A DNA stretch of 64,000 nt. It comes from Acidobacteriota bacterium (lineage in GTDB: Bacteria; Acidobacteriota; Terriglobia; Bryobacterales; Bryobacteraceae). Of the stretch, positions 1 through 64,000 are shown piece after piece. The first letter of the stretch is position 1, and every line of letters begins with the position of its first letter. The notes under the pieces are model-generated. The model was not told the origin of the DNA. It did not search any database and was given only the letters and a program-made list of their open reading frames with translations. The stretch lies in NCBI GenBank assembly GCA_016185425.1, contig JACPNQ010000035.1, positions 126,001 to 190,000 of the forward strand. The letters run 5' to 3'. A program made the translations under genes and the position numbers.

Positions 1-2
1 AT

Positions 3-2372
3 GGAGGCGCAACCGAGGATGGCCGGCCGTATATCGTCATGGAATACGTCGAGGGCATGTCGATCGACACATGGTGCGATCAACGGCGGCTCAACACGGA
101 GAAGCGCCTGCGCTTGTTCCTGCAGGTTTGCGAGGCGATTCAATATGCGCATCAGAACCTGATCATTCACCGCGACATCAAGCCGGGCAACATCCTGGTG
201 AGGCCCGACAATACCGTGAAACTGCTCGACTTCGGAATCGCCAAGCTGATGAATCCGGACGTTTCTTCCGCGGTTCCGGAAAAGACGGCCACATCAATGC
301 GCCTGATGACGCCGCAGTATGCGAGTCCGGAGCAAGTGAAGGGCGAGGCGGTGACTACCGCGAGCGATGTCTACCTGCTGGGCATCGTACTCTACGAACT
401 ACTGACCGGCCACCGGCCCTACCAGGTGAAGGACGACGCCACGCTGGAGGCGGTTCGCGCGTTTTCTCAAAGCGAGCCGCAGAAGCCGAGCGAGGCGATT
501 TTCCGCGTCGCCGACCGGCTCATGCCAAACGGGCAGCGGCAGGTGACGAAGAACGCGCTGACCGTGAGTTCTGTCCGCGACGGCACGCCGGCTGCCTTGG
601 TGAAGAAGTTACGGGGCGACATCGACGCGATTCTCTTACGATCACTGCGGCGCAATCCCGCCCATCGTTACCAGTCGACGGCGCAGCTCGCCGAAGACAT
701 CCGAAACCATTTGAACCAGCTACCCGTTTCCGCGCTGCCGGACAATCCCGCATACAAGATGAAACTTTTTTTGCGGCGCAATATGGGGGCGGCCATCGCG
801 GCCGCGGGTGCGTTGCTGCTGCTGGTGCTGGTGGCCATATTCGCGCTGTGGCAGGCTTACCGGGCACATACCGAACATCTTCGCGCGGAGGCGCGGTTTG
901 CCGAAGTGCGGAAGATGTCGAACGCCATCCTGTTCGACGTGCAAGAGTCGCTGGCGCCACTGCCCGGGACGACACCGGCGCGGCGCCTTCTGGTGAACAA
1001 GGCGCTGGAGTATCTGGGGAACCTGACCAAAGAATCGTCGCACGATCCGGCATTACAGCGGGAACTCGCGGCAGGATATCTGCGCGTTGGCCATTTGCAG
1101 GGGAATCCGAACTTCGCCAACCTGGGCGATGCATCGGGCGCGTTTCGGAGCTACCGGCAGGCACAGGAGTTACTGGAGCAGTTGCACAGGAACGATCCGC
1201 AGAACGAGCAAGTCGCTAACGACTTGGCGGGGGCGCAGGAAGCCGTGGCCGACATGCTGACGCTGAACGGCGACTCGGCGGGCGCGCTGCTAGCGTTGCG
1301 GCGCGCGGTGGAGCTGCGCGATACGGCGAATGCCGCTCCACAGTCGAAGGCGGCGAGTTATCAAAACCTGGCAATTGCGCTGGCCGCGGCCGGCTCAGCG
1401 GACGAGGCGATGGCGCTCTCGAAGAAGGCGCAGGAACTGGCACGCGGGTTCGCAGGGCCGGATGCACCGCGGCAGCAGGCGCTGGGTGACAGCCGCTATG
1501 CGTCGGTGCTGCAGAGAGCGGGCGATCTGAGCGGGGCGCGCGACTACCACCAGAAGGCCCTTGCGATTTATGAGCAGCTCGCCGCGGCGAATCCGATTGC
1601 GGCGCGGCCAAAACGAGAGTTGTCGTTCGCACTGGAGGATCTGGGGGATTTGGAATCGAGGGCGGGAAACGCGGCTGCCGCGAAGCCGTACTACCGGCGA
1701 TCGTTCGAGCTTCGCCGCGAGCTGGCTGTGTCCGATCCACAGAATCTGCAGGCGCGGAGAGACTTGGCGTATGCGCTGTTGAAGCAGGGATCATTAGATG
1801 ACGCGCTCGAATCATTCCGGCAGCTTGCCGTGCTGGATCCGGCGAATATTCTGGCGCGGCGGGATCTGGCGTTGGCGTGGGAACGGCAGGGCAACGGGCA
1901 GCTCGCGGCGGGAAATAACAGCGCGGCGCTGGCGAGTTACCGCCAGCTTCTGCAGGCGGCAAGAGACTGGATTCAGCGTGATCCGGCCAATCCATATGCA
2001 AACCAGATGCTGGCGGTGGCGGAAATGAAGATGGCCGAAGTGCTGCCGCGAACGGGCGACCGGACGGGCGCCGTGACCAGCGCGCGGACGGCGGTTCGCA
2101 TGGTGGATACGCTGCTGGAGAAGGAAAAGGATAATGCGTTGTTTCAGCGTGATCGCGCCTTCGCGCAGTGGGTGCTGGGGCGCGCATTGACGGAGCTCGC
2201 GGCGTCCACCAAGCAACCGCCGGCATGGCGGGAGGCGGAGCAGCAGTTGCGGCAGGCGCAACGTCTGTTTAGGGAACTGGAGAGTAAGAACCAGTTGCTC
2301 GGCGAGGACCGGAGCGTGCCGAAAGCGATCGCGAACCAGATTGAAGCCTGCCGGCAGGCTGGGGCGTTTTAG
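3..2372 (+). CDS. Membrane Ser/Thr protein kinase with TPR-rich C-terminus (5' partial)
   Basis: The frame is open to the left edge and already encodes kinase sequence (GRPYIVMEYVEG, the hinge) before the first internal ATG at 39, so the gene starts outside the window. The Gly-rich loop, catalytic Lys and helix C are missing here. Numbered from the ATG at 39: the HRDIKPGN catalytic loop is at 44-51, DFG at 64-66, and the SPEQ end of the activation segment near 97. One membrane helix follows at about 251-272, then some 500 residues of helical TPR-like repeats. This is the usual Hanks-type (PknB-like) layout of acidobacterial kinases: a cytoplasmic kinase with a sensory or scaffold domain across the membrane. 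The substrate is not predictable. All visible catalytic motifs are intact. Confidence 0.93.
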   Translation, partial: GGATEDGRPYIVMEYVEGMSIDTWCDQRRLNTEKRLRLFLQVCEAIQYAHQNLIIHRDIKPGNILVRPDNTVKLLDFGIAKLMNPDVSSAVPEKTATSMRLMTPQYASPEQVKGEAVTTASDVYLLGIVLYELLTGHRPYQVKDDATLEAVRAFSQSEPQKPSEAIFRVADRLMPNGQRQVTKNALTVSSVRDGTPAALVKKLRGDIDAILLRSLRRNPAHRYQSTAQLAEDIRNHLNQLPVSALPDNPAYKMKLFLRRNMGAAIAAAGALLLLVLVAIFALWQAYRAHTEHLRAEARFAEVRKMSNAILFDVQESLAPLPGTTPARRLLVNKALEYLGNLTKESSHDPALQRELAAGYLRVGHLQGNPNFANLGDASGAFRSYRQAQELLEQLHRNDPQNEQVANDLAGAQEAVADMLTLNGDSAGALLALRRAVELRDTANAAPQSKAASYQNLAIALAAAGSADEAMALSKKAQELARGFAGPDAPRQQALGDSRYASVLQRAGDLSGARDYHQKALAIYEQLAAANPIAARPKRELSFALEDLGDLESRAGNAAAAKPYYRRSFELRRELAVSDPQNLQARRDLAYALLKQGSLDDALESFRQLAVLDPANILARRDLALAWERQGNGQLAAGNNSAALASYRQLLQAARDWIQRDPANPYANQMLAVAEMKMAEVLPRTGDRTGAVTSARTAVRMVDTLLEKEKDNALFQRDRAFAQWVLGRALTELAASTKQPPAWREAEQQLRQAQRLFRELESKNQLLGEDRSVPKAIANQIEACRQAGAF

Positions 2373-2541
2373 GGGCCGGCCGTGTGGCGGCGTTCAGGTC
2401 CTCGTGTTCGAACGCCGACGCCATGCGGTCAATTTCCGCGATAGCCCGCCCTACTTGGGCCGCGATCTCGTGCGCCATGGCCACGCTCAATGCTTCTTTG
2501 TCTATTTTTCTATACGTTTTATACTTTATGCCTATTATCAT
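2269..2541 (-). CDS. Possible small protein downstream of the RecA-like gene
   Basis: A 90-codon frame starts 5 nt after the TAA of the RecA-like gene, close enough for translational coupling. Its first 50 residues look protein-like: a basic start, then an amphipathic helix rich in Ala and Glu (EALSVAMAHEIAAQVGRAIA). The second half overlaps the 3' end of the convergent kinase gene by about 100 nt and becomes low-complexity (Pro, Ser, Arg), as expected of antisense sequence. It starts in an unusually AT-rich stretch. No family is recognised. It may be a real short gene whose tail has drifted, or a chance frame. Confidence 0.25.
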   Translation of the reverse strand: MIIGIKYKTYRKIDKEALSVAMAHEIAAQVGRAIAEIDRMASAFEHEDLNAATRPAPKTPQPAGRLQSGSRSLSARSGPRRATGSYSPVP

Positions 2542-2546
2542 AGCCC

Positions 2547-3596
2547 TTACATAGCATTTGCACCGCGCACGGCCACATCGGCCGGCTGTTCCTCCCGGCC
2601 GGCGGGACGCCGTTGCGGCAGCCCCAAAGCCAGCCGTACTTCCGTTCGAACCTGCGCCGCAAGCGTCGCGTGGAGCGAGAGTCGCTCCAGCGCGTCCTCG
2701 CGGCTACGGCCAACGACTTGTCCATCGAATTCGATTCCTGCGCGCGTGGCCTTCACAACGCCGCATTCGATACCGCGGTCGATTAGTTCGGCTGCCGGAT
2801 CAACGCCAGTACCGGGGACGAGGTCAAACTCAAGCTGCTTCGGCTTAGCGAGTTGATTCTTGACAATGCGAAGCCCGACGCGTTTTCCATTGCGAAGCTC
2901 AGCCCGCTCCTCCAGGTCTGCTCGTACCGCGGCGTGCATCTTCAATGCCCAGCCGCCCGCGCTGGTTTGCGCGTAACCGAACCCTTTATAGGCTCGCACC
3001 TGGTTCAGGAACAGTACGCACGCCGGACTTCCCTGCAACGCGCGCACCAGGCGGCGCAATCCGCTGGCCAGCATCTCGCATTGTCCGAAAGGACCCGCCT
3101 CTCCGAGCCGCTCCTCCCTCTCTTCCGGCGGCAGGAGCGCCGCCGCCGAGTCTACGATGATCAGGTCCACGGCCTTCGACGCCGCCAGCTTCTCGATAAT
3201 TCGAAACGCCTGCTGACCGTCTTCCGCCCGGGCGAGGAGGAGCGCCTCGACATCCACTCCCACGCGCGCGGCATAGGCGCCGTCAAACGCGCGCTCTACA
3301 TCGACGAATGCCGCCGTCTCACCTTCTCGCTGCACTGCGGCGACGGCCTGCAGGCCAAGGGTCGTTTTGCCGATAGCGGGAGGGCCGTAGAGCTCAATCA
3401 CCCGTCCGCGAGGAAGGCCGCCAACACCCATGGCCGCGTCGATGGTGATGGAGCCGCTGGGAAGGATGCCCTCCAGTTCGCGGCGCCGGAGGCCGAACCG
3501 GACGACACGTTCCAATTCGGCCGTATGACGGCCGTCAAACCGAACATCTTGCCGATCCTCCGGCAAACGGGGGAATCCCAACTGTGAGGAAGCCAT
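2547..3596 (-). CDS. Divergent RecA-family recombinase paralogue
   Basis: 349 residues with the RecA core. Walker A is GPPAIGKTT (71-79, Lys77), the catalytic Glu is E101 in VDVERAFD (aligned with E. coli E96), and Walker B is LIIVD near 145-149. A loop-1-like segment (EERLGEAGPFGQCEM) and the NQVR...GGWALK loop-2 region with flanking residues follow. Loop 2 is about two residues shorter than in E. coli. The first 50 residues do not match the canonical RecA N-terminal oligomerisation helix, and the acidic C-terminal tail is replaced by a neutral/basic one. The loops suggest it still binds DNA and ATP. It resembles RecA more than ImuA. It is probably a second RecA-like protein beside a canonical recA elsewhere. 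The ATG lacks a clear Shine-Dalgarno; it stands alone or heads the small downstream frame. Confidence 0.85.
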   Translation of the reverse strand: MASSQLGFPRLPEDRQDVRFDGRHTAELERVVRFGLRRRELEGILPSGSITIDAAMGVGGLPRGRVIELYGPPAIGKTTLGLQAVAAVQREGETAAFVDVERAFDGAYAARVGVDVEALLLARAEDGQQAFRIIEKLAASKAVDLIIVDSAAALLPPEEREERLGEAGPFGQCEMLASGLRRLVRALQGSPACVLFLNQVRAYKGFGYAQTSAGGWALKMHAAVRADLEERAELRNGKRVGLRIVKNQLAKPKQLEFDLVPGTGVDPAAELIDRGIECGVVKATRAGIEFDGQVVGRSREDALERLSLHATLAAQVRTEVRLALGLPQRRPAGREEQPADVAVRGANAM

Positions 3597-3653
3597 GAGC
3601 GAACTCAGTTTGACCCAGCTTGGAAGAATTGTCGCCTCGGATTGTTCGGAATA

Positions 3654-4949
3654 CTAACGGTTTGGCCCCACGGGGTTTTCCTGCAAACGTACCGGTTTGA
3701 GGTCCCGCATAAGGAGGTGGACCAAAAGGAGCGCTGTCAGGTGGAAGGCGCCGAAAGTAAGGAAGATCGGCTTGTAGCCGATGAGCGGGATTAGCGAGCC
3801 GGGCAGCAGAGTCGCAAAGATCGTTCCGCCCAAACCACCCGCGCAGCCGCCGATGCCGGTAACGCTCGCTACTGCCGGGCGCGGGAATACGTCGGAAACG
3901 GTGGTGAACTGATTAGCGGACCAGCCCTGATGCGCAGCGGTAGCGAGGCTCATCAGCAGGATGGCGGTGACCGGGTTATCGAAAAGCACCGCGGTGACCG
4001 CAAGGGGCATACAGCCGGCGCACACTCCCATCGCCATTTTGCGGGCTTTACCGACATCGAATCCGCGCCGGATGAAGTATCCGGAGAGCCACCCACCCGC
4101 GATGCTGCCAAAATCCGCCATCAGGTAGATAAACGGCAGCACCCAGCCTACCTTCTTCATGTCGAACCCGCGCACATCGTATAAATAGACGGGCAGCCAA
4201 TAGCTGTAGAAGCGCCAAACGGGATCGGTGAGGAACTTTCCGGCGGCGAAGCCCCATGTTTCCCGGTACTTCAACGCGGCGAGCCAGCCGATTTCCGGTT
4301 CCGTGCCGGTGTCGTTGTCGGAGAGGATGTATTGGCGCTCGGCGCTGTTAACACCGTCATGATGCTCCGGTCTGCGATATGTCAGCGCCCAGATGGCAAG
4401 CCATACGAAACCCAGACCGCCAGTGACGAGAAAGCAGCCCCGCCAGCCAAAGTAGCTGACCATCACCGTGAACAGTGGCGGACCAACCATCGACGCGACA
4501 TTCGACCCCGCGTTGAAAATCCCCGTAGCAAACGCGCGATCCTTTTTCGGAAACCACTCGGCGACACTCTTGATCGCGGCCGGGAAGTTGCCCGCTTCGC
4601 CCAGGCCTAGCAACCCGCGATTCATGCCCAGCATCAACGGCGTGCGGGCCAGAGCGTGAAACAGCGCGGCGGCCGACCACCATGCGATGGCCATGCCATA
4701 GCCAAGCTTGGTGCCGAAGCGGTCGATGAACTTACCCATGGCCAGAAAGCCGAGGGTGTACGCCATCTCGAACGCAGAGGTCATATAGCCGTAGGTGCGA
4801 TCGTCCAGCACCATGTCCTTCCGGATTTCCGGGACCAGGAAGCCGAAAGCAATCCGGTCCATGTAGTTGATGGTGGTCGCCAGGAACAGGAGAGTGAGGA
4901 TCCACCAGCGCACGCGGCTCGCTGGAGCGTTCGAATTGCTGGAGGGCAT
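3654..4949 (-). CDS. MFS transporter, anion:cation symporter (hexuronate-like) family
   Basis: About 431 residues with 12 hydrophobic segments and MFS loop motifs: INYMDRIAFGF after TM1, MGKFIDRFGTKLGYG in the 2-3 loop, and GEAGNFPAAIKSVAEWFPKKDRA typical of the anion:cation symporter branch that carries hexuronates and other organic acids. I start at the ATG at 4949 (MPSSNSNAP) because the upstream extension overlaps the preceding response-regulator gene and is not MFS-like. A perfect TATAAT sits exactly 6 nt before this ATG and no Shine-Dalgarno is present. It lies 52 nt downstream of a LytTR two-component system, which may control it. The substrate is inferred only at family level. Confidence 0.9.
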   Translation of the reverse strand: MPSSNSNAPASRVRWWILTLLFLATTINYMDRIAFGFLVPEIRKDMVLDDRTYGYMTSAFEMAYTLGFLAMGKFIDRFGTKLGYGMAIAWWSAAALFHALARTPLMLGMNRGLLGLGEAGNFPAAIKSVAEWFPKKDRAFATGIFNAGSNVASMVGPPLFTVMVSYFGWRGCFLVTGGLGFVWLAIWALTYRRPEHHDGVNSAERQYILSDNDTGTEPEIGWLAALKYRETWGFAAGKFLTDPVWRFYSYWLPVYLYDVRGFDMKKVGWVLPFIYLMADFGSIAGGWLSGYFIRRGFDVGKARKMAMGVCAGCMPLAVTAVLFDNPVTAILLMSLATAAHQGWSANQFTTVSDVFPRPAVASVTGIGGCAGGLGGTIFATLLPGSLIPLIGYKPIFLTFGAFHLTALLLVHLLMRDLKPVRLQENPVGPNR

Positions 4950-4955
4950 CAGGCA

Positions 4956-4961
4956 ATTATA
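4956..4961 (-). promoter_or_regulatory. Putative -10 box for a leaderless MFS transcript
   Basis: The minus strand reads TATAAT, then 6 nt, then the ATG at 4949. A -10 box at this distance would place transcription start at or within 1 nt of the start codon. No -35 resembling TTGACA is visible 16-18 nt upstream and no ribosome-binding sequence is present. The same geometry occurs before prfB and thiL in this window. Confidence 0.4.
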
Positions 4962-5001
4962 TGGGCTATCGAAAGATACCTGCGTTTGCGGGTGATCGGT
5001 C

Positions 5002-5718
5002 CTACCAACTGGCCTGTTCACGGATAAGGCCAGCGAGGCGTTTGCTAACGGTGACCTCGATGCCGTTCGACATTTTTAGCAGCCAACGCTTACTGCTGAG
5101 CGGAGAGATCGTGCGGATGTGGTCCGTATTGATCAGAGTTTTCCGATGGACGCGGCGGAATTGTGCGGGGTCCAGTTTCTCCTCGAGTGCCCGGAGCGAG
5201 CTGTTGGCGAAGTAACGTCCAGTGGCGGTGAAGACATATACCACTTCGCCATCGGCCTGGAAAGCAACGACGTCGGCGGGGTCCAACAGATGAACCTGTT
5301 CCCCCATCCGGCCGGCAATCTTGCGAGGCCGTTCAGCAGCGCGAGCGGGCCTGGCATGACCCGCAACCTGAGTGCGCGCCTTCTCAAGCGCGGCTGCAAG
5401 GCGGTCAGGGCGAACGGGCTTTAGGAGGTAATCGACCGCGCCCGTTTCAAACGCCTGCAGAGCATGGTCCTGAAACGCGGTCACATAGACAATCACGGGA
5501 ATGCTGCGGCCGGCGAGATTGCGGGCGACGGTGAATCCATCCATTTCGGGCATCTGGAGGTCCAGGAGCAGAACGTCGGGTTTGAGCCGGGCGATACATT
5601 CGACAGCTTCCAGGCCGTTGCCGGCCTCGCCGGCGATTTCGATACCGGGCATCTCTTCGAGATACTCGCGGAGAATCTGGCGGGCGATGGGTTCGTCGTC
5701 GACGATCAGGACTTTCAT
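5002..5718 (-). CDS. LytTR-family response regulator
   Basis: 238 residues. The receiver domain (1-120) has acidic residues D7/D8, phospho-acceptor D53 in LLLDLQMPEMDG, the conserved Thr in YVTAF and the Lys in LLKPV. A linker leads to a LytTR DNA-binding domain (about 140-235) with the typical FRRVHRKTLINTDHI core. Its start overlaps the stop of the sensor kinase gene by 4 nt (ATGA), so the two are translationally coupled. LytTR regulators bind direct repeats upstream of targets, often transport genes. The neighbouring MFS gene is the obvious candidate, by inference only. Confidence 0.95.
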   Translation of the reverse strand: MKVLIVDDEPIARQILREYLEEMPGIEIAGEAGNGLEAVECIARLKPDVLLLDLQMPEMDGFTVARNLAGRSIPVIVYVTAFQDHALQAFETGAVDYLLKPVRPDRLAAALEKARTQVAGHARPARAAERPRKIAGRMGEQVHLLDPADVVAFQADGEVVYVFTATGRYFANSSLRALEEKLDPAQFRRVHRKTLINTDHIRTISPLSSKRWLLKMSNGIEVTVSKRLAGLIREQASW

Positions 5719-7397
5719 GCGGAGCGGGGAACCGTAAAGCGGACGGTGGTGCCGGCAGACGACGATTGGATGTCGAGATCGGCATCCGGACCGTAGCAGA
5801 GGCGCAACCGCTGGCGGACATTTTCCAGGCCCACGCCGCCGGACGGTTTATCGGATGCGGGAAAGCCGACGCCGGTATCGGCAACTTCCACCAGGATGCC
5901 GTTCTCCGTGGGCCGGACGCTCAGTTGGACGGAGCCGCCAGCGGCCTTGGGGGCGACGCCGTGCTTGACGGCGTTTTCAATGAGAGGCTCGATGGACAGC
6001 AGAGGGATATTAGCCTGCGCGGCGTCCGGGTGGATGTTGAGCTCGGTCTTCAACTTCGCCCCGAGACGGAGTCCTTCGATTTCAAGGTACGCGCGAACGA
6101 TGCGCAGCTCCTCCTCCAGAGAGACAAAAGTTTGGTTGGTGCGAAGGAAGTAGCGGAAGATATCGGCGAGATTGAGGACGGTGCGGCGCGCGCCGGCGGC
6201 TTCTTTCGGAATGACGCCATATAAGGTGTTGAAAGCATTGAACAGAAAGTGCGGGTGGATCTGGGCCTGCAGAGCGCGGAGCTCGGCTTGGGAGACAAGG
6301 CGCAGAATCCCGGCGTCGCGGATGGCCTCAATGCCCTCACGGATCCTGGCCGCGGCCCGGCGGAGGGCGACGCCGTCTTCACTCATGTACCGGCGGCCAC
6401 CGGGCCGGCGTCCGAAGCGCATCATACGAATCTGGCCCGAGGTAAGACGAATTCCAAGTGCGGCCTCCCTCCCGTTGGCGAGGAGTTGCGGGCCATCCAT
6501 AGCGGGATCTGCTTCGAGGACGGCTGGACCAGCGCCGAAATAAATACGCAGCGTCTGCTCCGCCTGGTCGAGAAACGTTGGTTCGTCGCTATTCGCGCGA
6601 AAAGCGGGCGGGTCCGTGCGCCGGAAAGCGAGGCGGGTAAGAAGTGTCTGCACGCGCACCCGGGTGAAGGCGTAGAGGATCAGGAGTCCGGTGATGGCGG
6701 CGAGAGCCGTTGACGGCCACTTCTCGCGCCAGACGAGAGCGGCCGCCGAGAAGACCAACGCGACAAGAATGTTCGCGAGGAAACGGATCAGAGCATCGAG
6801 AAAGACGAAACGGTAGTCCTGCAGGAGGACGAACATGGCGAGCGGGATGCCGCCGTGATGGACGAGCACTTCCACCCACCACGCCGCGTGCCGCTCGTCT
6901 TCAGCGAAGTGAAGAATGGAGAGGGAGAGGAGCAGGAGAGCCAGCGCGGGGAGGGCGCGCTGCCGCCGGCGGATGGCGGCGTACATGGCGAGTGCGCAGA
7001 ACCCGGTGGCGACGATGTCCAGCCCGGCGCCGTGAAGGAAGTCGGAATCGGAGATGAGCTCGGCCAGATGGAGGACTGTGGCGCAGCCGCTGAGGGCGTA
7101 TCCGGTGCGAACTGCCAAGGGCGGGTCTCCGCTGATGACAAGGTCGAACAGGAGGGCGGGGAGGAAACTAAAGAGGCTGCTTTCGAAGGCCGCGAGATAG
7201 GGGCCAACGGAGCCCTGTGCGAGGCCGGCGAGCTCGGCGGCATTCCAGAGGAATGCGATCAATGTGGCAACCAGTGCCTTATTGCGGCCGGGGCTACGGT
7301 CGCCCCATAACAGGCCGAAGAAGAGGCCGAAGACGACAGCGCCCGCGGAGTGTCCGAACCAGTTAACGAAGTGGCCGTCGGGCACTACGGGCGTCAT
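5715..7397 (-). CDS. LytS/YehU-type membrane sensor histidine kinase
   Basis: About 560 residues. The N-terminal 250 residues hold several hydrophobic helices (7TM-like sensor), followed by a cytoplasmic linker and the His_kinase domain with the H-box QAQIHPHFLFNAFNTLYGVI, the N-box PLIENAVKHGV and the G-box ADTGVGFP...GGVGLENVRQRL. The short dimerisation region and ATPase are typical of the LytS class, which pairs with LytTR regulators. I chose the ATG at 7397 (MTPVVPDGHFVNW) over an upstream start because the extra residues (MCSCPSGCYNPKA) look non-coding. Even so, the start lies 35 nt inside the 3' end of the upstream ADP-ribosylglycohydrolase gene, so the genes are probably co-transcribed. 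Confidence 0.92.
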   Translation of the reverse strand: MTPVVPDGHFVNWFGHSAGAVVFGLFFGLLWGDRSPGRNKALVATLIAFLWNAAELAGLAQGSVGPYLAAFESSLFSFLPALLFDLVISGDPPLAVRTGYALSGCATVLHLAELISDSDFLHGAGLDIVATGFCALAMYAAIRRRQRALPALALLLLSLSILHFAEDERHAAWWVEVLVHHGGIPLAMFVLLQDYRFVFLDALIRFLANILVALVFSAAALVWREKWPSTALAAITGLLILYAFTRVRVQTLLTRLAFRRTDPPAFRANSDEPTFLDQAEQTLRIYFGAGPAVLEADPAMDGPQLLANGREAALGIRLTSGQIRMMRFGRRPGGRRYMSEDGVALRRAAARIREGIEAIRDAGILRLVSQAELRALQAQIHPHFLFNAFNTLYGVIPKEAAGARRTVLNLADIFRYFLRTNQTFVSLEEELRIVRAYLEIEGLRLGAKLKTELNIHPDAAQANIPLLSIEPLIENAVKHGVAPKAAGGSVQLSVRPTENGILVEVADTGVGFPASDKPSGGVGLENVRQRLRLCYGPDADLDIQSSSAGTTVRFTVPRSA

Positions 7398-8313
7398 CGC
7401 CTTTGGATTGTAGCAGCCGGAGGGGCAAGAGCACATGACCGAGGGCGATCAGGAAAAAGATCATATTGCGAATGACGAGGGCGGGGTAGAGAAGGCCGGG
7501 TGATTCACCGGCAGCCAGCCGGCGCATCGACTTGATCGAGCGCGGCCACTCACAAATACCGTTGATCCACTCGGCCGGTATGCCTTTCTCGCCGAGGCGG
7601 GCGCCGAGGATGGCACCGGTAATTGCCGCCACCGTATCGGTATCGCCTCCGCCGAGAATGGCGGTTTCGATCGCAGCGCGGAAGTCGTTCGGGTATTGCG
7701 CGACAATGGCTAGGGCCGCCGGAACGGTGTCGAAAATGTATCCCGTAACGCCATCTCCTGCACGCGGCCTGGCTGGGAGTGTGGGGCAGAGGCCGGGGAT
7801 CAACTCCGTGCGGCCGGCGGCGGCCAGCGCAACCGCGAGAGCGCCGCATTCGGCCTTCGGGTCAGTGTGAGTAATTCGCGTGCTGGCGCGGACGAATGCT
7901 TGCAGGCGAGGGAGGTCATGGCGGTAATAGACGCCGATGATCGCGCTGCGCATCGCAGGAGCATTGCCGGCGGAAAAGACGCCGGACCTCGATGGCGGGA
8001 AGCCAAGGCACAACTTCAGGCACGCGCGGAGAGTGGCGAACCCGGCCGCGGGTGGAAAGGTTAGAAACCACGTCCGGAAACGGCGGGCAAGTTGGCGTTG
8101 AAAAACATCTACATCGCCGTTCGCTCCGTGGAGACACTCTGTGACCATCCATGCGTGCTCCGTATCGTCTGAGAGCATCCCCCTCCCAAAAATCCATCTG
8201 TGGCCGTTGAGGCGTAATCGGGCGAGGCTGCTCCGCGACGCGCCCTCGTAGGGCAGTCCCATTGCATCGCCGGCCGCGGTCCCCAGCAGGCATCCGAGTG
8301 CGGAGTCGGTCAT
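7363..8313 (-). CDS. ADP-ribosylglycohydrolase (DraG family) with hydrophobic C-terminal tail
   Basis: 316 residues. DraG/ARH motifs are present: GCLLGTAAGDAMGLPYEG at the N-terminus, the first metal site SDDTEHAW, and the second metal site GGDTDTVAAITGAILGAR. The family removes ADP-ribose from proteins or small molecules using two Mg/Mn ions. The start at 8313 (MTDSALG) puts the family's N-terminal motif at residue 6; upstream residues are not family-like. After the catalytic core there is a hydrophobic stretch (NMIFFLIALGHVLLPLRLL) that could anchor the protein in the membrane. It is not part of the usual domain, and its coding sequence overlaps the start of the next gene. No ADP-ribosyltransferase partner is visible nearby. 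Confidence 0.9.
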   Translation of the reverse strand: MTDSALGCLLGTAAGDAMGLPYEGASRSSLARLRLNGHRWIFGRGMLSDDTEHAWMVTECLHGANGDVDVFQRQLARRFRTWFLTFPPAAGFATLRACLKLCLGFPPSRSGVFSAGNAPAMRSAIIGVYYRHDLPRLQAFVRASTRITHTDPKAECGALAVALAAAGRTELIPGLCPTLPARPRAGDGVTGYIFDTVPAALAIVAQYPNDFRAAIETAILGGGDTDTVAAITGAILGARLGEKGIPAEWINGICEWPRSIKSMRRLAAGESPGLLYPALVIRNMIFFLIALGHVLLPLRLLQSKGDDARSARRPLR

Positions 8314-8353
8314 CGTTAGGGTTGACGGGCTCGGCGTTTGCGGCGTGCAGCGC

Positions 8354-9280
8354 TTATTCTTTCGCCGCGCGTCGCAGGCGATCCCGAATGCCGTCCCAAT
8401 CCGTGCCCAACGGGACGGGCTCGACGACAATCTCCTTTACGCCCAGCGCGTCGGCGCGGTGCAGCGTGTCGTAGAGCATTGCGGCATAGCGGTCCGGGTC
8501 TTTCGGCATCCGGACTGAGAATTCGGCGGGACGGTCCACGGCCCACCACAGATAGGCCGTGCCCCGCGGCTCGCCCGGCGTACCCAGTCGAAGGAGAGCG
8601 CGCGGCGAATAGTGGCGCGAGTGCTGGCCCGGCGACGCGTGGGGCACGCCGTCGCCCACGGCACCGGCGTCCGCGACGGGCCCAATCAGCGCTTCCACCT
8701 GTTCGCGGCTGACCATACCGGGACGCAGCAGCACCGGCTGCGGGCCCGCAAGGGAGAGCACCGTCGACTCAATACCGACGCGGCATGGACCACCGTCGAG
8801 CACCAGGTCGACCGATTCGCCGAGACCCTGCCGCACCTGTTCCGCCGTCACCGGCGAGAGCTGCGTGAACCGATTGGCGCTTGGCGCGGCGAGAGGACGG
8901 CGCGTTTTACGAATGAGCGCAAGGGCCAGCGGATGCGCGGGCATTCGCACGCCGACCGTGTTGAGGCCGGCGGTGACCTCGGCCGGTACGCGTTCAGACT
9001 TCGGCAGCACGAGCGTCAGCGGTCCCGGCCAATAACGGGCGGCGAGCTTCTCCGCGGCTTCCGGCCAATCGGTGACCACACGCTTCGCCATGGCGACACT
9101 GGAGACATGGACGATAAGAGGACTGGTGGATGGCCGGCCCTTCACTTCGAAGATCCGGCGGACAGCCGCCGCATTAAAGGCATCCGCGCCCAGGCCGTAG
9201 ACCGTTTCCGTCGGGAACGCGACAAGGCGGCCCGCGCGCAACAGCGCCACCGCCTGCTCCAACTCGGGATTACTCTTCAA
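8354..9280 (-). CDS. Threonylcarbamoyl-AMP synthase, Sua5 type
   Basis: Makes threonylcarbamoyl-AMP from threonine, bicarbonate and ATP, the first step of t6A37 tRNA modification in the cytoplasm. The YrdC domain shows VAFPTETVYGLGADA, the KGRP...PLIVHVS segment and AAPSANRF. A C-terminal Sua5 domain follows, with the ASPGQHSRHYSPRA linker, so this is the long Sua5 form rather than short YrdC/TsaC. The start is uncertain. A TTG at 9280 gives a normal-length N-terminus and only 11 nt overlap with prfB; the ATG at 9334 adds 18 residues and 65 nt of overlap. It is co-directional with prfB, so two translation-fidelity genes share an operon. Confidence 0.88.
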   Translation of the reverse strand: MKSNPELEQAVALLRAGRLVAFPTETVYGLGADAFNAAAVRRIFEVKGRPSTSPLIVHVSSVAMAKRVVTDWPEAAEKLAARYWPGPLTLVLPKSERVPAEVTAGLNTVGVRMPAHPLALALIRKTRRPLAAPSANRFTQLSPVTAEQVRQGLGESVDLVLDGGPCRVGIESTVLSLAGPQPVLLRPGMVSREQVEALIGPVADAGAVGDGVPHASPGQHSRHYSPRALLRLGTPGEPRGTAYLWWAVDRPAEFSVRMPKDPDRYAAMLYDTLHRADALGVKEIVVEPVPLGTDWDGIRDRLRRAAKE

Positions 9281-10401
9281 GGTCTTTGTCGTCGCCGGCC
9301 GTCTTGCCGGTCCTTTTGAACACCAGGAAAGCATGCATCAGGTCGCCGAGATCGCCGTCAAGAACGCGATCGACATCGCCGATCGCCAACTTGGTGCGGT
9401 GATCCTTGATCATGCGGTACGGCGCCAGCACGTAGCTGCGGATCTGGCTGCCGAAGTTGATCTCCATCTTGGAGTCTTCCAGCTTCTTCTCCGCGGCGCG
9501 GCGCTTGTTCATCTCGAACTCGTAGAGCTTTGCGCGCAACTGCTTCATCGCCGAGGCCCGGTTCTTGTGCTGCGACCGCTCGTTCTGGCACTGCACCACG
9601 ATACCGGTCGGCAGATGGGTGAAGCGGACGGCGGATTCGGTACGGTTGACGTGCTGGCCGCCGGCGCCGCTCGCGCGGAAGACGTCGATTTTCAGCTCGT
9701 CGGGCTTGATATCGATGTTCACGTCGTCATCGATCTGCGGGATCGCGAACACGGAGGCAAACGAGGTGTGCCGCCGGGCGTTGGCATCGAATGGCGATAT
9801 GCGGACTAGCCGGTGCACACCGATTTCGCTCTGGAGCAGGCCGTAGGCGTTCTCGCCGTTGATTTCCACGGTGGCGGACTTGATGCCGGCGCCTTCCCCT
9901 TCCAACCGGTCCGTCACCTCTGCCTGGTAGTTATTGCGCTCGCACCAGCGGAGGAACATCTGCAAAAGGATTTCCGCCCAATCCTGGCTTTCCGTACCGC
10001 CGGCGCCAGGGTGGATGGTAAGAATGGCTGACTTGGAATCGTTCTCGCCGGACAGCAGCATCCCGGTTTCCAGCTCTTCAAGCCGGGCGGTCAGTCGCTT
10101 CAAACCGGCGCCGATATCGTCATTCACGGCTTCGCCTTCACGTGCGAGCTCGAAAAATGTGTCGAGATCTTCGGTCATGCCGGCGACCTCGGCATCCTCG
10201 CCGAGCGACCTTTCCAGCCGCTTGCGCTCCTGCATGACTTTTTGGCTGCGTTCGGAATCGTTCCAGAAGTCCGGGGAGGAGATTACCTCTTCGGATTTGG
10301 CGAGCTCGGCTCGCTTTTTGGGAGCGTCAAAGATAGCTCCGCACAGCGATGGCCTGCTGGCGGAGCGGCTCGTACTCCCGCGTAAGTTCGTCTAACGTCA
10401 T
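9270..10401 (-). CDS. prfB: Peptide chain release factor 2, with programmed +1 frameshift
   Basis: RF2 releases peptides at UGA and UAA stops. The downstream frame shows the SPF anticodon-like motif ([15 protein letters not shown]), the catalytic GGQ ([16 protein letters not shown]) and the RF2 C-terminus. That frame alone lacks the true N-terminus. Upstream a 24-codon frame starts at ATG 10401 ([15 protein letters not shown]...RSYL) and ends at an in-frame TGA at 10329-10327, directly after CTT. Slipping +1 at CTT-TGAC joins it to DAPKKRAEL..., matching E. coli RF2 (GYL|DYDAKK) in position and sequence. The product is about 376 residues, so the gene is join(10401..10330, 10328..9270). High RF2 reads the TGA as stop; low RF2 allows the shift. 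No Shine-Dalgarno precedes the ATG. Confidence 0.97.
10326..10341 (-). promoter_or_regulatory. prfB +1 programmed frameshift site
   Basis: The minus strand reads CGGAGCTATCTTTGAC: a Shine-Dalgarno-like CGGAG, a 4-nt gap, the slippery CTT, the in-frame TGA stop and a following C. These are the elements of the E. coli RF2 autoregulatory site, where rRNA pairing to the internal SD promotes slippage on CUU-U. Here the internal SD is shorter (GGAG rather than AGGGGG) and one base further away. The frames join exactly. Confidence 0.95.
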
Positions 10402-10407
10402 GATTTC

Positions 10408-10413
10408 ATTGTA
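10408..10413 (-). promoter_or_regulatory. Putative -10 box of prfB (possible leaderless mRNA)
   Basis: The minus strand reads TACAAT, 6 nt, then the prfB ATG at 10401. No Shine-Dalgarno lies between them. The spacing would start the transcript at the start codon. The box lies back-to-back with the vapB promoter in a 51-nt divergent gap. Confidence 0.35.
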
Positions 10414-10427
10414 GCGTGAGGACGAAT

Positions 10428-10451
10428 GGTATAATCGCTGTAGGATTCTAC
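10428..10451 (+). promoter_or_regulatory. vapBC promoter with extended -10 and a small operator-like palindrome
   Basis: A perfect TATAAT at 10430-10435 is preceded by TG (extended -10, TGGTATAAT). The start would be near 10442, about 10 nt before vapB. An inverted repeat, GTAG at 10440-10443 and CTAC at 10448-10451, straddles the expected start site. It would be a natural place for VapB/VapBC autorepression. The operator role is inferred. Confidence 0.45.
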
Positions 10452-10452
10452 C

Positions 10453-10701
10453 ATGGGCCTGAATATCAAGAACGCAGAGGTGGAACGGCTGGCGGCTGAG
10501 GTGGCGGCGATGACGGGGGAGTCGAAGACGGAGGCGATCCGGAAGGCGTTGCTGGAGAGGAAGGAAAGTTTGTCAGTGCCACAACGGCAACGGATGGATG
10601 GGGTCCGCGAATGGCTTGAGCGGGAAGTTTGGCCGCTTACTAAGCCCGAATTCAGAGGCAAGCCGGTTACCAAGGAAGAGATGGATGCCCTCTGGGAATA
10701 A
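10453..10701 (+). CDS. vapB: VapB-type antitoxin (Rv0623-like)
   Basis: 82 residues starting GLNIKNAEVERLAAEVAAMTG, the N-terminal ribbon-helix-helix-like segment of the Rv0623/PSK family of antitoxins. The acidic/aromatic tail (KEEMDALWE) would wrap around the toxin. The toxin gene overlaps its 3' end by 17 nt. In this family the antitoxin neutralises the PIN-domain RNase and, with it, represses the operon. An AGGA ribosome-binding sequence lies just upstream of the ATG. Confidence 0.88.
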   Translation: MGLNIKNAEVERLAAEVAAMTGESKTEAIRKALLERKESLSVPQRQRMDGVREWLEREVWPLTKPEFRGKPVTKEEMDALWE

Positions 10702-11113
10702 CCCTTCCGAAACCATCGTTCTCGATTCGTCGATACTCTACGCGCTGCTTCTTGAAGAAACTGGTTTTGAACAGTACGTCTCAATCCTCAACTCGGCTGG
10801 TCTAATTCTAATGGGCGCGCCAACCCTTGCCGAAACGGGACTAATTATACAAAGCCGGCAAGGGACCGCTGGGTTGGCAGCCCTGATACGCTTGCTGGAC
10901 CGATGGAACGTGAAGATTGTCGATTTTACGAGCGTACATGCGATGGAGGCAATCGAAGCGCATCAGCGGTTCGGCAGGGGGCACCACCCCGCCAGATTGA
11001 ACATGGGTGACTGCAACTCCTACGCCGTCGCCAAAATCGCGGGGGCGCCGCTCCTCTACAAGGGCGGCGATTTCTCCCTTACCGATCTCCCCAGGCCTAC
11101 GCCAACAGCGTAG
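10685..11113 (+). CDS. vapC: VapC-type PIN-domain ribonuclease toxin
   Basis: 142 residues from the ATG at 10685 (MPSGNNPSETIVLDSS), which overlaps the antitoxin end. Longer frames upstream are shadows of vapB. The PIN-domain acidic residues are present: D in VLDSSILYALL, E in PTLAETGLI, D in NMGDCNSYAVAK and D in YKGGDFSLTDL. These bind Mg2+ for RNA cleavage; VapC toxins usually cut initiator tRNA or rRNA. The GDCNSYAVAK...LLYKGGDF block is typical of the Rv0624-like subgroup that partners Rv0623-like antitoxins. It appears intact. The 3' end overlaps the convergent phosphoesterase gene by 17 nt. Confidence 0.92.
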   Translation: MPSGNNPSETIVLDSSILYALLLEETGFEQYVSILNSAGLILMGAPTLAETGLIIQSRQGTAGLAALIRLLDRWNVKIVDFTSVHAMEAIEAHQRFGRGHHPARLNMGDCNSYAVAKIAGAPLLYKGGDFSLTDLPRPTPTA

Positions 11114-11705
11114 CGAGGTCCACCAGATACCCGCGCTTCCCCACATTCACTCCGCGCGTGTGGCCGACCATCACATCCCGGCCCTCGCACTCATGCACGT
11201 GGCCGCAAAAGAACCGCACCGGCTCGTAGGCCTGAATAAACTCGCGGACGGCGGTGCTGCCGTAATGCGCGCCGGCCTTCAGGCCGTCGAGATCGGTATC
11301 CTTCGGCGGACAGTGGCAGATCAGCACCAACGGTTGCAATGACGCGAACGGCCGCAACCGGTCGGCGATCTGCGACTCGCTATACTCGCCTGGCGTGTTA
11401 AATGGCGTCGGGCACGAGTAACCGAGTCCCGCAATGTGGACCCCATCCGCCTCTACTGATTTCCCGTGGAAACTCTTAAACCCGAACTGCTCGCACACCC
11501 GCGTGATGTCGGCCTCGGACTCATGATTTCCCGGCATCACGTACATCTTATCCGCGCGCGGCTTCATCAATTCCGCCATGCCATCCAACCCGCGCGCCCA
11601 AGATACTAAGTCGCCGGCGCAGACATACATATCCGCGTCGATGGCCATCACTTTTTCCAGGGCCTTCTTATCGTTATGAATGTCGGAAAATACCAGCAGC
11701 CTCAT
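11097..11705 (-). CDS. Calcineurin-like metallophosphoesterase
   Basis: 202 residues with all metallophosphoesterase motifs in order: SDIHND (residues 7-12), CAGDLVSWA, MPGNHESE, ICHCPPKDTD and CGHVHECEG. These bind two metals. The short size resembles YfcE/MJ0936-like phosphodiesterases. The substrate is unknown. The start codon overlaps the stop of speA (ATGA), so it is co-translated with arginine decarboxylase, though no functional link is established. Confidence 0.9.
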   Translation of the reverse strand: MRLLVFSDIHNDKKALEKVMAIDADMYVCAGDLVSWARGLDGMAELMKPRADKMYVMPGNHESEADITRVCEQFGFKSFHGKSVEADGVHIAGLGYSCPTPFNTPGEYSESQIADRLRPFASLQPLVLICHCPPKDTDLDGLKAGAHYGSTAVREFIQAYEPVRFFCGHVHECEGRDVMVGHTRGVNVGKRGYLVDLATLLA

Positions 11706-13633
11706 TCGACAGATTCAAGATACGTGTAACCGTGGATACCGTCCTCGTAGAACCGCACGAGCCGCCCTGCCTCTTCATACCCGAGTTTGCCCTCGCGCAC
11801 GGCGACTTCCACGTCCTTCCGGAACGCCTCAATCAGTGACCGGGAGTTGAACTGCACGTAATCGAGCACTTCACGCACTGTATCGCCCTGAATCACGTGG
11901 TCCAACACTACTTCGCCATTCTTATCCAAGGCGACATGCACCGCGTTTGTATCGCCGAACAGGTTGTGCAGGTCACCCAGGATCTCCTGGTACGCGCCCA
12001 CCAGGAACGAGCCGAGAAAGTACGGCTCGCCCGGATTGAACCGGTGCAGTTCGAGGGTGTTCTTCACGTCGCGGCGATCGATAAAGCGATCGATCTTACC
12101 GTCGCTATCGCAGGAGATATCGCCTAATACGGCATGCTGCGTCGGCCGCTCCTCCAGACGGTGGATAGGCATAACCGGGAATAACTGCTTCACAGCCCAG
12201 CTATCGGGCATCGATTGAAACAGGGAGAAGTTGCAGAAGTAAGTGTCGGACAACATACTCTCCAGCCCCTCCAGCTCCTCCGGAAAGTAATCCAGCTCCT
12301 TGGCCAGCCGCAACACCCGCCGGCACACATGCCAATACATGTTTTCGGCGATGCTCCGCTGCTCCAGGGAAAGATAGCCGAGGCTGAACAGGTTCAGCGA
12401 CGAATCCAGCGCGCCCTGCGCGTCGTGGTAGCTCTCAAGAAGGTTCTTCTGCGACACCGAGTGCATCGAGTGGAACAGGTCGAGCACCGGCTGCTCCCAT
12501 TCCTCGTTCACATGCGCCGGTACCTGTTCATCGCCAAAGCCGCTCACGCCCAGGACGTTAAAGACCAGCAGGCTATGGTAAGCGGCGACAGCGCGGCCGC
12601 TTTCGCTGATGATGTTCGGCGTGGGAACTTCGGCGTCGGCGCACACGTTTTGAATGTGATAGACGACGTCGTTCGCGTACTCCTGCAGCGTATAGTTGAC
12701 GCTTGATTCGAAGTCGGTCTGAGAGCCGTCGTAATCGATACCCAGTCCGCCGCCAACGTCGATATAATCCAGCCCCGCGCCGGCGCGCTTCAGCTCCACG
12801 TAGATCCGCGCCGCCTCAATCACCGCGCCCTTTATCTGACGGATGTTAGTGATCTGGCTGCCAAGATGGAAGTGAATCAGCTTCAGGCAATCGGCCATGC
12901 CAAGCGACTTCAGCCGTTCCAGCGCGCGCATCGCCTCAGTCACCGTCAGCCCGAACTTAGAGCGATAACCACCCGAACTCTTCCATCGGCCCGAACCGCG
13001 GCTGGCCAACTTCAGCCGCACGCCAATCGACGGCTTCACGCCCAGGCGCTCGGCGTGCTTCAGGATTAGCTCGAGCTCGGTGTACTTCTCCACGACAGGC
13101 GTAATGTTGCGGCCGATCTTGCGGCCTATCATGGCAAGCTCGATGTACTCGTCGTCCTTGAAGCCGTTGCAGAGAATCGGCGTGTCGTTATCGGCAATGG
13201 CCATCACAGCCATCAACTCAGGCTTCGACCCCGCCTCCAGCCCGAACGAGAACGGGCGGCCATAGGCGAAGACTTCCTCCACCACCTGCCGCTGCTGGTT
13301 CACCTTGATGGGGAACACGCATTGGTAATCGCCCTTGTAGTTGTGTTCGGAGATGGCGGTCTTGAAGGCGGCGTGCATTTCGGCCAGGCGGTTCTGCAGG
13401 ATTTCGCCGAAACGGATGAGGATGGGCGGACTGATACCGCGCAGGACCAGCGTGTCGACGAGCTTCTTCAGATCGACCCTGCGGCTGGGATCTTTGCCGG
13501 GGTGGACACAGACGTGCCCCTCGGGCGAGACCGAGAAGTACCCCTTGCCCCACGCGGCGACATCGTACATCTCCGATGCATCGGTAGTCGTCCATCGCTC
13601 TGTTGGTTCCAGCCGTTGTGCGGATTCGCTCAT
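11702..13633 (-). CDS. speA: Biosynthetic arginine decarboxylase (SpeA type)
   Basis: 643 residues from the ATG at 13633 (MSESAQRLEPTERW). Converts arginine to agmatine in the cytoplasm, a first step toward putrescine and spermidine, using pyridoxal phosphate. The alanine-racemase-fold barrel shows the PLP Lys in VFPIKVNQQRQVVEEV and the HFHLGSQI phosphate-site segment. The C-terminal beta domain and helical insert follow, as in E. coli SpeA (about 658 residues). The upstream extension to 13732 overlaps the divergent SDR start region and is not SpeA-like. It is coupled to the phosphoesterase by a 4-nt overlap. The window lacks agmatinase or agmatine deiminase. Confidence 0.96.
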   Translation of the reverse strand: MSESAQRLEPTERWTTTDASEMYDVAAWGKGYFSVSPEGHVCVHPGKDPSRRVDLKKLVDTLVLRGISPPILIRFGEILQNRLAEMHAAFKTAISEHNYKGDYQCVFPIKVNQQRQVVEEVFAYGRPFSFGLEAGSKPELMAVMAIADNDTPILCNGFKDDEYIELAMIGRKIGRNITPVVEKYTELELILKHAERLGVKPSIGVRLKLASRGSGRWKSSGGYRSKFGLTVTEAMRALERLKSLGMADCLKLIHFHLGSQITNIRQIKGAVIEAARIYVELKRAGAGLDYIDVGGGLGIDYDGSQTDFESSVNYTLQEYANDVVYHIQNVCADAEVPTPNIISESGRAVAAYHSLLVFNVLGVSGFGDEQVPAHVNEEWEQPVLDLFHSMHSVSQKNLLESYHDAQGALDSSLNLFSLGYLSLEQRSIAENMYWHVCRRVLRLAKELDYFPEELEGLESMLSDTYFCNFSLFQSMPDSWAVKQLFPVMPIHRLEERPTQHAVLGDISCDSDGKIDRFIDRRDVKNTLELHRFNPGEPYFLGSFLVGAYQEILGDLHNLFGDTNAVHVALDKNGEVVLDHVIQGDTVREVLDYVQFNSRSLIEAFRKDVEVAVREGKLGYEEAGRLVRFYEDGIHGYTYLESVE

Positions 13634-13724
13634 CTTCAGACTCAACGTAACACTGCCTCCGAAAATTTCAGTGTGCGCACAAACCGCACCATCCGGCAAG
13701 CAAAATATAGTTACAGTGAAGGAC

Positions 13725-14498
13725 ATGCACAAGGAACTTCACGGCCAAGTGGCTCTGGTCACCGGCGCAAGCAAGGGCGTCGGTAAGGGTGTGGCGCTGC
13801 AACTGGCGCGCCATGGAGCCAATGTCGTCGTCAACTACAACACGGATCAGAAAGGTGCGGAGGCCACGGCGGCCGAGATACGGTGCATGGGCGTGCAGGC
13901 CGTCGTCGTGCAGGGCAACGTCGGCGACGCGGTGCACGTCGAGGCGATGTTCGCCACAGTGAAAAAGGACTTCGGACGGCTGGATATTCTGGTGAACAAC
14001 GCGGGCGTGCAGACCTGGAAGGCGCTGATCGAGCTGACGGAGCAGGAGTGGGACCACGTGCTCGATACGAACTTGAAGGGCTGCTTCCTGTGCACACAGC
14101 AGGCGGCGTGGATCATGAAAGACGCCGGCGGCGGGCGCATTATCAATATCGGCTCCGGGTGCAATAAGGTGGCGTTTCCCCGGCTGGTGAACTATACGGC
14201 ATCGAAGGGTGGCATGGAGCAGTTCACGAAGGTGTCGGCTGTGGAGTTGGGTAAGTATGGCATACGGGTGAACTGCGTCGCGCCGGGGGCGGTGGAGATT
14301 GAGCGGACGAAGGAGGAGGCCGGTGACTACGCCGGGACGTGGGCGGCCGCGACGCCGCTTGGGCGCGTCGGAACGCCGATGGATGTCGGCCGCGCGGTAG
14401 TGTTCTTCTGCGGGGAGTTATCGGATTTCGTAACGGGGCAGACGCTCTATGTGGACGGCGGACTGTTTGCGAAGCCGCATTGGCCGTACGAGTATTAG
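13725..14498 (+). CDS. Short-chain dehydrogenase/reductase (glucose-1-dehydrogenase-like)
   Basis: 257 residues from ATG 13725 (MHKELHGQVALVTGAS). SDR motifs are intact: nucleotide-binding TGASKGVGKG, NNAGVQ, catalytic Ser in INIGSGCNK, YTASK with the Tyr/Lys pair, and the C-terminal VTGQTLYVDGG. The N after the second beta strand (VNYNTD) rather than an Asp favours NADP(H). The family oxidises sugars or reduces 3-oxoacyl groups; the substrate is not determinable. TATAGT/TACAGT boxes lie at 13706-13717, 7 nt from the ATG. It is divergent from speA across 91 nt. Confidence 0.88.
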   Translation: MHKELHGQVALVTGASKGVGKGVALQLARHGANVVVNYNTDQKGAEATAAEIRCMGVQAVVVQGNVGDAVHVEAMFATVKKDFGRLDILVNNAGVQTWKALIELTEQEWDHVLDTNLKGCFLCTQQAAWIMKDAGGGRIINIGSGCNKVAFPRLVNYTASKGGMEQFTKVSAVELGKYGIRVNCVAPGAVEIERTKEEAGDYAGTWAAATPLGRVGTPMDVGRAVVFFCGELSDFVTGQTLYVDGGLFAKPHWPYEY

Positions 14499-14502
14499 GC
14501 CG

Positions 14503-14973
14503 TCACTTGGCGCTACTATCTCTGCCGCGCGCCGCCTCCAGATCTTCCACATCGGCCAAATCCCTCGTCCGGCCTACGGCCCGCTTGTTAGCGATCAGGT
14601 CCTCCAGGGCGATCACCCACACCGCCTGTTGAGCGAAGCACCCTGGCACTCGCCTCTCCCAACAGTCGGCGAATGCAACTCCACTGAGCGACGTCAGGAC
14701 GTCAACACGAAGCGGCGGACGACCCATCTGATAGATGGTGTCCGGAGTCTGAAACACTGCCTCCGTCAGTCCGCGGAGAGGGGCACCGAAAGCCGCCAGC
14801 GCCCTGAATACCTTTGCGGAGTTCTCCGGCGAAGCTTCCACCCACAGATCAATATCCTTCGTGTAGCGGGGCTCCGTATAGTGCATCAGAGCGTACCCCC
14901 CCACAAGCAGGTATTTAACTCCCCAATCGTCGAACACTCTCAACAGTTCGCTGAAGTTCGAGTTCGGATTCAT
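14503..14973 (-). CDS. Nucleotidyltransferase-fold protein (MNT/AbiEii-like)
   Basis: 156 residues. The nucleotidyltransferase signature is visible: GG at 25-26 in LLVGGYALMHY, then the metal-binding D40/D42 in TKDIDLWVE, and a third acidic position in LRVDVLTSL. The conserved VIALEDLIANKRAVGRTRDLADVEDLEA tail matches minimal nucleotidyltransferases near AbiEii and DUF6036-like proteins. Such enzymes attach nucleotides to proteins or tRNA and often act with a small partner. The start overlaps the preceding 68-residue gene by 59 nt. It is probably enzymatically active; the target is unknown. Confidence 0.82.
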   Translation of the reverse strand: MNPNSNFSELLRVFDDWGVKYLLVGGYALMHYTEPRYTKDIDLWVEASPENSAKVFRALAAFGAPLRGLTEAVFQTPDTIYQMGRPPLRVDVLTSLSGVAFADCWERRVPGCFAQQAVWVIALEDLIANKRAVGRTRDLADVEDLEAARGRDSSAK

Positions 14974-15121
14974 CGCCGCCCTTCATCCGCCAATGGTCCA
15001 CTACCATCTGCCACGCCGCGGCGAAGATGGCTGTCGATCCTTGCCTCTGCCAGTACTCCACGTCGAACGATCGGTCCGCATCCTGCAACCGCACCACTCG
15101 TTCCATCACGAAGTCTTCCAT
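14915..15121 (-). CDS. Small conserved partner of the nucleotidyltransferase
   Basis: 68 residues with a strong Shine-Dalgarno (AAGGGGAA, 4 nt before the ATG). The sequence has a helical core (FDVEYWQRQGSTAIFAAAWQMV, shown in part) and ends ELQRTVESVRRLGS. I recall similar short proteins next to nucleotidyltransferase genes, but have no domain name for it. The 59-nt overlap with the following gene implies co-translation. A two-gene toxin-antitoxin-like module is plausible but inferred from the arrangement alone. Confidence 0.7.
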   Translation of the reverse strand: MEDFVMERVVRLQDADRSFDVEYWQRQGSTAIFAAAWQMVVDHWRMKGGDESELELQRTVESVRRLGS

Positions 15122-15133
15122 TTCCCCTTGAGT

Positions 15134-16069
15134 CTACATCGTCCGTGCCGGACGCGCCTTCAGCTTCAGTTTCTCCAACGCAACCACGCCCTCCGGCTTG
15201 TTGAGCTCCCAATACTTCATCCGTTCCGACGCGACCAGGACCGCCTCGACACCCTCGCTGGTCGAGTACTTCAGCACCCGGTGGGGCGCCGTCCTCTCCA
15301 CCTCGTATACCCGTTCCCGCCCATCGCTCAACTTCGCACGGAAGACTTCCACGCCGCCAGAAACGGTGCGCGACAACGTCACCTTGCCCCACTCCCGCGG
15401 CCCTTTCTTGAATCGCGACGCCTGCATTGCGAATAGCGCCGGAACTTCTCGTGTCTCGCCTCCCTTCAACACAGGCCACGCCATCCCGCGCGCCCACAGC
15501 ATCAACGCATCCTCGCTCATCACCGCCGGCGACACCGCCGGTTCGGTCAGAGACTGATCGCCCTCGCCGTCGAAATAGCTGTGGCTCATCACACGCAGAT
15601 TGTCCTTATCCAGCAACGCCTCCTTGAACACGTTCCCGCACCACTCCTGGATGCTCCACGTCACCTTCGTGAACACGCCCGCCGGCCGCCCGTTCACGCT
15701 CTCCGTGGCGACAAACGATTGCTGCATGAGGTTGTAGTCATAAATGCCGGTCTGGAAATCCTCCACGAGGTTCAGCTTTATCACGGAGAATTCATCCTTC
15801 TTGTCCCGCACGCCGGGATCGCTCTTCACACGCAACGAGTTCGCAAAAGTTTCCGATACGACGATCGCAACGGCCGTCCCCTGCCGGGCCGCGCCGTAGC
15901 GAGGGTATTTCAGGTCATAGCTCGTCAACTCGGCGAAACCGTCACCCCACGTCTTCCAGAACGCGGCATCATAGGCCGGTGATGCCGCGTCCGTTACCTT
16001 CGCGGCCGCTTCCGGAGTCTTCGAACAACCGGCCAACAAAGCGCACAGCGCCACAACCCATTTCGTCAT
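15134..16069 (-). CDS. Hypothetical lipoprotein
   Basis: 311 residues with a bacterial lipoprotein signal: a short charged start (MTKWV), a hydrophobic core and the lipobox LLAGC (Cys15). The mature part is rich in beta-strand-like sequence (TAVAIVVSETFANSLRV, VFTKVTWSIQEWCGNVFKEAL). I do not recognise a family. It should be anchored in the outer membrane or the periplasmic face. A purine-rich GAAAGG precedes the ATG. It sits between the trmJ-like gene (26 nt) and the small-ORF/nucleotidyltransferase pair (12 nt) and is likely in the same operon. Confidence 0.78.
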   Translation of the reverse strand: MTKWVVALCALLAGCSKTPEAAAKVTDAASPAYDAAFWKTWGDGFAELTSYDLKYPRYGAARQGTAVAIVVSETFANSLRVKSDPGVRDKKDEFSVIKLNLVEDFQTGIYDYNLMQQSFVATESVNGRPAGVFTKVTWSIQEWCGNVFKEALLDKDNLRVMSHSYFDGEGDQSLTEPAVSPAVMSEDALMLWARGMAWPVLKGGETREVPALFAMQASRFKKGPREWGKVTLSRTVSGGVEVFRAKLSDGRERVYEVERTAPHRVLKYSTSEGVEAVLVASERMKYWELNKPEGVVALEKLKLKARPARTM

Positions 16070-16095
16070 GCCTTTCAGCTTAGCGTCGTGGGACG

Positions 16096-16800
16096 TTATT
16101 GATTATGCTTCAGCTTCCAGACGATCTGCCGCAGCATCCCCTGCCACATCACGGCATCTTTCTCCGACAACTCCATCCGCCGGATCAGCCGCCGCAGCTT
16201 CAAGATCTGCGACGTATCGACTGGCGGTTTCACGTAGCCGCTAGCAGTCAGCGAGTCGATCAAATATCCAAGCACCCTGTCTTCCGACCCGGCCGCGGCG
16301 CCACGCGGCGGCGGGGACTGAGCGGCCGCCGCGCGTCCGCTTCGGATCAACTCATACAGCGTCACCGCAACCGCCTGGCCAAGGTTCATCGACCTGTGTT
16401 CGCCGCGCGTGGGTATCCGGAGCAGCCAGTGACAATGGCTCATGTCCTCGTTGGAAAGACCGAACTTCTCACTGCCGAACAGAATCGCCACGTTGCCGCG
16501 TGCGCGTTTCAACCGCCGGCCAGCCTCTTCTAAACCATAGAACGGCAGTGTTACTTCGCGCGGGCCTAGCGCCGTGGTGCCGGCAACCAGATGGCAGTCC
16601 GCCACCGCATCGGCCAGGGAGGTGAACTCGCGCGCCTCCGTCAGCACCTTGTCCGCATTTACGCCGCTACGCGCTTCGTCCACGGCCACCCGATAGGCGT
16701 TCACAAGGCGCAGGTCGAAGAAGCCGAAGTTAGACATCGCGCGCGCCGCCGCGCCGATGTTCAAAGGATTCCGTGGCGAAACCAGGACAACGGTCACCAA
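16096..16800 (-). CDS. TrmJ-like SPOUT RNA methyltransferase
   Basis: 234 residues with the SPOUT fold of the TrmH/TrmJ family. Motif 1 is VLVSPRNPLNIGAAARAMSNFG, the knotted motifs follow as AILFGSEKFGLSNEDMSHC and IPTRGEHRSMNLGQAVAVTLYEL. TrmJ adds a 2'-O-methyl group to nucleotide 32 of several tRNAs using S-adenosylmethionine. The C-terminal helical extension (SLTASGYVKPPVDTSQILKLRRLIRRMELS) is shared with TrmJ rather than rRNA methylases. The start is TTG at 16800 (or GTG one codon later), 10 nt after the preceding gene. Confidence 0.88.
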   Translation of the reverse strand: MVTVVLVSPRNPLNIGAAARAMSNFGFFDLRLVNAYRVAVDEARSGVNADKVLTEAREFTSLADAVADCHLVAGTTALGPREVTLPFYGLEEAGRRLKRARGNVAILFGSEKFGLSNEDMSHCHWLLRIPTRGEHRSMNLGQAVAVTLYELIRSGRAAAAQSPPPRGAAAGSEDRVLGYLIDSLTASGYVKPPVDTSQILKLRRLIRRMELSEKDAVMWQGMLRQIVWKLKHNQ

Positions 16801-16810
16801 AGTCGTCTCA

Positions 16811-17719
16811 TCAGCCGCTCACTGGCATCGAATTCTCGGCGCTGAACACGCACCCGCGCATCCTCGGCACGCCGCCTACCAAATCCTCGCCGCTGTAGTT
16901 CGAATAGACGGCGCGCAGCAAAAACTCGCCGGGCTGGTGGAAGTTCACCTCGGCCAGCAGCCTGGCCTCCTGCACTGCGCCGGCCGGCAGCCAAATCATC
17001 TGCAGGCCTTCTTCACGATCGGGCCGCAGGACAGCCTCCATCACCTCAATGGGCGGTGGCGTGATGCCGGGCTCAATCGACGGACGGAGACCGTAGTTCA
17101 AAGAACAGCGGTCGTAATAGGCGCCCTTGCCCAGCGATCGCGGGTGGTTGATCCAATACGACTCGGTACCCCGGTTCACAAAGCGCAGATTCACGGGCAG
17201 CACCTGCATTCCTACCTCCGCGCTCTCCGGCGTTGACATCTCAATCGACATCGTCCGCGCGGGATGGTTTCGCACCCGGAGCTCAATCTCCTGTAATCTG
17301 CGAAACAGTGGCTGGAGGTGCTGAATGCGTTCCGGTTCGTTCACGCCGATGTGCTTCACCGCTTCAATTCCGCCGGCAATGATCGTAATGCGGATGGCCA
17401 TGTCGGCCGGCTCGATGCGATACGGCGCTTCATCCATCAGGCCCACTTGATCCACCAGCTCGATCACATCCGCCAGCGCCTGCCGGCTGACGGTGCCCCG
17501 GTACAATCCGACTTCGTCTCCGCTGCCGTCGGTGATGGACCGCATGTTTTCGTAGGCGGCCTCACCGTTGCCGCGAAGTGTTAGCCGTTCCTCCCATTGC
17601 CGCAGGGACGAGCCCATCGGCGGACCGTAGACGATGTAGCGCTCCAACCCGAAGCCGGCGAGTACTCCTTCATGCCCAGCTTTGGCCGCGCCGAGTGACT
17701 TCCGCAGTATCGGATCCAT
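16811..17719 (-). CDS. Hypothetical protein of the LysM operon
   Basis: 302 residues, no signal peptide or membrane segment, and no family I recognise. It appears mostly beta-rich, with segments such as AIRITIIAGGIEAVKHIGV and a C-terminal domain (VLPVNLRFVNRGTESYWIN through EVNFHQPGEFLLRAVYSNYSG, quoted in parts) that reads like an Ig-type fold. It lies 41 nt after the O-methyltransferase and 10 nt before the trmJ-like gene on the same strand. Function is unknown. Confidence 0.72.
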   Translation of the reverse strand: MDPILRKSLGAAKAGHEGVLAGFGLERYIVYGPPMGSSLRQWEERLTLRGNGEAAYENMRSITDGSGDEVGLYRGTVSRQALADVIELVDQVGLMDEAPYRIEPADMAIRITIIAGGIEAVKHIGVNEPERIQHLQPLFRRLQEIELRVRNHPARTMSIEMSTPESAEVGMQVLPVNLRFVNRGTESYWINHPRSLGKGAYYDRCSLNYGLRPSIEPGITPPPIEVMEAVLRPDREEGLQMIWLPAGAVQEARLLAEVNFHQPGEFLLRAVYSNYSGEDLVGGVPRMRGCVFSAENSMPVSG

Positions 17720-17760
17720 TTATTTTGTCCATCACTTCGTAGTCGTAGTCTAAACCATAC

Positions 17761-18735
17761 TTAAGGGCACGTCCCGCCTAACGGCCGGCACTCAGCAAAA
17801 AAGCGGCCCGATGCTTGCCTGTAAGAGGCGGCGACAGTCAATCCAGCCTTCTCCGCAAGCTCACGAAACTCTTCGAGCCCATATTCCCTGCCGCCGGCCA
17901 GCACCATCATCAACAATGCGGGCGACGGCCTCTCACTGATATTTACGACCACACGGCCGTCCGCTCCCGCTGCTTCCGCACAGCGTTTCAACAGCGCTAG
18001 CGCTTGCTCTTCCGGCCAGTCGGCAAGCACGTTCTTCAACAAGTACAGATCGGCACCCGCCGGAAGCAAATCGAAAAAGCTCTGCCCGGAAACGGTCACA
18101 CGGTCCGAGACTCCCGCAGCTTGAAACACCGCCCCGGAGCGCGCGACGGTCTTTGGGAGATCAACCAGGATGCCGCGAACATGGGGGCGTGCCCGAAGAA
18201 TCTCGGCGAGAAGGGAGCCCGTACCGCCGCCTACGTCAACAACCGTGTGAACGCACTCCCAGTCAGTTTCGTTCGGCAGAACGGCGGGATCGGGCGTTCC
18301 GTGCCCCGCCGGGCCCATCAGCGCGTCGAACTCCTCAGCGATAGCGGGGTTGGCGTCGAGGTCGTCCCAAAAGGAGCGTCCGAACGCTTCGCGATACGCA
18401 GGCTTGCCGGTGCGCACGGCGGAGAGCATGGTGCTCCACGCCCCCGCCATCCGGCCGCCGAATCCGTCCAGGTCCATGCCGAGGCGAACACCGGTATCCA
18501 TCAGTTGGCGTGCCTCGTCGTTCAACGCGAAACGGCCGGACTCGGGTTCTATGAAGACTCCTCTTTCGACCAGGTGGCGAAGGCAACGATGGAGGAATTC
18601 CGGATTCGCTCCCGCCGCGGCCGCGAGGTCGTTAATCTGCGCTTTGCCTGCGTCAATGTGCTCGGCAATCCGCAACGTCACGGCCACATGCACTGCCCAG
18701 GGCGTGCTCAGGTCGCTCAATTCCCAAATGGTCAT
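17761..18735 (-). CDS. SAM-dependent O-methyltransferase (acetylserotonin-OMT-like family)
   Basis: 324 residues from ATG 18735 (MTIWELSDLSTPWAVHVA), which removes an overlap with the previous gene. A winged-helix dimerisation domain (LAAAAGANPEFLHRCLRHLVERGVF, in part) precedes a Rossmann methyltransferase domain with the SAM-binding loop VVDVGGGTGSLLAEILRA, the ILVDLPKTV acidic loop and LYLLKNVLADWPEEQALALL, where the catalytic base of plant-type OMTs is usually His in a LHDW context. Here that position reads LADW, so the general base may be replaced. The family methylates small hydroxylated aromatics. It sits between two unknown genes of the LysM operon. A paralogue lies at 56.6 kb with LHDW intact. 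Confidence 0.87.
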   Translation of the reverse strand: MTIWELSDLSTPWAVHVAVTLRIAEHIDAGKAQINDLAAAAGANPEFLHRCLRHLVERGVFIEPESGRFALNDEARQLMDTGVRLGMDLDGFGGRMAGAWSTMLSAVRTGKPAYREAFGRSFWDDLDANPAIAEEFDALMGPAGHGTPDPAVLPNETDWECVHTVVDVGGGTGSLLAEILRARPHVRGILVDLPKTVARSGAVFQAAGVSDRVTVSGQSFFDLLPAGADLYLLKNVLADWPEEQALALLKRCAEAAGADGRVVVNISERPSPALLMMVLAGGREYGLEEFRELAEKAGLTVAASYRQASGRFFAECRPLGGTCP

Positions 18736-18740
18736 CGCCA

Positions 18741-19775
18741 CTAGAATCTCCGCAGTGCCGGCATTCCATCCACCCACACCGCCTCATACCGGTTATTCGT
18801 TGTGGTCAGTATGGGAAAACTGTATCCGGACCCGGCATCGGAACGAATGGCTTCCACAATCCGCTTCCGCAGCCAGATCAGGTCGCCCTGCTGGTCCACG
18901 CCGGTGACGAAGGGCACAGGAGAGTTCTGGCTCTTATAGTAGAAGACGGCGGCGGATTGGAGATGTCCTGGAGCCAGGAACTCGATGGTTGTTCGCCGCC
19001 AGACGCAATCGCCCTTTGCAAAATCGAACTGTGCCTCCAGCAGGACGTAGGCGCCATCGGCGGCACTCTCGGCGATCATCGCCAACGCCGGCCTGCCCTT
19101 CACGCCGGCGTGAAGAGCCATGCGGTGGCGGGCCATCAACCGGTATCGTCCCTCCGCCGTTCCTTTCGCTTCCTTCCCCTTGCCGGCCCGGAACAAGAGA
19201 GCCGACGCGGAAAGTACTCCTTCGGCATCGTTGACATTCGCGACAACCGCCGCGCCTCCATCGCCTGATGGCACTGGAACAGAAATGGAGCGCGCCGGAG
19301 CGGCCTCCCGCTCCCAAGCCTGTTCTACGATGACTTGCGCCTCGCCGTTCCGCTTGGCGGCGTAGCGCCGCCGAAGTAGTTTGCCTCCGCGCCAGGCGTA
19401 GACGTGTAGCTCCTGATTGGAAGCGACGATCGGGCGGTCGATGATCCGTTCCCCGTCCACCACCAGCGACGAGAGCGGCGTAGGATGATGAACCGCCTGC
19501 CCGAACAGCGCGTTGCCGCTGCGCCACAGCAGCCAGAATTGATCCAGCTTCGCAAGCAACTGCCCGGCCTCGGGAATCAGGACCATTGTCCCCGGCGGAG
19601 CCCTCCGCTCCCAATCGAAACCCCGGAAGAGTTCTACTTCCCCATGGTCCGCGCGAGTTTCGTGAAATTCAAATGTTCCAAGCCGCCCCGTGGCGGCATC
19701 CGCGTGCACCACGAGCAACTCCGTCGATTTTCCATCGTATAAAGCGGCCGTCGCCGTTCCCGCCGGACTCTCCAT
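18741..19775 (-). CDS. Hypothetical protein, repeat-rich, LysM operon
   Basis: 344 residues, no signal peptide. The sequence looks like a beta-propeller or other all-beta fold: repeated short blocks ending in W or F with Asp-Gly turns (AALYDGKSTELLVVHADAAT, LFRGFDWERR, YEAVWVDGMPALRRF). I find no recognised domain. It starts 6 nt after the LysM gene, so the two are almost certainly co-translated, and ends 5 nt before the methyltransferase. A role with the LysM protein is inferred from position only. Confidence 0.72.
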   Translation of the reverse strand: MESPAGTATAALYDGKSTELLVVHADAATGRLGTFEFHETRADHGEVELFRGFDWERRAPPGTMVLIPEAGQLLAKLDQFWLLWRSGNALFGQAVHHPTPLSSLVVDGERIIDRPIVASNQELHVYAWRGGKLLRRRYAAKRNGEAQVIVEQAWEREAAPARSISVPVPSGDGGAAVVANVNDAEGVLSASALLFRAGKGKEAKGTAEGRYRLMARHRMALHAGVKGRPALAMIAESAADGAYVLLEAQFDFAKGDCVWRRTTIEFLAPGHLQSAAVFYYKSQNSPVPFVTGVDQQGDLIWLRKRIVEAIRSDAGSGYSFPILTTTNNRYEAVWVDGMPALRRF

Positions 19776-19781
19776 GATCCC

Positions 19782-21002
19782 CTAGCTACCGTGTACGTCC
19801 TTCAGCTTTCCTTGCGTGCCCGCACCGCAAATGCCATCAACCGTCAGGTTGTTGTCGCACTGAAACTCTTCCACGGCGCTCTTGAAGTTCATGTCTGAAG
19901 CGTCCTTCGCGTCGCCCGCCCGGTACCCAAGATTGTTCAGGCGCCAGACCTGTCCGCTTAGTTCCTCCACCGGATCCAGGTGACCGAGCTTCAAACCGAG
20001 AGCAAATCCCTTCACAGTGAGCTTGCCCACCTTCTCCCCTTGCGGGTCGACGGACTTCTTCGTGGCGCTGCCATCGCCAGCCGTTTTGATCTTCTCGCTG
20101 CCATCGAGCTGGATATCCAACTCGGTGTCGACGACGGGGTTGCCCGCCCAGTCCAGCACGACGATCTTCAATTGCACGGGATCGCCGATTGTTTGGAAAG
20201 TGGAATACTCCGTTGTGGGAGCGCTCTCTTCTTTCTTCTGTTTGGCCGGAATCTCCAGCAGGTCGCCGGGGTAAAGCACGTTCGGATTGCGTTTGGCCTT
20301 CAACGAGGCATTCTTGCCGTCGTCCCAAATGGTCTTCCAGGAGAGAAAACCGGCATCGGCCGCAATGCTGGCAATGTGATCGCCCTGCACTACCTTATAG
20401 GGTCCTGCCGCTATCTTCGGCGCGCCCTTGAGCAGAGTCACCGCCGCGCCGTCAGCGAAATTCGAGGACTTCGCCCACTCCCGTCCGTCGATGTCGGGGA
20501 AGCGCACTTTGCAGGTACCCGGATCGATGCCGTCCTTGCGGAACGAGCCCTTGTCCGACAGCGTGCCCTTCTCCACCGTGCCATCGGGGAGCGTCAACTC
20601 CACAGCCAATCCTTTTACGGGGTGCTTATTCTTGTCGAGCAGCTCGATTTCGACCCACGTCTTCTTCGTCGACTTCTCCGGGTCGGAAGCCTTTCTCGGA
20701 CCGCTCGAACCCATGTCGCTGAGAGACGCGTCCGCTTTGATCTGGGGGAGATCCACAATCCCCAAGCTCCACCGGCCCGCCGTCACGCGCTTGATAGTCT
20801 CGTCCACAACCAGGGGGTCGGCCAGGCGCTGGACAACGGAACCGACTTCCCCGACCAGCAACTGCCGCAACGCCTGAATGGCGGTCGGATCGAGCCGCAC
20901 GCGGCGCAGTAACGTCGCGCTGCCCACGTCGACTGAAGGATTCCGCGACGGCACGTTGGAGACGTGAACGATTTTACCTGCGATGCGGATGCTAACTGTC
21001 AT
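19782..21002 (-). CDS. LysM and peptidoglycan-binding domain protein with carboxypeptidase-regulatory-like domain
   Basis: 406 residues, no signal peptide. Approximate domain order: an uncharacterised N-terminal region (1-105); a transthyretin-like beta domain (WVEIELLDKNKHPVKGLAVEL, DPGTCKVRFPDIDG; about 113-185); a LysM domain (YKVVQGDHIASIAADAGF to VLYPGDLLEIP; about 202-255); a second beta domain (about 275-335); and a PG_binding_1 segment (LNNLGYRAG...FQCDNNLTVDGICGAGTQ) at the C-terminus. This layout occurs in proteins linked to contractile-tail or type VI secretion devices, where LysM proteins help baseplate assembly, but no tail genes are visible here. It heads an eight-gene minus-strand run and starts next to the origin. 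Confidence 0.85.
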   Translation of the reverse strand: MTVSIRIAGKIVHVSNVPSRNPSVDVGSATLLRRVRLDPTAIQALRQLLVGEVGSVVQRLADPLVVDETIKRVTAGRWSLGIVDLPQIKADASLSDMGSSGPRKASDPEKSTKKTWVEIELLDKNKHPVKGLAVELTLPDGTVEKGTLSDKGSFRKDGIDPGTCKVRFPDIDGREWAKSSNFADGAAVTLLKGAPKIAAGPYKVVQGDHIASIAADAGFLSWKTIWDDGKNASLKAKRNPNVLYPGDLLEIPAKQKKEESAPTTEYSTFQTIGDPVQLKIVVLDWAGNPVVDTELDIQLDGSEKIKTAGDGSATKKSVDPQGEKVGKLTVKGFALGLKLGHLDPVEELSGQVWRLNNLGYRAGDAKDASDMNFKSAVEEFQCDNNLTVDGICGAGTQGKLKDVHGS

Positions 21003-21230
21003 GGGACGATCACCGAAGCCTATTTCAACACTATTCGAGTCTCTACGCTATGGAAAGCGGGATTCCCGGTCAATTCCCGTCATGGGCATAGAAAACGGTG
21101 TGTAACTAACGTAAACGCGCCGTTGTAACGCAAGGGAAACAAATTCAATGGGAAATGTTTTCTATATGAAAATAAAGGAGTTATTCGTTTTGATAGTACT
21201 TGTAATTTTCCTGGTGTCCTGTGCTAGACT

Positions 21231-21259
21231 GGGGTTCCGCCCGGCCTTTCCGGGACCCC
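21231..21259 (+). other. GC-rich hairpin in the dnaA leader
   Basis: GGGGTTCC (21231-21238) pairs with GGGACCCC (21252-21259), eight base pairs including one G-U, with a 13-nt loop. No U-run follows directly, so it is not a plain intrinsic terminator. If transcription starts near 21237 the stem would be cut, so its role depends on the true start site. Confidence 0.45.
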
Positions 21260-21325
21260 TGACGGTGATCGTAAAGAGATTTTCTCCTCGGGGAACTAAA
21301 TCACTACAACTATAGTTTCAACTGG

Positions 21326-21346
21326 TTTTCCACAGGCTGTGGAAAA
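21326..21346. promoter_or_regulatory. Palindromic DnaA-box pair 50 nt upstream of dnaA
   Basis: TTTTCCACA at 21326-21334 and its inverse TGTGGAAAA at 21338-21346 form an almost perfect palindrome: 10-bp arms around one base. Both arms fit the consensus TTWTNCACA. The site could serve dnaA autorepression, origin binding, or both. Confidence 0.75.
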
Positions 21347-21395
21347 TCTGAGGGAAACTCTTTGCGTTTTCGTCCGGGCTACAAACTTCCGTCAT

Positions 21396-22715
21396 ATGAG
21401 TACTTGGGATCGCATCAAGCACCACTTATCAACGTCTGTAAGTGCCGAGAGTTTTCGGAACTGGCTCGCTCCGACGGAGCAGCAGGAGGAGTTTGGAAAT
21501 ACGTTGGTGGTCCGGGTGCCGAACGAAACAGCCAAGACCTGGATGGAGCAAGAGTACGCGGAGCGCGTTTTTAGTGCAATAAATGCACTAAAACTCGACA
21601 TTTTGAACGTTATTTACGACGTAAAATCGGCTCCTCCCCCACTCTCCGCGATGATCAAGAGTAAAGACGGCCCGCCCCCCGAGCTCACCTTCTCTTCCCC
21701 AGCCACGCAGCTCAACCCCCGTTATACATTTGATTCCTTTGTGGTCGGATCCTGCAATCAGTTCGCCCACGCCGCCGCCCGCGCCGTGGCCGACCATCCC
21801 GCCAACCGATACAACCCATTGTTCATTTACGGCGGAGTAGGGATGGGGAAAACCCATTTAATGCACGCAATTGGGCGCTCGCTGATGGAGCACAGGACGG
21901 GGATGCGGATTGTTTATACGTCGAGCGAGCGATTCATGAACGAGATGATCGCGTCGATTCGCACGGACCGGATGCCCCAGTTCCATCAGCACTACCGGAA
22001 CGCCGATGCGTTGCTGGTTGACGACGTCCAGATTCTCGCCAACCGGGAGCGGACGCAGGAAGAGTTCTTCCATACTTTCAACGAATTGTATGAGCACGGC
22101 AAGCAGATCGTGATCTCCTCGGACCGGCCTCCCAAGGAGGTTTCCGGATTGCTCGATCGTCTGCGCAGCCGATTTGAGTGGGGGTTGATGGTCGATGTGC
22201 AGCCGCCGGATCTCGAAACGAAAATGGCGATTCTCGATAAGAAGTCCGAAGCCGAGGGTGTGTCGCTGCCGGAGGATGTGCGGATTCATATCGCCACGAA
22301 GACGAAATCGAACGTACGAGAGCTGGAGGGTGCCTTGGTAAAGCTAATCGCCTATTCGAGCGTCACCGACTCGCCGATCTCACTGGCGATGGCACAGCAA
22401 GTGCTAAAGAACCTCTCAGCAGGCGCGGAGAAGCGGATCACGATTGAGTCGATCATCAAAGCAGTGGCGGATAAGTTCAACCTGCAGCCGGCGCAGTTGA
22501 AGCAGAAGACGAACGTGCAGCAGATCGCCTACCCGCGGCAGATCGCGATGTATCTGTGCAAGGAACTCACCCCAGCGTCGCTACCGGAGATCGGCCGGCA
22601 CTTCAATGGGAAGCATCACACCACGGTGTTGCACTCGGTGCAGAAGATCGACAAACTGCGGCAGCGTGACGCGGACTTGAACAGGATTATTCACAGCATC
22701 ACCGATGCGTTTTGA
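21396..22715 (+). CDS. dnaA: Chromosomal replication initiator DnaA
   Basis: 439 residues from ATG 21396 (MSTWDRIKHHLSTSVSAESFRNWLAP), the usual DnaA domain I start. A GTG at 21339 in the same frame lies within the DnaA-box palindrome and is unlikely. Domain III shows Walker A GGVGMGKTHLMHAIG, Walker B ALLVDDVQIL, the arginine-finger region and sensor 2. Domain IV holds the DNA-binding signature GKHHTTVLHSVQKI. It binds DnaA boxes and opens the origin DNA. No Shine-Dalgarno is obvious before the ATG. The gene order dnaA-dnaN-gyrB marks the origin; recF is absent between dnaN and gyrB. Confidence 0.98.
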   Translation: MSTWDRIKHHLSTSVSAESFRNWLAPTEQQEEFGNTLVVRVPNETAKTWMEQEYAERVFSAINALKLDILNVIYDVKSAPPPLSAMIKSKDGPPPELTFSSPATQLNPRYTFDSFVVGSCNQFAHAAARAVADHPANRYNPLFIYGGVGMGKTHLMHAIGRSLMEHRTGMRIVYTSSERFMNEMIASIRTDRMPQFHQHYRNADALLVDDVQILANRERTQEEFFHTFNELYEHGKQIVISSDRPPKEVSGLLDRLRSRFEWGLMVDVQPPDLETKMAILDKKSEAEGVSLPEDVRIHIATKTKSNVRELEGALVKLIAYSSVTDSPISLAMAQQVLKNLSAGAEKRITIESIIKAVADKFNLQPAQLKQKTNVQQIAYPRQIAMYLCKELTPASLPEIGRHFNGKHHTTVLHSVQKIDKLRQRDADLNRIIHSITDAF

Positions 22716-22884
22716 ACGAGTTGCGGGGTTTCCCACAGACCCTGCCCTGAAAGGCCTGAGGATTCCTGTGGAGGGAAAACGGACCTCCTGGAGATCCTCC
22801 GATTCCCACCATGGATTCCAAAAGGCGAGATGACGGCAAGCTCTTTTTTTTAGTATAATTTAGAGAGAATTCAACATATCCACA
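22687..22884. other. dnaA-dnaN intergenic region, candidate origin core
   Basis: DnaA-box-like sites: TTATTCACA at 22687-22695 (inside the dnaA 3' end, exact consensus), TTTCCCACA at 22729-22737 (one mismatch) and ATATCCACA at 22876-22884 (one mismatch). An AT-rich tract with a run of T (22841-22875) separates the last two and could be the unwinding element. With the palindromic boxes upstream of dnaA this suggests a bipartite origin. Confidence 0.6.
22830..22859 (+). promoter_or_regulatory. Putative sigma70 promoter of dnaN
   Basis: ATGACG at 22830-22835, an 18-nt spacer, then a perfect TATAAT at 22854-22859. Transcription would start near 22866, giving a leader of about 108 nt before dnaN. 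The box overlaps the AT-rich candidate unwinding tract. Confidence 0.55.
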
Positions 22885-22973
22885 ACCCCTACTATTCCGG
22901 TACCTATTTCGTAATGAACAAATAGGGAAGAACACTGGAAACGAGAACCGGGGGAGGGGCAGAGGCAACGACG

Positions 22974-26529
<3,556 letters not shown>

Positions 26530-26593
26530 CGGCAACGAAGAGGAAGCGAAGAAGTTGCTGGAACTTTAGACTGCGTCCATCGTAGTCTTCGAC

Positions 26594-27736
26594 ATGCGAT
26601 TTGCGATTTTGGCTCTCTGCTGCGCTTGTGCGCCGGCGCAGGAGATCCGGCGGCTGGATGGGTCAACGCTTTCGTTTGCGGAGGCGGACGAGATTGCGCG
26701 CGAGGTGCTGCGAGCGAATGCCGTCACCGGCGCACAACTTGCCGTGATTGATGACGGCAAGACGGTATGGTCGCGTGCGTTTGGGTTGCGTCGATTAACA
26801 CCCAACCTCCCGATGGAGACGTCGACGAATATATGGGCGGCTTCGATTACGAAGAGTGTCTTCGCGACGTATGTGCTGGGCCTGGCGGCGCGTGGCGAGT
26901 TCAATCTGGATGTGCCCGTGGCCAAGCAGTTGATTGGGCCGCTGCAGTCATTCGGGCCGTATATCGGAAAGGCGAATTCGTTGGTTCGCGATCCGCGGTG
27001 GCTGCGAGTGACCCCGCGGATGCTGATGTCCCACACGTCGGGTTTGGCGAACTTTGCCGCGATGGAGCCGGATAAACGAATGCATTTGCACTTTGCGCCG
27101 GGGAGCTCGTATCGGTACTCGGGTGAAGGGTTGAACCTGCTGCAGTTCCTGGTGGAGCAGAAGATGGGCCAGCCACTGGAGGTGTTGCTGCAGGAGGCGG
27201 TGTTCGGGCCGTTGGGCATGACACGGACGGGGATGATCTACCGGGAGGAGTTTGCGGAGAATGTGGCCGACCGGTTCGGGAGCGACGGACAGTTTCTGGC
27301 GCAAACCAAGCGATTTCCGGCACGCGGAGCGGGGAGCATGGCGACCACGATTGAGGATCTGTGCCGGTATACGGAGGCTCTGCTGGCAGGACCGGTGCTA
27401 CCGGAAATCATGAAGCCGGTCATGAGGCTCCGATCGCTGCACCAGTTTCCATTGCAGCCGAATGAGCCCGAGGGCGAAGAGGCAAAGCGTGTGGGGCTGG
27501 CGTATGGCGCGGGTTGGGGCCTATTGACGAAGACGCCGTTCGGGCCCGCCTTTTTCAAAGAAGGCCATGGTGACGGCGCGCAGACCTATATGATCTGTTT
27601 CACGGACCGGAAGACATGCATGATTCTGCTTACCAACAGCGACAACGGTGAACGTGCGTTCCAGCCACTGATGGAGCGGATATTCGGCAACACCGTGACG
27701 CCGTGGGAGTGGGAAGGCTACTTGTTCGCCAGGTAG
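26594..27736 (+). CDS. Secreted serine hydrolase, beta-lactamase/class C-like fold
   Basis: 380 residues. A short hydrophobic N-terminus with Cys residues (MRFAILALCCACAPAQ) suggests export. The SxxK motif is S84-ITK-K87 in AASITKSVFATYV, the Tyr motif is YRYSGEGLN near residue 175, and the third motif is HGDG in KEGHGDGAQTYMICF, in place of the usual KTG/HTG. This is the Beta-lactamase (PF00144) family, including esterases and D-aminopeptidases; antibiotic resistance should not be assumed. Its 3' end overlaps the convergent allophanate hydrolase gene by 19 nt. Confidence 0.88.
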   Translation: MRFAILALCCACAPAQEIRRLDGSTLSFAEADEIAREVLRANAVTGAQLAVIDDGKTVWSRAFGLRRLTPNLPMETSTNIWAASITKSVFATYVLGLAARGEFNLDVPVAKQLIGPLQSFGPYIGKANSLVRDPRWLRVTPRMLMSHTSGLANFAAMEPDKRMHLHFAPGSSYRYSGEGLNLLQFLVEQKMGQPLEVLLQEAVFGPLGMTRTGMIYREEFAENVADRFGSDGQFLAQTKRFPARGAGSMATTIEDLCRYTEALLAGPVLPEIMKPVMRLRSLHQFPLQPNEPEGEEAKRVGLAYGAGWGLLTKTPFGPAFFKEGHGDGAQTYMICFTDRKTCMILLTNSDNGERAFQPLMERIFGNTVTPWEWEGYLFAR

Positions 27737-29259
27737 TTGCGCCAGCCGCCGAGGCTGGTGATCTCCTTGGCGCCGTCGACACCGGCAGGCTCACAGAGGA
27801 AGCCGATGGATGTGGTGCCGTCGTCGAGAGTTACCGTGCCGAGGCCCAGCGGGGGCGGGATCTGCGCGAGGAAACCGCCGAGATTCTGCGTTGGTATGGC
27901 CCAGACTTCCACTTCAATACCGGGACCGTCGAAGCCCGGTTCACGGACCAGACCCGGCTTGGGGGGCGTGGTGTTGGCAAGCGCGTAGAGGCGGTATTCC
28001 TTCGCCGTTTTGCAGGTCTTGAGGAGGCGCGCGCCGCGTTCAGCGAGCTGCCTGTTGAGCGGTTGTCCGGTAAGGTGCGCACCGACCACGGTTAGCCGTA
28101 CTTCCTCAAGCCGGGCAGCGAGATCGAGGAGCGCCCAGTCAGAATTGGCGGGTCCGATCAGGCTGACCCCGAACGGCAGTCCGTTAGGGCGGAAGCCGGC
28201 GGGGATGGCGAGCGCCGCCAGGTTGAGCAGATTGACGAAGTTGGTGTAGTAGCCGAGATTGCTGTTGCGTTTAACGGGATCGGCTTCGATCTCGGCGATC
28301 TTGTAGATGGTGCCGGTCGTTGGGAGGAGCATCACGTCGATGGCGCTCCAGGTTTTGAGCGTTTCGGTGTGGAGCTCTTCGAGCTTGTACATTGCGCGGA
28401 AGGTGTCGGCGGCCGTGTAGTTCCTGCCACCGAGGACGATGTCGCGGACGATGGGGTGGACGTCGTTGGGATGCCCTTCCAGGAAGCCTCCGACGGCGAC
28501 ATAGCGCTCGGCGACCCACGGCCCGGCGTAAAGGAGCTGGGCGGTGTCGCGGAAAGGTGTGTAGTCGAACTCAACGCGCTCGCCGCCGGCGGCTTCGAGG
28601 CGATTTATCGATTCGGCGAAGAGAGCAGCGGCGCCATCGTCGCCGAAGAACTGGAGATCCCCGGCGCGGGGGACGCCGAAGCGGAATCTGCCGTGAGCCC
28701 AAGCCGGCGTTTCGGTGCGCGGCACAACGCATTGGAACACACGGCGCGCCGTGAGGACGTCACGCGTGAAGATGGAGACACAGTCAAGACTGGTGCAGGC
28801 GGGCACGACACCTACCGTGGAGAGCAGGCCTTTGGTGGGTTTGAGGCCATAGATGTTGTTGAATGCGGCGGGGACGCGGCCGGAGCCGGCGGTGTCGGTG
28901 CCAAGGGAGAAATCCACCTGATTGCTCGCGACGGCGACCGCGGAACCGGAACTGGAGCCGCCGGAGATGTACTCGGCGTTGAAGACGCTGGAGCAGGCGC
29001 CGTAAGGGGAACGGACGCCGACGAGGCCTGTAGCGAACTGATCGAGATTCGTTTTGCCGACGGCACGGGCGCCGGCCGCTTCCAGTTGGGAAACGACAGG
29101 GGCGGTTGTCTTCGGCGTGTGCGCGAAGGCCGGGCAGCCCGCGGTGGTGGGGACTCCGGCGTAATCGATGTTGTCCTTGATGGCGAAGGTGAGGCCATTC
29201 AACGGACCGGCGGCGGGCGTCTTCGCCGGGATCTCCGAAATCCAGACGGGAGGTTTCAT
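27718..29259 (-). CDS. Allophanate hydrolase (AtzF type)
   Basis: 513 residues. The amidase-signature domain carries the Ser-cisSer-Lys triad: Lys28 in TFAIKDNIDYAG, Ser103 in ISGGSSSGSAVAVA and nucleophile Ser126 in GTDTAGSGRVPAAF. A C-terminal AtzF domain follows (from about LTVVGAHLTGQPLNRQL to GWRNYLANK), with KTAKEYRLYAL, typical of allophanate hydrolases and absent from ordinary amidases. It splits allophanate into two ammonia and two CO2. The start overlaps the carboxylase stop (ATGA), so product channelling or at least co-translation is likely. It is the last gene of the operon. It serves both urea amidolyase and guanidine carboxylase pathways. Confidence 0.95.
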   Translation of the reverse strand: MKPPVWISEIPAKTPAAGPLNGLTFAIKDNIDYAGVPTTAGCPAFAHTPKTTAPVVSQLEAAGARAVGKTNLDQFATGLVGVRSPYGACSSVFNAEYISGGSSSGSAVAVASNQVDFSLGTDTAGSGRVPAAFNNIYGLKPTKGLLSTVGVVPACTSLDCVSIFTRDVLTARRVFQCVVPRTETPAWAHGRFRFGVPRAGDLQFFGDDGAAALFAESINRLEAAGGERVEFDYTPFRDTAQLLYAGPWVAERYVAVGGFLEGHPNDVHPIVRDIVLGGRNYTAADTFRAMYKLEELHTETLKTWSAIDVMLLPTTGTIYKIAEIEADPVKRNSNLGYYTNFVNLLNLAALAIPAGFRPNGLPFGVSLIGPANSDWALLDLAARLEEVRLTVVGAHLTGQPLNRQLAERGARLLKTCKTAKEYRLYALANTTPPKPGLVREPGFDGPGIEVEVWAIPTQNLGGFLAQIPPPLGLGTVTLDDGTTSIGFLCEPAGVDGAKEITSLGGWRNYLANK

Positions 29260-32200
29260 CGCAGCACCGCCAGGACCTGGCCGGGCTGTACGAGCGCGCC
29301 CGGGGCGCAGCGCATTTCAAGGAGTTCCCCGGCGGACGGGGCTGTTATTGCAAGTTCCATTTTCATGGCTTCGAGGACGAGGAGACGATCGCCGGCCTTG
29401 ACCTGTTGGCCGGTTTCGACCGGCACGCTCCAGACACTAGCGGCAATTGGCGAGCGGACGGCGGTGGCGCCGTCGGGCAGAGCGTCTTCGGGAAGCGGAG
29501 GCGTGTCGTCAAGAGCCGGTGCGATGTATTCGCCCCAACGGTCGCGCTCTTCGCGGAAGGCGTTTTCGCGCATGGCCTGGAACGCGGCCGCTTCCGGCTC
29601 GATGGATTGCAAGACCGCCTGATGCTGCGCGAGACTGAATTCGCCCTCTTCGATGCGCGGCGTGAAATTCGGATCGGCGCGCATGGCGAGGAGCTCTTCG
29701 GCGGAGACCGGGTAGAACTGCAGGCGATCGAAGAAATCGAGGAGCCACGGTTTTGGCTGCCGCCAGGTGTTCCACATCTGCGTTGTGCGGCCAACGAACT
29801 GATAACCGCCTGGGCCCTCCATGCCATAGACGCAGAGATAGGCGCCGCCGATGCCGACAGCGTTTTCGGGCGTCCACGTGCGTGCGGGATTGTACTTCGT
29901 GGTGACCAGGCGATGGCGCGGATCGATGGGCGTGGCAACCGGGGCGCCGAGATAGACATCGCCGAGCGCGAGAGTGAGCCAGCTAGCCTCAAAGACCGTG
30001 CGGTATACTTCGTCGACCGATTCGAGGCCGTTGATGCGGCGAATGAACTCGATGTTCCAAGGGCACCAGGGCGCGTCGGCGCGCACGCCTTGCATGTATT
30101 TCTGAATGGCGAGGCGCGTCTGCGGATCGTCCCAGGAGAGCGGGAGATGGACTCTCCGCGACGGGACCTTCTGCAGTGGATGGGATTGGGCGTCGTCGAT
30201 CCGTTCAAGGAGCTCCTCGCGGCGTAGCTTCGCGCCGTCGTAATGAATCTGCAGGGAGCGGATGCCGGGCGTGAGGTCGATGATGCCCGGTGTGCCTTCG
30301 AGCTGGCGCCGGAGCGAGTGGGCGGCGAAGGAGAGTTCGAAATCGAGTTGGTTGGGCCCGAATTCGACGAGCAGGTTTTGATCGCCATCGGCGCGAATGA
30401 CGACGCCGGGCGCTTCGCCGCGGAGGACGGCGGGCTCGGTGTTGACGCGAACAAAACGGACTGTGTCGCCGGCCTTGAGCTGGCCCATCTTCCACCGTTC
30501 GTCCTTGACGATGGTCGCCGGGCAGACAAAACCGCCGCAGCTAGGACCATCGGGGCCGAGGATGATGGGCATATCGCCGGTGAAGTCGATGGTACCGACG
30601 GCGTAGGCGTTGTCGTGAATGTTTGAGGGGTGGAGGCCGGCTTCACCGCCGTCCTTGCGGGCCCATTGTGGCTTGGGGCCGAGCAGGCGGATGCCCGTGC
30701 GGTCCGAATTGTAATGGACACGCCAGTCGTGCGCGAAGAACATGTCGATGTCTTCGTTGGTGAAGAAATCCGGAGCACCGTGCGGCCCGTAGGTAACGCC
30801 GATCCGCCAGGCGTTTGCGTATTCCGGCGGGTTCAGCCACGGCGCTGGTTCTTTATCAGTGGGGGAGTGAAAGCGGAGCAGGTCGCCGGCACGGAGATGA
30901 CGGCCGCCGAACTTTCCAAGGATAAACGTCGCGCGGCTGCCGAGATATTTGGGGACGTCGAAGCCGCCGCGAACGGCGAGATAGCCGCGCGCGCCTGGGC
31001 CCTGCACGGGGCCGAAGCGAATTGTTTCACCGGCTTTCACGAAGAGCGGCTGCCAGCGCGGGACACCCATGTCCGCGCCGGTGACAGCGATCACAGCGTC
31101 ATGGTGGAACTGCAGCGCGGGGCCGATCAGGGACATCTCGAGGCCGGCGGCATCGGGCGCATTGCCGACGATTTCGTTGGCGATCCGAAAGGCCTTGTCA
31201 TCAATGGGGCCTGACGGAGGGACGCCGACGTGCCAGTAGCCGAGGCGACCGGGGTAGTCCTGAATAGTGGATTGCGTGCCGGGTTCGACGACCTCGATGG
31301 CGCGGGTTTGGTAGATGAAGTGTTTGAGGAGCGCTGTCGGGAAGGCGCCAACAGCAAAGGCATCACTCGCGCAGACCGCGCGGAGGTAGTCGACGTTCGT
31401 TTCGATGCCGGCGATGGTGGTGTCGTCGAGCGCCTGGCGGAGCTTGGCGACGGCTTCGGCGCGAGTATTGCCGCGGACGATAATCTTCGCGAGGAGTGGA
31501 TCGTAGAACGTGGAGACTTCAGCACCGGATTCCACCCAGGTTTCGATGCGGGCGTCGCCAGGGAATTCGACGTGGCCGAGCGGACCGGCACAGGGACGGA
31601 AGTCGTGGAGGGGCGACTCGGCATAGACGCGAACTTGAATGGACGCGCCCCGCGGGGTGACTGCCTTGATGGGATCGCCGCCGGCGGCGAGGCGGACCAT
31701 CCATTCGACGAGATCGACCCCGGTGACTTCTTCGGTAATGCCGTGCTCGACTTGCAGGCGGGTGTTGACCTCCAGGAAGTAGAACTCGCCGCACGCTTCG
31801 TCGTAGATGAATTCCACCGTGCCGGCGTTGCGGTAGTTGACGAGCTCACCGAGGCGTACGGCGGAGCTGAGGAGCGCGGCGCGGACCGCTTCAGTGATGC
31901 CGGGCGCGGGTGTTTCCTCGACGACCTTCTGGTTGCGGCGCTGCGCGGAGCAATCGCGCTCGCCGAGCGCGACGACGCGGCCGTTGCCATCGCCGAAGAT
32001 CTGCACTTCGATGTGGCGGGCTCTCTCCACGAACCGTTCGGCGTAGATGCCGGATTCCTTGAAGTTCGTTTTGCTGAGCCGTTCGATGGCGGCGAAAGCT
32101 TCTTCGAGCTCTTCCGCCGAATGGCACACACGCATACCGATTCCGCCGCCGCCCGCCGTGGACTTGAGCATCAGGGGGAAGCCAACAACCGCCGCGTCTT

Positions 32201-32612
32201 CAGCGCGGTTCAGCAGACCGGTGCCAGGGAGCATGGCGACGCCGGCTTGCGACGCGAGCTCCCGGGCGCGATGCTTCAGGCCGAAGTCGCGCATCTGCCT
32301 TGGCGTGGGTCCAATGAACGCGAGCCCCGCCACTTCGCAAGCTTCGGCGAATGCCGCATTCTCGCTAAGGAAACCGTAGCCGGGGTGTATCGCCTGCGCG
32401 CCCGATCGCTTTGCAGCGGCGATCACGGCGTCGGCGTCGAGATATCCGCGCGGACCGCCAACAGAGACGGCTTCATCCGCCTGGCGAACGAAGAGACTCC
32501 CGGCGTCGGCATCGGAATAGACGGCGACACTGCCAACACCCATACCGCGAAGAGTGCGGATGATACGAGTGGCGATAGCGCCGCGATTGGCGATGAGAAC
32601 TTTGTTGAACAT
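29256..32612 (-). CDS. Biotin-dependent urea/guanidine carboxylase
   Basis: 1118 residues in one chain: an N-terminal biotin carboxylase (1-450; FNKVLIANRGAIATRI, ATP-grasp loop KSTAGGGGIGMRV, catalytic ERDCSAQRRNQKVVEE and EFIYDE...FYFLEVNTRLQVEHG), a carboxyltransferase made of KipA/KipI-like domains (about 460-1030; EVVEPGTQSTIQDYPGRLGY, then GDVYLGAPVATPIDPRHR), and a C-terminal biotinyl domain with Lys1084 in LEAMKMEL. The product is allophanate from urea, or carboxyguanidine from guanidine. Two DUF1989 genes directly upstream favour guanidine, because such pairs form carboxyguanidine deiminase. The residue that separates the two substrates must be read from an alignment. It starts directly after the upstream stop. 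Confidence 0.95.
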   Translation of the reverse strand: MFNKVLIANRGAIATRIIRTLRGMGVGSVAVYSDADAGSLFVRQADEAVSVGGPRGYLDADAVIAAAKRSGAQAIHPGYGFLSENAAFAEACEVAGLAFIGPTPRQMRDFGLKHRARELASQAGVAMLPGTGLLNRAEDAAVVGFPLMLKSTAGGGGIGMRVCHSAEELEEAFAAIERLSKTNFKESGIYAERFVERARHIEVQIFGDGNGRVVALGERDCSAQRRNQKVVEETPAPGITEAVRAALLSSAVRLGELVNYRNAGTVEFIYDEACGEFYFLEVNTRLQVEHGITEEVTGVDLVEWMVRLAAGGDPIKAVTPRGASIQVRVYAESPLHDFRPCAGPLGHVEFPGDARIETWVESGAEVSTFYDPLLAKIIVRGNTRAEAVAKLRQALDDTTIAGIETNVDYLRAVCASDAFAVGAFPTALLKHFIYQTRAIEVVEPGTQSTIQDYPGRLGYWHVGVPPSGPIDDKAFRIANEIVGNAPDAAGLEMSLIGPALQFHHDAVIAVTGADMGVPRWQPLFVKAGETIRFGPVQGPGARGYLAVRGGFDVPKYLGSRATFILGKFGGRHLRAGDLLRFHSPTDKEPAPWLNPPEYANAWRIGVTYGPHGAPDFFTNEDIDMFFAHDWRVHYNSDRTGIRLLGPKPQWARKDGGEAGLHPSNIHDNAYAVGTIDFTGDMPIILGPDGPSCGGFVCPATIVKDERWKMGQLKAGDTVRFVRVNTEPAVLRGEAPGVVIRADGDQNLLVEFGPNQLDFELSFAAHSLRRQLEGTPGIIDLTPGIRSLQIHYDGAKLRREELLERIDDAQSHPLQKVPSRRVHLPLSWDDPQTRLAIQKYMQGVRADAPWCPWNIEFIRRINGLESVDEVYRTVFEASWLTLALGDVYLGAPVATPIDPRHRLVTTKYNPARTWTPENAVGIGGAYLCVYGMEGPGGYQFVGRTTQMWNTWRQPKPWLLDFFDRLQFYPVSAEELLAMRADPNFTPRIEEGEFSLAQHQAVLQSIEPEAAAFQAMRENAFREERDRWGEYIAPALDDTPPLPEDALPDGATAVRSPIAASVWSVPVETGQQVKAGDRLLVLEAMKMELAITAPSAGELLEMRCAPGALVQPGQVLAVLR

Positions 32613-33215
32613 TTACTCGGTGATTACCAGGCGCACAGGAGTGGGGTTGTACGCATTGCAAGGATTGTTGAGCTGCGGACAGTTGGAGATGAGGACGAGG
32701 GTGTCCATGTCCGCAAGCAAGTCGAGATACTTTCCGGGCGCGGAGAGGCCGTCTTCAAAGGTGAGCTTGCCTTCGGGAGTGACGGGCACGTTCATGAAGA
32801 AGTTGATGTTGTGGGCGATGTCGCGCTTCTCGAGGCCCGCGGCGAGACCGTACTTCAGGAACGTCTGGCGGCAGGCGTGCATGTAGCGTTTGCCGATGTC
32901 GTAGCGGACCATGTTGGATTCCTGGGAGCAGGCGCCGCCGAGCGTGTCGTGGCGGCCGCAGAGGTCCTCCGCGATGGTCATCAGCAGATTGCCGTTCTGC
33001 GTGAGGAGCCTGGTGCCTTTGGTCAGGTAGATGTTGCCCTGGGCGGTGATTGTGTCGACGGCGGAGTAGCGGTCGGTGAAATCGTGCGCATTGTAGAGCA
33101 GCGTGTCGACGGCCTGATTCCCTTCCAGATCGATGATCCGGAGGGTTTGGCCCCTCTCGACAATTCCGCTCCAGCCGTCGCCCGCAAGGACGGCTGTGTC
33201 GAGCACGGTACTCAT
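32613..33215 (-). CDS. DUF1989 protein, likely carboxyguanidine deiminase subunit
   Basis: 200 residues from ATG 33215 (MSTVLDTAVLAGDG), whose start overlaps the stop of the other DUF1989 gene by 4 nt. The domain shows ERGQTLRIIDLEGNQAVDTL and the conserved metal/catalytic block EDLCGRHDTLGGACSQESN, with two Cys and one His. This family was long called urea carboxylase-associated protein (TIGR03424/03425 type) and was later shown to deiminate carboxyguanidine to allophanate as a two-subunit enzyme. The next codon after its stop is the carboxylase ATG. The assignment of the CgdA or CgdB name is not attempted. Confidence 0.9.
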   Translation of the reverse strand: MSTVLDTAVLAGDGWSGIVERGQTLRIIDLEGNQAVDTLLYNAHDFTDRYSAVDTITAQGNIYLTKGTRLLTQNGNLLMTIAEDLCGRHDTLGGACSQESNMVRYDIGKRYMHACRQTFLKYGLAAGLEKRDIAHNINFFMNVPVTPEGKLTFEDGLSAPGKYLDLLADMDTLVLISNCPQLNNPCNAYNPTPVRLVITE

Positions 33216-33925
33216 GCGCAGCACCTCGCGGTGAGCTCGAAGCCGCGGCCGTTTTCCGGACGCGAGAGCCGGCAGATATCGTCAGGGCTGGGGGGCGGGA
33301 CGCGTTTCACCGTGATGTTAACGGGCTTCGGTGCATAGGCGCCGCCGGGTTCCATGGCGTGGTGATTCGCGGATAACAGGATGAGCACCTTCATCTCGGC
33401 GCGCAACTCCACGTAATCGCCCGCTTTCGAATTGTCTGGGATGTACTTCATCGCTCCGGTATCGTCGACCTGCACTTTGCTGAAAAGGTTCAACGTGGGC
33501 GTGAGGTCGCGGGGGCCGAGGGAGTATTTCGCCAGCTCGAGCAAGAGGCCCTCTTTCGAGGCTTGCGTCCAATTGTTGCGGAACTCCTGATAACTCTTGG
33601 CGCCGTACTTGGAGGCCACCTGCGCCGCCGTCAACGTACCGCCGATCGGATCGTGCCAACCGACGGTGTCATCGGTGATGGAGCACAGAATGCGGCCCAT
33701 GTCGGAGTAGAGCACGAATCCCTTTGTAAGCCGCGCGATATGCTGCGCCTTCAGCGTATCGGGCATGTTGTAGCGCTCTTCCGGCTGCAGCGCGTTGTAG
33801 AAGAGGGCGCTTACGTTGGCGCCGCCTTCGGTATCGGTCAAGCGCAGCGCCATGCCCGCGTCGAGCACGTGCGACCACGTCTGCCCGCCGCGCAGGCTGT
33901 CTTCCCACAGAATTGTTTCACTCAT
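33212..33925 (-). CDS. DUF1989 protein, second likely carboxyguanidine deiminase subunit
   Basis: 237 residues. Same fold as its neighbour: RLTDTEGGANVSALFYNALQPEERYNMPDTLKAQHIA (read in parts), then SITDDTVGWHDPIGG. Where the shorter subunit has Cys-Gly-Arg-His-Asp this one has Val-Gly-Trp-His-Asp and lacks the second Cys, so only one subunit of the pair keeps the full Cys/His site. The unequal pair is typical of these gene couples. It is 9 nt downstream of the beta-propeller gene and coupled to the next subunit by ATGA. Confidence 0.9.
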   Translation of the reverse strand: MSETILWEDSLRGGQTWSHVLDAGMALRLTDTEGGANVSALFYNALQPEERYNMPDTLKAQHIARLTKGFVLYSDMGRILCSITDDTVGWHDPIGGTLTAAQVASKYGAKSYQEFRNNWTQASKEGLLLELAKYSLGPRDLTPTLNLFSKVQVDDTGAMKYIPDNSKAGDYVELRAEMKVLILLSANHHAMEPGGAYAPKPVNITVKRVPPPSPDDICRLSRPENGRGFELTARCCA

Positions 33926-33934
33926 TTCGATTCG

Positions 33935-34924
33935 CTACGGAGCGATTTTCGCCGCGTCCAACCTCCAGATGTTCTGTTCACGCAAGTTAGAGAGCCACAC
34001 GGAACCGTGGGCGTAGAGAATGGCATCGCCGCCCGGGCCGGCGTACTGATGCGTCACCTTATCCGTCCTGGCGTCGATGCGGGTGATGGGGATTTGGAAC
34101 ATGGTGATCCACACCGCGCCACCGCCCGCGGAGATTTCGCCGCCTCCTCCGGGCAGGCCGCACTGAATGGTGGCGACGACCTTCTTCGTCTTCGGATCCA
34201 CTTTTGAAACGGTGCCGTCGCCCTGGTTCAGCGTCCAGACAAAGCCCTCGCCGACAGTGAGGAATCGCGGGGCGGGCCCGACTTCAATTGTGCCGGTCAC
34301 CTTGTTCGATTTCGGGTCGATGCGGGTGAGCAGGTTCCCTTTCGATTGCGTGACCCAAACCGCGCCTTCGCCAAAATCGACGGTATGCGAACCGGCGGCG
34401 ACGGGAATCTCCGCAACTACTTTGTTCTTTTTCGGATCGATGCGGACGACTTTATCACCGGCTTCGCCGGACGCCATCCAGACGGCATCTTTGGAGCAGG
34501 CGATGCCACCCTCGGAGTTGGCCGGGCCGGCGGGAATAGTAGCGACGACCTTTTCCGTCTTTTCGTCAACGCGGGCCACGGTCTTGTCGCCGCAGGCCGG
34601 CGCCCAGAGGCTGCCGAATCCGTAGGCGATGCCGCTGCAGGGCTGCTTGCCGATTTCTACGGTGGCGGTGACGGTGTTGGTCTTCGGATCCAGTTTGGAG
34701 ATAGTGCCCTTGGGTTTGTTGGAGACCCAGACCGCGTCCTTCGTGGCGACGGTCCAGTCAGGTACGCCGGGCACGGGGAAAACAGCTTCCGGCTTGATGA
34801 GGTCCATTGATTTCTGCACCTCCTTGACGCCGGGGAGCGGCGGGCGGGAGCGTTTTTTCTTCTGTGGCGCGGCAGCGTCCTGCGCGCAGAGAGCGGCGGC
34901 CAGGAAGATCAGGGCGTATCGCAT
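33935..34924 (-). CDS. Secreted YncE/virginiamycin-B-lyase-like beta-propeller
   Basis: 329 residues with a signal peptide (MRYALIFLAAALCAQDAAA) and a basic stretch (QKKKRSRPP). The rest is six or seven repeats of about 42 residues, each with xVWVT...G..TRIDPKTNKV.GTI.VG-type sequence, forming a beta-propeller like YncE. No enzymatic residues are obvious, so binding or scaffolding in the periplasm is likely. Unusually it sits inside the guanidine/urea operon, its start overlapping the symporter end by 16 nt. A paralogue with the same repeat lies at 40.2 kb beside the divergent TonB receptor. Confidence 0.88.
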   Translation of the reverse strand: MRYALIFLAAALCAQDAAAPQKKKRSRPPLPGVKEVQKSMDLIKPEAVFPVPGVPDWTVATKDAVWVSNKPKGTISKLDPKTNTVTATVEIGKQPCSGIAYGFGSLWAPACGDKTVARVDEKTEKVVATIPAGPANSEGGIACSKDAVWMASGEAGDKVVRIDPKKNKVVAEIPVAAGSHTVDFGEGAVWVTQSKGNLLTRIDPKSNKVTGTIEVGPAPRFLTVGEGFVWTLNQGDGTVSKVDPKTKKVVATIQCGLPGGGGEISAGGGAVWITMFQIPITRIDARTDKVTHQYAGPGGDAILYAHGSVWLSNLREQNIWRLDAAKIAP

Positions 34925-36333
34925 AGCAGTTCCTCGCTATTTTCGGCCGTAGACGATTCGGTCATCAAGCTGCCGGCGACGAAGGCAACAGCGCTAAGGA
35001 CAGGAGGGAGAAGCGTGTCGAGGCCGGACCATCCGGCCGGAACGACGAAGTAGCAGATGCCGCGCGCAATGGTTCCCGTCAGGATGCTGGCCAGGGCTCC
35101 GGCTTGTGTGGCGCGGGCCCAGTAAACGCCGAGGAAGAGCGGGATGACGCAGCCGGCGAAGACAATATCGAACGCGACAACCAGTAGAATGCCGGGCTCC
35201 GGCCTCACGTAGGCGATCCAGGCCGCCGCGATGGCCGTGGGGAGGGCGAGGGCGCGGGAGAGGAACAGCATTGTCTCATCGGTGACGCGCCGTGAGCTCC
35301 AGCGTTGCCACACGTTGCGCGCGAGTACGACGGAGATAACGAGCATGGCGCCGTTGGCGGTGGACATGGACGCGCCGAGCACCCCGACAAAGACGAGTAC
35401 GGCGATCCAGTAGGGCAGGTGCGCGCTGGCGAACGCGGGGAGCACCATGCGCGGATCGTCAATCTTGCCGACGGTGGAGATCGTCACCAGACCGAGCAGC
35501 GATGCGCAGAGGCCGATGACGATGGTCCAGCCAGCCGCGTAATAGCAGGCTTTCCTGGCGGTTTCCGGTGATTTGGCGGAGAAGACGCGTTCCATGAAGT
35601 CGAGCGCCATCGCGTTGCCGAAGGCGAGAGAGATAATATTGGCCCAGTTGGCGAGGCCGCCGCCGGCAATGGTCGTCATCTGCCCAGGATTCAGTGTGAC
35701 AGGGGGAAGAGCCGCGGTAATGGGCCCCCAGCCGCGCGTCCAAAGTACATACGCGGCCGCAAGCACGAAGCCGATGATGGCGACGTGGATCTGGAAGAAG
35801 TCGGTCCAGATAGCGGCGTACAACCCACCGGCGATGGTGTAGAGAAAGATGACGCCGGTACCGATCATCAGGCAGGCGCCGTAGCTGAGGCCGCTGACGA
35901 CGGAGAGAATCCACGCGACGGCGGAGAGATTGCCGGCCACGAGGACGATGAAGCAGATGACGGTGAGAACAGAGGCGAGCAGTTCCGCCGCGCGGCCGTA
36001 ACGCCTGTAAAAGAATTCAGGCAGTGTGAGCAGGTCCATCCTGTTGAGCGGCGCGGCGAGGAAGCGGCCGACGATGAGGAGACTTGCGGCGAGACCGATG
36101 GGGATGGCAGCCCCGGCCCAGAAGCCTGTGGAGAATGTCAGTGAGGTGTTGCCGAGCGTTGCGTTTCCGTCAATCGCCTGCGCGGCAAGGGCTGTTCCCA
36201 CGACAAGGAAAGGCATCGATTTGCCGCACACTGTGTATCGTTTGCTGGAGCCCTGCACCTGCGTATAGGTGTAGAGACCAATGGCCAAAGACAGGGCCAT
36301 GAAGATCACGACCGGCCAAAGCATGCCTGTCAT
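34909..36333 (-). CDS. Sodium:solute symporter (SSS family)
   Basis: 474 residues with 12-13 hydrophobic helices of the LeuT-fold SSS family. Typical features: TALAAQAIDGNATLGNTS with the unwound TM1 region, RFLAAPLNRMDLLTLPEFFYRRYG, YTIAGGLYAAIWTDFFQ and GASMSTANGAMLVIS. Family members import urea (DUR3), proline, sugars or other small solutes with Na+. As the first gene of the operon it probably brings in the nitrogen compound that the carboxylase uses, by inference. A good Shine-Dalgarno (AAAAGGGG, 7 nt before the ATG) is present. Confidence 0.92.
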   Translation of the reverse strand: MTGMLWPVVIFMALSLAIGLYTYTQVQGSSKRYTVCGKSMPFLVVGTALAAQAIDGNATLGNTSLTFSTGFWAGAAIPIGLAASLLIVGRFLAAPLNRMDLLTLPEFFYRRYGRAAELLASVLTVICFIVLVAGNLSAVAWILSVVSGLSYGACLMIGTGVIFLYTIAGGLYAAIWTDFFQIHVAIIGFVLAAAYVLWTRGWGPITAALPPVTLNPGQMTTIAGGGLANWANIISLAFGNAMALDFMERVFSAKSPETARKACYYAAGWTIVIGLCASLLGLVTISTVGKIDDPRMVLPAFASAHLPYWIAVLVFVGVLGASMSTANGAMLVISVVLARNVWQRWSSRRVTDETMLFLSRALALPTAIAAAWIAYVRPEPGILLVVAFDIVFAGCVIPLFLGVYWARATQAGALASILTGTIARGICYFVVPAGWSGLDTLLPPVLSAVAFVAGSLMTESSTAENSEELLCDTP

Positions 36334-36430
36334 GGAACTACCCCTTTTGAGTGAAGCCGGCTTTTGACAGGGGCCAGGAAAGAGGCTACAGGGGCGGGTC
36401 GCAGACGCTGCGGGGTGAATAAGGAGTATA
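36334..36430 (-). promoter_or_regulatory. Leader of the symporter/carboxylase operon
   Basis: A TATACT -10-like box reads on the minus strand at 36425-36430; no good -35 is visible. The leader holds two direct copies of CCCCTGT (minus strand, at 36388-36394 and 36367-36373). Either can pair its CCCCT with the AGGGG of the ribosome-binding site at 36341-36348, which would hide it. I looked for guanidine-I, -II and -III riboswitch cores and did not find their conserved elements. Confidence 0.4.
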
Positions 36431-36442
36431 GCTCTTTTCTAT

Positions 36443-36472
36443 TTGACTCTCTAAATCGAAATCTCTTATGAT
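36443..36472 (+). promoter_or_regulatory. Sigma70 promoter of the TonB receptor gene
   Basis: TTGACT at 36443-36448, 18-nt spacer, TATGAT at 36467-36472. The start would be near 36479, giving a leader of about 110 nt. Confidence 0.65.
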
Positions 36473-36478
36473 CCCCTT

Positions 36479-36590
36479 AACTACTTTCGTCTAGTCACGA
36501 AGCATGTCTCCGCCTGGCCGCGGAATTCCCCTCACTGTCTGAGAATCGCGCGCTCCTGTCCGCGCTCAAAGAATTCTAAGGGGAAATCAC
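36479..36590 (+). other. Structured 5' leader of the TonB receptor gene
   Basis: The ribosome-binding sequence AGGGGAA (36579-36585) is perfectly complementary to TTCCCCT at 36526-36532. Between them a GCGCG/CGCGC stem (36548-36552 with 36561-36565) could close. The whole could fold as a two-stem structure with the ribosome-binding site hidden. No known riboswitch class is recognised. Confidence 0.45.
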
Positions 36591-39500
36591 TTGAAACGAA
36601 TTACCTTGCTACTCGCGGCAAGCTTGTTGTCTTTGTATGCACAGACGAGCTCATTGGCGGGGCTTGTCACCGATCAACAGGGCGCTGCCGTACCCGAAGC
36701 GGTTGTCAGTATTACCAACGCCGATACTTCCGCTGCCAGGAAAGTTATCGTCAACGCCAATGGTTCGTACAGTTTTGCACAGATGCCTCCGGGCAACTAC
36801 AAGATTGAGATTCAGCACCCGGGATTCCGGACGCACACCTCGCAAGTCCGGCTGCAGATCAATGTGCCGTCGACGCTGGATGTGAAGTTGGAGCTCGGGC
36901 AGGTGTCCGAGGTCATTAACGTCAATGAAGACGTGACAACGGTGAATACGCAGAATGCCACGGTGGGCAATGCGTTCACCGAAGTGCAGGTGCGGCAGCT
37001 TCCGCTGCAGACGCGCAACGTTGTCGACTTGCTGAGTCTGCAACCCGGCGTGACGGCGACCGGCGAAGTGCTTGGCGCGAAGCGCGATCAAAACAACGTG
37101 ACGCTCGACGGCGTTGACGTGAACGACAACCAGGCGGCCGGTATGACGGCGACGACATCGCCGGGCCTGAATGCGGCACTGCCGATTCCGCTGGACAGCG
37201 TGCAGGAGTTCCGCGTGACCATAGCCGGGCAAGGCGCCGATCAGGGCCGCTCCGCCGGCGGGCAGGTTTCGCTGGTGACGAAGAGCGGATCGAACCAGTG
37301 GCATGGTTCGCTGTATGAGTTTCACCGCAACGTGAAGACTGCGGCGAACGATTGGTTTTCGAATCGCGCGGGAATTGCGCGCGAAGCGTTAATCCGGAAT
37401 CAGTACGGCGCGTCCTTCGGCGGCCGCATCATCCGGGATCGCGCGTTCTTCTTCGTGAACTGGGAGGATCGCAAGGACCGTTCGGCGTCGGCGCAATCGC
37501 GCAACGTACCGACGGAGATGCTGAAACAAGGCATCGTGCAGTTCCGGCAGAACAACGGGACGATCGGGCAGTTGAGCACGGCCGAAGTGGCCGCGGTGGA
37601 TCCGATGAAGCTGGGTCTAAGCTCGACGATGAAGAACATTCTGGCGAGCTATCCGGCGGCCAACGATCTGCAGGCCGGATCGGACCGCGGATTGAATTTC
37701 GGCGTCTTTCGGTTCAACGCGCCGTTGACGCGCAATGACCGCGCCTATGTCGCCAAGATGGATTTCAATCTGGACAAGGCGGCGCGCCATACGCTGATGA
37801 TGCGCGGCACGCTGGCGGACAACACGCGCGACGAAGTGCTGGCGCAGTTCCCAGGCCAGGATGCGGCGGCGAAGGTGTTGGACAATTCGAAGGGTCTGGC
37901 CGCGCGGTACACAGCCGTGCTAACTCCGACGGTTGTGAACGTGTTCAGCTACGGCTACACAAGGCTGGGCATCGCGCAGTCGGGCACGCCGGGTGCGTCA
38001 TTGAGCTTCGACGGATTGACGGCGCAGCAGAACTTCACGCGCGGGTTCGGACGGTTCATCCCGACGACGAACCTGGTGAACGATTTGACGTGGATGAAGG
38101 GCGCGCACACGGTGCAGGCCGGCATCAACTTCCGCCTTGTGCAGAATGACCGGAACTCCTTCGCCAACTCCTTCCCCTCCTACAGCTATAGCCGGAACAC
38201 ATTGCGCGGATTGGGCGCCGATATTTCCGATGCCGTGAACGCATTCATCAAGCAGCGGTCCGGCAATAGCGCGCTGGCACTTTCCGAGACGCAGCCGACG
38301 CAGCGCGCGATGGGCATCCTGCTCGGTGTGATCAATCAGTACAGCGCTACGTACAACTTTGGGCGCGACGGCAAAGCGGTTCCGTTCGGCCAGCCGTTAG
38401 CCCGCAGCTTTGGAACGCACGAATACGAGTTCTATGTGCAGGACACCTGGAAAGCGCGGCGCGACCTGACGTTGACCTTCGGCCTGCGCTATGGCTCGTA
38501 TCAAGTGCCGTACGAGAAGAACGGCGTGCAAGTTGTGTCGACGGCCGGGTTGGATCAGTACCTGGCGGAACGCGTGGGCGCATCGATGGCCGGAATTTCC
38601 GGCGCGAGAATGCCAAACGCGGCGTTGACGTATCAACTCGGCGGGCCCGTGAACAATGGTCCGGGTTGGTATCAGCGCGACAACAACAACTGGGCGCCGC
38701 GGTTCAACATCGCCTATGCTCCAGTGAAGGACGGGTTCTGGGGCAAGATGTTCGGCAAGGGCTCTGTGATCCGCGCCGGCGGATCGATGCTCTACGACCG
38801 CTACGGCTCGGATATGGTGACGAACTTCGACCGCGCCGGCTCGCCTGGTCTCGCGACTCCGGTGACGCAACCACGCAACACGAACTTCACCGACTCCTTC
38901 CGCTATTCCGGCGGGGCGCTACCTACGCTGCCAACAGTGGCGAACGCTTCGTTCCCGTACACGCCGCCGACGATTCTCGGCGGATTCGGTTCCTACTCGG
39001 GCGTGTTCCCTGGCTTGGTGGCGCCGTACTCGATGCTGCTGAACCTGAGCTACGCGCGGCAATTGCCGTCGAAGATGACGATGGAAGTCGGCTACATCGG
39101 CCGGTTGGCGCGGAAATCGTTGGTGCAGGTCGATGTCTTCCAGCCGTTGACGCAGTTCAAGGATCCGAAGTCGGGCCAGACATGGGCTCAGGCCGCTTCG
39201 ATCCTGCGGGACTACAACAACCAGGGCAAGAAGGCGAGCGAGATTCCGCCGATTGCGTTCTTCGAGAATATGTTCGGCAAAGCGGCGAACCTGTACACAC
39301 CAGGAACCGCTACGCAGAACTACTACCATGCCACCTATAATGAGTACGCTGGGTCGGACTTGGATGCACTGAACGATATGGATCGCGAACGGCTGGCTGA
39401 TGGCTCGTGCATTTCGGCGCTGGGCTGCAACACGTTCTTCGCGCTGCAGAATGCCGGAAACATCGCGTGGTCGAACGCCGGCCGCAGCTCGTTCCACGGC

Positions 39501-40244
39501 GGGCAGTTTGTTCTTCGCCGGGCCGTTTCAAGCGGTTGGGGATTCGACTTCAACTACACGCTCTCGCACTCCATCGACCTTGCATCGACGGCGGAATCAG
39601 CCTCCGGAACTTCCGGCGGCGTGATTCAGGACACCTTCAACCCGAACGCGTTCCGCGGAAGCTCGGACTTCGACGCGCGGCACAATATCACTGCGAACGC
39701 GGTGGTGGAACTGCCGTTCGGGAAGGGCAAGCCGATGCTGAACGGGGCGCCGGGCTGGGTGAACCAGATTGCCGGAGGCTGGCAGACGACGTTGCTGTGG
39801 CGGTACCGTTCGGGACTGCCGTTCAATATCAGCGCCGGCGGCCAGTATCCGACCAACTACTTGAATTCCGCGCTCGCTATTGTGCGCCCCGGCGCGGCGA
39901 TGCCGGACAACGGTACCGGATACAACCAGAATGGTAATCCGAGCCTCTTCCGGACGACCAACGCGTCGGCCGCGGCATTCGTCCAGCAGTATCCGGGCGG
40001 CACAGGATTGCGCGGCATCCTTCGCGGGCCTGGGATGAGCAACTTCGACTTGTCCCTCGGCAAGTTCTTCCCGCTGCCGTTTGAAGGGCATCGCATTCAA
40101 GTTCGGGCGGAGGCGTTCAACGCGTTCAACAACGTGAACTTCACCACTCCGAGCTTGAGCCTGGCGAATCCCTCCACATTCGGCCAGCTAACCGGGGTGA
40201 TGCCGGCACGTGTGATGCAGTTTGCGCTTCGGTATGAATTCTAG
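36591..40244 (+). CDS. TonB-dependent receptor with carboxypeptidase-regulatory-like domain (Oar-like)
   Basis: 1217 residues from TTG 36591 with a strong Shine-Dalgarno (AAGGGGA). Signal peptide MKRITLLLAASLLSLYA; a CarboxypepD_reg/transthyretin-like domain at about 22-105 (LVTDQQGAAVPEAVVSITN...PPGNYKIEIQHPGF); a plug domain at about 120-230 (LPLQTRNVVDLLSLQPGV, VTLDGVDVNDNQA, VTKSGSNQWHGSLYEF); then a large beta-barrel ending in ALRYEF with the terminal Phe used for outer-membrane assembly. These acidobacterial Oar-type receptors import unidentified large or polymeric substrates with TonB energy. It is divergent from the symporter operon and followed by a propeller gene that overlaps its end. 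Confidence 0.95.
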   Translation: MKRITLLLAASLLSLYAQTSSLAGLVTDQQGAAVPEAVVSITNADTSAARKVIVNANGSYSFAQMPPGNYKIEIQHPGFRTHTSQVRLQINVPSTLDVKLELGQVSEVINVNEDVTTVNTQNATVGNAFTEVQVRQLPLQTRNVVDLLSLQPGVTATGEVLGAKRDQNNVTLDGVDVNDNQAAGMTATTSPGLNAALPIPLDSVQEFRVTIAGQGADQGRSAGGQVSLVTKSGSNQWHGSLYEFHRNVKTAANDWFSNRAGIAREALIRNQYGASFGGRIIRDRAFFFVNWEDRKDRSASAQSRNVPTEMLKQGIVQFRQNNGTIGQLSTAEVAAVDPMKLGLSSTMKNILASYPAANDLQAGSDRGLNFGVFRFNAPLTRNDRAYVAKMDFNLDKAARHTLMMRGTLADNTRDEVLAQFPGQDAAAKVLDNSKGLAARYTAVLTPTVVNVFSYGYTRLGIAQSGTPGASLSFDGLTAQQNFTRGFGRFIPTTNLVNDLTWMKGAHTVQAGINFRLVQNDRNSFANSFPSYSYSRNTLRGLGADISDAVNAFIKQRSGNSALALSETQPTQRAMGILLGVINQYSATYNFGRDGKAVPFGQPLARSFGTHEYEFYVQDTWKARRDLTLTFGLRYGSYQVPYEKNGVQVVSTAGLDQYLAERVGASMAGISGARMPNAALTYQLGGPVNNGPGWYQRDNNNWAPRFNIAYAPVKDGFWGKMFGKGSVIRAGGSMLYDRYGSDMVTNFDRAGSPGLATPVTQPRNTNFTDSFRYSGGALPTLPTVANASFPYTPPTILGGFGSYSGVFPGLVAPYSMLLNLSYARQLPSKMTMEVGYIGRLARKSLVQVDVFQPLTQFKDPKSGQTWAQAASILRDYNNQGKKASEIPPIAFFENMFGKAANLYTPGTATQNYYHATYNEYAGSDLDALNDMDRERLADGSCISALGCNTFFALQNAGNIAWSNAGRSSFHGGQFVLRRAVSSGWGFDFNYTLSHSIDLASTAESASGTSGGVIQDTFNPNAFRGSSDFDARHNITANAVVELPFGKGKPMLNGAPGWVNQIAGGWQTTLLWRYRSGLPFNISAGGQYPTNYLNSALAIVRPGAAMPDNGTGYNQNGNPSLFRTTNASAAAFVQQYPGGTGLRGILRGPGMSNFDLSLGKFFPLPFEGHRIQVRAEAFNAFNNVNFTTPSLSLANPSTFGQLTGVMPARVMQFALRYEF

Positions 40245-41232
40245 ACAAATCTGTGTCGCGGCGGTGGTCAGTCTGCTGGCCGTCGCCGCGGCACCGAAAG
40301 AAAACAAAAACGCGAAGAAATCGAATGCCGGGATACAAACTCCCGGCATTCAGATTCCCTTCGCCACCTTGAAGTCCGACGCGGAGATCCGGTTGGAGGC
40401 GGCGCCTTCCGGCATCGTCTTCACGACGGAGGCGTTGATCGCAGCCGGAAATGCCGTGCAGCGCGTCGATGCAAAAACAAACAAGGCCGGAGAAGCCATC
40501 CCGGGGTTGAACAATGCCTGCGGCGGATTGCTGAATGCGTTGTCAAATTTGTGGGTGGTGAACTGCGGGTCGAAGTCGCTGGCGAAGCTGGAACTGAAAC
40601 CGGCGAAGATTGCGGCAACGATTGAGACGGGGGCGGGGACCGCTTCGCCCGCGCTCGCCGCGAGCACGGACAGTATCTGGCTGCTTTCGAGCGACAACGC
40701 GACACTCTCACGAATCGATCCGAACGAGAACGCCGTTATCGCCGAAGTACGGCTGCCGGCGAGGTGCAACTCGATACTGTTCGCTGAGACTTCGTTGTGG
40801 ATCACCTGTCCGGAGGCCGACAAAGTACTGCGCGTGGATCCGCGGACGAACCTGGTGGACAAGCGGATTGAAGTCGCGGGCAAGCCAATTTCACTTTCGT
40901 TCGGAGAGGCGTCGGTATGGGTGTTGACGCAGAAGGAAGGGAAAGTGGCGCAGATCGATCCGAAGACGAATAAGGTGTCGGCCACGATCGATCTGCTGAT
41001 TCCCAATGCCGCAGGCAGCATCGCGTTCGGCGATGGGTCGGTGTGGGTGTCGGCGCCGGGATTCCCGATTACGCGGATCAATCCGGCGACGGCGAAAGTG
41101 GTGCAGCAATTTGCTGGCGATGGCGGCGGCTTCGTCTATTCCGGGTTGTCGTCGGTGTGGCTGGTAAACCCGAAGACGAACACAGTTACGCGCTACGACC
41201 CGAAGCGGATCGCGGCGACGTTGGCCGACTGA
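40234..41232 (+). CDS. Secreted YncE-like beta-propeller, paralogue of the 33.9-kb gene
   Basis: 332 residues from ATG 40234 (MNSRQICVAAVVSLLAVAAAP), whose first codons overlap the receptor end by 11 nt. A signal peptide and a basic linker (KENKNAKK) are followed by YncE-type repeats: SVWVLTQKEGKVAQIDPKTNKVSATI, LWITCPEADKVLRVDPRTNLV (in parts). The final blade, SSVWLVNPKTNTVTRYDPKRIA, aligns with the end of the first paralogue (GSVWLSNLREQNIWRLDAAKIA). Blade order and spacing match, so the two are duplicates now in two divergent operons. Likely periplasmic; the ligand is unknown. Confidence 0.87.
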   Translation: MNSRQICVAAVVSLLAVAAAPKENKNAKKSNAGIQTPGIQIPFATLKSDAEIRLEAAPSGIVFTTEALIAAGNAVQRVDAKTNKAGEAIPGLNNACGGLLNALSNLWVVNCGSKSLAKLELKPAKIAATIETGAGTASPALAASTDSIWLLSSDNATLSRIDPNENAVIAEVRLPARCNSILFAETSLWITCPEADKVLRVDPRTNLVDKRIEVAGKPISLSFGEASVWVLTQKEGKVAQIDPKTNKVSATIDLLIPNAAGSIAFGDGSVWVSAPGFPITRINPATAKVVQQFAGDGGGFVYSGLSSVWLVNPKTNTVTRYDPKRIAATLAD

Positions 41233-41277
41233 TTATCACGGCGGGCGTTTGCGCCATCGGCGGTATTACCATGAGGC

Positions 41278-41673
41278 ATGGTTGAACGAAGAGATTGGAT
41301 GCAGATCATAGCGGCGGCGCTTTTCGCGTCGCAGTCCGGCCGGGCCGCGCAATCAAAACCCATTGGGAAACAGGCGCTTCCGGACGTGAATCTCAAAGGA
41401 TGGAATGTGACCGCGGTGGAGGTCAGCTACGGTCCGGGAGAAGAGTCGAACCCGCACCAGCATCCGAGCTTTGTCCTCGGGTACGTGTTGGAAGGGGAAA
41501 TTCGCTTCCAATTGCGCGGTGAGCCGGAGAGAACGCTGCAGACGGGAGAGATGTTCTACGAAGCGCCGGGCAGCGTGCACCAGGTTTCCGGCAACGCGAG
41601 CAAGACGAAGCCCGCCCGGCTGCTGGCACTGCTCTTCGCTGAGCCGGGCGTTCCGCTTACAAAGCCCGCCTAA
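41278..41673 (+). CDS. Secreted single-domain cupin
   Basis: 131 residues. A weak signal peptide (WMQIIAAALFASQSGRA) precedes a cupin barrel with metal-ligand motifs: the first block is SYGPGEESNPHQHPSFVLGYVLEGEI (His-x-His, Glu), the second GEMFYEAPGSVHQVSGN (His). All four usual ligands are present, so it probably binds a metal. Such small cupins next to AhpD-like proteins often act on reactive aldehydes or peroxides, but this is not certain. It is 45 nt after the propeller gene. Confidence 0.85.
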   Translation: MVERRDWMQIIAAALFASQSGRAAQSKPIGKQALPDVNLKGWNVTAVEVSYGPGEESNPHQHPSFVLGYVLEGEIRFQLRGEPERTLQTGEMFYEAPGSVHQVSGNASKTKPARLLALLFAEPGVPLTKPA

Positions 41674-41694
41674 CCGTCTAAGGAGAACTATCGA

Positions 41695-42150
41695 ATGACA
41701 GCCCGAATGAATTACGCGAAGGCTGCGCCCGGAGTGTTGAAGGCGATGCTGGGCCTGGAGACTTATCTGGCGTCGAGCAGTCTGGATAAGAAACTAAAGC
41801 TCCTTGTCGTGCTGCGTGCATCGCAGCTCAACCACTGCGCCTACTGTGTCGACATGCACAGCCGCGAGCTGCGGGAAGCGGGGGAGACAACGGAACGAAT
41901 CGATCTATTGACCGCCTGGCGGGAGGCGCCGTTCTATACAACCAAGGAACGCGCCGCGCTTGCATGGACGGAGGCGCTCACGATACTCGCGCCCGAATTC
42001 GTCCCCGATGACGTCTTTGAAGAAGCGCATGCCGAGTTCAACGAGACAGAGCTCGCGGATCTGACGCTGGCCATTGCGGCGATCAACGCCTGGAACCGTT
42101 TCGGCGTCGGGTTTCGATTGGTGCCGGAAAGCTACAAAACCAAGCGCTAA
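41695..42150 (+). CDS. Carboxymuconolactone-decarboxylase/AhpD-family protein
   Basis: 151 residues with a strong Shine-Dalgarno (AAGGAG). The AhpD-type redox motif is NHCAYCVDMHSRELREAG (Cys-x-x-Cys followed by His), in an all-helical fold with the typical WREAPFYTTKERAALAWTEALT segment. Members reduce peroxides or regenerate peroxiredoxins. It is the last gene of the receptor operon and is followed by a strong terminator hairpin. Confidence 0.9.
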   Translation: MTARMNYAKAAPGVLKAMLGLETYLASSSLDKKLKLLVVLRASQLNHCAYCVDMHSRELREAGETTERIDLLTAWREAPFYTTKERAALAWTEALTILAPEFVPDDVFEEAHAEFNETELADLTLAIAAINAWNRFGVGFRLVPESYKTKR

Positions 42151-42157
42151 ATGGGTG

Positions 42158-42191
42158 AAGGGCGGCGGAGCCGTTACGCTCCGCCGCCCTT
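42158..42191. terminator. Bidirectional terminator hairpin
   Basis: A perfect 14-bp GC-rich stem (AAGGGCGGCGGAGC at 42158-42171 with its complement at 42178-42191) and a 6-nt loop. It lies between two convergent genes, 7 nt after the AhpD-like stop and 25 nt from the end of the Ig-like gene. There is no long T-run on either side. Confidence 0.8.
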
Positions 42192-42215
42192 CGGTTGAGG
42201 CCTTTTGGGCCGGGG

Positions 42216-45200
42216 TTAGTTGACCACCAGTGAGAAGGTGACGGTGCCAGTGGCGGCCGCCGACGCTCCTGTTGCTGTCGATCCATCGGTTGCCGTGACA
42301 GTCACAGACCGTGTTCCGGCTACGCTACCAGTGGTGACGGAAACCACACCGGTGCTGGAGTTGATCGATACCCAGCCCAGAGCCGCGGTCGTCGCGTCCA
42401 GAGTGTAGGTCACAGTGCCGGTGTTGCCGGTCGCCGAGACTGTGGTGATCGTGCTCGCCGCGCCGGCCGTAACCGCCACGGGAGTCGTGTTCTGCACCTT
42501 GAGAGCCACCACGATGTCGAACGTCAACGTGCCGATGAGCGGAGTTGCCGCCGAATCCGTGGCAGTCACGGTGATGCGGTAGGTGCCCGCCGGAGTGAGC
42601 GCGCTGACGCCGATCACGCCTGAGCTGCTGTCGATGGCCATGCCGAACGGCACCGGCGAGGGCGACGTCATGGCGTAGGTGTAGGGGAATGTGCCGCCCG
42701 AAGCCGAGACGGTGGTGACCGTCGCATCGGCCGTACCGTAGACTTCCGCATATGGCGCCGTACCGGAGGAGACAACAACCAGGCCGCCCGTCACCGTGAG
42801 CGTGAAGGAGACCTTACCCGTAAGCGGGAAGTTGGCGGCGTCCGTCGCCGTCACCGTGACCGCGTAGGAGCCGGCCGTGCCAGCCAGCGGCGTACCGGAG
42901 ATAGCTCCGGTGGTGGTGTTGAGGGACAGGCCCGTCGGCAATACGCCCGAGGAGAGCGCGTAGCGATAAGGAGCGGTACCCTGCGTCGCAACGATGGAGT
43001 TGTTGGAGCTCGACCAGGCAACAGCAACGGTACCGGTCAAACCGGCGCCGCTGGGCCCGGCGACCTTCAGCCTGCGCGCCACCCACATATTGACACCGGC
43101 CTGGCTGCTGCGTCCGCCGCGCGTCACGACCACAGGCAACTGCACCGGTGTCGTAATGGCGGAGACCGGGGAACCGGCGGCGTTGGTGAACGGACCCGCG
43201 CCGCTGCCGGGCAGACGAACGTTGACCTGGTAGAGGCCGGCAACGCTGTCCGATACCCAGCCAGCGTAAGTGACAATACCAGCCACGCCACCGATCGTCA
43301 CTGTGGGCGGCGTGCCGCCGGAGAGGAAGCAGGGAGCCAAACGGTTCGAGTTCAGCAGAGACGAGCTGATGATCACGCCGTCAAGCGCAGTCAGCGAGGT
43401 GCCCGCAAACGTATTCAGAGAAGAAAGGTAGCTGGACGTGCTGACGCAGTCCGCCGACCACGAGAAGGCCGAACCGGCGCTCGCGTTGTTCGCCGAGCTG
43501 TCCGGAGCGCCGAGACCCGTCATGTAGATCTGAACCGTGTCAGAATCCGTGGCGGTAGAGCGCATACCGGCCTCGGCGCCAGGAGCAACAGGCACGTAGG
43601 CGGAGCTGAGGATGGCGCCGTCACCCTGGCCATTGGCAGCCACGGTGAAGATGCCGGGGTTGGTGTCGGCCACAGTCACGTCCATCGGCGCGCTGCTCTT
43701 CATCGTTGCGCCGGTGCCGAACCCGAAGCTGACCACCATGCTGATCGTGTTACCGGACTGCGCGGCCAATGCGGCTGGCGCCATCAGGTTGATCTGACCG
43801 TTTGTGGCGAACAGAATCGGGGCCGTAGCGATCACAACCGGCGGCGAAGCCTTTGTCTGAAACGTGACGGAGAGCTTGCGCTGCGTGGCGCTGACCGCAT
43901 CCGGGCTGACGAACGACGGATAGGCGAGCGTCGTCGCGTCCGGAATACCGTAGAGGACATCCACACTCGCGCAGCCGTTGCCACCGGAGGAGCAGAAGTT
44001 GGAGCCGAAGACGCTGAGCATTTCGAAAGGCGAAATGGTCTGCACATCAGGCGCCGTCACCTGCAGGAAACTGGAGGCGCTAGTCACCGCGCTGACGATC
44101 GGGTTGGAGCCGATGGTGAACGAAGTTGTCGCCGTTGGTGTCAAACATGTAGTGCCGTTCGGATTACACACACCAAGGACCACCGTGCCGCCGGTGCCTG
44201 TTGGCGAGAACGGCAAGTTCACGGATGGAGTCGATGGAACAGTGATTGTGAGGATAATATTCGACACATTGACGACGTTCACCGCGATCGACGGTTCCAC
44301 GATGAAGTTGCTGCCGGAAACGATACCGACCTTGGTGCGCAGGCTCGGGTCCGTACCGGTTACAAATCCCGAGCCGGAGAGTACGAGAGTAAACGCTTGT
44401 CCGGCGGGGGCCGTCGGCAAGCTGGCCGGCGAGATCGAAGTGATCGTCGCTCCGGGCGCCTGCACATTCACGTTGAACGTCACGGTAATCGTCGCTGCCG
44501 GACTGCCCCACGTGATCGCCACGGTCCCGACCAGCGTAGTGCCGGGCTGGGCGGAAGCGAAGATGGAGGGACTGAACGTCACCGGGATAGGCGTGCCGAA
44601 GCTATACGCCAGACCCTTTATGTTGGCCGCTGGAATGATCGGAGCCAGCGTCCCGCCGGTATCGATGGTGTAGGGAATCGGCGAGTCGCTTGAAACGGCC
44701 GTCACAAAGAGAGACGGAACGGCCGAACCGACAACCCACGTGATGTTGCGCGTGGTGCCTTCGGAAACCGTCAATTTCGGCGCGGGATTATTGAGCTGCA
44801 ACGTGATTGGAACGGTCAAGTCGGCTTGACCGGAAACCTTCACGCGCACCGTGGTGGAGTAGTTCCCAGGGGCCATCGTGTCGGCCGCAACCGTTGAGCT
44901 GAAACGGACACTCTTCGGAACCGTGCCGGAGAGCGAGTCGACGGTCAGCCACGGGGGAAGGCTGGTGGCGTCCACGGAGAAGAACGGCGCTGGTGTTGTC
45001 GCTGATGTGATGGTCACGTCCACTCGTCCCGCGGTGCCCGAACCCTTCACGTAGGAAAGGCTGGCCGGACTCGGTGTGGCAACGAGAGTCGTTGGCGGAA
45101 CAACCTGCAGCGTGACGGTCACAAGCTTATCCGGCGCCGGAGCGTCGGCCAAGTGAACGGTAAAGGTATTCGTGCTTCCGGCCGCGAATGAGCCGCATCC

Positions 45201-45869
45201 CGCCGCCGCCACAAAGGACAGGTCCACCGATGTCGCGGAGGCCGTACCTCCTGATAGCGGCGTAACGGTTAACCAGCTTGGCAAAGCGAAAGTACTGTTC
45301 TCCACGGTGAATGGCGTCCCGCCAGGCGTGGCGGACTTCACCGAGAGCTTCTGTGCCGGCCCCGGCGTGTAGACCGGGCCGGCCGGGTTGCGGGTACATG
45401 TCAGGGCAATTGCGCTGGGCAACGTAGTAAGGGGTGAGCTCGTGCCTGCCGTCACCGTCACGTTGGCGGTTACGGTGACATCGACGCCGGCGCCGGTGCT
45501 GAAGCGGAACGTTGGTGCGCTGGCGCCGGACGCCGCGCCCGCGCATCCGTTGGCCACCTTCACCTGATAGGTGATTCCGGCTGCTTGGTTGGCAGTGCTG
45601 AGAGTGGTGACAGAAGGCGCCGTCACGACCAGGCCCGCTCCCACGGAGCCAAAGGTTACGACGAGCGTGTTGCTTCCGGTAAGGGCGGTCACCGGTTTGA
45701 CAATAACGTTCGCAGCATTGCCCGGTCCTGTGGCAGTGCTGCAAGTGAGAGTGACGGAGCCAGGTGTTGCCGTCAGAAGATTTGCCGCGCTGGCCGGTAT
45801 GGTTGATCCGGCCATTGCTAGGATCAGCCATAGAGCGGATCGATTGGCCTGGAGTGATGACAATTTCAT
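42216..45869 (-). CDS. Large secreted Ig-like repeat protein with TIGR03437-type domain
   Basis: About 1217 residues from ATG 45869 (MKLSSLQANRSALWLILAM), chosen because it gives a clean signal peptide ending near SAAN; AGGA lies 8 nt upstream. The first 600 residues are Ser/Thr/Val-rich beta repeats similar to bacterial Ig and BACON-like domains (LPPWLTVDSLSGTVPKSV, ASLPTAPAGQAFTLVLSGSGF). A TIGR03437-like domain follows, with FLQVTAPDVQTISPFEMLSVFG and APILFATNGQINLMAP and GIFTVAANGQGDGAIL. The C-terminus has putative-Ig (He_PIG) repeats, e.g. LPTGLSLNTTTGAISGTP. This is a family expanded in Solibacter-like genomes. Extracellular or surface attached; role unknown. Confidence 0.88.
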   Translation of the reverse strand: MKLSSLQANRSALWLILAMAGSTIPASAANLLTATPGSVTLTCSTATGPGNAANVIVKPVTALTGSNTLVVTFGSVGAGLVVTAPSVTTLSTANQAAGITYQVKVANGCAGAASGASAPTFRFSTGAGVDVTVTANVTVTAGTSSPLTTLPSAIALTCTRNPAGPVYTPGPAQKLSVKSATPGGTPFTVENSTFALPSWLTVTPLSGGTASATSVDLSFVAAAGCGSFAAGSTNTFTVHLADAPAPDKLVTVTLQVVPPTTLVATPSPASLSYVKGSGTAGRVDVTITSATTPAPFFSVDATSLPPWLTVDSLSGTVPKSVRFSSTVAADTMAPGNYSTTVRVKVSGQADLTVPITLQLNNPAPKLTVSEGTTRNITWVVGSAVPSLFVTAVSSDSPIPYTIDTGGTLAPIIPAANIKGLAYSFGTPIPVTFSPSIFASAQPGTTLVGTVAITWGSPAATITVTFNVNVQAPGATITSISPASLPTAPAGQAFTLVLSGSGFVTGTDPSLRTKVGIVSGSNFIVEPSIAVNVVNVSNIILTITVPSTPSVNLPFSPTGTGGTVVLGVCNPNGTTCLTPTATTSFTIGSNPIVSAVTSASSFLQVTAPDVQTISPFEMLSVFGSNFCSSGGNGCASVDVLYGIPDATTLAYPSFVSPDAVSATQRKLSVTFQTKASPPVVIATAPILFATNGQINLMAPAALAAQSGNTISMVVSFGFGTGATMKSSAPMDVTVADTNPGIFTVAANGQGDGAILSSAYVPVAPGAEAGMRSTATDSDTVQIYMTGLGAPDSSANNASAGSAFSWSADCVSTSSYLSSLNTFAGTSLTALDGVIISSSLLNSNRLAPCFLSGGTPPTVTIGGVAGIVTYAGWVSDSVAGLYQVNVRLPGSGAGPFTNAAGSPVSAITTPVQLPVVVTRGGRSSQAGVNMWVARRLKVAGPSGAGLTGTVAVAWSSSNNSIVATQGTAPYRYALSSGVLPTGLSLNTTTGAISGTPLAGTAGSYAVTVTATDAANFPLTGKVSFTLTVTGGLVVVSSGTAPYAEVYGTADATVTTVSASGGTFPYTYAMTSPSPVPFGMAIDSSSGVIGVSALTPAGTYRITVTATDSAATPLIGTLTFDIVVALKVQNTTPVAVTAGAASTITTVSATGNTGTVTYTLDATTAALGWVSINSSTGVVSVTTGSVAGTRSVTVTATDGSTATGASAAATGTVTFSLVVN

Positions 45870-45991
45870 ATCCAAAAATCCTGTTCGTGAGCGATCTACG
45901 ACGAAAGTTTCTTCGCGCATGAACCTCTTCGGTTTGGATCTGAGGATGTTTAAAAAACTTATTGCTTTCCGTGCGGCAGCTACATCAAATC

Positions 45992-46020
45992 CCTAAGTCG
46001 GCGCGAGGGGCGACCTTAGG
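45992..46020. terminator. Hairpin after the M14 peptidase gene
   Basis: CCTAAGTCG (45992-46000) pairs with CGACCTTAGG (46011-46020), nine pairs with one bulged base and a 10-nt loop. It lies 42 nt past the end of the M14 gene on the minus strand. No T-run follows, so its terminator role is tentative. Confidence 0.4.
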
Positions 46021-46061
46021 CGCGCAAGCGGATTACACCGCCGATCCGATTTGGCGTACGG

Positions 46062-48683
46062 CTAATCGTTGTAATGCAGGATTGCGTTGAACAACATAGT
46101 GAATTCGCCGTGGTTCTGCCATCGATAGCAGGGATTGGTGGCGAACATCAGCACACGCCCCTTGCCGGCGGGCACATCGAGGATAGCGGCCTTGTCCTTA
46201 ATCTCCGGGCCGCCTTTCAACAACCCGCTCAACTCAGTGCCCGTATACTTCATCAGCGTCCAGTTGTTCTTCTCTGTCTCCGGAATTGCAAAGATGGGCC
46301 CCGATGCGTATCGCACAGGAAGGCGCTTCTTGTCGTAGCCGTAGAAGACGGGATGGCCGGCCTTCAACACTTCCGCTTCAACAATAGGGCCCGGCGCATA
46401 AAACGCCGCCGAAGTCCGCCGTGCCTCCACGCGCCGCGTCAGGCCGAACTCCGCGGGAAAGAAACTCGACGTTCCAAGCGTGATGATCACGCCGCCTTCC
46501 CGCACAAACTTTTCCAGCTCCACTGCGCCGGCCAATCCCATGCCGCCGGTAATGTCCTCGCTCTCCCCGTACAACCCCTTGTACGCCAGCGGAATTTTTG
46601 CGGGCTCGATGTCATACACCAGCGCCTTCGCGCTGCCAGCCTGGCTGGGAATCAGGATTACATCGTAGGCCGCGCGCAGCCCGCCCTTCTTCACGCGTTC
46701 CTTATAGATCAGCTCATAACCAACGCCGTATTCATCCAGTGTGTGGCGCACCCAGCCCACCGATTGCGTGTATCCCCATGTGCTGAAAACGGCCATACGA
46801 GGAAGATCCACTTCATGCCGCTTCCCGTCCGGCATCGCCGCGAGCGCCATCGCGCGGAGCCCCAACTCCTCCACTTCTCTGCGCACGCGCTCGGAATCCG
46901 CAACCAGCAGCGAACCGGCCGGTACCGTAACGCCCGCCGACGTGAACTCCTTTTCCACGGCCTCCACTTTCACGCCCTTCAGCCGGTAGCGCAGCGTGAT
47001 CAGCCGGTGCTCGCCATTGTGCAGAATCGCCAGCACGGAGCCGGCCCCATCCACGCGGCCCTTCGCTTCCATCCGGTCCAACGCGGTCACCGGCGCGTCA
47101 AGCAGCGCCTTGTCCCCGATCTCCTTCACCTCCACCATCGCCGTCAGGCCCATCGTCCAACCGGTATCGTCGTAGGTACGCAGATTCGCGTCCGGAAAAA
47201 CCTGCTTCTCCAACAGGCTCTTTGCCAATCTTCCATACGGCTGATTCCTCTTGATGACCACCGAACCGGCCGCGAACGTCCCGTCCTTCACCTTCAACTC
47301 TTCACGAAGCGTTCCAACCTCAATTCCCTGTATCCGCAGCGTGTTCACCACCCATGCCACGCGGGATTGATCTTTCTGTCCGGCCGGAATTACGAACCCA
47401 TACGGCGCGCTGCTCCCGCCGTCCTGTACGGCGCGCAGGGACTTCTTGTAGAAGTTCTCCAGGATCACCCGCGGATGGGACGACGCGAGCTCCAACGCCG
47501 ACAACACGCCCGTCTGCATGTAATTCGTGTTGTTCCGCATCGACCACTCCACGTCCTTGTATGCCGGCAGCGGCCGGTACCACTGCCGCTGCGCCGCTCC
47601 GAAATTATCGCCCTCCGCCTGCACCTTCCGCTTCATCGTATTGGCGCCGCCGTTTCCGTACGTTTCGTACATCCGCAACATGCCGTTATGGTTCGATGCC
47701 ATGAACCCCAGATAACCCACCGACCACATGTCCACGAACGCATGCGTCCACACGCCCGGCATGCCGTAGCCGATCATCTTCGTCATCTCGTAATTCGCGA
47801 ACCACGGCAGCTCGGCATAAAGGATCGGATCCAGGTTTGCGTTCTGCGGAGCCTGTCCGCTGAACGTATATAGGAACGGCACAGACTCATGCAGATCATG
47901 CACGATCGGCGGGTGCCACTCCAGATAAGCGCGCAGCCAATTTCGCATCGTCACCTGGGAGTAGTGCAGGTCGCGGTTGTTGTCGTGATAGATGTACTTG
48001 CCCCAGTAAGGCGGTCCCGGCAGCCGGTCCTCCTCGCTCTCCTCCTGCACTTTGTAGCGCCGGTACCAATCCACATACCGGTCCCGTCCATCCGGCTCCA
48101 GCACCGGCGTCACCATCACAATCAAGTTCCTGCGAATGGCGTCGTATAGCGCCCCGTCCTCGGCTACCAGCCGGTAAGCCAGCTCCATCAACATCTCCGG
48201 CGGCCCGGTTTCGCCGCTGTGCAGGCCTCCCGTCAAGTGGTAGATCGGCTTGGCCTTCTCCAGGACCGCGCGCGCGTCCACTTCACCCAATCCGCGCGGA
48301 TCGGCTAAACGTGCCAAATAGCCCTTGTAAGCGTCCAAGTTGGCGATCGTTCCCTCATCCGCGATCACCGCGCTCCAGCACGGCCGGCCTTCGTCGGTGG
48401 TTCCCGCTTCGATGATCCGCACCCGCTTGGTGGCCTTCGCCAGCGCCTCAAAATACCGGCGTACTCCTGTGGTATCCGTCAGCTTTTTCGGCGTGCCGGC
48501 GTGATAGCCGAGGACGTCTTTCGGCGTGGGAATTCCCTCTACGAGCGGCAGATGGTCTACTAGCGGCGAGAGGAACTCCGGTTTCGTCGTCCACTGCTTC
48601 ACAGACATTGCGAAGTCCGCGTCCTGCGCCTGACCAAATGCCGCCGCGCTGGCAAGCGCGGCAACCCGCCAAAATCGTCCCAT
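46062..48683 (-). CDS. Secreted M14-family zinc carboxypeptidase, large form
   Basis: 873 residues with a signal peptide (MGRFWRVAALASAAAFGQA). The M14 domain is N-terminal: zinc ligands in GLHSGETGPPEMLMELA (His-x-x-Glu) and the later His in HPPIVHDLHE; substrate-binding PVLEPDGRDRYVDW follows the first zinc motif. The remaining 500 residues include a class I glutamine-amidotransferase-like fold segment (GMGLAGAVELEKFVREGGVIITLG) common in these long bacterial M14 proteins. Likely cleaves peptides outside the cytoplasm. It is divergent from the PQQ-like gene across only 38 nt. Confidence 0.9.
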   Translation of the reverse strand: MGRFWRVAALASAAAFGQAQDADFAMSVKQWTTKPEFLSPLVDHLPLVEGIPTPKDVLGYHAGTPKKLTDTTGVRRYFEALAKATKRVRIIEAGTTDEGRPCWSAVIADEGTIANLDAYKGYLARLADPRGLGEVDARAVLEKAKPIYHLTGGLHSGETGPPEMLMELAYRLVAEDGALYDAIRRNLIVMVTPVLEPDGRDRYVDWYRRYKVQEESEEDRLPGPPYWGKYIYHDNNRDLHYSQVTMRNWLRAYLEWHPPIVHDLHESVPFLYTFSGQAPQNANLDPILYAELPWFANYEMTKMIGYGMPGVWTHAFVDMWSVGYLGFMASNHNGMLRMYETYGNGGANTMKRKVQAEGDNFGAAQRQWYRPLPAYKDVEWSMRNNTNYMQTGVLSALELASSHPRVILENFYKKSLRAVQDGGSSAPYGFVIPAGQKDQSRVAWVVNTLRIQGIEVGTLREELKVKDGTFAAGSVVIKRNQPYGRLAKSLLEKQVFPDANLRTYDDTGWTMGLTAMVEVKEIGDKALLDAPVTALDRMEAKGRVDGAGSVLAILHNGEHRLITLRYRLKGVKVEAVEKEFTSAGVTVPAGSLLVADSERVRREVEELGLRAMALAAMPDGKRHEVDLPRMAVFSTWGYTQSVGWVRHTLDEYGVGYELIYKERVKKGGLRAAYDVILIPSQAGSAKALVYDIEPAKIPLAYKGLYGESEDITGGMGLAGAVELEKFVREGGVIITLGTSSFFPAEFGLTRRVEARRTSAAFYAPGPIVEAEVLKAGHPVFYGYDKKRLPVRYASGPIFAIPETEKNNWTLMKYTGTELSGLLKGGPEIKDKAAILDVPAGKGRVLMFATNPCYRWQNHGEFTMLFNAILHYND

Positions 48684-48721
48684 GGATCGTAGCGTAACAG
48701 GACGTTACAATCGCAGGCACA

Positions 48722-50134
48722 ATGCGCGTCGCGTGCCTGCTGTTCGCTTCCCTCACCTTCCCCGCGGATTGGTCCTCCTTTCGCGGTCCGAACGGTTCCG
48801 GCGTCGCCGAGGCTACAGGCATCCCGTCCGAGTTCGGCCCGCACAAGAACATCGTCTGGCGAACGCCCGTAGCGCCCGGCAGCTCATCTCCCGTCCTCGC
48901 GGGCGATTCGCTATATCTCACCGCCTACGAGAATAAGGAACTCCACACGCTAAAGATCGACGCGAAGAGCGGCGGAATCCTCTGGCGCCGCATCATCCCG
49001 CACACTCGCTCCGAAGCTCGTCATCAGCTCAATAATCCCGCCAGTCCCTCACCTGTCACCGACGGCGCCAACGTCTATGTCTTCTTCAGCGACTTCGGCC
49101 TTCTCTCCTACGGACCCGATGGCAACGAGCGCTGGCGGCTTCCACTCGGTCCCTTTTCGAACTTCCACGGCATGGGAGCCTCGCCAATCCTGGCAGGAAA
49201 CAAACTGATTCTCGTTTGCGATCAGGACACGGTCTCCTACCTTCTTGCCGTCGATATCAACACCGGCAAGCAACTCTGGAAAACGCCGCGCCAGGCGGTT
49301 GTCCATGGCTTCGCCACGGCCTCTCTCTTTCGCGCGCCCAGCGGCGAAGAGCAGATCATCGTCCCCGGCTCGTACCTGCTCGCCGCCTACGCACTCGCCG
49401 ACGGCAAAGAGTTGTGGAGCGTCCGCGGTCTCTCCTGGCAGATCAAAGCGACCGCCGTCGTCGACGGCGATACCATCTACGCCACGGGTTGGGCTCCCGG
49501 CGCGGATCCCGGACAAGCCAAGCCTCTTCCGCCTTTCGAAGAGGCAGTGAAACAGGCCGACACCAATAACGACGGCAAACTCTCCAACGCCGAACTGCCC
49601 GCGCCGTGGAAGCATGGCGGCAGTTGGACCGCTATCGATCTCGATAACGACGGCGCGCTCGACAGCCGCGAGTGGGGGTTCTACCGCGCCCGCCGCGAGG
49701 CGAACAACGTCAACATGGCCGTCAAACCCGGCAACGCCCGCGGCGACCTCACCAGCACGCATGTCACCTGGAAGCACCAGCGCATGGTTCCGGAAGTGCC
49801 GTCGCCATTGCTGCTCGATGGCGTCCTATATACCGTGAAGACCGGAGGGATCTTCACGTCCATGCTGGCCTCCACCGGCGAAGTCAAGAAATCCGCCAGG
49901 ATTCCCGGCGCGATCGACAGCTATTACTCCTCGCCGGTCGTCGCCGATGGCAAGCTCTTCCTCTGCAGCGAACAAGGCAAGGTGGCTGTTCTGAAGCCGG
50001 GCGGGGAGTGGCAGGTTCTCCAAGTTAACGACTTCGAAGAACCTATCTACGCCACGCCCGCCATCGCCGGGCGCCGTATGTATATTCGCACCGCATCGGC
50101 GCTTTACGCCGTCGGCGCGGCTCCGGCCAAATGA
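48722..50134 (+). CDS. PQQ-like beta-propeller protein with two EF-hands
   Basis: 470 residues with a short hydrophobic start (MRVACLLFASLTFPA). PQQ-type blade signatures are seen: DWSSFRGPNGSGVAEATG, IDAKSGGILWRR, LAVDINTGKQLWKTPRQ, LADGKELWSVRGLSW. Between blades, at about 280-317, lie two EF-hand loops, DTNNDGKLSNAE (280-291) and DLDNDGALDSRE (306-317), with all Ca2+-ligand positions filled. This outer-membrane-assembly-like/PQQ fold with inserted EF-hands is found in Planctomycetes and Acidobacteria; most lack PQQ enzyme activity. TACAAT at 48706-48711 may be the -10 box, leaving a leader of only a few bases. Confidence 0.88.
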   Translation: MRVACLLFASLTFPADWSSFRGPNGSGVAEATGIPSEFGPHKNIVWRTPVAPGSSSPVLAGDSLYLTAYENKELHTLKIDAKSGGILWRRIIPHTRSEARHQLNNPASPSPVTDGANVYVFFSDFGLLSYGPDGNERWRLPLGPFSNFHGMGASPILAGNKLILVCDQDTVSYLLAVDINTGKQLWKTPRQAVVHGFATASLFRAPSGEEQIIVPGSYLLAAYALADGKELWSVRGLSWQIKATAVVDGDTIYATGWAPGADPGQAKPLPPFEEAVKQADTNNDGKLSNAELPAPWKHGGSWTAIDLDNDGALDSREWGFYRARREANNVNMAVKPGNARGDLTSTHVTWKHQRMVPEVPSPLLLDGVLYTVKTGGIFTSMLASTGEVKKSARIPGAIDSYYSSPVVADGKLFLCSEQGKVAVLKPGGEWQVLQVNDFEEPIYATPAIAGRRMYIRTASALYAVGAAPAK

Positions 50135-50167
50135 GGTTGTATCCTGGTAGTTTCGGAGTAATTTCAC

Positions 50168-50713
50168 TTGTCTCGTATCGGTAACGCGTTCAGCAGCTTC
50201 TTCGGCATCCTTTTCAGCGGTGAGCTTCCAGCGGATGTAGCGAAGGAATACGGCTACATCAAGGCCCCGGAAGTAAAGAAGCCGGAGCCCGTCAAACCTG
50301 CGCCGAAAATGCCGGAAATCAAACCGGCCGACGGTGCCCTGCAGCTACTGGGAATCCTCCAGCGCGACGCGCGCCTGGTCGATTTCCTCATGGAAGACAT
50401 CGGCGCGTACTCGGACGATCAAGTCGGCGCGGCGGTCCGGACCTTGCATGAACAGTGCGGCGCGGCGCTGAAGCGTTCGTTTACGCTGGCGCCGGTTATC
50501 GACGGCGTGGAAGGAACCTATGCCAAATCCGATGCCGCCGGCTCCGATGCCAAACAGGGCTTGAAGTTTATCGGCAACGTCCCGGCCGAAGGCCGCGCGC
50601 CCGGCGGCATCCTTCGCCACAAAGGCTGGAAGGCATCCAACGTGGACCTGCCCAAGGTAGCCCCTTCTGTGAATCTGTCTATTATTGCCCCCGCGGAAAT
50701 CGAAGTCGAGTAA
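50168..50713 (+). CDS. DUF2760 protein, Hsp70-cluster partner
   Basis: 181 residues from TTG 50168 (SRIGNAFSSFFGILFSGELP), with GGAG about 9 nt before. A short N-terminal amphipathic segment, a Pro/Lys-rich linker (KKPEPVKPAPKMPEIKP) and a DUF2760 core (ALQLLGILQRDARLVDFLMEDI...YSDDQVGAAVRTLHEQC). The core ends in a beta-rich part. DUF2760 genes typically precede a pair of Hsp70-family genes, as here; the biochemical role is unknown. A client-binding or co-chaperone role is inferred from context. Confidence 0.9.
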   Translation: MSRIGNAFSSFFGILFSGELPADVAKEYGYIKAPEVKKPEPVKPAPKMPEIKPADGALQLLGILQRDARLVDFLMEDIGAYSDDQVGAAVRTLHEQCGAALKRSFTLAPVIDGVEGTYAKSDAAGSDAKQGLKFIGNVPAEGRAPGGILRHKGWKASNVDLPKVAPSVNLSIIAPAEIEVE

Positions 50714-50717
50714 CGCT

Positions 50718-52433
50718 GTGTCCACCGGCACTGTAATCGGTATCGATCTGGGTACCACGAACTGCGCCGTCGCCCGCTCCACCGGCGGCCCGGTGGAAGT
50801 GTTGACGGTCACCCAGCTTACAGGACCCGGGGAACTGCGCGATGAGCCGCTGTTTCCCTCGTCATTCTACATACCGGGCGCGAAAGAGTTCGCCGAGGGT
50901 ACGACGGCGTTGCCATGGGACGACGCCCCGCAATTTATCGCCGGCGAGTGGGCCAAACGCCGCGGCGTCGAAAACTCCAGCCGGCTGGTCCACTCCGCAA
51001 AGAGTTGGCTCTCCCATTCCGGTATCGATCGCACGGCGCCGTTGCTTCCTCTGACTGCTCCCGAAGGCGTCAGCCGCGTGTCCCCGCTCGACGCGTCCAC
51101 TGCCTTTCTGACGCACATTCGCCAGTCGCTCGGCGACGCCGGCAACGCGCAAATCCTCATCACCGTTCCGGCGTCATTCGATGCCGCTGCCCGCGCCCTG
51201 ACGGAGGACGCCGCGCGCCGCGCCGGAATTACCAATTTCGTCCTGCTCGAGGAGCCCCAAGCGGCATTCTACGCCTGGTTGGAGCGGCATGACGATTGGC
51301 GCCAGCGCGTCCATGCGGGCGACCGGATTCTCGTCGTGGACATTGGCGGCGGCACCACCGATTTCACATTGATCGCGGCCGCTGAATCGAATGGCGAGCT
51401 AACGCTCGAACGCATCGCGGTCGGCGAACACATCCTCCTCGGCGGCGATAACATTGACCTTGCTCTGGCCCGCGGCGTCGAGCAGGAACTAGCCGCGAAG
51501 AACGTGAAGCTGGATGCGATGCAGCTTCACATGCTCTGGCAGCGCTGCCGCGCGGCCAAGGAAAAGTTGCTCGCGCCGGGCGCGAAGCAGGCCGAAGAGC
51601 CCGTCACAATTCTCGGCCGGGGTACGGGCCTTGTCGGAGGTGCAGTTAAAGCTGTGCTCCGCCGCGAAACACTCGAACAGGTGCTGCTCGACGGTTTTCT
51701 GCCCGCTGTCTCCAGGGAAGAGCAACCCATCCGGCCCAAACGAGCCGCGCTCGCCGAAGTCGGCCTGCCGTACGCCTCCGATCCGCGCATCACCGCGCAC
51801 CTCGCTCGCTTCATCCAGCAGGCGGGCACTCCAACGCACGTGCTCTTCAATGGCGGCGTGCTTCATTCGGAAATCGTGCGCCGGCGCATCGTCGAAACGC
51901 TGAACTCGTGGCTACCCCAACCCGTGCAGGTTTTGGAAGGGGAAGACCTGATGCACGCGGTGGCTCGCGGCGCTGCTTACTATGGCTTGGCCCGGCAAGG
52001 GAAGGGAATTCGTATCCGCGGCGGCGTGCCCCGCACCTACTACATCGGCATCGAATCCTCCATGCCCGCCGTGCCGGGATTCCCCGCACCGATGAAGGCC
52101 CTCGCGGTGGTTCCGTTCGGCCTGGAGGAGGGGTCAAGCGTGGAACTCCCCCGCACTGAGTTTGGACTACTCACCGGCGAGCCCGCCGAATTCCGTTTCT
52201 TCAGCTCCGTCGCGCGTCGGGAGGACAAGCCTGGCGATGTGCTCGATCCTATTCCGCCGGAAGTAGAAGAACTGTCGCCCATTGAGGTCACCCTCCCAAC
52301 GGCTGCCGAAAAGGTCACTCGCGTCACCCTCGCCGCCGATGTCACCGCAACCGGCGTTCTGGAACTATGGTGCGTCGCCAAGGACGGCCATCGCTGGAAA
52401 CTGGAATTCAACGTCCGCGAGCAAACGCAATGA
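50718..52433 (+). CDS. Hsp70-family protein 1 (DnaK-like, short)
   Basis: 571 residues from GTG 50718, 4 nt after the DUF2760 stop; an upstream ATG at 50685 is in frame but overlaps that gene. Actin-like ATPase motifs: GIDLGTTNCAVARS, LVVDIGGGTTDFTLI, GGDNIDLALARGVEQEL and HVLFNGGVLHSEIVRRRI. The C-terminal part is a short beta domain (ELSPIEVTLPTAAEKVTRVTL), with no helical lid and no EEVD tail. It is thus a divergent Hsp70 rather than housekeeping DnaK. The next Hsp70 starts by an ATGA overlap. Confidence 0.93.
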   Translation: MSTGTVIGIDLGTTNCAVARSTGGPVEVLTVTQLTGPGELRDEPLFPSSFYIPGAKEFAEGTTALPWDDAPQFIAGEWAKRRGVENSSRLVHSAKSWLSHSGIDRTAPLLPLTAPEGVSRVSPLDASTAFLTHIRQSLGDAGNAQILITVPASFDAAARALTEDAARRAGITNFVLLEEPQAAFYAWLERHDDWRQRVHAGDRILVVDIGGGTTDFTLIAAAESNGELTLERIAVGEHILLGGDNIDLALARGVEQELAAKNVKLDAMQLHMLWQRCRAAKEKLLAPGAKQAEEPVTILGRGTGLVGGAVKAVLRRETLEQVLLDGFLPAVSREEQPIRPKRAALAEVGLPYASDPRITAHLARFIQQAGTPTHVLFNGGVLHSEIVRRRIVETLNSWLPQPVQVLEGEDLMHAVARGAAYYGLARQGKGIRIRGGVPRTYYIGIESSMPAVPGFPAPMKALAVVPFGLEEGSSVELPRTEFGLLTGEPAEFRFFSSVARREDKPGDVLDPIPPEVEELSPIEVTLPTAAEKVTRVTLAADVTATGVLELWCVAKDGHRWKLEFNVREQTQ

Positions 52434-55066
52434 AGATCGGTATTGACCTCGGCACCACTAACTCAGCCCTCGCCTGGATGGACTCCTCGGAGGACGACCA
52501 GACAATCAACGTCCTGGAAATCCCGCAATTCGTCGCACAGGGCCGGGAAGAGCGTCTGCGCACGCTGCCCAGTTTTCTGTATCTCGGCGATCAGAACTAC
52601 GTCGGCGCTTACGCCCGCGAACAGGGAGCCTTGACTCCCACTCGCACGGTGCACTCCGCCAAAAGCTGGCTGTCCAACGCCGACGTCGACCGGCGCGAGA
52701 AGATCCTCCCTTGGGACACGCAAGAGTCCGCGCGCGAGCTCAGCCCCGTGGAGGTCAGCGCGAAATTTATCGAGCACATGCGCAAGGCGTGGGACGCCGT
52801 GAATCCGCGGAACCCGCTTGCAGAGCAGGATATCGTCCTCACCGTTCCCGCGTCGTTCGATGAGGAAGCGCGTGAGCTTACCGTCGAAGCCGCGCGCGAA
52901 GCCGGCCTCGACAAACTCACACTGCTCGAAGAACCTGCCGCTGCCTTCTACTCCTGGATCGCGAATCACCTCGCGGAGTCGCAGAAAACTCTCTTCGATG
53001 GCCAGACTGTCCTTGTCTGCGATGTCGGCGGCGGCACCAGCGACTTCACGCTCATCAGGGTCGCGCGGAAGGGCGACCTGGTGGAGTTCACGCGTACCGC
53101 AGTGGGCAAGCACTTGCTGCTCGGCGGCGACAACCTCGACCTTACGCTCGCCTGGCTCGTCGAGGCCAAGCTAGGCCAGCCGCTAAGCCTCCGGCAGCGT
53201 AGCGCATTGCGCCGCCAGTGCGCCAGCGCGAAGGAACGCATGTTGAATGATCCGGCCATCGAGAAAGTAGAGATCACCGTTCTCGGCGCCGGCTCCTCGC
53301 TCATCGGCGGTACCCTGCGCACGGAGATCGCTCGCGCCGAAGCCATGGAACTCGCGTTGGACGGCTTCCTGCCGATGTGCGCACTGACCGATCGCCCGAG
53401 CGACGACAAGCGCAGCATCTTCCGTGAGCTCGGCCTGCCCTACGTCTCCGATCCCGCCATCACCAAGCACCTCGCGGCGTTCCTCGCCGGCGCGGGCGAT
53501 GTGGTGCCGGACGCCATCCTGTTCAACGGCGGCTTCTTCATCCCCGAAATCCTGCGTCAGCGAGTTGCCGCTGTGCTTGAGGGCTGGTACGGCAAGCGGC
53601 CGCTGATTTTCGAGAACCGCGATCTCGATCTCGCCGTCGCCGTGGGCGCGGCCTACTACGCCAACGCCAAGACAACCGGCACTGGCGTCTTGGTCCGCGG
53701 AGGCCTTCCGCGCGCCTATTTCATTGGCGTTGGCGAAGCGGAAGGCGTCGTGAAAACAGTGTGCCTTGCGCCCCGGGGAACCGAAGAGGGTTCGTCTCTT
53801 TCGCTCGATATGGAAGGTCTGCAGCTCGTCGCCAACAAGCCCGTTAGTTTCCGCCTCTATAGCTCCCTCACCCGCACGGAAGACCAGCTCGGCGGTGTCG
53901 TCGACTTTCCTGTTGCCGATGTTGAATCCGGTGAGCTCCACGCGCATGCACCGCTCAACGCCCTCATCCGTTTTGGCAAGCCCCAAGGTGAGCGCTTCGT
54001 CCCCGTCAAACTCGGCGCGACACTCACCGCCGTCGGCACACTCGAAATCTTCTGCGATTCGAAGATCAGCGACAACCGCTGGCGGCTACAGTTTGAGCTT
54101 CGTAAAGCCAAGGCAAAGGCCGCCGGTGCTCGCCGTGCCGCCGCCGTCATCAGCGACGAGGCGCGTGCCGGCGCCTTGCAACAGTTGGAAGCGGTGTTCT
54201 CGCCATCGGGCACTTCCGCGCCGGAGGAGCTCCCGGCCCGGCTGGAGCAGACGCTCGGCCTCGGACGGCTGAGTTGGCCGCTGGATCTGATTCGCGCTCT
54301 CGCCGACAGGTTTCTCGAGCACGCCGAGGGCCGCAAGAAGTCGGCGCAGCATGAAGCGCGCTGGCTCAATCTTTGCGGTCTCTGTCTACGCCCTGGGTTC
54401 GGTTATCCCGGCGACGATCTCCGGATTGAGCAGGCGCGCCGTATCTACGCATCGGGAATGACCTTCGGCAATCAGGTGCAGGTGGAGATCGAATGGTACA
54501 TCTTCTGGGGACGCGTCGCCGGTGGGCTGAACAAGAATCAACAGGCGGACATCTACCAGCGGATCGCGCAGTATCTGCTACCGAAGGGCAACAAGAAGGT
54601 GCAGCGCATTAACTCGAGCTTGCACCGCGAGATGTGGCGGGCCGCTTCGAGCCTGGAGCATCTTCCCGCCGGCACCCGCACCGAACTCGGCGACGCGCTG
54701 GTTCGGAAGCTTCGCAATGGAGATGGCGCCGCATCGGAGCTCTGGTGCATGACAAGAATCGGCGCACGGCGGCTGTTCTACGCGCCTATCAACCAGGTGC
54801 TCCCTGCCTCATGCGCTGCGCGCTGGGTGGAGTCGCTGGCCAAGGTCCCCAACGCTGCCGAAACCCTTGTCCGCCTCGCGCAGAAGACCGGCAACGTAAC
54901 GCTGGATGTGAACGCGCAGACAAGCGGCCTCGTCCGCAAACTCATCGGCGGCGATCCGGATCTGGAAGCGCTGCTGGACGGCGAATCCCAAGGCGACCTC
55001 GATCGTGTCTTCGGTGAGGAGCTGCCTGGCGGACTGGTGCTGGAAGAGCAAGGATCGGCCAGCTAA
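52430..55066 (+). CDS. Hsp70-family protein 2 with DUF3731-like C-terminus
   Basis: 878 residues from ATG 52430 (MKIGIDLGTTNSALAW); the longer upstream frame is a shadow of the previous gene. ATPase motifs: GIDLGTTNSALA, VCDVGGGTSDFTLI, GGDNLDLTLAWLVE, AILFNGGFFIPEILRQRV. A beta domain follows, then a long helical C-terminal region of about 280 residues (LNLCGLCLRPGFGYPGDD, EIEWYIFWGRVAGGLNKNQQ) matching DUF3731. It is coupled to the first Hsp70. The two Hsp70 genes plus DUF2760 form a conserved but poorly studied chaperone module, predicted to act on cytoplasmic clients. Confidence 0.93.
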   Translation: MKIGIDLGTTNSALAWMDSSEDDQTINVLEIPQFVAQGREERLRTLPSFLYLGDQNYVGAYAREQGALTPTRTVHSAKSWLSNADVDRREKILPWDTQESARELSPVEVSAKFIEHMRKAWDAVNPRNPLAEQDIVLTVPASFDEEARELTVEAAREAGLDKLTLLEEPAAAFYSWIANHLAESQKTLFDGQTVLVCDVGGGTSDFTLIRVARKGDLVEFTRTAVGKHLLLGGDNLDLTLAWLVEAKLGQPLSLRQRSALRRQCASAKERMLNDPAIEKVEITVLGAGSSLIGGTLRTEIARAEAMELALDGFLPMCALTDRPSDDKRSIFRELGLPYVSDPAITKHLAAFLAGAGDVVPDAILFNGGFFIPEILRQRVAAVLEGWYGKRPLIFENRDLDLAVAVGAAYYANAKTTGTGVLVRGGLPRAYFIGVGEAEGVVKTVCLAPRGTEEGSSLSLDMEGLQLVANKPVSFRLYSSLTRTEDQLGGVVDFPVADVESGELHAHAPLNALIRFGKPQGERFVPVKLGATLTAVGTLEIFCDSKISDNRWRLQFELRKAKAKAAGARRAAAVISDEARAGALQQLEAVFSPSGTSAPEELPARLEQTLGLGRLSWPLDLIRALADRFLEHAEGRKKSAQHEARWLNLCGLCLRPGFGYPGDDLRIEQARRIYASGMTFGNQVQVEIEWYIFWGRVAGGLNKNQQADIYQRIAQYLLPKGNKKVQRINSSLHREMWRAASSLEHLPAGTRTELGDALVRKLRNGDGAASELWCMTRIGARRLFYAPINQVLPASCAARWVESLAKVPNAAETLVRLAQKTGNVTLDVNAQTSGLVRKLIGGDPDLEALLDGESQGDLDRVFGEELPGGLVLEEQGSAS

Positions 55067-55707
55067 CGCACCGGCTGCACAATAATCTCCGCCATACGGC
55101 ACCCTTGCCGCTGTACCTCGGCCGGACAAGCCCGCGCCTTCAAGTCCTTGCCGGCGCAAACCCGAACCTCGCTCAGGAACCGGCCCGCGCATCCCACAGT
55201 AATCGCCTCTTTCAGCACCCCCGGATTTGCCGCGGCGAACTCATCGCGAATTTTCGCCGGTGCCACCGTCCGCGCATTCCGCGGACTCTGGAAACCGCTC
55301 GGAATCTTCACGTTCCCGAACGCCGTCCGCGCCTTGCCGAAGTACTCCGCCGCGCTCATCCCCGAGCACACGCCATGCTTTTCCCACTCATGCCGAATCA
55401 GGCGCCGGCTCGGCATGATATCCATCATCTTCTCGACCACCGGATTGCTCAACGTCTGCGAGGTGGAACAGAACTGCGGCCAGCTCCGTTCATACTGCGG
55501 CCACAACCCGTGCAACACAAACTCATATTGCCGTTGCCCGCACTGCGTGTTATCGCGTGCGCCCGCCGATGACGAACAATACTGCGGCGACCACGACAGC
55601 GACAACAGGTAGAAATCGAATTCCCCAGCCGTCCCTCGCGGAGTATTCCGCCCCTGCCCCCACATCACCGCCGTCAACAATCCCAACGCTACGAGAAATC
55701 GCAACAT
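55063..55707 (-). CDS. Ribonuclease T2 family protein, secreted
   Basis: 214 residues with a signal peptide (MLRFLVALGLLTAVMWGQ). Both catalytic motifs are intact: CAS-1 FVLHGLWPQY (catalytic His) and CAS-2 RHEWEKHGVC (His-Glu-x-x-Lys-His). Several Cys residues can form disulfides, as expected for an exported enzyme. RNase T2 cuts RNA with little base specificity through 2',3'-cyclic intermediates. It probably works in the periplasm or outside for nutrient scavenging. It ends convergent with the Hsp70 gene (4-nt overlap) and starts 17 nt from the divergent thiL. Confidence 0.93.
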   Translation of the reverse strand: MLRFLVALGLLTAVMWGQGRNTPRGTAGEFDFYLLSLSWSPQYCSSSAGARDNTQCGQRQYEFVLHGLWPQYERSWPQFCSTSQTLSNPVVEKMMDIMPSRRLIRHEWEKHGVCSGMSAAEYFGKARTAFGNVKIPSGFQSPRNARTVAPAKIRDEFAAANPGVLKEAITVGCAGRFLSEVRVCAGKDLKARACPAEVQRQGCRMAEIIVQPVR

Positions 55708-55712
55708 GACCC

Positions 55713-55718
55713 TACAAT
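55713..55718 (+). promoter_or_regulatory. Putative -10 box for leaderless thiL
   Basis: TACAAT at 55713-55718, 6 nt before the TTG start at 55725. The geometry is the same as before prfB and the MFS gene. No -35 and no Shine-Dalgarno are visible. The box lies in a 17-nt divergent gap. Confidence 0.35.
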
Positions 55719-55724
55719 GTTAGC

Positions 55725-56600
55725 TTGACGGAAACGCGCCTCATTGAAACGATTCACTCGCGTTTGCGGCGTCTCGGCATCGCGCAAGGAAACGGCGTCA
55801 TCGCTGGAATCGGCGACGATTGCGCTATCTTCCGCCAGCGCGGCGCCGCCAGCGACCTCATCTTCACCACCGACATGATGCACGAAGGCGTCCACTTCAC
55901 CTGGGACGCCGATCCCCGTGACGTCGGCCACAAAGCCCTCACACGCTCCCTCAGTGACTGCGCTGCCATGGGCGCACGCCCCCTCTTCTGCCTCCTCGCC
56001 CTCGCATTTCCCGGAGAGTCCACGCAGTGGGTCAACGGCTTTTACAACGGCTTCACCGCGCTCGCCCGTAAACACAAGGTCATCCTCGCCGGCGGCGATC
56101 TCGCCAACACAGCCAATATCTCCTGCGACGTCATGGTCTGCGGCGAAGTGCCGCGCGGGCAGGCGCTCCTCCGCTCCAAAGCGCGTCCCGGCGATGCGAT
56201 CTGTGTCAGCGGTCCGCTCGGCCGCGCCGCCCTTGCGCTCGATACTCGCTCTCGGTACCTCCCCAACGCCAAACTCGCGTTTGGCGAATTGCTCCGAAGG
56301 ATGGGCGTCAAATGCGCGATGGACTTGAGTGACGGCCTCTCGCTCGACCTCGCCCGCCTCTGCATCGCCTCCAACTGTGCCGCTGATCTCGACGACGTCC
56401 CCATTGCCAAAGGCGCCACGCTCCAGCACGCGCTGCACGGCGGCGAAGACTACGAGCTCCTTTTCACGCTGCCGCCGAAAATCGCTGCGCCGAAAGGCGC
56501 GCGCGTCATCGGCCGGATCGTCAAAGGGCCCTCCGGCCGAGTCAACTTTCATGGCCAGCCGCTCCCGCCGCAAGGCTGGGATCACTTCCGCCCACAATGA
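55725..56600 (+). CDS. thiL: Thiamine-monophosphate kinase
   Basis: 291 residues, TTG start. ThiL makes the active cofactor thiamine diphosphate from thiamine monophosphate and ATP in the cytoplasm. AIR-synthase-like fold motifs: IGDDCAIF, FTTDMMHEGVHF, SLSDCAAMGARPLFCLLAL, ILAGGDLANTANISCDV, MDLSDGLSLDLARLC and ALHGGEDYELLFTLPP. All metal-binding Asp motifs are present. An ATG in the upstream 10 nt runs into a stop. The next gene overlaps its stop (ATGA), and the run continues to the sulfatases, an odd operon for thiL. Confidence 0.93.
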   Translation: MTETRLIETIHSRLRRLGIAQGNGVIAGIGDDCAIFRQRGAASDLIFTTDMMHEGVHFTWDADPRDVGHKALTRSLSDCAAMGARPLFCLLALAFPGESTQWVNGFYNGFTALARKHKVILAGGDLANTANISCDVMVCGEVPRGQALLRSKARPGDAICVSGPLGRAALALDTRSRYLPNAKLAFGELLRRMGVKCAMDLSDGLSLDLARLCIASNCAADLDDVPIAKGATLQHALHGGEDYELLFTLPPKIAAPKGARVIGRIVKGPSGRVNFHGQPLPPQGWDHFRPQ

Positions 56601-57580
56601 ATCCTTCCCCGCAAACGGTCACCGGGCTCATCGATGCATTTCGCCGCTCGAAGACCATGTTCACCGCCATCGAGCTCGGCGTGTTCGAAGCCACTCCCAC
56701 TACCGCCGAGGCCTTCGCCAAGGCCAACAAAACGAATCTCCGCGCCACAACACTCCTCCTGGACGCGTGCGTCAGCCTCGGCCTGCTCGCTAAGGAGGAC
56801 GGCACTTACTCCAACACTCCGGAATCCGAGGTCTTCCTCAAACGCTCTAGCCCGCGCACGCTCGCCGGCTACGCCCTCTATTCGAACAGGGTCCTCTGGC
56901 GTCTCTGGGAACACCTGCCGGACGCCGTTCGCGAAGGCTCCCACCGCTGGCCGCAGGCCTTCCACACGGAAGGACCAATCTTCGATCACTTCTTCCGTAC
57001 GGAAGAGTCCAAACGTACTTTCCTCACCGGCCTGCATGGCTTCGGCATGTTGAGTTCTTCGCAAGCTATTGCCGCGCATGACCTCCGCGCCGTCAAGCAT
57101 TTCGTCGACCTCGGCGGTGGAACCGGCCACCTCGCTCTCGCCTTCGTCGATCAATATCCGGACGCCCGGGCCACCGTCTTCGATCTTCCCCAAGTCATCC
57201 CGCTCACCCGCGAAATCACCGGCGGCCGTGTGCAGTGCGTTGCGGGCGACTTCTTCTCTGACCCCCTTCCGCCGGCCGATTGTTACGCTGTCGCGCGAAT
57301 CCTGCACGATTGGTCGCCGGCGAAAATCGAACGGCTGCTAAACAAGATCCACGCGGCTCTTCCGGCAAACGGCTGCCTGCTCATCTGCGAAATGCTGATC
57401 AACGACACACGCACCGGCCCTACGCTCGCCATGATGCAATCGCTCAACATGCTCACATGCACCGAGGGCCAGGAGCGCACAGCCGCGGAGTACGAAGCCC
57501 TCTGCAAAGCCGCCGGCTTCCGGCGAGTGTCCGCGAAGGTCACAGGTGCGCCGGTCGACGCGGTCCTTGCCATAAAATAG
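56597..57580 (+). CDS. SAM-dependent O-methyltransferase (acetylserotonin-OMT-like)
   Basis: 327 residues. N-terminal dimerisation/winged-helix part (GLIDAFRRSKTMFTAIELGVF), then a methyltransferase domain with the SAM loop FVDLGGGTGHLALAFVDQ, the acidic strand TVFDLPQVI and the catalytic-base context ARILHDWSPAKIERLL, with the His present. Substrates in this family are small aromatic or polyketide hydroxyls. It is translationally coupled to thiL by a 4-nt overlap and precedes the unknown 303-residue gene. It is a relative of the 17.8-kb methyltransferase, which lacks this His. Confidence 0.9.
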   Translation: MNPSPQTVTGLIDAFRRSKTMFTAIELGVFEATPTTAEAFAKANKTNLRATTLLLDACVSLGLLAKEDGTYSNTPESEVFLKRSSPRTLAGYALYSNRVLWRLWEHLPDAVREGSHRWPQAFHTEGPIFDHFFRTEESKRTFLTGLHGFGMLSSSQAIAAHDLRAVKHFVDLGGGTGHLALAFVDQYPDARATVFDLPQVIPLTREITGGRVQCVAGDFFSDPLPPADCYAVARILHDWSPAKIERLLNKIHAALPANGCLLICEMLINDTRTGPTLAMMQSLNMLTCTEGQERTAAEYEALCKAAGFRRVSAKVTGAPVDAVLAIK

Positions 57581-57587
57581 CCGAGGA

Positions 57588-58499
57588 ATGTCAGTAATCA
57601 TCGAGAAGCAGCAATGGAAGGGCTGGCCGAACTGCTGGCGCCTTTCGAATGGAACCGTCGAGCTCATCGTCACGCAGGATGTCGGACCGCGTGTCATGCG
57701 CTACGCCTTCGCCGGCGGGCAGAATCTGTTCAAGGAATTCACCGAACAGCTCGGCAAGAGCGGCGAAACCGGATGGTGCATCCGCGGCGGCCATCGCCTT
57801 TGGAAAGGCCCGGAGGATCGCCATGCGACCTACGCCCTGGACAACTCGCCCATCGATATCCAAGCTTCGTCCAACACGCTCACTGCGACGCAAATGGTCG
57901 AGCCCGAAACAGGGCTCCAAAAGCGAATCGAGCTCCAACTCGCCAGTACAGGCAGCGAAGTCACCGTCAAACACACCATCTGGAATCGCGGCCTCCTCCC
58001 AGTGGAAATCGCCGCATGGACGCCCACCGTCATGGCGCAATCCGGCCTCGGCGTCACCGGGTTTCCCCCGCGCGGTACCCACCCCGAAGACCTTGAACCC
58101 ACTAACCCCCTCATCATGTGGGCTTTCACCGACCTCACCGATCCACGTTGGAAATTCACCAACAAGTACCTCACCCTGCGCCAGGACCCCGCCAATCCCC
58201 GGCCGCAAAAGCTTGGCCACTGGAACGCCCACACCTTCGGCGCCTATTTCCTCAACGGCGAGATCTTCCTGAAAGAATTCTTCCCCACTCGCGGCATGGC
58301 TCACCCGGAATTCGGCGCTTCATTCGAGATCTTCACCAACCAGGACTTTCTCGAACTCGAAACCATGGGCCCCTTCATGAAACTGGCGAAGGACGAAGCG
58401 CTCACCCACGTCGAGCATTGGAGCCTCCATAAAGGCTCCCTTGCGGAAATCAGCGATGCCGCTATCGATGCGGCTATCCGGCCGCTCCTACGAACGTGA
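57588..58499 (+). CDS. Hypothetical protein, galactose-mutarotase-like/DUF4380-like
   Basis: 303 residues, no signal peptide. Segments such as WRLSNGTVELIVTQDVGPRVMRYAFAGGQNLF, GGHRLWKGPEDRH and NRGLLPVEIAAWTPTVMAQSG (quoted in parts) resemble DUF4380 and the aldose-epimerase beta-sandwich superfamily. The assignment is by eye and tentative. Its stop overlaps the GTG of the sulfatase remnant (GTGA). A role with the neighbouring sulfatases in sugar handling is plausible but inferred. Confidence 0.75.
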   Translation: MSVIIEKQQWKGWPNCWRLSNGTVELIVTQDVGPRVMRYAFAGGQNLFKEFTEQLGKSGETGWCIRGGHRLWKGPEDRHATYALDNSPIDIQASSNTLTATQMVEPETGLQKRIELQLASTGSEVTVKHTIWNRGLLPVEIAAWTPTVMAQSGLGVTGFPPRGTHPEDLEPTNPLIMWAFTDLTDPRWKFTNKYLTLRQDPANPRPQKLGHWNAHTFGAYFLNGEIFLKEFFPTRGMAHPEFGASFEIFTNQDFLELETMGPFMKLAKDEALTHVEHWSLHKGSLAEISDAAIDAAIRPLLRT

Positions 58500-58712
58500 C
58501 TCGCCGCCATTTCATCGGCGCGGCCTTATCCGCCGCGCCCTCCAAACCGCGGGACGTCGTCGTTGTCCTCTGCGACGACCTCGGCTGCTTCGGCCACCCC
58601 GTTAAACGTCTCCGGCTTCAAACATAAAGAACCCAAGCGCCTCGCTGCTCTTCGCGATAAGCTCATCAAAGCCCACGCGGACGTCTGCCGCGAAGGGCCC
58701 GATTGGAGTTAA
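58496..58712 (+). pseudogene. Sulfatase remnant with internal deletion
   Basis: A frame from GTG 58496, coupled to the previous stop, encodes a sulfatase N-terminus: RR signal-like start (VTRRHFIGAALSAAP), then VVVVLCDDLGCFGHP, the metal-binding Asp pair. It runs into a stop at 58625-58627. In the +1 frame the end of a sulfatase follows: KEPKRLAALRDKLIKAHADV...EGPDWS with a stop at 58710-58712. The middle, including the CxPxR formylglycine motif and about 400 codons, is missing; the junction is near 58600-58605. Two intact sulfatases follow directly. Confidence 0.82.
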
Positions 58713-58718
58713 CCGTCC

Positions 58719-60125
58719 ATGCTCACGCGCCGTAACTTTCTTCTCTCCTCCATAGCCGCTGCCGCGCAGGCGAAACGCAGGACAAACGTCCTCTTCATCG
58801 CCACGGACGACATGAACAACGCTCTCAGTTGTTACGGTCATCCCGTCGTCAAGAGTCCGAATCTCGATCGCCTGGCTGCGCGGGGCGTCCGCTTTGATCG
58901 CGCCTATTGCCAGTTCGCCCTTTGCAGTCCGTCCCGTTCCTCCCTGATGACCGGACTCGGCCCGGACACGACGACAATCTACAACCTGCAAAAGCACTTC
59001 CGCGAAGCCATCCCTAACGTCGTCACACTCAGCCAGTGCTTCCAGAAAAACGGATACTTCGCCGCTCGCGTCGGCAAAATCTACCACTACGGAAACCCCG
59101 GGCAGATTGGCACCGATGGCCTCGATGACCCACCCTCCTGGAATCACAAGGTCAATCCAAAAGGCATCGACAAAGCCGAAGAGCCCAAGGTCACCAATCA
59201 CACTCCCGAACGCACCGGCCTCGGTTCGGCCATCGCCTTCTACGCCTCGCCGGCGCCCGATGAGGCGCACACGGATGGAATGGTTGCTGACGAAACCATC
59301 AAACTTCTCGAACAGAACAAGGACAAGCCCTTCTTCCTCGCCGCCGGCTTCTATCGCCCGCACTGTCCCTACATCGCCCCCAAGAAGTACTTCGACATGT
59401 ACTCTGCGGACAAACTGGAGCCGATCCCATACACCGAAGGGGAAAACACCATCGCCCCGCCGTGGGCCTATTTCACCAAGCCGCCCAACTGGAACATGAC
59501 GCGACGGCAGATCCAGGAAGCGCTGCAGGCCTACTACGCCTCCATCTCCTTCGTCGATGCCAACGTCGGCAAACTCCTCAACGCACTCGAACGTCTTGGC
59601 CTTGCCGAAAATACGATCGTCGTCTTCTGGTCCGACCACGGCTATGGCACCGGCGAGCACGGCCAGTGGATGAAACAGACAGTCTTCGAAGCCGCGACGC
59701 GCGTGCCGCTCATCATCGCCATGCCCGGCGCGAAGTCCAAAGGAAAAGGCTGCGCCCGCACAATCGAGCTCCTCGATCTCTATCCCACTCTCGCCGATCT
59801 CTGCGGCCTCGATCATGTGCCCGCCAACCTCCACGGCAAGAGTCTTCGCCCTCTGCTCGACAACCCCAATACCCGTTGGGATCGTCCCGCCGTCAGCCAG
59901 GTCTCCCGTCAGCAGGGCAACACCCTCATGGGTTACACCATCCGGACCGAGCGTTATCGCTATACCGAGTGGAAAAATGGCGATGAAGGCGCGGAGCTCT
60001 ACGACTATCAATCCGATCCCAAGGAAATGCAGAATCTCGCCAAGAGTGACCGGCACGCGAAGGTTCGCGAAGAGCTGCAAACACGCCTGCGTTCCATAGC
60101 CAAGTCTCGAGGTAAAACAGGATGA
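58719..60125 (+). CDS. Secreted sulfatase 1 (iduronate-2-sulfatase-like)
   Basis: 468 residues. The start MLTRRNFLLSSIAAAAQA looks like a twin-arginine signal. Metal site D30/D31 in IATDDMNNALSCYGHP, the formylglycine motif CSPSR with Cys69, HCPYIAPKKYFDMY and FWSDHGYGTGEHGQWMKQT (second metal site and Lys). The overall pattern fits iduronate-2-sulfatase/choline-sulfatase-like enzymes. Activation requires a formylglycine-generating enzyme, not in this window. GGAG lies 10 nt before the ATG. The end overlaps sulfatase 2 (ATGA). Confidence 0.93.
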   Translation: MLTRRNFLLSSIAAAAQAKRRTNVLFIATDDMNNALSCYGHPVVKSPNLDRLAARGVRFDRAYCQFALCSPSRSSLMTGLGPDTTTIYNLQKHFREAIPNVVTLSQCFQKNGYFAARVGKIYHYGNPGQIGTDGLDDPPSWNHKVNPKGIDKAEEPKVTNHTPERTGLGSAIAFYASPAPDEAHTDGMVADETIKLLEQNKDKPFFLAAGFYRPHCPYIAPKKYFDMYSADKLEPIPYTEGENTIAPPWAYFTKPPNWNMTRRQIQEALQAYYASISFVDANVGKLLNALERLGLAENTIVVFWSDHGYGTGEHGQWMKQTVFEAATRVPLIIAMPGAKSKGKGCARTIELLDLYPTLADLCGLDHVPANLHGKSLRPLLDNPNTRWDRPAVSQVSRQQGNTLMGYTIRTERYRYTEWKNGDEGAELYDYQSDPKEMQNLAKSDRHAKVREELQTRLRSIAKSRGKTG

Positions 60126-61462
60126 ATCGAAGGCAATTCCTCTCCGCTCTCGCATTCCCGCCGCTAGCGGCGGCTACGCCGAAGCCCAACATCGTCCTCA
60201 TCCTTGCCGACGATCTGGGCTATGCGGATATCGGCGCCTACGGTTGCAAGGACGTGCCGACTCCCAACATCGATTCCGTCGCCCGCAATGGCGTACGATT
60301 CACCGGCGCCTACGTCTCCTGCCCCTATTGCAGCCCCACGCGCGCCGGCATCATGACGGGCCGCTACCAGACTCACTTCGGCCATGAATTCAATCCCGGT
60401 CCCGCGGAGCAGGCCGTCGAAAACTTCGGCCTGCCGCTCACGGAGACGGCCATGCCCCAGCGGCTGAAGGACCTGGGCTATAAGACAGGCATGTTCGGGA
60501 AGTGGCACCTCGGCTACAGACCCGCCTACCATCCGCAACAACGCGGCTTCGACGAATTCTTCGGCTTCCTCGGTGGCGCGCATAGCTATATCGACGCCGA
60601 AGTGGACCCCGCGAACCCCATCCTCCGCGGCACGGACAGAGTCGCAAAAGTCGAGTACACCACGGATCAGTTTGCCGCCGAGGCCGCCGGCTTCATCGAT
60701 CGCAATAAAGGAAATCCGTTCTTCCTCTATGTCCCCTTCAACGCCGTGCACAATCCGGCGCAGGCGCTGCCGAAGTATGAGGACCGCTTCAAGGGAAAAA
60801 TCGCCGATCCCGCGCGCAAAACCTTCGCCGCGATGCTGTCCGCGCTAGACGATGGCGTCGGTCTGATTCTAAAGACCCTCGAAAAACACAAGCTCACCAA
60901 CAATACGCTTCTCGTGTTTCTCACCGATAACGGCGGGCCCACTGCCGCAAACACGTCGAAGAACGATCCTCTGCGCGGTTTCAAAGCGCAGGTCTATGAG
61001 GGCGGGATTCGCATCCCCTTCATGATGCAGTGGCCCGGCCATGTTCCCAAGGGCAAGGTCTATGCGAACCCCATCATCGCGCTGGATCTTTTGCCGACGT
61101 TCGTCGCCGCCGCGGGCGGTACAGCCGATGCGTCGTGGAAACTCGACGGTGCCGATCTCCTGCCCTTCATTGCGGGCAAAAACAAAGGTCGGCCCCACGA
61201 GCGGCTCTATTGGCGATTCGGCCAACAATGGGCGATACGCGAGGGCGATTGGAAACTGATGTCGATGGGCGGTCCGCCGGCGCTCTATAACCTCAAAGAC
61301 GACATCGGCGAAGCCAGGGACCTTTCCAACGTCGAGACTGCGCGCGTGGAGAAGATGGGCAACGAATGGGAAACCTGGAACAAGCGAAACATGCCGCCGT
61401 TGTGGATTCCGGCAGCCGCTCCGGGGCAGAAAAAACAGAAGAAGAAAAAGGCGAAGGCCTGA
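60122..61462 (+). CDS. Secreted sulfatase 2 (arylsulfatase A-like)
   Basis: 446 residues with a short RR-type signal (MNRRQFLSALAFPPLAAA). Metal site D30/D31 in LILADDLGYADIGAYG, formylglycine motif CSPTR with Cys70, KWHLGYRPAYHP and FLTDNGGPTAAN. It resembles N-acetylgalactosamine-sulfatase/arylsulfatase A. The C-terminus is a lysine-rich tail (GQKKQKKKKAKA), unusual for the family. It is coupled to sulfatase 1. With the remnant this makes three tandem sulfatases, two active. Confidence 0.93.
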   Translation: MNRRQFLSALAFPPLAAATPKPNIVLILADDLGYADIGAYGCKDVPTPNIDSVARNGVRFTGAYVSCPYCSPTRAGIMTGRYQTHFGHEFNPGPAEQAVENFGLPLTETAMPQRLKDLGYKTGMFGKWHLGYRPAYHPQQRGFDEFFGFLGGAHSYIDAEVDPANPILRGTDRVAKVEYTTDQFAAEAAGFIDRNKGNPFFLYVPFNAVHNPAQALPKYEDRFKGKIADPARKTFAAMLSALDDGVGLILKTLEKHKLTNNTLLVFLTDNGGPTAANTSKNDPLRGFKAQVYEGGIRIPFMMQWPGHVPKGKVYANPIIALDLLPTFVAAAGGTADASWKLDGADLLPFIAGKNKGRPHERLYWRFGQQWAIREGDWKLMSMGGPPALYNLKDDIGEARDLSNVETARVEKMGNEWETWNKRNMPPLWIPAAAPGQKKQKKKKAKA

Positions 61463-61468
61463 CGGCCC

Positions 61469-61978
61469 CTACATAGGCCCGTCCATCCCCGCCCACAGAT
61501 TCATTGTGTTCAACTCCTCCCGGCCCGCCGCCTTCAGGTACAAAAAAACCTGCATGCGGTACGCCGCGTAGTGGCTCAGCACCAGCGCGACAATCATCGA
61601 TCCGCGGCTCGCCTTTGGCCCGAACATCTGGATCTCTTCCCGCAGTTGCGCATCCGTGCACGGCGCCAGCACCTCGGCGAAGAGCACGTTCTGATTGCCG
61701 ATCGACTCTTTCACCTCTTCCAGGCTCAGCGTCTTCGCTATCGACTCTTCCGCGTTCCAGGTCTTGCCCCACACCGCGCGGTCGAAGTGCCCCGTCATTA
61801 CGCCGCGCAGATGAATCGGCGGCATGATCGTCATGTACTGCAGCAGCTCCAGCAAGCTCCGCTGCCTCGCCGACGGCCTATAGTCCAGCATCGCCGGTTC
61901 CACTTTCGAAATCAGATGCAGCAACAGCCGGACCTCGCTCCGCAGCGCCGAAAGCAATTCGTCTTTCGTTAGAACCAT
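61469..61978 (-). CDS. DinB-like fold protein
   Basis: 169 residues from ATG 61978, preceded by AAGGAG at 7 nt. A four-helix bundle pattern (SEVRLLLHLISKVEPAMLDYRP, LLELLQYMTIMPPIHLRGVMTG, in parts) with His residues in helix 1, helix 2 and the SHYAAYRMQVFLYLK helix that resemble the DinB/YfiT metal triad. Function is not known; many DinB-like proteins are thiol- or metal-dependent transferases. It is the last gene of the ArsR operon. Confidence 0.75.
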   Translation of the reverse strand: MVLTKDELLSALRSEVRLLLHLISKVEPAMLDYRPSARQRSLLELLQYMTIMPPIHLRGVMTGHFDRAVWGKTWNAEESIAKTLSLEEVKESIGNQNVLFAEVLAPCTDAQLREEIQMFGPKASRGSMIVALVLSHYAAYRMQVFLYLKAAGREELNTMNLWAGMDGPM

Positions 61979-61990
61979 TGTCAAACTCCT

Positions 61991-62377
61991 TTATTTCCCA
62001 GCGCGAGCGAGAAATAGCTTCCCGCCCAACCATGCGCACGGTAGCGCCGTCACCACCAGGGCAACCGGATACCAACGCGGACCGAATTCCGGACCCGCAC
62101 TCCAAGTTGCGGCGGCGCCCGCGGTTGCCACTATAGAGCCAACCCCACCCAGCCACAGCGCGTGCGCCATCGGCCTGTTCGGCGCAAGCCTCGCCGCAAG
62201 GTAGCTGCCCCAAATCGCAAACGCCGTCCGGTAAGCCGTGGCCAGCCCGAACATAGAGTCGGACATCACTTTCCCCCAAACGGGAAACACTCCGGTCAAG
62301 TGCAGCAGCATATCGACTCCTAGAGACAGTGCCGCCACAGCGGCAAAGCCCACAAAGACAGCAACGAAGCTCTTCAT
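61991..62377 (-). CDS. Small integral membrane protein
   Basis: 128 residues from ATG 62377 (MKSFVAVFVGFAAVAALSLG) with a GAGGAG ribosome-binding site. Four hydrophobic helices span most of the protein: about 4-22, 46-64, 72-92 and 100-118. No family is recognised. Its ATG overlaps the stop of the AlkD-like gene (ATGA). Confidence 0.75.
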   Translation of the reverse strand: MKSFVAVFVGFAAVAALSLGVDMLLHLTGVFPVWGKVMSDSMFGLATAYRTAFAIWGSYLAARLAPNRPMAHALWLGGVGSIVATAGAAATWSAGPEFGPRWYPVALVVTALPCAWLGGKLFLARAGK

Positions 62378-63060
62378 TTCGGTCTCCTCGCAAATTCGCG
62401 CAGTGCGTCCTTCCCTACCCATCGCGCTCCGGCTGATTCCGATGCGGCCAGCCGCTTAGCCACCGCCATTGCTTCCTTCTCTACCACCGGACCACGGCTG
62501 CTAACGCGGCGCAATGCCCAGCTAATCCCCTTCTTCACGAAGTTCCTGTCATCGGCCGCGCCTTGCTCAATCAACGCGAGGCCGCGCAGAAACTGCGCAT
62601 CGCCTGCCTTCTTGTCGTGCCCCGCCAGGCTCGCCAGCAACGCGAAACCCGCCCGCTTTACGAACTCCTCTTCCACTGGACACCACTCGTCCACCTTTTT
62701 CCATGCGTGCGGCGTCTGGTCGAAAAGTTTGAAGCACAGCGTGTCGCACACGCCCCAGTTGTCAAAGTCCTTGCACCAGCGGTCCATCTGCGCCGCCGTC
62801 ACCTTCGCCGGTTCGTCCACGAAGGCCGTGAGAAGGCGGGCCTCATACCATCCCGTCTTCCACAGCGCCTGCGCCAGTCCATGGCTCCGCCCCAACTGCT
62901 TGGCAATCTTTTGTATGTTCGCCATCGACACGCCGATCGGCTTCGTCGCATCGATCCCAAATCGCTTCAAATTCGCCATATCGTGCGGCGTGGCGTGCGT
63001 CCGCAACATCGCGAGCGCCGCCTCCGCATCCGGCTGTGCACCTGCCGTTTTCCGCGCCAT
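62374..63060 (-). CDS. DNA alkylation repair protein, AlkD-like HEAT repeats
   Basis: 228 residues. The AlkD family signature is visible: FGIDATKPIGVSMANIQKIAKQLG, LWKTGWYEARLLTAFVDEP, WCKDFDNWGVCDTLCFKLF and FVKKGISWALRRVSSRGP. HEAT-like repeats wrap DNA; AlkD enzymes remove 3- and 7-methylpurines without base flipping. Residues Trp and Asp in the WxxxFDNWxxCD block, used for the lesion, are present. It is in the ArsR/AHSA1 operon, 3 nt after the AHSA1 stop. Confidence 0.88.
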   Translation of the reverse strand: MARKTAGAQPDAEAALAMLRTHATPHDMANLKRFGIDATKPIGVSMANIQKIAKQLGRSHGLAQALWKTGWYEARLLTAFVDEPAKVTAAQMDRWCKDFDNWGVCDTLCFKLFDQTPHAWKKVDEWCPVEEEFVKRAGFALLASLAGHDKKAGDAQFLRGLALIEQGAADDRNFVKKGISWALRRVSSRGPVVEKEAMAVAKRLAASESAGARWVGKDALREFARRPK

Positions 63061-63063
63061 CTC

Positions 63064-63540
63064 CTATACCATCGACGCAACCAGCTCTTCCAGCCGGTCG
63101 TAACCCATCGCCATACCCTGCTCCATCGGCGTCTTCATCACGGCATCCCGTATCTCCTTCGACTCGTAGATGATCGTCTGCGTCAACGTCGTCACGCCGT
63201 TCGTCTCCTCAAGCAGCACCGTGCTCATCGCCTCGCCCGGATACCACGGCTCGTCGAACTTCTCCGTCGAAACCAGCTTCTCGTCCATCACAAACTCAAC
63301 CAGCTTGCCGCTCATTCCCATCTGGCGCCCGTCTTCATGCCGCCACACATAGCGGTACGGCGCGTCCACGCGCAGCTCCGTCTCGCACACCACCATCGAC
63401 CAGCCGGGAGGCCCGAACAGCCACCGCCGAATCAGCTCCGGCTTCGTGAACGCTTCAAATACAAACCGGCGCGGCGCGTTGAATACCCGCGTAACCAGGA
63501 TCTCGTTGTCGCCCTTCGCGGTCAAAGTCATTCGATTCAT
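63064..63540 (-). CDS. SRPBCC/AHSA1-domain protein
   Basis: 158 residues from ATG 63540, whose first base is the last base of the ArsR stop codon (TGATG). The AHSA1-like domain covers nearly the whole protein: ILVTRVFNAPRRFVFEAFTKPELIRRWLFGPPGW (in parts) to the C-terminal long helix DAVMKTPMEQGMAMGYDRLEEL. The hydrophobic cavity of this fold binds small ligands. ArsR-AHSA1 pairs are common and the AHSA1 protein is thought to act with the regulator. Confidence 0.9.
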   Translation of the reverse strand: MNRMTLTAKGDNEILVTRVFNAPRRFVFEAFTKPELIRRWLFGPPGWSMVVCETELRVDAPYRYVWRHEDGRQMGMSGKLVEFVMDEKLVSTEKFDEPWYPGEAMSTVLLEETNGVTTLTQTIIYESKEIRDAVMKTPMEQGMAMGYDRLEELVASMV

Positions 63541-63908
63541 CAGTTTTTTCCTTTCGCGCTCTTCGCGCCGCGTCGCCTTTCGTTCGCCTTCATCTCCTCC
63601 AGCAGCGCGTCCAGCCGCAGGAAGTTCGCCTCCCAAATCTCCCGGTAACTCTCCAGCCACTCATTCGCGGCCGCCAGTGGCTCCGGCTCCAGCCGCCTCG
63701 GCCGCCGCTGCGCGTCCCGTCCGCCGGAGATCAGCCCCGCGCGCTCCAACACCTGCAAGTGCTTGGAGATCGCCGGCTGGCTCATCGCGAACGGCTTTGC
63801 CAGCTCCGTCACCGTCGCTTCGCCTTGCGCCAATCGGGCCAGTATCGCCCGCCTTGTAGGATCGGCGAGCGCCGCGAAAGTTGCATCGAGTTGCTGAGTT
63901 CCATACAT
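63540..63908 (-). CDS. ArsR-family transcriptional regulator
   Basis: 122 residues from ATG 63908 (MYGTQQLDATFAALADPTRRAIL). The winged helix holds LADPTRRAILARLAQGEATVTELAKPFAMSQPAISKHLQVLERAGLI (in parts), with recognition helix SQPAISKHLQVL. No Cys metal-site motif (ELCVCDL) is present, so it is of the non-metal subclass paired with AHSA1. A good sigma70 promoter lies upstream, and a palindrome that may be its own operator straddles the expected start site. Confidence 0.93.
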   Translation of the reverse strand: MYGTQQLDATFAALADPTRRAILARLAQGEATVTELAKPFAMSQPAISKHLQVLERAGLISGGRDAQRRPRRLEPEPLAAANEWLESYREIWEANFLRLDALLEEMKANERRRGAKSAKGKN

Positions 63909-63916
63909 AACTAATC

Positions 63917-63962
63917 GGTGATATAACCACTTCATTATGCAAGCGGACTCGCGCCGGGTCAA
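63917..63962 (-). promoter_or_regulatory. Promoter and possible operator of the ArsR operon
   Basis: The minus strand reads TTGACC (63962-63957), a 17-nt spacer and CATAAT (63939-63934). Start is expected near 63927. GGTTATATCACC at 63928-63917 is a 12-base palindrome with one mismatch placed on the start site, a typical repressor position. Confidence 0.65.
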
Positions 63963-64000
63963 TATTTTTTTCCGCGCTAGATCGATCGTTCGCCCGAACC

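What the first reader, a model, noticed from the sequence alone, without database searches (positions are those of the whole stretch)
33935..41232. Paralogous YncE-like propellers on both sides of a divergent receptor/transporter locus
Two secreted propellers with matching blade pattern and matching last blade sit in two divergent operons: one overlaps the symporter gene, the other overlaps the TonB receptor gene. The duplication and the strict linkage to an inner-membrane and an outer-membrane transporter suggest each propeller services its transporter, perhaps as a periplasmic ligand-binding partner. I know of no such described system, so this is the best candidate here for a new one.
Basis: inference. 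Interest (0 to 1): 0.62.

Follow-up and report, generated by a model that had tools for sequence, protein, structure and literature searches.

The report
Guanidine-scavenging locus with twin propellers
The two look-alike propeller proteins belong to a gene cluster with which soil acidobacteria take up and break down the nitrogen compound guanidine, and the transporter between them looks like a kind of guanidine importer not described before.

Summary
Propeller A (33935-34924, -) and propeller B (40222-41232, +) are true paralogues: 33% identity and 188 bits, against 30 bits for the next hit in the genome. They overlap an SSF symporter gene and an Oar-like receptor gene, which diverge. Both adjacencies are conserved in relatives.

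The carboxylase carries the guanidine-type Asp.

In 237 genomes of the family, 66 of 68 with UAAP2 carry the propeller family, against 22 of 169 without. The link also holds within genera and in another order (Granulicella/Edaphobacter), where propeller A heads the guanidine operon.

The SSF and the known ABC importer of such operons (TIGR03427) never share a genome: of the 68, 32 have the SSF, 31 the ABC, none both. The SSF is therefore probably a guanidine importer of a family not yet linked to guanidine. Propellers accompany either importer, so they are not SSF subunits.

Propeller A has an invariant acidic ring at its channel mouth, which B lacks; cation binding is inferred. BtuB-BtuG is a precedent for the receptor-propeller idea, but these propellers lack its lipoprotein signal. 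Their exact role is untested.

The parts
33935..34924 (-). Propeller A: secreted seven-bladed propeller, second gene of the minus operon
   Evidence: 16-base overlap with the SSF gene
34909..36333 (-). SSF (SLC5-type) symporter, candidate guanidine importer, first gene of the minus operon
   Evidence: PF00474 118.7 bits; mutually exclusive with the TIGR03427 ABC importer in 237 genomes
33212..33925 (-). UAAP1, carboxyguanidine deiminase subunit (CgdA-like)
   Evidence: TIGR03425 307.8 bits, cut-off 206; 9 bases after propeller A
32613..33224 (-). UAAP2, carboxyguanidine deiminase subunit (CgdB-like)
   Evidence: TIGR03424 320.9 bits, cut-off 284.7
29256..32612 (-). Guanidine carboxylase (annotated as urea carboxylase family)
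   Evidence: TIGR02712 1656 bits; Asp in IDFTGD where the yeast urea enzyme 3va7 has Asn
27718..29259 (-). Allophanate hydrolase
   Evidence: TIGR02713 707.9 bits, cut-off 511
36591..40244 (+). Oar-like TonB-dependent receptor (carboxypeptidase-regulatory domain plus OMP_b-brl_4 barrel)
   Evidence: PF25183 459.7 bits, PF13620 74.6 bits; orthologues adjacent to propeller B in the genus
40222..41232 (+). Propeller B: secreted paralogue of A, without A's acidic ring
   Evidence: overlaps the end of the receptor gene
36334..36590 (.). Divergent intergenic region: promoter-like block and an imperfectly conserved dyad, no known riboswitch

Best explanation
This is a guanidine-assimilation locus of a type not described before. 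SHOWN by sequence: the minus operon couples an SSF symporter and propeller A to a complete guanidine carboxylase pathway. The divergent operon couples an Oar-like receptor to propeller B. The propeller family co-occurs with the pathway across Acidobacteriota. The SSF and the classical ABC importer of such operons replace one another. INFERRED: the SSF imports guanidine (about 0.7). The propellers are exported accessory proteins dedicated to this nutrient (about 0.75 for the functional link). Propeller A binds guanidine or a guanidino compound by the acidic ring at its channel mouth and presents it to whichever inner-membrane importer is present (about 0.4). Propeller B works with the Oar receptor at the outer membrane (about 0.4). 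In the cytoplasm the carboxylase, UAAP1/2 and allophanate hydrolase release ammonia.
For: Pathway: UAAP1, UAAP2, carboxylase and allophanate hydrolase all exceed their NCBIfam cut-offs. Asp stands where yeast urea carboxylase has Asn; all 66 readable relatives have Asp. Asp marks guanidine enzymes and Asn urea enzymes (PMC12186494). Co-occurrence in 237 family genomes: 66 of 68 UAAP2 genomes carry the propeller, against 22 of 169 others; all 21 UAAP2 genera lie among the 29 propeller genera of 76. Within genera: g41 12/12 against 0/7, own genus 11/11 against 2/8. Phylum sample: 6 of 7 UAAP2 genomes have propeller A, against 5 of 389 others. Linkage: 38 genomes have both on one contig within 19 kb; propeller A lies 39-110 bases upstream of UAAP1 in the Granulicella/Edaphobacter group. 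Importer swap: SSF in 35 genomes and ABC (TIGR03427) in 40, never together, with switches inside genera g42 and g24. Propellers are present with either importer: 34/35 and 39/40. Acidic ring D56, E138, E/D263, D300 plus R220 in at least 94 of 96 A-clade sequences, not in B, at or near the starts of inner strands in the model.
Against: 11 of the 22 propeller genomes without a UAAP2 hit have no SSF or ABC importer hit either, and outgroup propeller A genes sit only beside PSD1/DUF1501, so the propeller may be older and broader than guanidine. In the rest of the own genus the SSF-propeller A pair sits with MBL and MarC genes, away from the guanidine operon. Genomes are not independent samples, so the p-values are too small. 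No guanidine riboswitch was found. Guanidine is small enough for porins, so a TonB receptor is not obviously needed. Nothing shows binding.
Confidence: 0.55

Rival explanations
1. The propellers serve a larger guanidino or other nitrogenous compound. The Oar receptor brings it in; propellers and the neighbouring PSCyt/PSD1 plus DUF1501 proteins bind or cleave it outside the cytoplasm; the SSF or ABC imports the guanidine released.
For: PSD1 lies in 47 and DUF1501 in 32 of 80 named propeller A loci, often divergent from the propellers; chance within such a stretch is roughly one in six from about 52 PSD1 per genome (own estimate). An Oar receptor of the same subfamily (44% identity or more) lies in 28 of 80. 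A TonB receptor makes more sense for a bulky substrate.
Against: The window pair has no PSD1/DUF1501 gene beside it. The functions of PSD1 and DUF1501 are unknown. No substrate is indicated.
Confidence: 0.3
2. One reading: propeller A is a dedicated periplasmic partner of the SSF, propeller B of the Oar receptor, with a substrate unrelated to guanidine; the guanidine genes joined the SSF-propeller A pair by chance.
For: SSF-propeller A stay together even where the guanidine operon is elsewhere (L038, L046, L211). Two genomes of the genus have the pair without UAAP2 (G001 has SSF and A; G011 has a partial SSF and A).
Against: Genome-wide co-occurrence with UAAP2, exclusion of the SSF by the ABC importer, and propeller A heading ABC-type guanidine operons.
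Confidence: 0.1
3. The propellers are redox or catalytic subunits working with the c-type cytochrome domain of the PSD1 neighbours, as propeller subunits do in hydrazine synthase.
For: Hydrazine synthase beta subunit is a weak sequence match and a structural match of propeller A. PSD1 neighbours carry a PSCyt1 haem domain.
Against: Most propellers match each other's fold. No haem or quinone ligand motif was seen. PSD1 is absent beside the window pair.
Confidence: 0.08
4. The linkage is a by-product of shared ancestry in a few lineages and carries no functional meaning.
For: Genomes are related, many are fragmented MAGs, and Oar and PSD1 genes are very numerous.
Against: Within-genus co-segregation in two genera, importer switches inside two genera, and recurrence in a second order.
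Confidence: 0.08

Closest known systems
Guanidine carboxylase pathway operons with an ABC importer (Pseudomonas syringae, Raoultella, Klebsiella; PMC11410670, PMC12186494)
   Same: Same enzyme set (guanidine carboxylase, carboxyguanidine deiminase, allophanate hydrolase) and the guanidine-type Asp. Sister loci use the TIGR03427 ABC binding protein.
   Different: Here the importer is an SSF symporter. Two exported propellers and an Oar-type TonB receptor are attached. No guanidine riboswitch was found.
Comammox and ammonia-oxidiser guanidine loci with an APC permease (PMC11410670)
   Same: A secondary transporter replaces the ABC importer next to guanidine enzymes.
   Different: APC superfamily, not SSF; mostly guanidinase in comammox; riboswitch-controlled; no propellers or TonB receptor reported.
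BtuB-BtuG of Bacteroides (PMC10404256, PMC6143338; PDB 8blw, 8ptf, 8okv)
   Same: TonB-dependent receptor and seven-bladed propeller in one operon. BtuG structures are among the best Foldseek matches of propeller A. Its negative face binds a cationic ligand.
   Different: BtuG is a surface lipoprotein with lipobox and export signal. The window propellers have no lipobox, the receptor is Oar-type, and the loci are guanidine loci.
E. coli YncE beside YncD/PqqU (adjacency from own knowledge; structures 3vgz, 3vh0)
   Same: Periplasmic propeller gene beside a TonB receptor gene; same fold.
   Different: The YncE family models are not met. No guanidine context. PqqU imports PQQ (PMC12124388).

Membership tests
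Guanidine carboxylase pathway | Carboxylase of the TIGR02712 family | tested here: met
   1656.5 bits, cut-off 1303.9
Guanidine carboxylase pathway | Asp, not Asn, at the substrate-discriminating site | tested here: met
   Asp in IDFTGD against Asn in 3va7 and Asp in 66 of 66 readable relatives; rule from PMC12186494. The exact site was placed by own alignment and own knowledge, not confirmed in a paper.
Guanidine carboxylase pathway | Both carboxyguanidine deiminase subunits and allophanate hydrolase in the operon | tested here: met
   TIGR03425, TIGR03424 and TIGR02713 all above cut-off
Guanidine carboxylase pathway | Guanidine riboswitch upstream (usual, not defining) | tested here: not met
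   No Rfam match in the window or relatives
SSF/SLC5 symporters | PF00474 above cut-off | tested here: met
   118.7 bits, cut-off 22.8
SSF/SLC5 symporters | TIGR00813 superfamily model above cut-off | tested here: not met
   131.5 bits, cut-off 184: a divergent member
SSF/SLC5 symporters | Transport of guanidine | not testable with these tools
   Only exclusion with the ABC importer supports it
YncE family | PF21783 or NF052280 above cut-off | tested here: not met
   19.9 of 27.1 and 27.5 of 400 bits for A
DUF5074 / DUF6923 propellers | PF16819 and PF21959 above cut-off | tested here: met
   A 42.7 and 45.8 bits; B 42.6 and 34.6 bits; cut-offs about 27
BtuG family | Seven-bladed propeller encoded beside a TonB receptor | tested here: met
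BtuG family | Lipobox with lipidated Cys and surface export signal | tested here: not met
   Neither window propeller has a lipobox; a loose pattern hits 25 of 203 family genes
BtuG family | Corrinoid binding and complex with BtuB | not testable with these tools
   Needs biochemistry

The most novel reading that the evidence does not exclude
Acidobacteriota have a dedicated outer-membrane and periplasmic front end for guanidine compounds: a TonB-dependent Oar-type receptor, two propellers (one with a cation-binding acidic ring), often a PSCyt/PSD1 plus DUF1501 enzyme pair, and an SSF importer that replaces the ABC system. It points to a natural, bulky guanidino compound as the real substrate.
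Probability: 0.3. Interest if true: 0.8.

Novelty: new variant of a known kind. Interest (0 to 1): 0.62.

Why it matters
The natural source of guanidine is an open question (PMC12186494). This locus type gives a candidate third importer family for guanidine, besides ABC and APC. It also gives a function-associated context for a propeller family known only by DUF models, and a hint that some soil bacteria take up guanidine or a guanidino compound through a TonB-dependent receptor. The predictions are simple: uptake by the SSF, ligand binding by propeller A, and growth on guanidine.

Tried and rejected
Guanidine riboswitch in the divergent intergenic region: no Rfam match, even at permissive E-values. 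Propeller A as a subunit of the SSF only: rejected, because the propellers also accompany ABC-type loci. Filing the propellers as YncE: models below cut-off. Filing as BtuG: no lipobox. Reading Oar or PSD1 adjacency at face value: rejected as evidence on its own, because the genome holds 171 Oar-type candidates (65 scored) and about 52 PSD1 genes; only orthologous adjacency was counted. VIA-align ranking of propeller A: only generic WD40 propellers at tied Z 32, no functional hint. A profile from all 28 propellers was too diverse for the contig scan; an A-clade alignment was used instead. No paper in the library links guanidine, Acidobacteriota and propellers or TonB receptors, and none retrieved names an SSF guanidine importer.
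Full report
WHAT IS THERE. The window lies in a 6.6 Mb acidobacterial genome. A same-genus contig with the same layout is deposited as Candidatus Sulfopaludibacter (L073). The minus operon reads SSF symporter (36333-34909), propeller A (34924-33935), UAAP1 (33925-33212), UAAP2 (33224-32613), carboxylase (32612-29256), allophanate hydrolase (29259-27718). Gaps or overlaps are 16 bases or less. The plus operon reads Oar-like receptor (36591-40244), propeller B (40222-41232), then a cupin gene and a carboxymuconolactone decarboxylase-family gene. Propellers A and B share 33% identity over 314 columns, 188 bits. The next relative in the genome scores 30 bits against A. Both fold confidently as propellers. 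A tree of 150 family members separates an A clade (96) from the B sequences (54); support is moderate on the A side (0.79) and the B side is not resolved. A Cys pair (C96, C111 in A) is shared by both groups apart from two sequences.

THE MISSED CONTEXT. UAAP1, UAAP2, the carboxylase and allophanate hydrolase all pass their curated cut-offs. This enzyme set is the guanidine carboxylase pathway. The single residue that separates guanidine from urea enzymes is Asp in the former and Asn in the latter (PMC12186494). By own alignment to the yeast urea carboxylase 3va7, the window enzyme has Asp in IDFTGD where yeast has Asn. All 66 carboxylases where the motif could be read have Asp (some loci are duplicates of one genome). 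No guanidine riboswitch was found.

CONSERVATION OF THE ADJACENCIES. In the window's close relatives (G003, G004, G010, G014) the whole arrangement is kept. In the rest of the genus SSF-MBL-propeller A-MarC sits on one contig, Oar-propeller B-PSD1-DUF1501 on another, and in most the guanidine operon on a third. In sister genera (L066-L072), including the near-complete genome of Bryobacterales strain F-183 (L070), SSF-propeller A-guanidine operon diverges from Oar, followed by propeller B and PSD1 in most. In other genera propellers B and A are tandem genes beside a PSD1-DUF1501 pair, often with an Oar receptor and the guanidine operon. In the Granulicella/Edaphobacter group propeller A is 39-110 bases upstream of UAAP1 on the same strand; in most of these loci an ABC importer diverges from it. 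Within the own genus every propeller-positive genome has an Oar homologue of at least 59% identity. Of the six propeller-negative genomes, five show only 39-40% homologues or nothing at the threshold used; the 58%-complete G012 has SSF and Oar but no propeller hit.

CO-OCCURRENCE. In 237 genomes of the family the propeller family occurs in 88 and UAAP2 in 68; 66 of the 68 have a propeller, against 22 of the other 169. All 21 UAAP2 genera are among the 29 propeller genera of 76 (hypergeometric p about 1e-12). Inside genus g41 the two sets are identical (12 with both, 7 with neither); in the own genus it is 11/11 against 2/8. In a phylum-wide sample of 396, 6 of 7 UAAP2 genomes have propeller A against 5 of 389 others. 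In 38 genomes both lie on one contig within 19 kb. Plain Fisher tests ignore kinship, so the within-genus contrasts carry more weight.

IMPORTER SWAP. The ABC genes found in other guanidine loci belong to TIGR03427, the binding protein of urea-carboxylase-type operons (481 bits, cut-off 334). In the same 237 genomes the SSF orthologue occurs in 35 and this ABC protein in 40, and no genome has both. Of 68 UAAP2 genomes 32 have the SSF, 31 the ABC protein, 5 neither. Genus g42 has three SSF genomes and one ABC genome; genus g24 has one SSF genome and six ABC genomes with UAAP2. This is the pattern of functional replacement, so the SSF is probably a guanidine importer. Known guanidine importers are ABC and APC transporters (PMC11410670). 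The propeller is present in 34 of 35 SSF genomes, 39 of 40 ABC genomes, and 15 of 162 others. It is therefore tied to the nutrient rather than to one importer.

HOW IT MAY WORK. In the A clade D56, E138, E/D263, D300 and R220 are kept in at least 94 of 96 sequences; in B these positions are variable or Gly. In the model they lie at, or within three residues of, the starts of the inner strands, which in propellers line the channel mouth (own knowledge of the fold). An acidic mouth suits a cation such as guanidinium; calcium or another cation is not excluded. BtuG binds its cationic corrinoid on a negative propeller face and caps the receptor BtuB (PMC10404256, PMC6143338). BtuG structures are among the best matches of propeller A. 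The window propellers have no lipobox, so they are judged by eye to be soluble exported proteins. The most likely arrangement is A in the periplasm feeding SSF or ABC, and B with the receptor. This step is inference.

WHAT STAYS OPEN. Outgroup propeller A genes sit with PSD1/DUF1501 and no guanidine genes (L194-L196, L198), so the propeller may have served another task first. In 80 named propeller loci PSD1 occurs in 47, DUF1501 in 32, propeller B in 32, guanidine genes in 30, Oar of this subfamily in 28, SSF in 27, ABC in 11. These counts are lower bounds because many contigs are short. Why a small molecule such as guanidine would need a TonB receptor is unexplained; a bulkier guanidino compound is the obvious alternative.

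VERDICT. The locus is a new variant of a known kind (guanidine assimilation operon). Two parts appear new in that setting, the SSF importer and the propeller/receptor front end; neither was found in the papers searched here.

Noticed in passing
window 36334-36590: A dyad near 36400 (CGCAG-ACG-CTGCG) has changed but still complementary stems in L066 and L067 and is broken or lost in L065, L069, L070 and L072. It lies beside a conserved promoter-like block and could be an operator or leader hairpin.
   Followed up: partly
window 21339-26529: The locus sits about 1 kb beyond dnaA-dnaN-gyrB, so the guanidine operon probably lies near the replication origin.
   Followed up: no
L045 10003-14634, L055, L058, L217, L229: PSCyt1/PSCyt2/PSD1 plus DUF1501 gene pairs of unknown function recur beside this propeller family, including in genomes without guanidine genes. 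The own genome has about 52 PSD1 genes, none beside the window pair.
   Followed up: partly
L046 7740-8546, L099, L225, L227, L232: An MBL-fold hydrolase recurs at propeller or guanidine loci, in one form between SSF and propeller A. It may act on the imported substrate.
   Followed up: no
L047 7775-9559, L099 5522, L218 1: More divergent copies of propeller A (about 48-49% identity) sit directly after PSD1-DUF1501 genes; possibly a third branch of the family.
   Followed up: no
G001, G011, G012: Genomes of the genus that keep SSF and/or propeller genes but show no UAAP2; incomplete assembly or a second substrate.
   Followed up: no
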